Of a stretch of 34,593 nt of DNA, positions 1 to 34,593 are shown in pieces. Below the pieces are notes generated by a model. It saw nothing but the letters and a program-made list of their open reading frames with translations. It had not been told where the DNA came from and did not search any database. This DNA is from Corallococcus llansteffanensis. GTDB taxonomy: Bacteria; Myxococcota; Myxococcia; Myxococcales; Myxococcaceae. The stretch is from positions 1 to 34,593 of the forward strand of contig NZ_RAWB01000029.1 in NCBI RefSeq assembly GCF_003612055.1. The letters run 5' to 3'. The position numbers and the translations under genes were made by a program. The number at the start of each line of letters is the position of its first letter. The stretch's first letter is position 1.

Positions 1-1
1 G

Positions 2-262
2 GACGGTGGGCCGTGGCGTCCGCCGGAAGGGCTGCGCGAGCCCGAGGACGTGGGGCACGCGGAGTTCATCCTCGACGACCTGGAGCACCTGCTGCCGGAG
101 CTGCCGAAGCACGGGGTGCTGCTGGCCGCGCCGCGCTGGATGGCGGTGGGGCAGACGGTGGATTCACCCGCGCTGCGGAGGGCCGGAATCACGCAGGAGG
201 AGGCCGGAGGGTTTGGCCTGTTCAACGCGGCCGCGCACGACATGGACGAAGAGGATGATTGA
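2..262 (+). CDS. C-terminal part of an unrecognised protein (5' end outside window)
   Basis: The reading frame is open from the first bases of the window to a TGA at 260-262, giving 86 residues. Codon third positions are almost all G or C, as in the real genes nearby, so this is probably the end of a true gene. An internal ATG at 152 and a GTG at 50 exist, but the frame is open upstream, so the real start lies outside. The visible part is acidic (it ends in DMDEEDD), with a leucine-rich stretch around HLLPELPKHGVLLAAPRW. I do not recognise the family and see no catalytic motif, signal peptide or membrane segment. It reads toward the oxidase gene at 444 but is separated from it by 181 bases of less biased sequence, so a shared operon is uncertain. 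Confidence 0.6.
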   Translation, partial: DGGPWRPPEGLREPEDVGHAEFILDDLEHLLPELPKHGVLLAAPRWMAVGQTVDSPALRRAGITQEEAGGFGLFNAAAHDMDEEDD

Positions 263-443
263 GGGCAGCCCCTCAGGTGCGTCCAAGATGAATTCGTCTG
301 ACTCTTCTCCGACCACGTCTCCATCGAGCCGCGCCATGGGCGCAATCACAAAGCACCCTGCCAGGGCCGCCCGAATTGCCGCGGGTCGCGCGCTCTGACA
401 GTCTTCACGCGCCGTCAACACTGCTCATGCTCCGAGGCGCATC

Positions 444-3380
444 ATGTCCAGACACGAGAAGGACGCTCCTCCCGACAGCTTCGACTGTGAAGGACAGCCC
501 ACCGAACGCCTCGTCGAGATGTTCGTGCGCATGACCCAGGAGAATCGCATCCGCCTGGGTCAGACTCCCGCCGAGCGCGCCGTGTTCCGCAAGCTGCACG
601 GCGTGGCGCATGGCCACTTCGAAATCCTCCCCGGCGTGGACCGCAAGCTTCGGACGGGCATCTTCGCGCAGGACCGGCTGGAGGCCTGGGTGCGGTTCTC
701 CAGCGACACGTCCCCCACCCTGCCGGACCTGGGCAGCACGCTGGGCGTGGGCATCAAGCTGTTCGGAGTCGCTGGCTCGAACGGGCTGGGCGAGTCGGGC
801 ACCACCGCGGACTTCATCCTGCAGAACTTCCCGCGCTTCTTCGTGCAGGACGCGAAGGCGATGTGTGAGTTCACCTATGCGGGCGTTGTCCTGAAGGACT
901 ATCCCGGCTATCTCAAACAGCATCCCGCCACCCAGGCCGTGCTGGACGCGATGACGGCGCCGCAGGGCAGCGTCCTCACCAGCACCTACTGGGCCATCCT
1001 GCCGTTCAAGCTGGGCAAGGAGGTCGTCAAATACAGACTGGAGCCGGAGACCGCGCCCCAGAACGTGCCGGATGACGCTGATGACTACCTGGCCACGGAC
1101 CTGGCCACCCGGCTGGCGAGGGACGGCTATCGCTTCCGGTTCATGATCCAGCGCCGCACCCACCCGTCCACCATGCCCCTGGACCGGGCCATGGACGACT
1201 GGTCGGAGAAGCAGAGCCCGTTCGTGCAGATCGCCACCCTGGTGCTGCCCCGCCAGGACATCGGTGAGCGCGGGCAGGCCGACTATGGCCAGTCGCTGTC
1301 CTTCAACATCTGGCGCACCCCTCCGGAGAACGCACCGTCCGAGGCGTCCTCCATCGCGGTGGTGCGCAAGGCGGTCTACGCCGCGGGTGCCGCGGCCCGA
1401 CACCGCGCCAACGGTCAGCCCCTGAAGGACCTCCCAGAGCCCCGTCCGGTCGCGCCCAAGCCCAAGGCGCCGGACGAGGGCATCGTGAAGGCGGTCATCT
1501 ACCCGCCCATCGGCATCGCTCGCGTCGGCAGCAGCCCGGACGGGTACTTCATCGGACCCGAGGTGACCGAGCCTCCCGCCCAGGACAAGGGCTTCTACCG
1601 GGATGCGCAGGGGCGGCTGAAGCGGCAGGCGGCGCGCTTCCGCATCTACGGCGTCAACGCGGAGGGGCACATCATTCGGGAGCTGTCGGTGCCGAAGTCG
1701 GGCGCGAAGGTGCGCTGGACCGTGCAGTTGGCGAACACCAAGGCCGCCTGGTACGGCTTCCAGCTGGCGCTCGACATTCCCGAGGCCTCGTCCGCCCCAC
1801 CCACCACGCTGCGCAACGCGGCCGTGGCGGACCGCTCGCGGCTGGCCATCACGCCTGCCACGCAGTCCGTGCAGGGCGCGAAGGCCCGCCCCAAGCGCTT
1901 CGACGGCACCTTCATGGACCTGGAGGTCCACCTGGGGGAGATCCGCACCGACGAGTGCGGGCGGCTGGTGGTGCTGGGCGGTCACGGCGTCTCCCGCTCG
2001 TGCGACGGCACGTATGCCATCACCTTCGCGAACAACGAGGGCTGGCACGACGACGTGTCGGACGGCCCGGTGACCGCCGAGGTGGTGCTGGATGGCAAGC
2101 CGCTGGAGGTCGTCCCCGCCTGGGTGGTCGTGGCGCCCCCGAACTACGGGCCCCAGCGGAAGTCGGTCCGCACGATGTGGGACCTGATGCGCGACGTGGC
2201 CATCCGCGCGGGGACGCTGGCCGCGCCGGCCCGGCCGTCCTTCACCCACGACATCCTTCCCCTCTTCCAGCGCCTGGCGGGGCTGCAATGGGTCAACGCG
2301 GGCTTCGCCGCAGGTTTCGGCTGGAAGGGGATGTTCGACTTCACGGATCCGGAGGTGCTGGCGCGCCTGGGGGACAGCGGCCCGGCGGAGCGGGAGTACC
2401 GGCATGCGGTGGCGAACCAGTTCCGGAACTTCGCCAGGGACTCCTGGTCACCCACGCCGTGGCCCTGGCTGTACGGCGACGCCATGAACATCCCGCCCGC
2501 GCAGACGCCCCGGCAGTACACCGCGCTGACGGACACCCAGCTGGCCATGCTCCAGCAGTGGGCCCTGGGCGAGTTCGTGGCCGACCATGATCCGAACCGC
2601 AAGCCGCCAGCCACGCTCGCCGAGGTGCCGCTGCCGGAACAGGGGGACATGCTCACCCGCGCGGCGCTGGAGTTCTGCCTGGCCGACGCGTTCCACCCCG
2701 GCTGCGAGATGACCTGGCCCATGCGTCAGGCCACGATGTACCTGCAGCCCTTCCGCCTGGCGCACCAGCTCCCCGGCTGGAAGGAGCCGAACCTGGGCGA
2801 GGTGATCACGCTGGACAGCATCACCCTCGCCAACGGCCCGCTCACCGGCCAGCCGCCCGGTGGCCTCACGCGGTGGATGGCCGTCCCCTGGCAGGCGGAC
2901 TCGGCCAGCTGCCGCTCCGGTTACGACACGACCTACGACCCCTATGTCCCGTCCTTCTGGCCCGCGCGGGTCCCCAACGAGGTCCTGACGGAGGAGAACT
3001 ACAGGATCGTCATGGACACGAAGAAGCCGCTGGCCGAGCGCCGTGCCGCCTTCGCCAACCGCGCCGCCTGGATCAACCCGCTGGGGTCGACGAGCTACAC
3101 CGACCAGATCAACAACATGATCCAGCACTTCGACCACCTGGGCGTCGTCGAGGCGAGGAAGGGCCCGACGGACACCGACGCCTTCCCGGCGGTGATCGAG
3201 GTCGAGGACCAGCACAAGCCCATCCAGGACGTCATCCCTCCCGAGGCCCGGGTGAGGCGGCGAGGGACCGCGACGGGGAGCTCGGTGGGGGTGCATCACC
3301 GCGAAGCGCCCTCCGCGGCGAAGGTCGACGTGCGCGGCATCGAGAAGGTGCGCCGCTTCCCGGGCGGCCTGCGGCGCTAG
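444..3380 (+). CDS. Catalase-like domain fused to a LodA/GoxA-type CTQ-dependent amino-acid oxidase
   Basis: This 978-residue protein has two parts. Residues about 10-330 resemble catalase-related haem proteins: RKLHGVAHGHFEI (His52, His56, His58) fits the distal-His region, followed by WVRFSSD, GVGIKLFGV and DFILQNFPRFFV, and it closes with VRKAVYAAGAAARH. Residues about 345-965 resemble LodA/GoxA quinoprotein oxidases, starting at the hallmark YPPIGIARVGSS and continuing with PWLYGDAMN, EFCLADAFHPGCEMTW and FWPARVP. Cys745 and Trp839 sit where this family forms its cysteine tryptophylquinone cofactor. Family members oxidise amino acids such as lysine or glycine and release hydrogen peroxide. 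No signal peptide is visible, which is also usual for LodA. The LodB-type gene needed for cofactor formation follows 8 bases after the stop. The family call is firm; the substrate is unknown, and whether the catalase-like part destroys or uses peroxide is not shown by the sequence. Confidence 0.85.
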   Translation: MSRHEKDAPPDSFDCEGQPTERLVEMFVRMTQENRIRLGQTPAERAVFRKLHGVAHGHFEILPGVDRKLRTGIFAQDRLEAWVRFSSDTSPTLPDLGSTLGVGIKLFGVAGSNGLGESGTTADFILQNFPRFFVQDAKAMCEFTYAGVVLKDYPGYLKQHPATQAVLDAMTAPQGSVLTSTYWAILPFKLGKEVVKYRLEPETAPQNVPDDADDYLATDLATRLARDGYRFRFMIQRRTHPSTMPLDRAMDDWSEKQSPFVQIATLVLPRQDIGERGQADYGQSLSFNIWRTPPENAPSEASSIAVVRKAVYAAGAAARHRANGQPLKDLPEPRPVAPKPKAPDEGIVKAVIYPPIGIARVGSSPDGYFIGPEVTEPPAQDKGFYRDAQGRLKRQAARFRIYGVNAEGHIIRELSVPKSGAKVRWTVQLANTKAAWYGFQLALDIPEASSAPPTTLRNAAVADRSRLAITPATQSVQGAKARPKRFDGTFMDLEVHLGEIRTDECGRLVVLGGHGVSRSCDGTYAITFANNEGWHDDVSDGPVTAEVVLDGKPLEVVPAWVVVAPPNYGPQRKSVRTMWDLMRDVAIRAGTLAAPARPSFTHDILPLFQRLAGLQWVNAGFAAGFGWKGMFDFTDPEVLARLGDSGPAEREYRHAVANQFRNFARDSWSPTPWPWLYGDAMNIPPAQTPRQYTALTDTQLAMLQQWALGEFVADHDPNRKPPATLAEVPLPEQGDMLTRAALEFCLADAFHPGCEMTWPMRQATMYLQPFRLAHQLPGWKEPNLGEVITLDSITLANGPLTGQPPGGLTRWMAVPWQADSASCRSGYDTTYDPYVPSFWPARVPNEVLTEENYRIVMDTKKPLAERRAAFANRAAWINPLGSTSYTDQINNMIQHFDHLGVVEARKGPTDTDAFPAVIEVEDQHKPIQDVIPPEARVRRRGTATGSSVGVHHREAPSAAKVDVRGIEKVRRFPGGLRR

Positions 3381-3388
3381 AGCCCCGG

Positions 3389-4492
3389 ATGCTGCCCGCA
3401 GACGTCGTCATCGTGGGCGCTGGCCCCGCCGGTGCCACTGCCGCGCTGAACCTCGCGCCGTTCCGGCGGGTGTTGCTGGTGGACCGGAGGCCAGAGCCCA
3501 CCGACCGCATCGGTGAGTCCCTGGCCCCGGCCGCCCGGCGCCTCTTGAGCGACATGGGGCTGTGGGCGGACTTCCTCGCGGACGGGCACAGCCCCTGTCA
3601 CGTCGCGCGCAGCCGCTGGGGGACGGAGGTTCCCGGTGAGCAGGACGCGCTCGCCAACCTGGATGGACCGGGCTGGCACCTGGACCGTCGCCGGTTCGAG
3701 GAGCGCTTGCGACGCACGGCCGTGGCACGGGGAGCGGCGTTGCTCGCACCCGCCTCACCCGTGGGACTGGAGCGCGCGGGTGACGGCTGGTGTCTGCGAT
3801 TGGAGCACGGCGGACGGGTGCTGGACGTGGCCACACGGTGGATCATCGATGCTGGAGGCCGGGCGTCGGGACTGCTCAAGCCCTTCGGCGCCGAGCGACG
3901 GGCCCGGGACCGGTTGATCTGTGGATGGCTTCACGGCACGAGGACGGAGGGCAGCACCGGGGGCGGCCTGACGTACACGGAGTCCGCGCCCGACGGCTGG
4001 TGGTACACCGCGCCCTTGCCGGACGGCCGACGGGTGCTCGCATGGCACACCGATGCGGATCTTCCCGCGGCCGAGGCCCTGCGCACGGCGCCCGGCTTGC
4101 TGGGCCAGGCAGCGCGCTCCCCCACCCTGGGCGCGCAGCTCGCGGATACCTGTTTCGATGACACGATCGCGCCCGGAGTCATCACGGCCCACGGCTCGGT
4201 CCTGGCGTCACCCGTGGGCGATAACTGGCTTGCCGTGGGGGATGCGGCGCTGAGCTTCGATCCCCTCTCCTCCCAGGGCCTGTTCAACGCCCTGTTCACC
4301 GGCCTCGCCGCTGCGGAGGCCACGGACCGCGCACTCTCCGGCGACCCGTCCGCGACGAGCGACTACGCCGGGACCCTGGCCGACATCGACGCCGCGTACC
4401 GGCGCAACGTGACGGCCTGGTACGCGCTGGAGCGCCGCTGGCCGGAGCAGGAGTTCTGGCGTCGCCGCCTCACAGGGATGCCCCCCGTGTAG
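3389..4492 (+). CDS. LodB-like FAD-dependent oxidoreductase (cofactor maturation of the LodA-type oxidase)
   Basis: The product is 367 residues. The N-terminus ADVVIVGAGPAGATAALNL holds the dinucleotide-binding glycines (G10, G12, G15), followed by an acidic strand end (LLVDRRPEPTDRIGESLAP). Near residues 280-310, GDNWLAVGDAALSFDPLSSQ is the second FAD motif. The pattern matches the tryptophan-halogenase/geranylgeranyl-reductase flavoprotein group that contains LodB. LodB proteins are required post-translationally for building the CTQ cofactor of LodA, and the adjacent LodA-type gene makes this role likely. The ATG at 3389 is chosen because the Rossmann motif starts right after it; there is no convincing ribosome-binding site, so translation is probably coupled to the upstream gene, whose stop is 8 bases away. 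The open frame continues upstream inside the oxidase gene, but that part looks like shadow sequence. Confidence 0.8.
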   Translation: MLPADVVIVGAGPAGATAALNLAPFRRVLLVDRRPEPTDRIGESLAPAARRLLSDMGLWADFLADGHSPCHVARSRWGTEVPGEQDALANLDGPGWHLDRRRFEERLRRTAVARGAALLAPASPVGLERAGDGWCLRLEHGGRVLDVATRWIIDAGGRASGLLKPFGAERRARDRLICGWLHGTRTEGSTGGGLTYTESAPDGWWYTAPLPDGRRVLAWHTDADLPAAEALRTAPGLLGQAARSPTLGAQLADTCFDDTIAPGVITAHGSVLASPVGDNWLAVGDAALSFDPLSSQGLFNALFTGLAAAEATDRALSGDPSATSDYAGTLADIDAAYRRNVTAWYALERRWPEQEFWRRRLTGMPPV

Positions 4493-4595
4493 GTCCACTT
4501 GAGACAGCTCGCGGATCAGCCTCAGAGGATTTTTCTCGCGCGTTGCCCGGGCACCCGACCCGCTGGTAAGCCGCTGCCCGGTTGTTCACGGCGGG

Positions 4596-4613
4596 CGGAC
4601 GCACTTGCGTCCG
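4596..4613 (+). promoter_or_regulatory. Short perfect inverted repeat in the leader of the kelch gene
   Basis: CGGACGC at 4596-4602 and GCGTCCG at 4607-4613 form a perfect 7-bp stem with a 4-base ACTT loop, ending 29 bases before the chosen ATG at 4643. It may be an operator half-site pair or a leader hairpin; no T-run follows, so it is not a typical terminator. The region 4493-4642 otherwise holds only a ten-base direct repeat, ctcgcggatc, at 4508 and 4621. Confidence 0.3.
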
Positions 4614-4642
4614 TGCCAGCCTCGCGGATCGGAGTTCGTTCG

Positions 4643-7600
4643 ATGCGGTCACAGCACGCTGTCTGGAGCAGGATCCTGGTGTTGGTGGCGGGCGTGAGCC
4701 TTCTGGCGTGCAGTTCGAAGGAGCACCCGACCCCGGGCGATGGCGCCCCCTCGTCCGCGAAGACGCCTCTGGCCGCCGCGCCGGGCTGGGCCCCCACCGT
4801 GTCCATGGCCCGCACGCGCGCGCAACACGGCGCCGTCCTGCTTCCCTCCGGCGAGCTCCTGGTCATCAACGGCGTCAACCGGACCGGGTTCGTGCGCGAG
4901 GCGGAGCTCTACAACCCCGCCACCGGCACCTGGCGCGATGCCGGCGACTCCGGCATCCAGGGCAACGTCACCGAGGCCGTGCTGCTTCCCAACGGCAAGG
5001 TGCTCGCGCTGACCGACGGCTCCACTTCGGGACGGCTCTACGATCCCGCGACGGGCACGTGGACCGCCACGGGCAACATGGCGCAGACCCGCGGGCTCCC
5101 CACCATCACACTGCTGAACTCAGGGCAGGTGCTGGTCGCGGGTGGCACCGGCAGCGGCGGCGTCCGGCTCACCTCCGCGGAGCTGTACGACCCCGCGAGC
5201 AACACGTTCCTCCCCACCGGCGCCATGACCCTGGGCCGGGGCGCGCACTCCGCCACGCTGCTGCGGAACGGGCAGGTGCTCGCGGTGAGCGGCTTCAACC
5301 AGGCGGGTGAGGTCCCCGGCGCCGACCGCTATGACCCCACGACTGGCACCTGGTCCGCCACCGCGCCTGTCCTGGTGCCCCGGCACTACTCCACCAGCAC
5401 GCTGCTCCCAGATGGCCGCGTGCTCGTCGCGGGCGGGTTCACCGCGGGGGGTGTGACCACCGCCTCGGAAATCTATGACCCGGCGACCAACACCTGGACC
5501 GCCACCGGCAGCCTCGCGTTCGCGCGGTCAGGTCATTCAGCCACGCTGCTGCCCGATGGCAGGGTCCTGGCCTCAGGCGGCTCCGATTCCGCGAGGAATC
5601 CGCAGGTCGTCTCGGAGGTCTACAACCCCGCGACCGGCCAGTGGACCCCCGCGGGTTCGATGAACATCGGGCGCGAGAACCACACCGCGACCCTGCTGCC
5701 CTCCGGCAAGGTGCTGGTGGCGGGCGGGTACAGCAGCGCGCCCAGCCTCACCTTCTACGCGGAGACGGAGCTCTACGATCCCGCCGTCAGCCGGTGGTCT
5801 CCCGCCGGGGCCCTGGGCACGCCCCGGACCGACCCCGTGGTGGCGCTGTTGCCCACGGGCAAGGTGCTCGTCGCGGGTGGCCGTACGGGGAGCGGCGCCT
5901 CGTCGACGGCCGTGGAGCTGTATGACCGGACGACGAACGCCTGGGCCTCCGCACTGGCCCTCGCCACGCCGCGCGAGCGCGCCACCGCGACCGTCCTGCC
6001 TTCGGGTCAGGTGCTGGTCGCGGGCGGGCGCAACGGCAGCACGTCGGTGACCGCCGCCGAGCGCTACGACGCGGCCTCCAACACCTGGACCCCCGTTGCG
6101 TCGCTCACCACCCCGCGACACGTCCACACCGCCACGCTCCTTCCCGATGGGACGGTGCTGGTGGTCGGAGGTCAGCGCAACCTGACCGTGCTCAGCGCCG
6201 TGGAGCGCTACACGCCCGGCAACAACACCTGGACCCCGGTGGCCTCCGCCGCCATCCCCCGCGCCGCACATGCCACCGTGCTGCTCCCCGATGGTCGCGT
6301 GCTCATCGTGGGCGGCCATGACAACACCGGCGCGCCACTTGCTTCGGCGGAGCTGTACGACCCCGCGACCAACACCTGGGCCCCCGCGGCGGGCCTCGCC
6401 CAGGCCCGGGAGGAGCTGACGTTGACGCTCCTGCCCTCGGGCCAGGTCCTCGCGACCGGCGGGCTCGCGGGCGTCACGGAGCTTGCGTCCGCGGAGCTCT
6501 ATGACCCCGGCACGAACACCTGGACCGGCGTCGGACCGCTCGCGCAGGAGCGCTGGCACCACACCGCCACGCTGATGCCCTCCGGCAAGGTCCTGGTCGC
6601 GGGAGGCCTGACCTTCGCGAGCGCGTTCAGCGACGTGGCGGAGGTCTACGACCCCATCACCCGCGTCTGGAGCACCGTCAACGCCCCGGCCTCGCGCGGT
6701 GGACTCGTCTCCGTCGCCCTGCCCTCGGGCGAGGTGCTCCTCGCGGGTGGCGACGACACCCGCAACTCCGAGCTGTTCGACGACACCGGCGCCCTCCCCG
6801 CGTGGAGGCCCGTGGTGACCCGTCCGGCCACCCTCGTCCCCGCCTGCCCGACCGTGCTCGAGGGCCTGCTGTTCCGGGGCATCTCCGGCGCGAGCGGAGG
6901 CACCTCCACCGGCGACTCCCCCACCGACTTCCCCCTCGTGCGCCTCCAGGCTGCGGAGGGCGGGCGTCTGCTGACGCTCCCCAGCTCCGACACGTCGTCC
7001 ACGCGCGCGACGGTGACCGTCCCCGTCAGCGTTCCGCTGGGGACCTATGCGCTCACCGTCTTCGCCAACGCCATCCCTGGCGGGCGCATGGTGCAGGTGG
7101 TCGCGAACCAGACGCCCACGGCGATCAACCAGGACGTCGCCGCCGGTCTGGACACGCCCCTGGCCGTCACCCTCACCGCGACCGACCCGGATGTGGGGCA
7201 GGTGTTGACCTGGACCGTGGTCCGCCAGCCGCTGCATGGGACTTTGAGCGGCACGCCGCCCAACCTCACGTACACGCCCGCGCCGGGCTATGTCGGAGCG
7301 GACAGCTTCGACTTCCGCGTCCGGGACTGCGTCCAGGACAGCAACCTGGGCACGGTGAACATCACCGTCACGGCCGGGCCGCCTCCGACCCTCACGTGCC
7401 CCGCGGACGTCACCGCCGAAGCGACGGGCCCGGATGGCGCCGTGGTCACCTACGATCCCGCGGTGCCTGGCCAGGTGGGCACGCCGGTCAGCTACTCGGT
7501 GCCCTCGGGCTCCCGGTTCCCGCTCGGCGCGACGACCGTGACCGCCACCACCGCGGGCGGCGTCCCGGCGTCGTGCTCATTCGTCGTCACGGTGCGGGAC

Positions 7601-7966
7601 ACCACCCCGCCCTCCGTGACGTGCCCGTCGGACCAGACGGCGACCACGGACGGCGCGGGCGCGCAGGTGTCGTTCGAGCCCACGGCCACGGACGCCGTCA
7701 CCGCGACGCCGACCGTCACGTCCTCGCCCGCGTCGGGCAGCGTCTTCGCGCCGGGCTCCACGCGGGTCACCGTTACCGCCACGGATGAGGCCGGCAACTC
7801 CGCGCAGTGCACGTTCCAGGTCGCGGTCCAGGCGGCGGTGGTGTCCATCGCCGGCGGCGGTTGCCAGAGCGCCGGCGGTGATGCGACCTCCGCACTGGCG
7901 CTCCTCGCGGGACTGGCGTCGTGGGCCGGTCTGCGTCGCCGTCGCACCAGCCCCGGGGTTCGCTGA
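4643..7966 (+). CDS. Kelch-repeat surface lipoprotein with Ig-like and HYR domains and a MYXO-CTERM-like tail
   Basis: The product is 1107 residues. The start at 4643 has a GGAG ribosome-binding site 8 bases upstream and gives a lipoprotein signal, SLLAC, with Cys23 as the lipidated residue. Residues about 50-716 carry 14 kelch-type units built around LLPSGKVLVAGG and AELYDPATNTW, enough for two seven-bladed propellers. Residues about 720-820 resemble the E-set domain found after galactose-oxidase-type propellers (SPTDFPLVRLQ). Next come a cadherin-like segment (about 821-911; TPAPGYVGADSFDFRV) and two HYR-type domains (about 912-1066). The end has Cys1074, a short hydrophobic helix and RRRR, the layout of a MYXO-CTERM sorting signal. 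The protein should sit on the cell surface; ligand or partner is unknown. An OmpA-type gene follows directly and is probably co-transcribed. Confidence 0.85.
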   Translation: MRSQHAVWSRILVLVAGVSLLACSSKEHPTPGDGAPSSAKTPLAAAPGWAPTVSMARTRAQHGAVLLPSGELLVINGVNRTGFVREAELYNPATGTWRDAGDSGIQGNVTEAVLLPNGKVLALTDGSTSGRLYDPATGTWTATGNMAQTRGLPTITLLNSGQVLVAGGTGSGGVRLTSAELYDPASNTFLPTGAMTLGRGAHSATLLRNGQVLAVSGFNQAGEVPGADRYDPTTGTWSATAPVLVPRHYSTSTLLPDGRVLVAGGFTAGGVTTASEIYDPATNTWTATGSLAFARSGHSATLLPDGRVLASGGSDSARNPQVVSEVYNPATGQWTPAGSMNIGRENHTATLLPSGKVLVAGGYSSAPSLTFYAETELYDPAVSRWSPAGALGTPRTDPVVALLPTGKVLVAGGRTGSGASSTAVELYDRTTNAWASALALATPRERATATVLPSGQVLVAGGRNGSTSVTAAERYDAASNTWTPVASLTTPRHVHTATLLPDGTVLVVGGQRNLTVLSAVERYTPGNNTWTPVASAAIPRAAHATVLLPDGRVLIVGGHDNTGAPLASAELYDPATNTWAPAAGLAQAREELTLTLLPSGQVLATGGLAGVTELASAELYDPGTNTWTGVGPLAQERWHHTATLMPSGKVLVAGGLTFASAFSDVAEVYDPITRVWSTVNAPASRGGLVSVALPSGEVLLAGGDDTRNSELFDDTGALPAWRPVVTRPATLVPACPTVLEGLLFRGISGASGGTSTGDSPTDFPLVRLQAAEGGRLLTLPSSDTSSTRATVTVPVSVPLGTYALTVFANAIPGGRMVQVVANQTPTAINQDVAAGLDTPLAVTLTATDPDVGQVLTWTVVRQPLHGTLSGTPPNLTYTPAPGYVGADSFDFRVRDCVQDSNLGTVNITVTAGPPPTLTCPADVTAEATGPDGAVVTYDPAVPGQVGTPVSYSVPSGSRFPLGATTVTATTAGGVPASCSFVVTVRDTTPPSVTCPSDQTATTDGAGAQVSFEPTATDAVTATPTVTSSPASGSVFAPGSTRVTVTATDEAGNSAQCTFQVAVQAAVVSIAGGGCQSAGGDATSALALLAGLASWAGLRRRRTSPGVR

Positions 7967-8014
7967 ACCATGCGCTCCGGATCTGAACGTCTCGCACGCT
8001 CCTTCCTTTCCCGA

Positions 8015-9697
8015 ATGGACCTCCCCTTGCGTACACAGGCACAGAGATGGGCGCTGGCCGCGCTGCTGGCCATCGCCGTCGCACCCGCGGCCTTTGGCCA
8101 GACCCTCGCGAGTCCCCTCCGCCCGTTGGACCTGGAGCGCCTGCGCTTCAATCCCGCGGCCACGGACTCGATGCTGGTGGACACCGGCAACGTGCTTCCC
8201 GAGGGCGGCTACCGCCTGCTCCTCATGGTCAACTACGAGCGCGGCATCCTGCTGTTGAAGGGCAGCGATGACGTGGAGCGCTCCATCCTGCACTACCGGA
8301 CCGCGGGCTGGCTCGCCGGCGCGTGGTCTCCCGTGGACCGGTTGGAGTTGTCCGCGCGCGTCCCCGTCATCATCTCCCAGGGCGGACATGGCGCGGAGAC
8401 GCTGGCCGGCGTGACGCCCCCGGACTCCTTCGGGCTGGGGACGCCCGAGCTGGGCGCCCGCTACGCGCTGCTGCGTCGTGAGGACGGAGACCCGGTGTTC
8501 CTCGGCCTGGGCCTGGACATCGGGCTGCCCGGAGGAAGCGCGGACGCGTTCGGCCGGCAGCAGGGCTGGGCCGGGTTCCAGGTAGCGCCCCGCGTGGCCG
8601 TGAGCCGCGAGGTGGGCCCGCTGGCCCTGGGCGCGAGCGCGGGCGTGCGGATCCGCTCCACGGAGGTCGAGCCCGGCCGCGACGTTGGCACGGAGCTGGA
8701 GCAGGGCCTGGTGGTGGCCACGCGCGGCGAAGGGCTGCGCGGCGAGATCGCGCTGGAGGCCGCCGAGTCCCTCGTGGAGTCGGACGTGGCGCTGGAGCTG
8801 CTCGGTGGGCTGCGGCTGCCGGTGGGCATGGGCTTCGAGGCGTTCGCGCTCGCGGGGCATGGCTTCACGGACATCCCGGGCACGCCGTCGTTCCGGCTGG
8901 CCGCGGGCATCGCGTGGGCGAACAAGCCGCCGCCGCGTGAGGACAAGTGCGCGAGCGGCCGAAGCCACACCCCGGAGGAGTGCCCGGATCAGGATGACGA
9001 TGGGGACTCGGTGGCCAACGGGAAGGATCGCTGCCCGCTGGAGGCCGGCTCCGTGGACAACGCGGGCTGCCCGGACAAGGACTCGGACAACGACGGCGTG
9101 GTGGATCGCGAGGACCAGTGCGCCTCGGTCGCGGGGTCCGCTCGCTACCACGGTTGCCCGCCGCCCGACTCGGACGGAGACAGCGTCGCGGACGACGAGG
9201 ACGGCTGCCCGAAGGAGGCAGGCCCCGCGTCGAACCGCGGCTGCCCCGTGCGCGAGGAGCCCAAGCCGGTCGAGCCGAAGCCCGAGGAGCCCAAGCCGGT
9301 CGAGCCGAAGCCCGAGGAGCCCAAGCCCACGGTGGAGGACACGAAGTCGCCGCTGGATCACCGCGTGCAGTTCCCGGTGGGCCAAGCCGAGTTCCAGGAA
9401 GAGGAGCGGCGGCAGCTGGACGCCATCGCGGACTACCTGAAGGCGAATCCGAAGCTCGAGATCCGGATTGAAGGCCACACGGACAACACCGGCCCCGAGG
9501 AGCTCAACCGCACCCTGAGCCAGCAGCGCGCGGACCGCGTGCGTGCGTACCTGATCCAGCGAGGCATCGCGGGTTCACGCCTGGAGGCGAAGGGCTACGG
9601 GCCGACGCGCCCGTTGATGTCCAACGACACGCCCGAAGGCCTGACCGCGAACCGCCGCGTGGAGTTCGTCGTGAAGGGCGGAGAGACGGGGCGCTGA
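8015..9697 (+). CDS. OmpA-family outer-membrane protein with thrombospondin type 3 repeats
   Basis: The product is 560 residues from the ATG at 8015, which gives a compact signal peptide ending near AAFGQ; an ATG at 7970 in the same frame, 3 bases after the kelch stop, would add 15 residues and lengthen the basic part of the signal. Neither has a strong ribosome-binding site. After the signal come about 290 residues with alternating beta strands and glycines, likely a membrane barrel. Then follow calcium-binding thrombospondin type 3 repeats (about 324-412; DQDDDGDSVANGKDRCP, DSDNDGVVDREDQC, DSDGDSVADDEDGCP), a proline-rich EEPKPVEPKP linker, and a C-terminal OmpA peptidoglycan-binding domain (about 447-558; EGHTDNTGPEELN, LSQQRADRV, NRRVEF). 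The protein should tether the outer membrane to the cell wall. Its place directly after a surface kelch protein suggests a joint adhesion or display role, which is inference. Confidence 0.85.
   Translation: MDLPLRTQAQRWALAALLAIAVAPAAFGQTLASPLRPLDLERLRFNPAATDSMLVDTGNVLPEGGYRLLLMVNYERGILLLKGSDDVERSILHYRTAGWLAGAWSPVDRLELSARVPVIISQGGHGAETLAGVTPPDSFGLGTPELGARYALLRREDGDPVFLGLGLDIGLPGGSADAFGRQQGWAGFQVAPRVAVSREVGPLALGASAGVRIRSTEVEPGRDVGTELEQGLVVATRGEGLRGEIALEAAESLVESDVALELLGGLRLPVGMGFEAFALAGHGFTDIPGTPSFRLAAGIAWANKPPPREDKCASGRSHTPEECPDQDDDGDSVANGKDRCPLEAGSVDNAGCPDKDSDNDGVVDREDQCASVAGSARYHGCPPPDSDGDSVADDEDGCPKEAGPASNRGCPVREEPKPVEPKPEEPKPVEPKPEEPKPTVEDTKSPLDHRVQFPVGQAEFQEEERRQLDAIADYLKANPKLEIRIEGHTDNTGPEELNRTLSQQRADRVRAYLIQRGIAGSRLEAKGYGPTRPLMSNDTPEGLTANRRVEFVVKGGETGR
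9254..9325 (+). repeat. 30-bp tandem repeat encoding the EEPKPVEPKP linker
   Basis: Two identical 30-base units (9254-9283 and 9284-9313) are followed by a 12-base partial third. Each unit encodes EEPKPVEPKP. The repeat is in frame and lies in the linker between the thrombospondin repeats and the OmpA domain. Identity at the base level suggests recent slippage, so the linker length may differ among strains. Confidence 0.85.
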
Positions 9698-9715
9698 CTC
9701 CGGCGGCGAGGTGAC

Positions 9716-9755
9716 GCCGCTTCGTGGACTGGAGGTTCCAGTCTCGCGAAGCGGC
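9716..9755. terminator. Nested perfect hairpin between convergent genes
   Basis: GCCGCTTCG (9716-9724) pairs with CGAAGCGGC (9747-9755), and inside it GACTGGA (9727-9733) pairs with TCCAGTC (9737-9743) around a GGT loop. The hairpin fills the 69-base gap between the stop codons of the OmpA gene (plus) and the HAD gene (minus). No T-run follows on either strand, so it is not a standard intrinsic terminator, but its position favours a two-way 3'-end or transcript-stabilising structure. Confidence 0.5.
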
Positions 9756-9766
9756 GCGCTCCCGGC

Positions 9767-10549
9767 TCAAGCCTCTTCGGGCTGTAGCTGCACGAGCGAA
9801 GGCAGCTCCGCCGCACGCTCGCGCAGCCGCGCCTTGGGCCGGATGGCCACGGGGACGCGTGACGCCGCGAGCATGTCCAGATCGAACACGTTGTCGCCGA
9901 AGGCGGCGCAGAGCGGCCGGCTCGTGCGCTGCCGGAGGCAGTTCACCTTGCCAGGGCCGTAAGGCACGGGCTCGAAGACCGACGTCTGCAGCCGTCCGCC
10001 CTCCTCCTTCGGCGTGCACGCCAGCACGAACTCGGCGGTCAGCCCCACCTCGCGCACCGCGGCCTCCACCACCGCGCGCGGAGACGCGCTGACGACGTAG
10101 CAGTCCACGCCCTGGCCGCGGGCCCACTCCACCACCCGGCGGGCCTCCGGATGGATGCGCTTGGCAACCCCCTTGCGAGCCACCACGTCGTGGGCGAAGC
10201 CGCGCACCTCCTCCACGTGCCAGCCCGCGAACACCCACGCCATCATCTCGTAGGTGTCCTTCTCCGGAAGCCGTCCGGCCTCGAACGCCGCGAACAGGGC
10301 GCGCGCCAGCGTCACCGTGTCCGCGTGCGCCTCCACGCCGTGCCGAGCACCCAGCCGCTCCAGGCCCACGCGCGCCTCGGGCCGCACGCCGCCGTGCTCC
10401 AGCAGGGCCAGGAACAGGTCGTCCCCCACGTCCCCGCTCCACAGCGTGCCGTCCCCGTCGAAGGCCAGCACGCCGTCCGGCGTCTGCGCGACCTCTCGAC
10501 GGATGCGCTCCAGCGTCTCCTCGACCCGCTCCATCCTCATGCCCGTCAT
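9767..10549 (-). CDS. HAD-superfamily (phosphoserine-phosphatase-like) hydrolase
   Basis: The product is 260 residues. VLAFDGDGTLWSGD near residues 28-40 is HAD motif I (Asp31 nucleophile, Asp33 acid/base). CYVVSASPRAVVEAA supplies the motif II serine, and CAAFGDNVFDLDML is motif IV with a GDN metal site. The order and the helical cap between motifs I and II fit the IB subfamily that includes phosphoserine phosphatase and related small-molecule phosphatases. The protein looks soluble and cytoplasmic. Three in-frame ATGs (10549, 10540, 10534) are possible; the one at 10540 has a GAGG nine bases upstream, so the true protein may be three residues shorter. It lies downstream of the UvrC-like gene on the same strand, separated by 320 bases of degenerate repeats. 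The substrate cannot be read from the sequence. Confidence 0.8.
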   Translation of the reverse strand: MTGMRMERVEETLERIRREVAQTPDGVLAFDGDGTLWSGDVGDDLFLALLEHGGVRPEARVGLERLGARHGVEAHADTVTLARALFAAFEAGRLPEKDTYEMMAWVFAGWHVEEVRGFAHDVVARKGVAKRIHPEARRVVEWARGQGVDCYVVSASPRAVVEAAVREVGLTAEFVLACTPKEEGGRLQTSVFEPVPYGPGKVNCLRQRTSRPLCAAFGDNVFDLDMLAASRVPVAIRPKARLRERAAELPSLVQLQPEEA

Positions 10550-10569
10550 CCTCGCCGGCCCACCTGCCC

Positions 10570-10891
10570 GGTGTCACCCGCCTGAAAGCCGCGCCCCCAT
10601 GGGCTGTTCAGCACCGTCCGCCAGGACGCCTGCGAGCCCGTGACAAGAAGCTCCGGCCACGCTGGAGGTTCAACACCGTCCGCCCGAACACCGAAGGGCC
10701 TGCGAGGCCGCATCCATCCGCACGCCTCAACACCGCCCGGGGCAGCCGCCCTGCAGCGCTACCCGCCCGCCGCATCCGTCCGCACGCCTGAACACCGCCC
10801 AACGGCGCTACCCGCCAGCAGCATCCTTCCGGACAGCTCGACACAACTCAGGGCCCATGCCCCGTGGCGCTACCCGCCCGCCGCATCCGTC
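10570..10891. repeat. Degenerate tandem repeats between the HAD gene and the UvrC-like gene
   Basis: The 320-base gap 10550-10869 has no gene that I can support. It holds imperfect repeats. A 25-base block occurs at 10756-10780 and 10867-10891 with no differences that I can see, and at 10805-10829 with a few changes; the last copy contains the stop codon and final codons of the UvrC-like gene. A second element (GTTCAACACCGTCCGC type) appears near 10610 and 10670, with related CCTCAACACCGCCC and CCTGAACACCGCCC at about 10726 and 10788. The spacing is irregular (49 and 62 bases between the 25-base blocks). The copies look like decayed duplications of the gene's 3' end. Confidence 0.65.
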
Positions 10892-12072
10892 GGCTCAGGC
10901 TCGGGACTGTCCGCCTCCACGCCACCCGGCCCTTCCACGGTGCGCTCCAGCGTCCGGGCCAACGCGGCCCGAGCCTCGCCCACTTCTTCGGACGCCTCGC
11001 CGCTCCCGGTACGCGCCGAGGCAGGCACCGTGCCCTCCAGTTCCTCCGGGTGCATGCGGAACCACTTCGCGATGAGCATCAGTTCCTGCGCCTCCTGGGC
11101 GCGGAGGCCAATCGCCTCGGGTTCCGGCAGCGAGAAGATGTCGCGCACGCGCGCCTCCAGAGCCGCCTGCTCCTCCGGCGTCTGGGGCGCTGGCACCTCC
11201 GCGCGGATCCGCCCCCGCCGCAGCACATAGGTGCGGTCCTCGCCTCCGCCCTGCCCCTGCACCGTGTAGACCAGGGACAGCCGCCGCAGCGTCCGCCCCA
11301 GCTCCACGATCCACGACTGCACGTGCTCCAGCCGCTCGGCGCGGTCGCGCAGCTCCGCCGCGTATTCGAACTGGAGCCGCCGCGCCGCCATCGCCATGCG
11401 CTCGCGCAGGATGACCAGCGGCCGGTCGGACTCGCCATTCAGGAACGCCCGCGCCAGCGCGACGCGCTCCAGGTACTCCGCCTGCGTGCACCCGCCCGCG
11501 CACGGCGAGATGCACCGCGCCGTCTGCCCGCGCATGCACCGCGGATCATCCTTCATGGGGAAGAGCTGGATCTGATCCGCCAGTCGCATCGGGGTATCGG
11601 ACGGACAGTCGCGCAGCTCCAGCAGGTCGCTCACCGCGCGCACCACCTCCGCCATGGTGTGCCGACCGCGGAAGGGCCCGAAGTACTCCGCGCTCCCGGT
11701 GCCGCCGGGCTGGCCCACCACGCGCAACCGGGGCACCGCCTCCCGCGTGAGCTGCAGGAAGCAGTGCGAACGGTCCCGCTTGTGCTGCACGTTGTAGAGG
11801 GGCCGGTGGCTCTTGATGAGCCGGAACTCGTGCAGGAGGGCCGCGAACTCGCTGGCCGTGTACTCCCACTCCACCTGGTGCGCCTGGGAGATGATCTCCG
11901 CCGCCTTCTCGCCGTCGTCCGCGCGGAAGTACGACAGGAGCCGCGTGCGGACCCGCACCGACTTGCCCACGTAGAGCAGCTCGCCGGAGGGCCCGAGCAT
12001 GCGGTACACGCCGGGCCGGTTCTCGGCGTGCGCGCGAACGTGGCTCAGGAGGGTGGTGACGCGGGGGTCCAT
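10870..12072 (-). CDS. Short UvrC-like GIY-YIG nuclease-domain protein
   Basis: The product is 400 residues. Residues about 15-95 form a GIY-YIG domain (GVYRMLG, LLYVGKS, LIKSHRPLYN), the part of UvrC that makes the 3' incision in nucleotide excision repair. Cys156, Cys179, Cys187 and Cys191 follow; the last three keep the spacing of the UvrC iron-sulfur ligands (seven, then three residues between them). A UVR motif lies at about 225-245 (RMAMAARRLQFEYAAELRDR), the UvrB-contact helix. The C-terminal RNase-H-like nuclease and helix-hairpin-helix region of full UvrC (about 600 residues) are absent; a low-complexity tail ends the protein. It is therefore a UvrC-type protein able at most to cut on one side, functionally comparable to Cho, though it keeps the cysteine cluster and UVR motif. 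It reads in the same direction as tgt, 137 bases downstream of it. Confidence 0.8.
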   Translation of the reverse strand: MDPRVTTLLSHVRAHAENRPGVYRMLGPSGELLYVGKSVRVRTRLLSYFRADDGEKAAEIISQAHQVEWEYTASEFAALLHEFRLIKSHRPLYNVQHKRDRSHCFLQLTREAVPRLRVVGQPGGTGSAEYFGPFRGRHTMAEVVRAVSDLLELRDCPSDTPMRLADQIQLFPMKDDPRCMRGQTARCISPCAGGCTQAEYLERVALARAFLNGESDRPLVILRERMAMAARRLQFEYAAELRDRAERLEHVQSWIVELGRTLRRLSLVYTVQGQGGGEDRTYVLRRGRIRAEVPAPQTPEEQAALEARVRDIFSLPEPEAIGLRAQEAQELMLIAKWFRMHPEELEGTVPASARTGSGEASEEVGEARAALARTLERTVEGPGGVEADSPEPEPTDAAGG

Positions 12073-12209
12073 GCGGCGAAGAGGTCGGGCAGTGCCCGGC
12101 CCCGCAGGCTAACCCGGCAGGTCGCGCTGTACCGCAGTCCCTCCCCCACCCCCTACAACCCGGCCGCTGGGCGGGCGACGAAACGCGCGCCCGCGGCCCC
12201 GCAGGCCTT

Positions 12210-13393
<1,184 letters not shown>

Positions 13394-13576
13394 CCCGTGG
13401 CGCGCGTCGGGAGGCACCCGCTTCCTGGGGACGCCCGCCCGGCCTCCAGGTGGAGAAGCGCCGTTTTCCCTACCTGGGGGCGTGCTCGGGGGCTTGGAAG
13501 CCGGCATTTCCAGGGGCTGGCGGCGGTTACATTGGGCCTTCCGGTACGCCGCCGGGCCTCGATTCACCGCGCGTCT

Positions 13577-13604
13577 TTGGTCGCCGCGCCATTTCCGCTA
13601 CAAG
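13577..13604 (+). promoter_or_regulatory. Candidate promoter of the ABC-F gene
   Basis: TTGGTC (13577-13582) and TACAAG (13599-13604) are 16 bases apart, a weak to fair sigma-70-type pair. The -10 ends 8 bases before the ATG at 13613, implying a very short leader. The remaining divergent region 13380-13576 shows no other clear element. Confidence 0.3.
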
Positions 13605-13612
13605 CCGCCGCC

Positions 13613-15211
13613 ATGTTCAACGTCATCAACGTCTCCAAGGCCTATGGGCCCAAGAAGCTTTTCGAGGAGGTCAACGTCACCTTCTCGCCGGGCCGTCGCT
13701 ACGGCCTGACCGGTCCGAACGGGGCCGGCAAGTCCACGTTCATGAAGATCCTCGCGGCTGACGAGGAGCAGGACATGGGCGAGATCATCCGCCCGCGCAA
13801 GCTGGGCATCCTGCGCCAGGACCACTTCCGCTACGAGAACGACCGCGTCCTGGACGTGGTGCTGATGGGCAACCGCCACTTGTGGGCGGCGATGGACGAG
13901 AAGAACAAGCTGCTCGCCAAGTCGGACATCACCGAGGAGGACGGCAACCGGCTGGGTGAGCTGGAAGGCGTCATCGCGGAAGAGGACGGCTACTCCGCGG
14001 AGAGCGACGCGGCCACGCTGCTGGCGGGCCTTGGCATCGAAGAGGCCTTCCACGAAGAGCCCATGCGCCAGCTCACCGGCGGTCTGAAGCTGCGCGTGTT
14101 GCTCGCGCAGGCGCTGTTCGGCAAGCCGGACGGGCTGCTGCTCGACGAGCCCACGAACAACCTGGACATCGATTCCATCCGCTGGCTGGAGAACTTCCTC
14201 CACATGTACGAGGGCGTGCTGATCACCATCAGCCACGACCGGCACTTCCTGAACTCCATCTGCACGCACATCGCGGACATCGATTACGAGACCATCATCC
14301 AGTACACGGGTGGTTACGACGACATGGTCCGGCAGAAGTCGCAGCTGCGGACCCGGGTGGAGTCGGAGACGGAAGAGAAGAAGAAGAAGATCGCCCAGCT
14401 GCAGGACTTCGTGGCGCGCTTCCACGCCGGCACGCGCGCCTCGCAGGTGCAGAGCCGCATCAAGCAGATCGACAAGCTGAAGACGGAGGACCTGAAGCGC
14501 TCGAACATCGCGCGGCCCTTCATCCGGTTTGATCAGAAGGTGGTCAGCGGCCGGCAGACGCTGATGTTCGAGGGCCTGAAGAAGTCCTACGACGGCGTGC
14601 AGGTCATCAAGCCGTTCACGGGCCTGGTCTGCAAGGGCGAGCGCATCTGCGTCATCGGCCGCAACGCCGTGGGCAAGTCCACGCTGGTGAAGATGCTGGC
14701 CGGGCAGACGGAGCCGGACGCGGGGACCATCACCTGGGGACACCAGGCGTCGGTGGGCTACCTGCCGCAGGACCACCACGGGGTCATCCACAAGGGCACG
14801 ACCTGCTTCGGCTACCTGCGAGAGATCAGCGAGAAGCTGACGAACGAGGAGATCTCCGGCGTGCTGGGCCGGATGCTCTTCTCTGGTGAAGAGCGGATGA
14901 AGAACACGGACACGCTCTCCGGTGGTGAGACGGTGCGCGTGCTCCTGTCGAAGCTGATGATCACGCAGGACAACGTGCTCATCCTGGACGAGCCGACGAA
15001 CCACCTGGACCTGGAGTCCATCGCGGCGCTGGCAGAAGGCCTGTCGAAGTTCGACGGCACGGTCATCTGCGTGACGCACGACCAGGAGCTCATCTCCGAG
15101 GTCGCCACACGCATCTGGAGCCTGGAAGCGGGCAAGGAAGTGCTCGACTTCAACGGCCCCTACTCCGAGTTCCGCGAGAAGCACGCGGACGCGGCGCAGA
15201 AGCGCCGCTAG
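13613..15211 (+). CDS. ABC-F family ATPase (YbiT/EttA-like, ribosome-associated)
   Basis: The product is 532 residues with two nucleotide-binding domains and no membrane segments, the ABC-F layout. Domain 1 has Walker A GPNGAGKST (residues 34-42), signature QLTGGLKLRVLLAQ and Walker B LLLDEPTNNLD. Domain 2 has GRNAVGKST (from residue 349), LSGGETVRVLL and LILDEPTNHLD. The linker between them is helical and charged (ESETEEKKKKIAQLQDF), like the P-site tRNA-interaction motif. ABC-F proteins bind the ribosomal E site and tune translation; some give antibiotic resistance. The sequence style is closest to YbiT. The first signature reads LTGG instead of LSGG, a mild change. The ATG at 13613 is chosen because the family begins at that point; the frame is open further upstream but looks non-coding. 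Confidence 0.88.
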   Translation: MFNVINVSKAYGPKKLFEEVNVTFSPGRRYGLTGPNGAGKSTFMKILAADEEQDMGEIIRPRKLGILRQDHFRYENDRVLDVVLMGNRHLWAAMDEKNKLLAKSDITEEDGNRLGELEGVIAEEDGYSAESDAATLLAGLGIEEAFHEEPMRQLTGGLKLRVLLAQALFGKPDGLLLDEPTNNLDIDSIRWLENFLHMYEGVLITISHDRHFLNSICTHIADIDYETIIQYTGGYDDMVRQKSQLRTRVESETEEKKKKIAQLQDFVARFHAGTRASQVQSRIKQIDKLKTEDLKRSNIARPFIRFDQKVVSGRQTLMFEGLKKSYDGVQVIKPFTGLVCKGERICVIGRNAVGKSTLVKMLAGQTEPDAGTITWGHQASVGYLPQDHHGVIHKGTTCFGYLREISEKLTNEEISGVLGRMLFSGEERMKNTDTLSGGETVRVLLSKLMITQDNVLILDEPTNHLDLESIAALAEGLSKFDGTVICVTHDQELISEVATRIWSLEAGKEVLDFNGPYSEFREKHADAAQKRR

Positions 15212-15232
15212 GTTCGAATCCAGCCGTACCCC

Positions 15233-15283
15233 ATCGCCGCCCGCGTCTGGACCGCTGAGTCCGGAAGCGAGGCGGCGATTTTC
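15233..15283 (+). terminator. Probable intrinsic terminator of the ABC-F gene
   Basis: ATCGCCGCC (15233-15241) pairs with GGCGGCGAT (15271-15279), with an inner stem TCTGGAC/GTCCGGA, followed by a short T-run (TTTT from 15279). It starts 22 bases after the stop codon. Confidence 0.55.
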
Positions 15284-15320
15284 GTGGGGCGTGTCTCTGG
15301 TAGGGTTCGCCGCCGTTCTC

Positions 15321-15941
15321 ATGAAAACCCTCGGCCCCCTCCTCTTCGCCCTGACGTTCGCGCTGCTCCTCCCGGCCTGTGGACCTTTGGAGTGCACCCC
15401 GGAGAACTGTTCGAACGGGTGCTGCACCGCGGAGAACGAGTGCATTCGCTACCGGGACGACACCACCTGTGGTCCCAATGGCGGCGCCTGTGAGGACTGC
15501 GCCGACGGCAACGTGTGCCACCTGGGCACGAAGCAATGCATCCCGGGCGTGATGCGGACGCGGGTGCAGCCGCTGGAGGCCTCGATCGTTTCGTTCGAAC
15601 CGCCGGATGACGAGGAGTGGGACTCCGATGGCTCGCCTCCGGACGTCGTCGTCGAGATGCGCTGCCCCTCTGCACCCGAGCTCTCCCGCACGCCCGAGTC
15701 CACGAGCTTTCACCCCATCTGGTCCACCGGCGGCTGCGAGGTCATCACCTCCAACCTCCTCAAGAACCCCCTTGAGCTCGCGGTCATCGACGTCGACCCA
15801 TTCACCCTCGATGACACCATCGGCACCATCAACTACCAGGTCACCCCCGAAGACCTGAACCTGGGGTGGGTCGAGCTCTCCATCCCGGAGACGGTGATCT
15901 CCCTCTACATCGACCTCTCCCACACGTACTCGGAGCAGTAA
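15321..15941 (+). CDS. Cysteine-rich lipoprotein with a C2-like C-terminal segment
   Basis: The product is 206 residues. The ATG at 15321 gives a clean lipoprotein signal (ALLLPAC, Cys20); an earlier in-frame start at 15291 would place ten extra residues before it. Residues about 24-75 contain ten cysteines (CTPENCSNGCC and CGPNGGACEDC), the compact disulfide-rich module common in myxobacterial lipoproteins. The C-terminal half contains VIDVDPFTLDDTIGTINY, which resembles a calcium-binding loop and strand of a C2-type beta sandwich; this is a resemblance by eye only. The protein is probably anchored in an outer or inner membrane leaflet facing the periplasm or outside. The P460-like lipoprotein gene follows 31 bases downstream on the same strand, so the two may be co-transcribed. 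Function is unknown. Confidence 0.7.
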   Translation: MKTLGPLLFALTFALLLPACGPLECTPENCSNGCCTAENECIRYRDDTTCGPNGGACEDCADGNVCHLGTKQCIPGVMRTRVQPLEASIVSFEPPDDEEWDSDGSPPDVVVEMRCPSAPELSRTPESTSFHPIWSTGGCEVITSNLLKNPLELAVIDVDPFTLDDTIGTINYQVTPEDLNLGWVELSIPETVISLYIDLSHTYSEQ

Positions 15942-15972
15942 CCGACACCGGGCCACCGGCGTAACGCAGGGA

Positions 15973-16458
15973 ATGAACCCGCGCCCCCTGCTCCTGTCCC
16001 TGCTGCTCGCCACCGCCTGTGGCCCCTCCTCCTCCGTCGACGAGGGCCTCGGCGTCGTCCACGAGCTCGATACCTCCGAGCAGGGCATCACCGCCTTCGT
16101 GCGCGCGGGCCACTACAAGTCCTGGCTCGCCGAAACCACCGTCCACGACACCCGCGCGCCCCACGGCAGCAAGGTCCGTGTCTTCTTCAACGACCTCGTC
16201 GTGGGCTCACTGCGCGACGGCAATGCCACGCACCCGGTGGGCAGCATCCTCGTCAAGGAGCTGTTCGAGGACGATGGGAAGACGCTCCGGGGACACGCGC
16301 TGGACGTGAAGGTCACCGACGGTGCCGGCAAGGACACCTGGATCTTCTACGAGGGCTTCGGCCCGGACTACTCGAACAACTACTACGGCCGCGCCCACTC
16401 CACCTGTCACGGCTGCCACTCAGACGGGAAGGACTACGTCACCACGCCCCTGCCCTGA
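15973..16458 (+). CDS. Cytochrome P460-like haem c lipoprotein
   Basis: The product is 161 residues. GGGA lies just before the ATG. The N-terminus is a signal peptide ending LLATAC, a plausible but slightly atypical lipobox with Cys16. The body matches the cytochrome P460 pattern by eye: GSKVRVFFND, HPVGSILVKELF, DTWIFYEGF, then CHGCH (Cys145, Cys148, His149) close to the C-terminus, the c-type haem attachment site, followed by DYVTTPLP. P460-family proteins are periplasmic haem proteins; the best known oxidise hydroxylamine, but most members are uncharacterised. The gene follows another lipoprotein gene. The haem attachment is a firm reading; a redox substrate is not. Confidence 0.75.
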   Translation: MNPRPLLLSLLLATACGPSSSVDEGLGVVHELDTSEQGITAFVRAGHYKSWLAETTVHDTRAPHGSKVRVFFNDLVVGSLRDGNATHPVGSILVKELFEDDGKTLRGHALDVKVTDGAGKDTWIFYEGFGPDYSNNYYGRAHSTCHGCHSDGKDYVTTPLP

Positions 16459-16466
16459 AACGACCA

Positions 16467-16494
16467 CGGGCGGCCCCCCGAAGAGGACCGCCCG
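16467..16494. terminator. Hairpin between convergent genes
   Basis: CGGGCGG (16467-16473) and CCGCCCG (16488-16494) form a 7-bp stem in the 61-base gap between the P460-like gene (plus) and the BrkB gene (minus). No T-run is present, so terminator function is tentative. Confidence 0.35.
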
Positions 16495-16519
16495 CCGTCG
16501 AACCGCCTCCAGCCCGTGC

Positions 16520-17581
16520 CTACCGCGCCGTGGACTTGCGGCGCATCAGGAACACGCCCAGGCCCACGCCCGCGGCCCACTTCGCCGCCGCCGCGAGAGG
16601 CGTCTTGCTCAGCGGCACCGGCTGCGTCGTGTACGGCGGCACGGGCGGCTTGGGACGGAAGTCGGTGGCCCCCGGCAGATCCGCGCCCATCTCCTCCGCC
16701 TCCGTCTTCGTCACGTTCGCGCCCGGCATGTCCGGATCGCGCTGGCCCGGTGACTTTCCGTCCGGCGACTTGTGCTCGAGGATGCCGTTGATCTCCGCGC
16801 CCAGCAGGATGACCTGCGCGGAGATCCACATCCACAGCAGGAGCACGATGACGCCACCGATGGCGCCATAGTTCACGTCGTACGAGCCGAAGTTCGCCAC
16901 GTACATGGAGAACCCCCACGACGCGGCCACCCAGATGAGCACGCCCACCACCGAGCCCGGCGTGATGAACTTGAACTTCTGCTTCACGTCCGGCAGCACG
17001 TAATACAGCACCGCCCACAGGCACATCATCAGGAACCCCGCCACCGGCAGGCGCAGCCACAAGACGAGGGTTCCCACCGGCTCGCCCAGCTTGTTCGCCA
17101 CCGCCGGCGTGACGACCGCGACGATGGCCGCCAGCACCGCCACCACCGCCGTGGCCAGCGTCGTCAGGAGCGCGATGCCCCGCTTCTTCCAGAACGGGCG
17201 CTTCTCCTCCACGCCATAGACCGTGTTGAGCGCCTCCATCAGCCCCACGATGCCGCCCGAGGCCGCCCAGATCGCGCCGACGCCGCCGATCGTCAGCAGC
17301 CCCACCGGGTTGCTGTTCGCCAGCGCCTCCAGGCGCTCACCGAGGATCTTCGTCACCTCCGCCGGTGCCACCTGCGACAACTGCTTGATCAGCTCCTGCG
17401 CCTGGTGCGGATCAATCAGAACACCCGCCAGGGACACGAGGAACAGCAGGAACGGGAACAGCGCGAGGATGCCCTGGAACGTCAGCGCCCCCGCCACATT
17501 GCCCACGTTGTCCCGCCCCCACTCGGCCTTGAGGGACTTGAAGAACTCCTTCCAACTCATTCCCTTGCCGGGCAAAACCAT
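16520..17581 (-). CDS. YihY/BrkB-family integral membrane protein
   Basis: The product is 353 residues. The start at 17581 is favoured by GGAGGAGG just upstream and by the position of the conserved region; the frame is open farther upstream but reads as shadow. Six hydrophobic segments are visible between about residues 30 and 275, including GALTFQGILALFPFLLFLV, the typical opening of the family, and a last one with LLWMWISAQVILLGAEIN, the family hallmark. BrkB/YihY proteins are inner-membrane proteins of unsettled function. After residue about 285 this protein adds a soluble proline-rich tail and a short final hydrophobic stretch (AAGVGLGVFLMRRK), which is longer than the typical member. It sits 164 bases downstream of rfbC on the same strand but has its own ribosome-binding site and no clear functional link to sugar synthesis. 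Confidence 0.85.
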   Translation of the reverse strand: MVLPGKGMSWKEFFKSLKAEWGRDNVGNVAGALTFQGILALFPFLLFLVSLAGVLIDPHQAQELIKQLSQVAPAEVTKILGERLEALANSNPVGLLTIGGVGAIWAASGGIVGLMEALNTVYGVEEKRPFWKKRGIALLTTLATAVVAVLAAIVAVVTPAVANKLGEPVGTLVLWLRLPVAGFLMMCLWAVLYYVLPDVKQKFKFITPGSVVGVLIWVAASWGFSMYVANFGSYDVNYGAIGGVIVLLLWMWISAQVILLGAEINGILEHKSPDGKSPGQRDPDMPGANVTKTEAEEMGADLPGATDFRPKPPVPPYTTQPVPLSKTPLAAAAKWAAGVGLGVFLMRRKSTAR

Positions 17582-17745
17582 GCCGCCTCCTCCGAGGTGT
17601 GCCGCGACTGCTTCGGAGGAGATTGGGCATTCCATCCCCTGGCTGGCTTCCTCCCTGGAGTTGGTGCTCGCCTCCCTGCCTGCTGACCGCGCACACACCC
17701 GGGGATGGCAAGTCCCCATGCCACGCCTGCCCGGCTGCCCTGAAG

Positions 17746-18291
17746 TCAGAAAACAGGGAGCACGGGCGCGTCCTTCAGCCTCGGCGCCCGCTTGTCCTTC
17801 TCCGACAGCAGCGGCTCGCGCACCGGCCACGGGATGGCCAGGTCTGGATCATTCCAGAGCACGCTCCGCTCGGACTCCGGGGAGTACAGCGCCGTGCACT
17901 TGTAGAAGAAGTCCGCGGAGTCACTCAGCACACAGAAGCCATGCGCGAAGCCCGGGGGGATCCACAGCTGCCACTTGTTCCCCGACGACAGCTCCGCCCC
18001 CATCCACCGGCCGAACGTGGGCGACCCCTTGCGCACGTCCACCACCACGTCCCAGACGGAGCCCGCCAGCACCTGCACCAGCTTCCCCTGCCCGTTCGGC
18101 TCCTGGAAGTGCAGGCCCCGCAGCGTGCCCTTCACGGACCGCGACAGGTTGTCCTGCACGAAGGTGCCGGGGATGCCGGCCTCCGCGTAGCGCTGGGCGT
18201 GGAAGGTCTCCACGAAGAAGCCCCGCGAGTCCCCGAAGACACGGGGCTCCAGCAGGAGGACCTCTGGCAATTCCGTAGGCCGCACCTTCAT
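17746..18291 (-). CDS. rfbC: dTDP-4-dehydrorhamnose 3,5-epimerase
   Basis: The product is 181 residues, the normal size. It performs the third step of dTDP-L-rhamnose synthesis, epimerising C3 and C5 of the 4-keto-6-deoxy sugar. Visible family features are [32 protein letters not shown] (with the catalytic His), [16 protein letters not shown] and [13 protein letters not shown]. The ATG at 18291 overlaps the rfbA stop codon by 4 bases (ATGA), so translation is coupled. It is the last gene of the rfbB-rfbD-rfbA-rfbC operon. The ORF extends upstream of the ATG only as shadow of rfbA. Confidence 0.93.
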
Positions 18292-19169
18292 GGCACCACT
18301 CCCCGGTTCGCGAGGAGGGCCATCAGGTACTGGCCGTATTCGTTCTTCAACATCGGCGCCGCGAGGGCCGTGAGCTGCTCCTCGTCGATGTAGCCCATCC
18401 GGAAGGCGATCTCCTCCGGACACGCGATCTTCAGGCCCTGACGGCGCTCGATGATCTCGATGAACGACGAGGCCTGCATCAGCGACTCGTGCGTCCCCGT
18501 GTCCAGCCACGCGTAGCCGCGCCCCATCAACTCCACCGTGAGCTGTCCCCGGCGCATGTACTCCGCGTTGACGTCGGTGATCTCCAGCTCTCCCCGCTTG
18601 CTGGGCTTCAGCGCCGCCGCGATGTCCAGCACCTGGTTGTCGTAGAAGTACAGCCCGGTGACGGCGTAGTTGGACCGGGGCGTCGCGGGCTTCTCCTCGA
18701 TGCTCACCGCGCGGTTGCCCGGCGCCAGCTCCACCACGCCGTAGCGCTGCGGATCCTTCACGTAGTAGCCGAACACCGTCGCGCCCGACGTGCGCCGCGC
18801 CGCCCGCCGCACCAGCTCGCTCAGGCCGTCGCCGTGGAAGATGTTGTCCCCCAGGATGAGCGACACCGTGTCGCCCCCCACGAAGTCCCGGCCGATGACG
18901 AACGCCTGCGCCAGCCCCTCCGGCCTCGGCTGCTCCGCGTACTGGAGCGACATGCCCCACTGCGTGCCATCCCCCAAGAGGTCGCGGAAGCGCGGCAGGT
19001 CCTGCGGCGTGGAGATGATCAACACCTCCCGGATGCCCGCCAGCATCAGCGTGCTCAGCGGGTAGTAGATCATCGGCTTGTCGTAGACGGGCAAGAGCTG
19101 CTTGCTCACCACGAGCGTCAGCGGGTACAGCCGCGTGCCCGAACCTCCCGCGAGGATGATGCCCTTCAT
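18288..19169 (-). CDS. rfbA: Glucose-1-phosphate thymidylyltransferase
   Basis: The product is 293 residues, normal for RfbA/RmlA. It joins dTTP and glucose-1-phosphate to give dTDP-glucose, the first step of the pathway. The N-terminus [18 protein letters not shown] is the nucleotidyltransferase signature, followed by [49 protein letters not shown] and [14 protein letters not shown]. Start and stop both overlap neighbours by 4 bases (rfbD upstream, rfbC downstream), so the operon is tightly coupled. Nothing unusual is seen. Confidence 0.95.
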
Positions 19170-20074
19170 CTAGCCTCCCCGGCCCGACGCCACGTCGCAT
19201 GGAAGCGCTTCAGGGACTCCTCCAGCGCCAGCGGCTTCTCCATCAGCAGCTCCCGCGCCTTGTCCGTCTTCAAGCCACTGCGCAGCGGCCGGGGCGCCGA
19301 CAGCTTCAGGTCCGCCATCTTCGTGGGGACGATCAACCCCGCGTCGAAGCCGAACACCTCACACAGCGCCCGCCCGAAGGCCACGCGGTCCAACACCGTG
19401 GCGCCGCTCGTGTTCCACGTGCCGCCCAGCCGCCGCTCGCCCAGCTCCACCAGCATCGCCGCCACGTTCTCCGCGAAGCTTGGGGACACCACCTGGTCCT
19501 CGAAGAGCTTCACCGGCTGCCCGGCCCCCAGCGTCTTCACCAGCCACGCACCGAAGTTGAGCCGGCCCTCCACCGGCGGCCAGCCGTACACCACCGCCGT
19601 GCGGGCAATCGCGCACCCGGGTGCGAGCACGCGCGCGGCCTGCTCGCCCATGTGCTTCGTCACCGCGTACACGCCCCCCGGGTTCGGCACCGCGTCCTCG
19701 CCGTACGGGCCCGCCGCGCCGTCAAAGACGTAGTCGGTGGACACGTGCACCAGGTGCGCGCCGGCCTCGTGCGCCCCCCGGGCCACGGCCGCCGTGGCGG
19801 TGACGTTCGCGGCATAGGCGGCCCCGGGCGCCTTCTCGCACGCGTCCACCTCCGTCATCGACGCGCAGTGGAGGATGACCTCGGGGGCGAGGCGGGACAG
19901 CGACTGCGCCACGTCCGCCTCGCGCGTCAGGTCCAGCTCCTCGTAGTCATGCGCGCCCGCCGCGCGACGCACGCCGCGCCCCAGGCCCACCACGGCGTGG
20001 CCCTTCTGCGCGAGCAGCGCGCATGCCCGGCGCCCCACCAGCCCGTTGGCTCCCGTCACGACGAAGCGGCTCAT
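19166..20074 (-). CDS. rfbD: dTDP-4-dehydrorhamnose reductase
   Basis: The product is 302 residues. It reduces dTDP-4-keto-L-rhamnose to dTDP-L-rhamnose with NAD(P)H, the last step. The N-terminal [14 protein letters not shown] is the Rossmann motif; [18 protein letters not shown] and [15 protein letters not shown] carry the SDR Tyr and Lys (YxxxK). The C-terminal region [19 protein letters not shown] corresponds to the usual RPxxSxLdxxK region of the family. It overlaps rfbB upstream and rfbA downstream by 4 bases each. Confidence 0.93.
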
Positions 20075-21093
20075 GCTCCACGTCCCCGGGGCGTCAGCGT
20101 GACGGTGTTCCGGTACTCACCGCTCAGGACCCGCTCCAACCACCGCGGATGTTCCACGTACCAGCGCACCGTGTCCGCGAGCCCCTGTTCGAAGGTGTGC
20201 GTGGGCGCCCATCCCAGCTCACGGCGGCTCTTCGCCGGGTCGATGGCGTAGCGGCGGTCGTGCCCCAGCCGGTCCGTGACGAACTGGATCAGCGACTCCG
20301 GCTTGCCCAGCTCCGCGAGGATGCCCTTCACCAGGTCCAGGTTCCTGCGCTCCGCGCCGCCGCCCAGGTTGTAGACCTGCCCCGCCCGCCCCTTCTCCAG
20401 CGCCAGCAGGAGCCCCTGGCAGTGGTCCTCCACGTGCAGCCAGTCGCGCACGTGCTGGCCGTCGCCGTAGACGGGCAGCGGCTCTCCCCTCAGCGCGTTC
20501 ACCACCATGCGGGGGATGAGCTTCTCCGGGAACTGGTAGCGCCCGTAGTTGTTCGAGCAGCGCGTCACCACCACGTCCAGCTTGAAGGTGTGGTGGTACG
20601 CGAGGGCCAGCAGGTCCGCGCCCGTCTTGGACGCCGAATAGGGGCTGGAGGGCTGCAGGGGCGAGGCCTCCGTGAAGGCGCCAGACGGTCCCAGCGAGCC
20701 GTACACCTCATCGGTGGACACCTGCACGAAGCGCCGCACACCGCGCTCGCGGCAGGCCTCCAGCAGGTGCTGGGTGCCCAGGACATTGGTGGTGACGAAC
20801 ACCTCCGGGCCCTGGATGGAGCGGTCCACGTGGCTCTCCGCGGCCAGGTGGAGCACGGCGTCGATGGCGTGGGCGGCGAGCACCCGGTCCACCCCCGCGC
20901 GGTCGCACACATCACCGTGCACGAAGACGTGCCGCGGGTCGTCCTCCAGGCCGGCGAGGTTCTCCAGGTTGCCCGCGTAGGTGAGCCGGTCCAGGTTGAC
21001 GATCTTCCAGTCCGGTCGCTCCCGGAGCAGGTAGCGCACCAGGTTGGACCCGATGAAGCCGCATCCCCCCGTGACCAGGACGTTCGTTGACAT
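20071..21093 (-). CDS. rfbB: dTDP-glucose 4,6-dehydratase
   Basis: The product is 340 residues from the ATG at 21093, which matches the family N-terminus (MSTNVLVTGGCGFIGSNLVR); an ATG at 21153 would add 20 residues with no family match. The enzyme converts dTDP-glucose to the 4-keto-6-deoxy sugar, using bound NAD+. Features are GGCGFIGSN (NAD binding), LAAESHVDRSI, VQVSTDEVYGSLG, PYSASKTGADLL (catalytic Tyr and Lys), CSNNYGRYQFPEKLIP and VYGDGQHVRDWLHV. It is the first gene of the rhamnose operon and is transcribed divergently from the glycosyltransferase at 21209 across a 115-base region. Confidence 0.95.
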   Translation of the reverse strand: MSTNVLVTGGCGFIGSNLVRYLLRERPDWKIVNLDRLTYAGNLENLAGLEDDPRHVFVHGDVCDRAGVDRVLAAHAIDAVLHLAAESHVDRSIQGPEVFVTTNVLGTQHLLEACRERGVRRFVQVSTDEVYGSLGPSGAFTEASPLQPSSPYSASKTGADLLALAYHHTFKLDVVVTRCSNNYGRYQFPEKLIPRMVVNALRGEPLPVYGDGQHVRDWLHVEDHCQGLLLALEKGRAGQVYNLGGGAERRNLDLVKGILAELGKPESLIQFVTDRLGHDRRYAIDPAKSRRELGWAPTHTFEQGLADTVRWYVEHPRWLERVLSGEYRNTVTLTPRGRGA

Positions 21094-21135
21094 GCACCAG
21101 ACCTTGGGAACGCGTGGGGGGCCCTGGCTACTGTG

Positions 21136-21199
21136 CGGAGGAGCCTCCGTCAAGGCGCGTCAAGCCCGCTTGTAAGGGCAGGCAGGACGGTTGTAAGGG
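21136..21199. promoter_or_regulatory. Repeat-rich divergent control region between rfbB and the glycosyltransferase operon
   Basis: Within the 115-base region are a palindrome CGGAGG-AG-CCTCCG (21136-21149), two GTCAAG copies 10 bases apart (21149 and 21159), and two TTGTAAGGG copies 21 bases apart (21170 and 21191). Spacings of one and two helical turns suggest binding of a dimeric or repeated regulator. The second TTGTAAGGG also provides the AAGGG ribosome-binding site of the GTG start at 21209. No strong -35/-10 pair is visible. Confidence 0.4.
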
Positions 21200-21208
21200 A
21201 ACGCGCGC

Positions 21209-22849
21209 GTGCAGCAGCGACATCCTCACGGCCCAGGCGGACCCTTGCACATCCATCAACTGGTCGCCCGGCTGGCCTGGGGTGATGCGATTGGTAACCA
21301 GGTGCGCTACCTCCAGAGCCTGCTGCGCTCCTGGGGCCACACGTCCGAAATCTATGCGGACGCCTGGGACGATGCGTGCCGCGAACAGGTGCGCTCGGCC
21401 AAGAGCTACCCGCGCGAGTCCACGCGCGACTCCGTGCTGCTCGTCCACCACAGCTTCGAGTCGAAGCTGGTGCCGCTCATCGCCCGCTCGCGCGGCCGGA
21501 AGCTGCTCGTCTACCACAACATCACGCCCGCCCGGCTCTTCGAGGGCTTCGACCGCGGCGCGGTGCTCGCCTGCGACGCGGCCCGCGTGGAGCTGCTCGC
21601 CCTGCGCCCGCACGTGGACGGCGCGTTCGCCTACTCGCGCTTCAGCGCGGAGGAGCTCGTCGCCGCGGGCTACCGGCACGTGGACGTGCTGCCCTTCGCC
21701 ATCGACTGGAACGCGTTCGACACCCCGCCGGACCCGGCGCTGCGCGAGGAGCTGGACGACGGCTTCGCCAACATCCTCTTCGTGGGCCGCGCGGTGCCCA
21801 GCAAGTACGTGGACGACGTGCTGCGCGTCTTCACCGCGTACCAGCGCCTGTACCAGCCCAAGAGCCGCCTGCTCGTCGCCGGCAACATCCACCGCGACGC
21901 GCCCTACGGCGGCTTCCTGCACGGCCTCAAGGACCTGCTCGGCCCGGAGCACATCCGGTTCATGGGCCGCGTGAGCGCCGCCCAGCTCTCCGCCTGCTTC
22001 GCCTCCGCCACCGCGTACCTGTCCATGAGCCGGCACGAGGGCTTCGGGGTGCCCCTGCTGGAGGCCATGTACCGCGACGTCCCCGTCGTCGCGTATGGCG
22101 CCGCCGCCGTCCCGGAGACGATGGGCGGCGCGGGCCTCACCACCTTCTCGCGCGACCCCCTGGACGTGGCGCAGCTGCTCGCCGTGCTGGAGCGCGAACC
22201 GGCCCTGCGCCAGCAGGTCCGCACCGCGCAGCGCGCCCGCGTCGCCAGTCTCTCCCAGCAGGCCGTGGCCGCCCAGGTGCGCACCGCCCTGCAGGGCTGG
22301 CTCGAAGGCCGTATGCCGGAACAGGCCGTCGTCCCCGCCGCGCCCCCCGTCGAGCTCGTGTGCCCCGGCTTCGTCACCCGGCCGGATGCCCCCATGTCCC
22401 GGCTCGCGCGCGAGCTGCAGCGGCGCCTGCCCGAGTCCCGCCTGCTGGCCCTGCGAGCGCGGGGGGAGGAGCCCACCCTCTCGCTCGGCCCCCAGGCGAC
22501 GGAAGGGGCACCCGTCTGGCACTTCACCCCGGATCAGCCCGTGGTCCCCACGCCGGAGCCGCTCCCCGGGTCGTCGTCGCTGGAGACGGCGGTGCGAGCC
22601 TCGACGGGGGCGGTGGTGCTGCTGGGCACGGACACGGTGGTGGCGCAGTCGCTGATGCAGGGCGTGGGCCGCCGGGCCTGGGGCGTGCGCGACGCGGCCG
22701 CTTCGTCCAATGAGTCGGCGACGGAGGCCGCCCGGCAACACCTGGGCCCCCGCTTGTTGGAGCTGAACCGCGCGGACATCCACGCCACGGCGGACGCGCT
22801 GGTCCGGTCGCTGGCATCGAAGAAACGAGGGCACCGCCATGCACGCTGA
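21209..22849 (+). CDS. GT4-type glycosyltransferase with a C-terminal extension
   Basis: The product is 546 residues, starting at a GTG with AAGGGA upstream. The first about 365 residues are a GT-B glycosyltransferase: HIHQLVARLAWGDAIGNQ near the start, LLVYHNITP, VLPFAIDW, ILFVGRAVPSKYVDDVL at the start of the second Rossmann domain, and SRHEGFGVPLLEAM with the E-x7-E pair Glu277/Glu285 that contacts the sugar nucleotide. It likely adds a sugar to a growing surface glycan in the cytoplasm. Residues about 370-546 form an extension with no recognised motif, rich in Arg and Leu and containing STGAVVLLGTDTVVAQSL, perhaps a degenerate second domain. It is the first gene of a plus-strand block and overlaps the next by 11 bases. 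Confidence 0.82.
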   Translation: MQQRHPHGPGGPLHIHQLVARLAWGDAIGNQVRYLQSLLRSWGHTSEIYADAWDDACREQVRSAKSYPRESTRDSVLLVHHSFESKLVPLIARSRGRKLLVYHNITPARLFEGFDRGAVLACDAARVELLALRPHVDGAFAYSRFSAEELVAAGYRHVDVLPFAIDWNAFDTPPDPALREELDDGFANILFVGRAVPSKYVDDVLRVFTAYQRLYQPKSRLLVAGNIHRDAPYGGFLHGLKDLLGPEHIRFMGRVSAAQLSACFASATAYLSMSRHEGFGVPLLEAMYRDVPVVAYGAAAVPETMGGAGLTTFSRDPLDVAQLLAVLEREPALRQQVRTAQRARVASLSQQAVAAQVRTALQGWLEGRMPEQAVVPAAPPVELVCPGFVTRPDAPMSRLARELQRRLPESRLLALRARGEEPTLSLGPQATEGAPVWHFTPDQPVVPTPEPLPGSSSLETAVRASTGAVVLLGTDTVVAQSLMQGVGRRAWGVRDAAASSNESATEAARQHLGPRLLELNRADIHATADALVRSLASKKRGHRHAR

Positions 22850-23294
22850 GGACCTGCTCACGCTCCAGCCCACGGCCCAGGCCGTGGCCGCCGCCACGGA
22901 GCGCCTCCCCGAGCCCACCACCGCCGTGCGGGACACGCTGCGCCGCACCCTCGCCGCCTCCCTGCGCGCCCCCGTCTCGGGCCAGTGGCCGGCGCTGCTG
23001 CTCGAGGCGCGGGCGAAGGCGGACGTGCGCTACGTGGAGCCCGCGACGTCGCACCGGCCGCTGGTGGGCCCGGTGCTGGTGTTCGCCAAGCGCACCTTCC
23101 GGGGCGCGTTCCAGCCCTTCATCAACGAGGTGCTGCGCCGCCAGGTGCACTTCAACGAAGCCATCCTGGACGCCCTCACCGTCGTCATCGAGAACCAGCG
23201 CGAGCACGCCCGCTCCCAGGCGCTGTGGCGGCGCGAGCTGGAGGCGCGGGTGAAGCAGTTGGAGAAGGACGACCAGGGCCCGTCGTCACACTGA
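22839..23294 (+). CDS. Small helical protein matching the N-terminal module of the tandem-GT2 glycosyltransferase
   Basis: The product is 151 residues and its start overlaps the previous gene by 11 bases, so it is translated with it. It has no signal peptide or long hydrophobic segment. Residues 71-120 (SHRP, AKRTF, P, INEVLRRQVHFNEAIL) align by eye with residues about 78-125 of the glycosyltransferase encoded at 28164-30668 (SHRA, AKRAF, P, VELLRPQGAFNQRVL), and the preceding about 40 residues also look related. Similar RQ-x-x-FN helices are found in bacterial polysaccharide methyltransferases and glycosyltransferases. The end is charged and probably coiled (RRELEARVKQLEKDD). It may be a membrane-surface or protein-docking adaptor of the glycan assembly machinery; that is inference. 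No enzyme motif is seen. Confidence 0.75.
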   Translation: MHAEDLLTLQPTAQAVAAATERLPEPTTAVRDTLRRTLAASLRAPVSGQWPALLLEARAKADVRYVEPATSHRPLVGPVLVFAKRTFRGAFQPFINEVLRRQVHFNEAILDALTVVIENQREHARSQALWRRELEARVKQLEKDDQGPSSH

Positions 23295-23348
23295 GCGCAT
23301 GGGTGCCTGCTCGACGGGCGGCGACCGTGCGCGGGCACTGTCCGGGCG

Positions 23349-23378
23349 TTGACGCAGGGACATTCTTCGGGCTACATC
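23349..23378 (+). promoter_or_regulatory. Candidate promoter for the second glycosyltransferase group
   Basis: TTGACG (23349-23354) is a near-perfect -35; 18 bases on, TACATC (23373-23378) is a weak -10. It lies in the 207-base gap before the gene at 23502, which otherwise shows no feature, and suggests that the downstream genes can be transcribed separately from the first two. Confidence 0.35.
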
Positions 23379-23501
23379 GACCGCTCGCTTCGCCTGCCTC
23401 GTTCAAGTCAGACCTGAGGGGGATGCCACGGGGAGAATCAACGGCGGCGGCGAATCGTTTCCCCCGGGCTGCATCCAGCCCACGACGCGAGTTGCCAAGG
23501 C

Positions 23502-24776
23502 ATGAAGATCGGGTTCCTCGTTGGTGACATCGCCAATATCTCCGGTGGTTCCAACGTCATCCTCGAATACGCCTCACGGCTGCAGGACCTTGGCCATGAG
23601 GTCGTCCTCATCACCCCGGGCCCCGTCAAGCTGACGTATCCGCTGTGGCACCCGCGGCTTGCGGACATCCCGCGGCGGTCGCTCGCGGAGGCCGAAGGCG
23701 AGTCCTTCGACTTCGCGCTGGCCACCTGGTGGATCACCTTCTACGACCTGTGGCGCGTCAACGCCCGGGTGTACGGCTACCTGAACCAGAGCCTGGAGTC
23801 GCGCTTCCACGCGGAGCGCCACTACAAGCTGCTCAACCGGCAGACGTACTCGCTGCCCCTGCTCTTCGTCACCGAGGCGAAGTGGCTGGTGGAGTTCATC
23901 CAGACGCTCCAGCCGGAGGGCAAGACGCTCTACGTGCAGAACGGCCTGTCCCGCGAGCACTTCCCCTGTGTGCAGGCCCCACCCCGGCGCGAAGGCAAGC
24001 TGCGCGTGCTGGTGGAGGGCCCCTGGGGCGTGGGCTTCAAGGGCGTGCCGGAGACGTTCGAGGTGCTGGAGCTGGCGGCCGAGCAGGGCGTCCAGTTCGA
24101 GACCGGGTGGCTGGCGTCGTCGTCCGGCGGGGAGAAGCCCACCGTGGGCGGCCAGCCGGTGCAGGTGCACGAGCGCATCCCCATCAACCAGGTCCATCAG
24201 ATCTACGGGCAGTACGACGTGCTGCTGAAGCTCTCCCGCGTGGAGGGCATGTTCGGCCCGCCGCTGGAGATGTTCTCCCAGGGTGGCACCGCCATCACGT
24301 ACACCGTCACCGGCACCGACGAGTACATGGTGCACGGGCAGAACTCGCTGCTGGTGGAGCCGTACAACCGCCGGCAGATCGTCCAGTTCCTGCAGCTCCT
24401 GAGCACGCAGCCCGCGTACCTCGCGCACCTGCGCGCGAACGCGCTCGCCACCGCGAAGGCGTTCACGGACTGGGAGTCGAGCACGCGCCAGGTGGCCTCC
24501 GGCCTGGAGGCGCTGCACGCGGAGGGCTGGACGAACGCGCACCTGCGCCCCGCCCTGGCCGCGATGTCCACGATGCACGGCCACTGGCTGGATGACGTCT
24601 GGCGCGGGGAGCGGGGCCACTCGTCGCTGCACCCGTACGTGGGGCCGGGCGAACAGGTGCTGCTGGAGCGCTACCGCCAGTTCAAGAAGTCCCGTCCCGT
24701 CCGCGCGCTGCAGAAGCTGGTGTCCGACGACTTCAAGAAGTCCCTCCGCGCGCGCCTCACGCGAGTCCTGTCATGA
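23502..24776 (+). CDS. GT4-type glycosyltransferase
   Basis: The product is 424 residues. MKIGFLVGDIANISGGSNVI is the typical start of a GT-B glycosyltransferase with a glycine-rich acceptor-side loop. The second domain begins near LRVLVEGPWGVGFKGV and contains LSRVEGMFGPPLEMFSQGG, with the E-x7-E pair Glu248/Glu256, then YTVTGTDEYMVHGQNSLLVEP, normal for donor binding in family GT4. The last about 50 residues are basic (FKKSRPVRALQK, FKKSLRARLTRVLS) and could sit on the inner face of the membrane. The stop overlaps the next start by 4 bases (ATGA). Sugar and linkage cannot be read from the sequence. Confidence 0.82.
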   Translation: MKIGFLVGDIANISGGSNVILEYASRLQDLGHEVVLITPGPVKLTYPLWHPRLADIPRRSLAEAEGESFDFALATWWITFYDLWRVNARVYGYLNQSLESRFHAERHYKLLNRQTYSLPLLFVTEAKWLVEFIQTLQPEGKTLYVQNGLSREHFPCVQAPPRREGKLRVLVEGPWGVGFKGVPETFEVLELAAEQGVQFETGWLASSSGGEKPTVGGQPVQVHERIPINQVHQIYGQYDVLLKLSRVEGMFGPPLEMFSQGGTAITYTVTGTDEYMVHGQNSLLVEPYNRRQIVQFLQLLSTQPAYLAHLRANALATAKAFTDWESSTRQVASGLEALHAEGWTNAHLRPALAAMSTMHGHWLDDVWRGERGHSSLHPYVGPGEQVLLERYRQFKKSRPVRALQKLVSDDFKKSLRARLTRVLS

Positions 24777-25798
24777 GAGTCCATCCGCCCTCCCCCTCCC
24801 TCCAGCGCGTCGCCTTCCTGGGCGAGCCGGCCTTCGAGCCGCACGTGCCCGTCCAGGCGGCGTGGGCACAGGTCCGCTTCTTCCCGGTGACGGCCGGCCA
24901 GTGGGAGGCCGCCATCGACGCGGCCCGCACGTGGGGCGCGGACGCGACGCTCGTCTTCCGTCCCCAGGACGTCACCCCGGAGCTCGCGGCGCGCCTGCCC
25001 GGCGCCATGCGCATCGGCATCATCCCCTCGCCGCTGTTCAGCGCTGCGGAGATTGAATTGCTGTCGCGCACGTCGGGCCCGGACGCGAAGGGCTTCCGCT
25101 GGCTCACGTATCTGGAGACGCCCGCGTCGCCGGAGCTGGCGCGGCTGCCGCTGTTGCAGACGCTGCCCCTGCCGGTGGACACCGCCCGGTGCGCCACGGG
25201 CCCCCGGCTGGACAGCCGGCGCGTGCTGGTGGCGGACTGGGCCAGCCCGTCCCTGGAGGCGCTGGAGGCCCTGCGCAAGATCGTCCCGGTGGATGTCCTG
25301 TCCGCGCACGCCTCGCCCGACGAGGTCACCCGCGCGCTGGAGCAGGCGGGGACGCTCGTGTACACGTCGCGCGACCTGATGGGCCGGTTTGATCCGCTGC
25401 CCCTCCTGGCGATGGCGCACGGCCTGCTCGTCGTCGCGGACACGGTGTTCGCGTCCGACTGGTACGTGGAGCCGGAGGACGAGTTCCTCTACCGGCCGGA
25501 CGGCCAGTGGGCGCGCGCGGTGGACGAGGTGCTGCGCATGCCCGTGTCGTTCCGCTCGGTGCGCATCCGCGCGTGGCAGAAGATGCGCGAGGCGTTCGAT
25601 GCCTCCGCGTGCTTCCAGCGCGTGCTGCACGACGCGCACCTGTTCGCGGATCCCGTGGCGCACCTGGCGTCCCTGACGCCCGCGCGCCCGTCCACCCCGG
25701 CGGCATCCGTCGCCGTGGAACCTCCCCGTGCTCCGGAAGCTCTCGGCGCGGAGAAGGTCACGCGTCCCAGCCGCTCCCTCGCGGCCGTCCCCAACTAG
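24773..25798 (+). CDS. GT-B-like glycosyltransferase-related protein, catalytic motif not evident
   Basis: The product is 341 residues, translated through a 4-base overlap with the upstream GT4 gene. The N-terminal half has alternating strands and helices (RVAFLGEPAF, ATLVFRPQDV, MRIGIIPSPLF), and the second half resembles the C-terminal Rossmann domain of CgeB-like or GT4 proteins (RRVLVADWASPS, TLVYTSRDLMGRFDPLPLLAMAHGLLVVAD). The usual E-x7-E pair is not visible at the expected place, so activity is uncertain. The last about 45 residues are proline- and alanine-rich and look disordered. It belongs to the surface-glycan block and may be a partner or a diverged transferase. Confidence 0.6.
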   Translation: MRVHPPSPSLQRVAFLGEPAFEPHVPVQAAWAQVRFFPVTAGQWEAAIDAARTWGADATLVFRPQDVTPELAARLPGAMRIGIIPSPLFSAAEIELLSRTSGPDAKGFRWLTYLETPASPELARLPLLQTLPLPVDTARCATGPRLDSRRVLVADWASPSLEALEALRKIVPVDVLSAHASPDEVTRALEQAGTLVYTSRDLMGRFDPLPLLAMAHGLLVVADTVFASDWYVEPEDEFLYRPDGQWARAVDEVLRMPVSFRSVRIRAWQKMREAFDASACFQRVLHDAHLFADPVAHLASLTPARPSTPAASVAVEPPRAPEALGAEKVTRPSRSLAAVPN

Positions 25799-25818
25799 AG
25801 CAAGGACACCGGAAGCAG

Positions 25819-28143
25819 ATGAATGCCCGCCGTGAACCCGCAGCGGCCGCGCTGCTTCCCTCCCTCCAGCGTTGGGCTGTGGAGACCGCGCGCGACCTGT
25901 ACCTGACGCAGAAGGGCGCTCCCGCCGCCACGAAGCAGCCCCGCGCGAGCGCCGCCGAGCGAGTGTCCGTGCTCACCGCGGAGGCCCTGCCTCCGGAGCT
26001 GGTGGAGGGGCTGTCCCAGGCCTCGCGCCTGCTGCGCACGGGCGACACCGCGCCCGTGGAGTCCGCGCCCTTCGCCACGTTGCAGGAGCGCCTGCTGACG
26101 TTGACGGCGGGCTACGACGTGGTGGGCTTCGACGTCTTCAACACGCTGGTGGTGCGCAGCGTGGAGGGCGAGTGGCTGAAGACGGCCGTGGCGCGCGGCT
26201 TCGTGTCGCGGCTCCAAGAACTGCTCCACCCGGAGCGCATGCCCACCGTGGCCGAGGTGCGCCAGCGCCGCTTCGCCCTGGAGATGGAGGTCGCCGGAGA
26301 GCAGGTGGCCCAGGGGCGCGACAACGAGGTGGACTTCGAGGAGCTGCTGCTCCGCTGGGCCGGAAGCTGGGTGCCGGTGGAGCCCCACCGCTCGCGCATG
26401 GCGGCGGAGCTGCGCGCGCTGGAGATGGAGCTGGAGAAGCGCGCGCTGCGCCCCGCGCCGGGCATCCCGGAGCTGCTGACCGCGCTCAAGGCGCAGGGCA
26501 AGCGGCTCATCTTCGTCAGCGACATGTACCTGTCCGCCCCGCTGCTGCGAGAGCTGCTGCGCCACTGCGGGCTGGAGCAGTACTTCGACGCGGGCTACGT
26601 CTCCATCGACGAGGGGCTGCGCAAGGCGACGGGCCGCCTCTTCCCGCGCGTGCTGGAGCGCGAGGGCCTGCAGCCCGGACAGCTCTTCTTCGTCGGTGAC
26701 GACGAGAACGCGGACAACGTGCAGCCGCGCCGGCTGGGCATCGCCACGCTGCGCGTGGAGGACCCGGACGAGAAGCAGCGCCGCCGCCGGCTGGAGATCG
26801 CCCAGAAGGCCGTGGAGCAGAACCCGTTCTGGGCCGCGCACTACGTGGACGTCGTGCTGGGCAACGAGGCCCGCCACGTGCGCGACTACGAGGACGACCC
26901 CAGCTACCAGCTGGGCCGCACGCTCGCGCCGGGGCTCGTCGCCTTCGTGGTGGACGTCATCGAGCGCTCGGAGAAGCTGGGCATCGACCACGTCTACTTC
27001 CTGGCGCGCGAGGGCCTGACGCTGCTGAAGGTGTTCGCCATCCTGAAGGACTCCGGCCTGTTCCGCCGGGTGCCGAAGGCGCACTACCTGTTCGTCAGCC
27101 GCGCCTCCACCATCCTCGCGTCCATGCGGGAGCTGAGCTGGGAGGAGGTGCACCGCTTCTGGCGTCAGTACAGCCGCCAGTCCCTGCGCGGCCTGCTCAA
27201 GAACCTGTCGCTGCCGCAGGACGAGTTCATCCGGCTGGCCGCCGAGTGCGGCCTCACCGACCCGGACCGCCCCATCGTGGAGCCGACGAAGGACGAGGGT
27301 TTCCAGCGCTTCCTCGCGTCGCGCCGCGTGCGCGTGGCCTTCCACCAGCGCCGCGACGAGGCCCGGGCCGCGCTCGCCCGCTACCTGGACTACCGCGGGC
27401 TGATGGGCCTGAAGCGCACGGCGCTCGTGGACATCGGGTGGAAGGGCAGCATGCAGGACAACCTGATGCGCGCCTTCGAGCACGACGCGCGCTTCCCGGA
27501 GCTGCACGGCTTCTACCTGGCCTACGTGCCGGACGGTCAGCCGCTGGCGAAGAAGTCCTTCAAGTACGGCTACCTGTCGGACCTGCGGCGGCGCGACCTG
27601 GAGGAGGCGGACTTCCTGCGCAACACCGCCATCTTCGAGATGATCACCACGGCGAACCACGGCAGCACCCTGCGCTACGGCAAGAACCCGTGGGCGCCGC
27701 ACCTGCCGATGCCGGAGCTGGTCCACCACGAGCAGGAGAAGGACAACGCCGCGCGCTTCTTCCGCCGGGTGCAGGAAGGCATCTACGACTACGCGCGGGA
27801 CTACGCGCGCCTGTCACCGCTCCTGCGCTTCACGGCGGACGAGCTGAAGCCGGGCACGCTCCAGGAGCTCCTGCGCTACACGCGCTACCCCACGGACGAG
27901 GAGGCCCACGAGTTCCTCAAGTACTCCCACGTGGAGAGCTTCGGGGTGCATGAGATCACCACCTTCGGCCTCAAGCTGGAGCTGAAGAAGCTGTCCCAGG
28001 CCGGCTCGGTGAAGGGGGCGCTCAAGGAAGCGTGGAAGGCCTTCGAGACCAACTCCTGGCGTGACGGCGTGGTGAGGCGCAGCGGCCTGCCCCTGGCGAA
28101 CCTGGCCTATGACGCCTGGTTCACCTGGCGGGCCATCCGCTAG
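25819..28143 (+). CDS. Large HAD-domain protein of the polysaccharide locus (COG5610-like)
   Basis: The product is 774 residues from the ATG at 25819 (GGAAG just upstream); the frame is open further upstream only as shadow of the preceding gene. Residues about 98-330 form a HAD domain: VVGFDVFNTLVVR (Asp105 nucleophile), LIFVSDMYLS (motif II), GLRKATGRLF (motif III Lys) and FFVGDDENADN (motif IV). The second motif I position is Phe, as in the FDxF-type members, rather than the Asp of phosphatases. Residues about 335-774 form a second conserved part with HVYFLAREGLTLLK, HYLFVSRASTILAS and ALVDIGWKGSMQDNLM, typical of large HAD proteins found in glycan clusters. The reaction is not known. It ends 20 bases from the convergent GT2 gene. 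Confidence 0.78.
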   Translation: MNARREPAAAALLPSLQRWAVETARDLYLTQKGAPAATKQPRASAAERVSVLTAEALPPELVEGLSQASRLLRTGDTAPVESAPFATLQERLLTLTAGYDVVGFDVFNTLVVRSVEGEWLKTAVARGFVSRLQELLHPERMPTVAEVRQRRFALEMEVAGEQVAQGRDNEVDFEELLLRWAGSWVPVEPHRSRMAAELRALEMELEKRALRPAPGIPELLTALKAQGKRLIFVSDMYLSAPLLRELLRHCGLEQYFDAGYVSIDEGLRKATGRLFPRVLEREGLQPGQLFFVGDDENADNVQPRRLGIATLRVEDPDEKQRRRRLEIAQKAVEQNPFWAAHYVDVVLGNEARHVRDYEDDPSYQLGRTLAPGLVAFVVDVIERSEKLGIDHVYFLAREGLTLLKVFAILKDSGLFRRVPKAHYLFVSRASTILASMRELSWEEVHRFWRQYSRQSLRGLLKNLSLPQDEFIRLAAECGLTDPDRPIVEPTKDEGFQRFLASRRVRVAFHQRRDEARAALARYLDYRGLMGLKRTALVDIGWKGSMQDNLMRAFEHDARFPELHGFYLAYVPDGQPLAKKSFKYGYLSDLRRRDLEEADFLRNTAIFEMITTANHGSTLRYGKNPWAPHLPMPELVHHEQEKDNAARFFRRVQEGIYDYARDYARLSPLLRFTADELKPGTLQELLRYTRYPTDEEAHEFLKYSHVESFGVHEITTFGLKLELKKLSQAGSVKGALKEAWKAFETNSWRDGVVRRSGLPLANLAYDAWFTWRAIR

Positions 28144-28163
28144 GCCCGCGACTCACCCCGACG

Positions 28164-30668
28164 TCACTTCGGGGAACGGCGCGCGCTGGGCACCTCGTGG
28201 GCCAGCGTGCGCACCGCCAGCGCCTCGCCGTCCTCGGCGTGCCGGCGCAGGTCGCAGTCCCCCGACAGCAGCGTGAGGTTGGGGTTGTAGTAGGGGTCGC
28301 CCCGCTTCAACCACGGCCGGTAGGACGTGAAGGAGCGCCAGTAGTCCGGCTCCGGAATCGCGTCCGTGCGGCGGCTGGCGGACTCGTGGTGCACCACGCG
28401 CGCGAAGGGCGTGCACACCACGCGCAGGCCCTGCGCATGAAGGCGCAGGCCCAGGTCCACGTCGCTGCCGCACAACAGGAAGCGATCGTCGAAGCCGCCC
28501 AGTGCGTCGAAGAGGGGCCGGCGGATCATCACGCACGCGCTGGTGACGGACAGCCAGTTGCGCACCCACTCCGTGTGTCCGAAGGGCGTGGAGATGGGCC
28601 CGTCCGGCAGGCGCCAGAAGGGGTGCCCCGCCATGCCCGTCATCCCCACGACGATGCCCGCGTGCTGCACGGTGCCCTCCGGGAAGAGGAGCTTCGCCCC
28701 CACCGCGCCTACCTCCGGGCGCTGCGCCTGGGACACCAGCTCCGTGAGCCAGCCCGGGTCCACCACTTCCATGTCGTTGTTGAGGAACAGCAGCAATTCG
28801 CCCGTGGCCTGCCCTGCCGCCCAGTTGTTGATGGCCGGGTAGTTGAACGGGAAGTCCCAGGTGAGCTTCACCACGCGCGGGTCGGTGAGCGTGTCCAGCA
28901 GCGCGAACGTCTCCGGGCGCGTGCTGTTGTTGGACACCAGCAGGAGCTCGAAGTGCCGGTACGTCGTCTTCGTCAGGAGCGTGTCCGCAAGCGTCTCCAG
29001 CAGGTCCGGCCGGTCCTTGAAGGGGACGATGATGGACACCTTCGGCGTGCCCTTCACGGCGTAGCGCACGCGGTAGCGGCCCGGCCCCGGCACGGTCACC
29101 TCCGCCTCCTCGCCCCGGCGCTCCAGGTGCTCCTCGAGCGCGCGGCGCCCCTCCTGGGACACCTGGCCCACGTGTCCCGAGCGCCGGTGGTAGAGCAGAT
29201 GGGGCACGTGCCCGATGCGCTCGGAGGCCTCGCTGACGCGCAGGTGCAGGTCGTACTCCTCCGCCCCGGGGAAGCCCTCGCGGAAGCCGCCCACCGACTC
29301 CACCAGCGAGCGGCGCACCATCACCAGCCGGCCCAGGTAGTCCACCGAGCGCAGCAGGTCCGGCGACCAGTCCGGCTTGAAGAACGGGGTGGTGCGACGC
29401 CCGCGCCCGTCCAGCCGGTCCTCGTCCCCGTAGACGACGTCCAGCGACGGATCCGCGCCCAGCACCAGCGCCACCTCCGCCAGCGCATGGGGTGCGAGCG
29501 TGTCCTCCGCGCCCAGCACGCCCACGAAGTCCCCGCTCGCGGCCTGCGCCCCCACCCGCAGCGCGCGGGCGAGATCCGCGGGCCCGGAGAGCGTCACCCG
29601 GCGGATGCGCGGCTGACGCCGCGACGGGCCCCAGGGCTCCGGCAAGGGGGGGCCGTCCTCCGGCGCCACCACCACCAGCTCCCACTGCGGGTAGAGCTGG
29701 GCCTCCACCGACGCCAGACACTCGCGCAGGTGCGAGGGACAGGCCCCGGCGGTGGACACCACCAGGGAGAACCGGGGCCGGCGCGGCAGGCGCTCCAGGC
29801 CGCTCCGCGCGGCGTTCACGTCCGCCGGCTCCCGCAGCGTGCACCAGTGGTGGAAGTCCTCCAGCGCGGGCAGCGCAGGGGGCGGCGTGCGCACCCCGAG
29901 GATGGCGGCCAGCGCCACCACCGCCTCGCCGTTGAAGCGCGACTGCCGGCGCAGCACCTCGCCCCAGAGAGGCGCGGAGGCCCGCACGCCCCGGGGCAGC
30001 CCCGGACGCGCCAGCGGCCACGCCAGCGCCACGAGCCGCGCCACCCGGTGCGTGGCATCCACGACGTCCGGGGTGCCCGCGGCAGCGACGGACAACAGCG
30101 TCTCGCGCATCAGCGCGTTCCACTCCGCCTGGCGCGCGAGCAGCGGCTCCAGCACGGGCTTGAGGGCGCGGCGCCACGCGTGCCACGCCAGCTTCCAGGG
30201 GCGCGCCACCGGGGCGGCCACGGGGGGCCCCTCCGCGTCGAGCTGCGCGCGGACCCACGCCGTCAGGTCCTCGCGCGCGCCCTGGTCGCGCCGGGCCTCC
30301 AGCCGCTCCAGCACCCGGAGGACGCGCTGGTTGAAGGCGCCCTGGGGCCGCAGCAGCTCGACGTGGAGCGGGCGCAGGCCCAGGACGAAGGCGCGCTTGG
30401 CGGCCGTCACCCACTGCCCTCCGGCGGCCCGGTGCGAGGGCGGCACGGAGAACTCGAAGGGGACGGCGAGCCGGGCCGCGGCCAGGAGCGGCGACAGCGC
30501 CGCGTTGGCCGGAGGCACCAGCGCGCGCAACCGCTCCGTCAGGGCCGCGAGGGCCGGGGCGCTCACGCCCTCAGGCGCGGCGCGCAGGGCGGCGATCTGC
30601 TCGGCGATCTCCGCGGCCGACGCCGACGCCTGCCCCCCCTCGGGCATGCTGTGGAACAAGGTGCTCAC
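28164..30668 (-). CDS. Tandem-GT2 glycosyltransferase with three helical modules at the N-terminus (WbgA-like by position)
   Basis: The product is 834 residues from a GTG at 30668 (GGGAGG 10 bases upstream); an ATG at 30647 lacks a ribosome-binding site. Residues about 78-125, 163-195 and 224-258 are three related helical modules with P-x(2-4)-E-LL-x-RQ-x-x-FN patterns (ELLRPQGAFN, PLLARQAEWN, EVLRRQSRFN). Two GT-A domains follow. The first begins at RFSLVVSTAGACPSHLRECL and carries YGDEDRLD. The second begins at PKVSIIVPFKDRPDLLETL and carries LLFLNNDMEVVDPGW, QHAGIVVGM and CGSDVDLGLRL. Both are family GT2-like, so it may add two sugars or a repeating unit. The order wzm-wzt-glycosyltransferase matches the M. 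xanthus O-antigen locus, where the third gene is wbgA. It follows wzt by 61 bases on the same strand. Confidence 0.85.
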   Translation of the reverse strand: MSTLFHSMPEGGQASASAAEIAEQIAALRAAPEGVSAPALAALTERLRALVPPANAALSPLLAAARLAVPFEFSVPPSHRAAGGQWVTAAKRAFVLGLRPLHVELLRPQGAFNQRVLRVLERLEARRDQGAREDLTAWVRAQLDAEGPPVAAPVARPWKLAWHAWRRALKPVLEPLLARQAEWNALMRETLLSVAAAGTPDVVDATHRVARLVALAWPLARPGLPRGVRASAPLWGEVLRRQSRFNGEAVVALAAILGVRTPPPALPALEDFHHWCTLREPADVNAARSGLERLPRRPRFSLVVSTAGACPSHLRECLASVEAQLYPQWELVVVAPEDGPPLPEPWGPSRRQPRIRRVTLSGPADLARALRVGAQAASGDFVGVLGAEDTLAPHALAEVALVLGADPSLDVVYGDEDRLDGRGRRTTPFFKPDWSPDLLRSVDYLGRLVMVRRSLVESVGGFREGFPGAEEYDLHLRVSEASERIGHVPHLLYHRRSGHVGQVSQEGRRALEEHLERRGEEAEVTVPGPGRYRVRYAVKGTPKVSIIVPFKDRPDLLETLADTLLTKTTYRHFELLLVSNNSTRPETFALLDTLTDPRVVKLTWDFPFNYPAINNWAAGQATGELLLFLNNDMEVVDPGWLTELVSQAQRPEVGAVGAKLLFPEGTVQHAGIVVGMTGMAGHPFWRLPDGPISTPFGHTEWVRNWLSVTSACVMIRRPLFDALGGFDDRFLLCGSDVDLGLRLHAQGLRVVCTPFARVVHHESASRRTDAIPEPDYWRSFTSYRPWLKRGDPYYNPNLTLLSGDCDLRRHAEDGEALAVRTLAHEVPSARRSPK

Positions 30669-30729
30669 TTCCCAGGCGCCTCCCCTTTTCAAGGCCCCGG
30701 GCCGCGGCGAGCGGGGAGGCCTCCTCCCC

Positions 30730-32076
30730 TCAGGAGGCCGCGGCATGCTTGGGCACGGAGACGGCCTGGACGGGGGCGGCCGGAGCCTCCTCCACCACCC
30801 AGGCATGCTCCGGCCGGAAGACACCCCGGTCGTCATGCTCGGTCGACACGGAGAAGGAGCAGCGCGCTTCGCGCCCCGCCTCCGGGTTCGCGTTGTTGCC
30901 CGTCTTCAGCTCCACGCTCAGCACGTAGGCGCCCCCCAGGAGCCCCACGCGAGGCAGCACGAAGCGCAGCCGGCCCTGCGGCGGCAGCGGCGTCGGCAGC
31001 GGCACCCGGTCCGTCCGGGTGCTCGTCGCGTACAGCACCGGCCCGTCCGCGGACGCGAGCGTGAGGACGAACTCCACGTCCGCCATGGCCTCGCGGGCCA
31101 CGTAGTCGATGCACACCTCCGCCCGCGTCTCCGGGGCGATGGTGCCCAGCTCCTCGCCGCGCGGGCCCGTCAGCCACACCCGGGTCACCGCGACCTGGGG
31201 CGCGGGCTTCGGCGCGTCCGTCACGACGGGCCCTTCCGGCAGGCCGGGCAGCGCCCCGCCCCCTGCCGTCAGCGCGGGCGGGGTGAACACGGTGGAGCGC
31301 GCCTCCGCGAGCGACACCGCCTGCCGGTAGTCGGCGGCGATCTCCGCGGGGGTGCCCATGCGACGGATGCGCCCGCCGTCCAGCCACGCCGCCTGATCAC
31401 ACCACCGCTCCACGGTGGACATGTCGTGCGTGACGAGGACGATGGTCTTCCCCAGGCGCTTGAACTCCGTCATCTTCGCCATGCTCTTCTTGCTGAAGTG
31501 CTCGTCTCCGACGGCGAGGATCTCATCGATGATGAGGATGTCCGGGTCCACGTGCGTGGCCACGGAGAACGCCAGGCGCATGTACATGCCGCTGGAGTAC
31601 GTGCGCACCGGCTCGTCGATGAACTCCCCCAGCTCGCTGAACGCGATGATGGCGTCCATCTTCGCGCGCACCTCGGTGCGGGACATCCCGAGGATGATGC
31701 CGTTGATGAGGATGTTCTCCCGGCCGGAGAAGTCCGGGTGGAAGCCCGCGCCCAGGTCCAGGAGCGCGGAGATGCGCCCGTTCACCGTGATGCTGCCGGA
31801 GGTGGGCGTGTAGATGCCGGTGATGAGCTTCAGCAGCGTGCTCTTGCCGGAGCCGTTGCGCCCCAGGATGGCCACCGTCTGGCCCTTGGGGATGCGCAGG
31901 TTGACGCCCCGGAGCGACTCGATGAAGCGCCCCTGTTGGTTGGACGTGCGGTTGCCGCGCAGCCAGCGCACGAGCTCCGACTTGAACGTGGTGTATTCCC
32001 CCCGGATGGTCCGCTTCCGGAAGTTCTTCACCACGTCCTGGATGACGATGGCGTCCTCGGTCGGTGAATTGGCCAT
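30730..32076 (-). CDS. wzt: O-antigen/polysaccharide ABC exporter ATPase with a carbohydrate-binding C-terminal domain
   Basis: The product is 448 residues. The N-terminal part is an ABC ATPase: Walker A GRNGSGKST (residues 72-80), signature SSGMYMR (161-167), Walker B ILIIDEILAVGDEHF (180 on), and NILINGIILGMSR, typical of Wzt/TagH proteins. Residues about 290-448 form a beta-rich extension like the Wzt C-terminal domain, which in other bacteria recognises the modified end of the finished glycan before export. The ATG at 32076 touches the Wzm stop codon (TAG-ATG), so the two are coupled. The C-domain usually defines glycan specificity, so the exported polymer probably bears a terminal cap. 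Confidence 0.9.
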   Translation of the reverse strand: MANSPTEDAIVIQDVVKNFRKRTIRGEYTTFKSELVRWLRGNRTSNQQGRFIESLRGVNLRIPKGQTVAILGRNGSGKSTLLKLITGIYTPTSGSITVNGRISALLDLGAGFHPDFSGRENILINGIILGMSRTEVRAKMDAIIAFSELGEFIDEPVRTYSSGMYMRLAFSVATHVDPDILIIDEILAVGDEHFSKKSMAKMTEFKRLGKTIVLVTHDMSTVERWCDQAAWLDGGRIRRMGTPAEIAADYRQAVSLAEARSTVFTPPALTAGGGALPGLPEGPVVTDAPKPAPQVAVTRVWLTGPRGEELGTIAPETRAEVCIDYVAREAMADVEFVLTLASADGPVLYATSTRTDRVPLPTPLPPQGRLRFVLPRVGLLGGAYVLSVELKTGNNANPEAGREARCSFSVSTEHDDRGVFRPEHAWVVEEAPAAPVQAVSVPKHAAAS

Positions 32077-32856
32077 CTAGATGGACTCCGCGAACTCCTC
32101 GCGGCGACTCTCGAAGATCTGCGTGGCGCCCCACAGCAGGCACACCGAGACGCCCAGGAGCGACATGAGCGGCACCACGTCCGGCAGGCGGTGCTCGTAG
32201 AAGAGGGCCTGGTACGAGGTGATGAGGATGGACATCGGGTTGATCACCTGCAGCACCCGCCGGTACGCCTCCGGGACGGTGGACAGCCTGTAGAGCACCG
32301 GCGTGAGGAAGAACCACAGCATCATCAGGTTCATCACGATGTGCTGGAGGTCCCGGAACGTCACGTTGAAGGCGCTGACCGCGTACACCACCGCGAAGGT
32401 GAAGCACATCTGCACCAGCACCACCACCGGGAAAGCCACGATGTGCCAGGACGGCTTCACGCCGAAGAACAACCCCAGCACCACCATCAGCGGCAGGGAG
32501 AAGATGAAGTTGCAGAAGTTGGTGGCCACCACCGTGGCCGGCAGCACCTGGGCGGGAAAGCGCACCTTGGTCATCAGGTCGCGCCGGTCGCTGATGGAGC
32601 TGGCCCCCGCCGACACCGACGTGGAGAACCAGGTCCACGGCAACAGGCCCACGAACAGGAAGTAGGCGTAGTTCGGAATCTGGTTCTTCATGAACACGCT
32701 GAACAGCAGCGTGTACACCAGCATGTGCAGGGTGGGGTTCAGGAACGTCCAGAAGAAGCCCAGCACCGAGCCGCGATACCGCGCCTTCAGCTCGCGCTGC
32801 ACCAGGCTGAGGAGGAGCCCCCGGTACGAGTAGAGTTCCCGGAAGTTGCGAATCAT
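32077..32856 (-). CDS. wzm: O-antigen/polysaccharide ABC exporter permease
   Basis: The product is 259 residues from the ATG at 32856, which gives the standard opening MIRNFRELYSYRGLLLSLVQ followed by RELKARYRGSVLGFFWTFLNP, the conserved N-terminal motif of Wzm/TagG ABC-2 permeases. Six hydrophobic segments follow. A longer frame to 32967 adds an arginine-rich stretch with no family match. It forms the inner-membrane channel that moves the lipid-linked glycan to the periplasm, with Wzt supplying energy. It is the first gene of the wzm-wzt-GT2 operon. The tRNA terminator lies about 120 bases upstream, so its own promoter should lie between 32857 and 32975; I see no clear one. Confidence 0.92.
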   Translation of the reverse strand: MIRNFRELYSYRGLLLSLVQRELKARYRGSVLGFFWTFLNPTLHMLVYTLLFSVFMKNQIPNYAYFLFVGLLPWTWFSTSVSAGASSISDRRDLMTKVRFPAQVLPATVVATNFCNFIFSLPLMVVLGLFFGVKPSWHIVAFPVVVLVQMCFTFAVVYAVSAFNVTFRDLQHIVMNLMMLWFFLTPVLYRLSTVPEAYRRVLQVINPMSILITSYQALFYEHRLPDVVPLMSLLGVSVCLLWGATQIFESRREEFAESI

Positions 32857-32974
32857 GCGCCGGTATCCATACCGCAAAGGGTCGGCCGGAGGCGAATGAC
32901 CCGGAAAACAGCGGGCCGCCCGTCCCTCGCGCGCCCGCCTGCTGTCGCGAGCCAATCCCGGAGCCAAGGGGAGA

Positions 32975-33012
32975 AAGAAAAAGGCCCCCTGGTTTCCCAG
33001 AGGGCCTTTATT
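32975..33012 (-). terminator. Intrinsic terminator of the tRNA-Gly gene
   Basis: A 12-bp stem with one mismatch (32981-32992 with 32997-33008) around a 4-base loop is followed on the minus strand by TTTTTCTTTC. A T-rich stretch also follows on the plus strand, so it may work both ways. It starts 3 bases after the tRNA CCA end. Confidence 0.85.
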
Positions 33013-33014
33013 TT

Positions 33015-33089
33015 TGGAGCGGGAAAAGGGATTTGAACCCTCGACCCTCGCCTTGGCAAGGCGATGCTCTACCGCTGAGCTATTCCCGC
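33015..33089 (-). tRNA. tRNA-Gly (anticodon GCC)
   Basis: The minus strand folds as a 75-base tRNA with an encoded CCA end. The acceptor stem GCGGGAA pairs with TTCCCGC, the D arm is GCTC-loop-GAGC, the anticodon stem TCGCC/GGCGA holds loop TTGCCAA with anticodon GCC, and the T arm GAGGG-TTCAAAT-CCCTT has one G-T pair. It reads GGC and GGT glycine codons, GGC being heavily used in these genes. It has its own promoter and terminator. Confidence 0.97.
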
Positions 33090-33153
33090 ATCAGGACCGC
33101 TGTACTGCTTGCTGCTTTTTCCGTCGGGCGGTGCCGCGCCGGAAGTGAGGTGG

Positions 33154-33182
33154 GGTATACCGAGGGCCTTCGGACTCGTCAA
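33154..33182 (-). promoter_or_regulatory. Sigma-70-type promoter of tRNA-Gly
   Basis: On the minus strand TTGACG (33177-33182) and TATACC (33154-33159) are separated by exactly 17 bases, a strong housekeeping promoter. The -35 overlaps the last codons of pgsA. Transcription would start near 33147, leaving a leader of about 58 bases before the mature tRNA 5' end. Confidence 0.7.
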
Positions 33183-33874
33183 ACACTTTTCGCATCCGCA
33201 TCCGGATCCGCGCTCCCCCTCCGGGCGAGCATCCCCAGGAAGGCGCGGAAGTAGACAACGGCGCTCCACACCGAGAACGCGCCCGACAGGTACACGAGCA
33301 CCTTGCCGACCTGGTTGTAGTCCACCGTGACGGTGCGGAAGCCCAGGTCCAGCGGGTGCACGTAGTGGACGCAGAGGGAGATGATCCCCACGAGCTGGAG
33401 GGACGTCTTCCACTTCCCCTCCTGGCCGGCGGCGATGACCATGCCCTCGCTGGCGGCGATGGTGCGCAGGCCGCTGACGATGAACTCGCGCGCCAGCAGC
33501 ACGATGACGACCCACGCGGCGATGCGGCCCAGCCGGACCATCATCACCAGGGCGGCCATGGCGATGAGCTTGTCCGCCAGCGGGTCCATGAACTTGCCCA
33601 CCACGGTGATGAGGTTCCACTTGCGGGCCAGGTAGCCGTCCACCACGTCGGTGATGGAGGCCACCGCGAACACCAGGCCCGCGAGCAGCGAGTGCAGCGG
33701 ATCCGCGTCGTACGTGAGCCACACGAACACGGGGATGATGAGGATCCGTCCCAGCGTGAGCATGTTGGGCAGGTTCCAGAACTCCTGCACCAGGATGCTG
33801 GGACGACGGGAGGCGCGCTTGCGGGCCCGCTCCTCGCGCTTGCGCTGCTTCCTGAGAGCTCGGTCCGAGGCCAT
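33179..33874 (-). CDS. pgsA: CDP-diacylglycerol-glycerol-3-phosphate 3-phosphatidyltransferase
   Basis: The product is 231 residues, slightly longer than the usual 180-200 because of a basic N-terminal extension (RKQRKREERARKRASRR). It moves the phosphatidyl group from CDP-diacylglycerol to glycerol-3-phosphate, the committed step to phosphatidylglycerol and cardiolipin. The full CDP-alcohol phosphotransferase motif is present: Asp79, Gly80, Ala83, Arg84, Gly93, Asp97 and Asp101 in DGYLARKWNLITVVG and KFMDPLAD. NLPNMLTLGRILIIPVF is the usual first membrane helix; about five more hydrophobic segments follow. It is an inner-membrane enzyme. The gene downstream is tRNA-Gly, whose promoter begins inside the pgsA end; the gene upstream (AIM24-like) ends 11 bases before the start codon, so these two are probably co-transcribed. 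Confidence 0.9.
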   Translation of the reverse strand: MASDRALRKQRKREERARKRASRRPSILVQEFWNLPNMLTLGRILIIPVFVWLTYDADPLHSLLAGLVFAVASITDVVDGYLARKWNLITVVGKFMDPLADKLIAMAALVMMVRLGRIAAWVVIVLLAREFIVSGLRTIAASEGMVIAAGQEGKWKTSLQLVGIISLCVHYVHPLDLGFRTVTVDYNQVGKVLVYLSGAFSVWSAVVYFRAFLGMLARRGSADPDADAKSV

Positions 33875-33885
33875 GGGCGCGCTTT

Positions 33886-34593
33886 CTACCGGACCCCGAC
33901 TGCGATGAGGGCAAAACCTTCACCGCCCAGTTCCACCGCGCAGCGCAGTGTCTCCCCGCTGGCGGACTGGAGCAGCGGCACCACGCGGGGGGTGAGGTTG
34001 CCCAGCCAGCCCACCAGGTGCGCGAGGGGCACCGACACCGGCGCGTCCATGGACACCGGCACCGAGCGCAACGCCCCCGTGAGGCTCAGCAGCACCCGTC
34101 CCTGTCCGCGCAGGTGCACGAGGTCCAGATCCGGCGCCAGGTCCGACGGGACGCGGCCGTTCTCGAACACCACCGGCTCCTCGAAGGCGAACACGCACGC
34201 GTCGCGCAGGTAGACGGACTCCTCGTCCAGCTCCACGGCGACGAGCTGCCGCCCTTCCGAGGGCGCCAGGTGCAGCGTCCCCTGCCCCCGGGCGCGCACC
34301 ATGCCCTGCACGCCTTCACCGAAGGGCTTGTCCGTGGGCCGGCCCCGGAAGCGCTTCATCTCCGGCTGGAAGGTGACCTGCCCCTGCACGGCGAGCAGCC
34401 CCTCCAGGCGGGTGAGCAGCTCGCCGTTCACCGTCAGCGCGACGCTCGCCAGCCCCTGCGCGAAGGGCTGGCCCGGCTCCGTGCCTGGCAGCTTCACCGT
34501 GGGGATCCACTCGGTGAGCAGGGGCGGGTTCACGCCCGGGCGGGCTTCGGCGGCCCCCCGGGTCATGGAGGGGGATGCCACCTGTGGGGCCCG
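33886..34593 (-). CDS. AIM24-like protein, possibly truncated by the window end
   Basis: From the first in-window start (GTG at 34581; ATG at 34566) the product is about 231 residues, but the frame stays open to the last base, so the true start may lie outside. The sequence is all-beta in style, with VTFQPEMKRFRGRP, GQGTLHLAPSEGRQLVAVELDEESVYLRDACVFAFEE and a later GQGRVLLSLTG. This resembles by eye the AIM24/TIGR00266 family, trimeric beta proteins of unknown biochemical role. No signal peptide or membrane helix is visible in the part seen. It is 11 bases upstream of pgsA on the same strand. The family call is moderate. Confidence 0.6.
   Translation of the reverse strand, partial: RAPQVASPSMTRGAAEARPGVNPPLLTEWIPTVKLPGTEPGQPFAQGLASVALTVNGELLTRLEGLLAVQGQVTFQPEMKRFRGRPTDKPFGEGVQGMVRARGQGTLHLAPSEGRQLVAVELDEESVYLRDACVFAFEEPVVFENGRVPSDLAPDLDLVHLRGQGRVLLSLTGALRSVPVSMDAPVSVPLAHLVGWLGNLTPRVVPLLQSASGETLRCAVELGGEGFALIAVGVR

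Follow-up and report, generated by a model that had tools for sequence, protein, structure and literature searches.

A fused protein of Corallococcus llansteffanensis, in which a catalase-fold domain precedes a LodA/GoxA-type oxidase, appears from sequence and a structure model to keep the proximal haem ligand of catalases and to carry phenylalanine (Phe48) in place of their distal histidine. This remodelled haem pocket is the informative result, not the fusion itself, which has been in print since 2015 (PMC4417212). Our residue census predicts that the "catalase" domains of group III LodA-like proteins bind haem but do not behave as catalases, and we caution against annotating these N-terminal domains as self-protecting catalases.

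Architecture of the fused protein and its operon

The window, by which we mean the whole 34,593-nucleotide stretch of DNA analysed, carries the fused gene on the forward strand at 444–3380, a single uninterrupted frame of 978 aa that, as the first-pass annotation had proposed, joins a catalase-fold haem domain to a LodA/GoxA-type CTQ oxidase; the arrangement is that of group III LodA-like proteins. The catalase-fold domain covers residues about 17–330 (492–1433, forward strand) by profile-to-PDB search and structure model, followed in the translation by a proline-rich linker (residues about 331–345; 1434–1478, forward strand) and a complete oxidase at residues about 348–926. Eight bp downstream, on the same strand, starts a lodB/goxB-type FAD maturase gene (3389–4492, 367 aa), whose best two NCBIfam matches are GoxB/LodB-type at 244.7 and 202.9 bits, both under the equivalog cut-off of 400. 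The LodB partner suggested earlier is thus confirmed, and a LodB-type gene lies downstream in all 82 fused loci with room for one (79 by a distance rule and three whose LodB frame the rule missed; five further loci were too short).

Domain profiles matched LodA_N (PF17990) at residues 353–563 (1500–2132, forward strand; E 1.9e-82, 276.8 bits against a cut-off of 26.3) and LodA_C (PF18417) at residues 686–839 (2499–2960, forward strand; E 2.1e-42, 144.8 bits against 25). By these sequence matches the C-terminal half is assigned to the LodA/GoxA-type oxidases, and the gene that follows encodes a LodB-type maturase, in agreement with the first-pass annotation. By NCBIfam cut-offs it would be neither a LodA lysine epsilon-oxidase nor a GoxA glycine oxidase in the strict sense, with 438.5 against the GoxA equivalog cut-off of 750 and 173.7 against the LodA cut-off of 600; it also differs from both in its extra N-terminal domain. 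The C-terminal fold resembles GoxA of Pseudoalteromonas luteoviolacea (6byw, 6vmw; Z 25.7 to 6vmw over 514 residues), and the CTQ Cys, Trp and Asp and the maturase are common to GoxA and LodA of Marinomonas mediterranea (2ymw, 3weu), the CTQ residues of LodA being C516 and W581.

Cys745 and Trp839 had earlier been put forward as the CTQ residues, and only the tryptophan stands. Cys745 is cysteine in 88/89 fused rows but in only 34 of the 58 other rows. Cys823, Trp839 (2958–2960, forward strand) and the conserved Asp819 (GoxA Asp678; Asp819 to Cys823 at 2898–2912, forward strand) are invariant across all 147 aligned LodA-like rows, 89 fused and 58 not. A phmmer alignment to the GoxA chain paired Cys823 with residue 682 and Trp839 with residue 697, and we assign the CTQ pair from these alignments to Cys823–Trp839; the full-length structure model has low confidence in this part.

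Single-sequence searches barely register the N-terminal half, with a sub-threshold match to Pfam Catalase (PF00199; 12 bits against a gathering score of 25, E 0.11) and, for the domain alone by phmmer against the PDB, one chance-level match only (E 0.48). A 15-sequence profile searched against the PDB, however, retrieved catalase-fold proteins, the best being 3e4w (E 3.3e-25). The structure model of the domain is confident (pLDDT 92.3) and aligned to 3e4y at Z 28.0 (280 residues, 3.0 Å), to human catalase at Z 27.0 and to catalases overall at Z 26.1–27.5, as well as to coral allene oxide synthase (AOS; 1u5u, Z 26.6) and the AOS–lipoxygenase fusion 3dy5 (Z 26.7). The N-terminal half is thus modelled with a catalase fold, as anticipated. 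Its best structural match, the small catalase-related Mycobacterium avium subsp. paratuberculosis protein MAP2744c (3e4w/3e4y), has the same compact catalase fold but carries the distal histidine of an R-x-x-H-x-K motif where Phe48 stands here. Across three same-genus pairs dN/dS was 0.23–0.31 for the haem domain and 0.15–0.26 for the oxidase, slightly higher for the haem domain in each pair, which indicates purifying selection of similar strength on both.

Residues of the haem pocket

Phe48 (585–587, forward strand) falls on the catalase distal histidine by the ungapped R-x-x-[F/H]-x-K register and the profile-to-PDB alignment, with residue census and structure alignment as further evidence. 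It corresponds to His54 of Proteus mirabilis catalase, His67 of coral AOS and what we take to be His75 of human catalase. Residue 41 aligns with 47 in P. mirabilis 1h7k and with 68 in human 1f4j, so that 48 falls on 54 and 75, respectively, provided that residues 41–48 align ungapped. On 3hb6 the profile range runs from 43 onto 46, which brings the Phe48 column, 51, onto 54; this PDB entry is by its title the "Inactive mutant H54F" of P. mirabilis catalase, that is, a His-to-Phe change at the distal position. His52 (597–599, forward strand) was rejected as the aligned distal histidine, since stand-alone relatives show the ungapped R-x-x-H-x-K register.

All 88 readable fused rows have Phe48, as do 6/6 LodA-linked or sister stand-alone proteins (a grouping drawn up after the sequences had been inspected), and 27 of 29 other relatives have His at the canonical distal position. 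Gln127 has the same distribution (88/88 readable fused, 6/6 linked or sister rows, 0/30 other relatives), and both Phe132 and Phe133 occur in 88/88. His52, found in 87/88 readable fused rows, is replaced by Gln in five of the six linked or sister proteins. Since 19 of the 27 relatives with the canonical histidine have His52 as well, it did not arise as a replacement.

The rest of the site is catalase-like. Arg84 and Ser86, at catalase haem-site positions (693–701, forward strand), are each present in 88/88 readable fused rows; Asn128, in the distal-side pair Gln127-Asn128 (822–827, forward strand), occupies the catalase distal Asn position in 86/88; and the proximal motif Arg308-x3-Tyr312 ... 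Arg319 (1365–1400, forward strand), which supplies the haem ligand expected by the first-pass annotation, occurs in 89/89 fused rows. As judged from alignment and model, Arg45, Arg84, Arg319, the proximal motif and distal Ser86 and Asn128 are retained around the substituted Phe48. Compared with monofunctional haem catalases, the domain has the fold and the proximal R-x3-Y and lacks the distal His and a Pfam score at the gathering level; against the coral AOS set (H67/T66/N137, Y353), it keeps N128 and Y312 and has F48 for H67 and, by register, V47 for T66. Both ordinary catalase and coral-AOS chemistry are unsupported because the distal histidine of each is Phe48 here. The LodA-linked branch is not uniform, since one stand-alone copy within it, L009, carries Gly48 and lacks the proximal Tyr.

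Distribution and ancestry of the fusion

A genome-contig search kept 80 loci, 79 of which have both domains in one frame, the 80th (L046) being cut by a contig end; as the loci were picked with a full-length query, 79/80 is not a frequency. The architecture was seen in six phyla, the Cyanobacteriota and Bacillota cases being metagenome-assembled genomes. Together with the single frame and the conserved lod operon DNA (90–91% identity in three same-genus genomes carrying the operon: L135, L136 and contigs L137/L138), this rules out a chance or artefactual fusion. Most of the 80 named loci belong to Pseudomonadota or Bacteroidota, and only 3 of 15 same-genus genomes searched, the window's own excluded, gave a near-full-length haem-domain match at >90% identity, so the fusion is neither a myxobacterial nor a predation trait.

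Table 3 of Campillo-Brocal et al. 2015 (PMC4417212) lists 21 group III LodA-like fusions with a pfam00199/cd08152 N-terminal domain, uncharacterised at that time. They match the present protein in domain content and order, at 963–1072 aa against 978 here, and no myxobacterium is among the members in that table; the available text of the paper makes no mention of the missing distal histidine. The y4iL-type (cd08152) label used below follows that paper for the fused family and rests further on the relatives aligned here. Phe48, His52, Tyr312, Cys823 and Trp839 are also present in the listed AZOLI_p50417 and AZL_e04100 (matched via plasmid record and length) and in the protein encoded at L074 in Tenacibaculum ovolyticum DSM 18103, a strain named in the table. 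In the trees built here, as distinct from the published group III tree, the window protein groups with fused rows, those of Azospirillum and Tenacibaculum among them. A literature search, mostly of open-access listings and abstract openings, returned no paper that deals with the absent distal histidine or characterises a group III fusion.

The haem domain and LodA also occur as separate neighbouring genes (G126, G132, G537). In close relatives whose LodA is unfused and accompanied by a LodB gene (L196, L198, L216, L217), the catalase-fold domain is missing, and the whole genomes of L196 and L198 gave no match to it; the domain is therefore dispensable in some lineages. Haem-domain remnants beside unfused relatives were absent at E 0.01 from 16 of 17 loci tested, and the sole match, L228, is a catalase-like gene adjoining a LodA remnant.

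On a quick oxidase tree with flagged long branches, the "fused" label changes six times, at least four of them forced by well-supported branches. The haem-domain tree (81 rows, with 46 of the 89 fused rows retained) unites the fused and linked copies in a set of 53 rows (SH-aLRT 99) that includes the decayed L009; a single clade of fused and linked rows without L009 was not rejected by the AU test (p 0.258). This grouping disfavours many independent fusions, and a single old association with several losses or splits would fit the trees best, short of proof.

Possible roles of the haem domain

We give slightly better than even weight to the following reading as a whole: the fused protein is a typical representative of the already described group III LodA-like proteins with a y4iL-type catalase-fold domain, and its remodelled, non-catalase haem pocket probably acts on peroxide made in cis. 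The CTQ half would oxidise a primary amine or amino acid and release peroxide, and the N-terminal half, which by its residues would bind haem without being a true catalase, would use this adjacently made peroxide much as a peroxidase or peroxygenase does, possibly with a new role for His52. Peroxide as a co-substrate was one of the two options offered by the first-pass annotation. More tentatively, the LodA-linked branch could be a new kind of haem enzyme. A single ancestral His-to-Phe swap would then have turned a catalase scaffold into an oxygenase or peroxidase that runs on peroxide and has a hydrophobic pocket; the peroxide would come from the CTQ oxidase within the same polypeptide or, in a few genomes, from the product of the adjacent gene. 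If the domains do use in-cis peroxide on a substrate, they would be self-fuelled peroxygenases, relevant to biocatalysis and bearing on the role of group III LodA proteins.

A non-catalytic haem or structural domain, whose fold is kept because it helps assembly or stability, senses through its haem or guides the substrate, seems rather improbable to us. The lost distal histidine, the absence of the domain from several close relatives and the decayed site of L009 are compatible with it, and the proximal residues alone may be enough to hold haem; however, the near-invariant residues on or near the distal side (Gln127, Asn128, Phe132, Phe133 and His52) suggest a specific pocket and not drift, and purifying selection also counts against it.

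Self-protection, in which the N-terminal domain destroys the peroxide of the CTQ half and His52 stands in for the missing histidine, is less likely still. The fold, the other haem-site residues, the conservation of His52 and a peroxide source on the same chain would all suit a catalase, but His52 is four residues away from the canonical site, accompanies the canonical histidine in most relatives that keep it and gives way to Gln52 in all but one of the linked or sister proteins, and the H54F catalase is titled inactive. Because the residue with which catalases break down peroxide is replaced in every readable copy, the N-terminal half is probably not a protective catalase, and the ordinary self-protecting enzyme envisaged by the first-pass annotation is disfavoured.

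We consider it very unlikely that reduced CTQ passes its electrons to the haem, as in quinohaemoprotein amine dehydrogenase, a CTQ enzyme with haem subunits that accept electrons, or that the haem aids CTQ formation. LodA and GoxA function as oxidases although neither has a haem domain, the potentials of Tyr-ligated haems are low, and the close unfused relatives bear LodB without the domain, so that CTQ maturation probably does not require it. In favour of such a role, some CTQ enzymes do have haem partners (cf. the accessible part of PMC7876137).

Coral-type AOS chemistry on a lipid hydroperoxide, an analogy drawn earlier, is barely credible: 3dy5 likewise places a catalase-fold haem domain ahead of a peroxide-producing oxidase, but its oxidase half is an unrelated lipoxygenase, its substrate is a lipid hydroperoxide, and it has the distal His67 which, according to the accessible text of PMC5617202, takes part in starting hydroperoxide cleavage and which is Phe48 here.

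Predicted fold and haem pocket of the N-terminal domain

The fused oxidase gene (444-3380, + strand) encodes 978 residues, and its N-terminal domain gives a mere hint of a Pfam Catalase match (12 bits). When a profile of 15 relatives (A2) was compared with the PDB, the top match was the small catalase-related protein 3e4w (E 3.3e-25), followed by ordinary catalases. A model of residues 1-334, built from 41 sequences (pLDDT 92.3, pTM 0.90), predicts a fold that aligns to 3e4y (Z 28.0, 3.0 A, 280 residues), human catalase (Z 27.0, 2.6 A, 275 residues) and coral allene oxide synthase (AOS; Z 26.6, 3.4 A, 283 residues).

The haem residues of coral AOS, described in PMC5617202 as identical to those of catalase, are arginines R64, R102 and R360, distal H67, T66 and N137, and proximal Y353. 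By register and alignment, their equivalents in the window protein are R45, R84 and R319; F48, V47 and N128; and Y312, so that all are retained except distal H67 and T66. Profile alignment places the R-x-x-H-x-K histidine of 3e4w and bovine catalase on the Phe48 column, and the structural alignment ranges concur, provided that residues 41-48 align without a gap.

We took a residue census of 89 fused rows, 30 other rows and six LodA-linked or sister stand-alone rows, the last a grouping made after the sequences were seen. Of these six, L145, L148 and L199 neighbour a lodA, L228 neighbours a LodA remnant, and L008 and L170 lie at another site in the genome. One fused row, L049, lacks the position-48 stretch and three repeat a genome, leaving 85 distinct readable fused rows. 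Position 48 is Phe in 88/88 readable fused and 6/6 linked rows, and His in 27 of the 29 other readable rows (Gly and Asn once each); position 127 is Gln in 88/88 fused, 6/6 linked and 0/30 other rows. Asn128 occurs in 86/88 fused (Ala in L030 and L031), 6/6 linked and 19/30 other rows, and Tyr312 in 89/89, 6/6 and 28/30. The tree places the row with Gly48, L009, inside the linked branch; counted there, Phe48 occurs in 94/95 readable branch rows. By alignment, no readable fused row has the canonical distal histidine; two published proteins, and another from a published strain, are among those rows. The engineered H54F of Proteus mirabilis catalase, the same change as the natural Phe48, is an "inactive mutant" by its PDB title (3hb6). 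L009 itself, a stand-alone copy from genome G029, has Asp at 312 as well as Gly at 48, a decayed haem site. We found no paper on the missing distal histidine in an open-access library.

CTQ residues of the oxidase half

Pfam matches place LodA_N at residues 353-563 and LodA_C at 686-839. The best NCBIfam matches, GoxA (438.5 bits) and LodA (173.7), both fall below the family cut-offs, so the protein is, strictly, neither a GoxA nor a LodA. Across 147 aligned LodA-like rows, Asp819, Cys823 and Trp839 form an invariant trio, equivalent to 678, 682 and 697 of the GoxA chain; Asp678 is named as the conserved Asp near the cofactor in PMC7876137. The first-pass annotation had paired Cys745 with Trp839. 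The tryptophan stands, but Cys745 is Cys in 88/89 fused and only 34/58 other rows, and the alignment identifies Cys823 as the CTQ cysteine instead. The full-length model matches the GoxA fold (Z 25.7 over 514 residues), with low confidence at residues 813-844, so this assignment rests on sequence. LodA has its CTQ residues at C516 and W581 (PMC4417212); a longer Cys-to-Trp stretch, as aligned in the distant Pseudoalteromonas relative L251, can account for the differing spacing.

Distribution, separate-gene forms and proposed working

The fusion is already in print: in Table 3 of PMC4417212, 21 LodA-like proteins are given as carrying pfam00199 and matching cd08152 (y4iL) too; every one belongs to group III, and none had been characterised to those authors' knowledge. 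The window protein is thus a further example, to which this analysis adds a residue-level view of the pocket, a corrected CTQ cysteine and the forms with separate genes. PF17990 matches occur in 38/195 genomes of the window's phylum; among loci fetched from these, the fused form is present in G000, G007, G015, G057, G134 and G135 (and G013, provided that its two contig ends join), and the separate-neighbour form in G126 and G132. Samples in other phyla were drawn around fused centres, and each count includes its centre: fused forms were found in 2/13 genomes with an oxidase match around Neorhizobium G195 (398 searched; weak match G490 left out; G537 linked), 6/8 around Taibaiella G200 (296 searched) and 1/3 around Catenuloplanes G203 (296 searched). 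Fused rows from the best 80 of 248 confirmed relatives in the genome-contig search, together with the myxobacterial genomes, span Pseudomonadota, Bacteroidota, Actinomycetota, Cyanobacteriota, Bacillota and Myxococcota, and LodB comes next in 82/82 fused loci with room downstream (79 in a first count plus three).

Fused copies group in trees, with unfused L196, L198, L216, L217, L134, L219, L221 and L218 among or next to them; such losses indicate that the oxidase can do without the catalase-fold domain. In G126 and G132 a stand-alone gene for the catalase-like protein immediately precedes lodA; in G537 the protein, longer by about 290 residues, is encoded downstream of lodB; and in G022 and G043 its gene lies at another place in the genome. 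The oxidases of G022 and G043 are sister to that of G126. This long-lasting association, including as neighbouring genes, argues for a joint function.

Beyond the architecture, conserved residues and predicted fold that the alignments and models show, family knowledge suggests that the CTQ oxidase would make peroxide; more tentatively, the haem half may be no catalase and may use this peroxide on a substrate in its remodelled pocket. An inert haem domain is unlikely: dN/dS in three same-genus pairs (haem domain 0.23-0.31, oxidase 0.15-0.26) indicates that both halves are kept. Less probable still is a catalase working through His52, which is present in 87/88 fused (Asp in L100), 1/6 linked and 19/29 other rows, with Gln in 5/6 linked rows: the separate proteins of G126, G132, G537, G022 and G043 all retain Phe48, and all except that of G537 have Gln52.

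Several loci show further arrangements. In L148 (G126; 4067-7075, - strand), the catalase-like and LodA-like frames are in phase, separated by a single stop codon, and in L228, from the same genome, a second catalase-like gene lies next to a LodA remnant of 73 residues that shares 67% identity with the window oxidase. The G537 gene (L199, 7692-9605, +) is on the same strand as lodA-lodB, with its extra residues C-terminal; its whole frame has no Pfam match at E 0.01. Other LodA fusions carry a C-terminal Haem_oxygenas_2 domain (L224, Paraburkholderia caribensis plasmid; reported at the N-terminus in PMC4417212), a Vgb-lyase-like propeller below the Pfam cut-off (L212, C-terminal) or a C-terminal DUF569 beta-trefoil (L142).

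The window locus

The 34,593-base window, contig C466, comes from a draft genome of 10.5 Mb split over 1,244 contigs, and same-genus relatives of the fused protein share 87-92% protein identity. A GoxB/LodB-type maturase gene (3389-4492, +; GoxB 244.7 and LodB 202.9 bits, both below cut-offs of 400) starts 8 bp past the oxidase stop on the same strand. Inspection by eye revealed no export signal at the N-terminus of the fused protein, so the sequence gives no support to a secreted antibacterial role. Window stretches 1-266 and 364-4468 are about 0.1 kb apart, but in the same genus the gap measures about 1.8 kb at locus L135, 2.5 kb at L136 and 6.2 kb at L138, indicating that an upstream segment was lost in the window or gained in the others.

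Directly after lodB lies a Kelch-repeat protein (4499-7966, +) with galactose-oxidase-type central motifs and HYR and bacterial Ig domains; its counterpart also adjoins the lod operon in L135 (about 80% DNA identity), and matching stretches lie 2-2.3 kb further off in same-genus L136 and L137. Beyond it are genes for an OmpA-family protein (7970-9697, +), a tRNA-guanine transglycosylase (12210-13379, -), an ATPase with two ABC domains (13379-15211, +), a BrkB-type membrane protein (16520-17830, -), a glycosyltransferase (23502-24776, +) and a Wzt_C-containing ABC ATPase adjoining an ABC-2 membrane protein (30730-32967, -), the same pairing as in O-antigen exporters.
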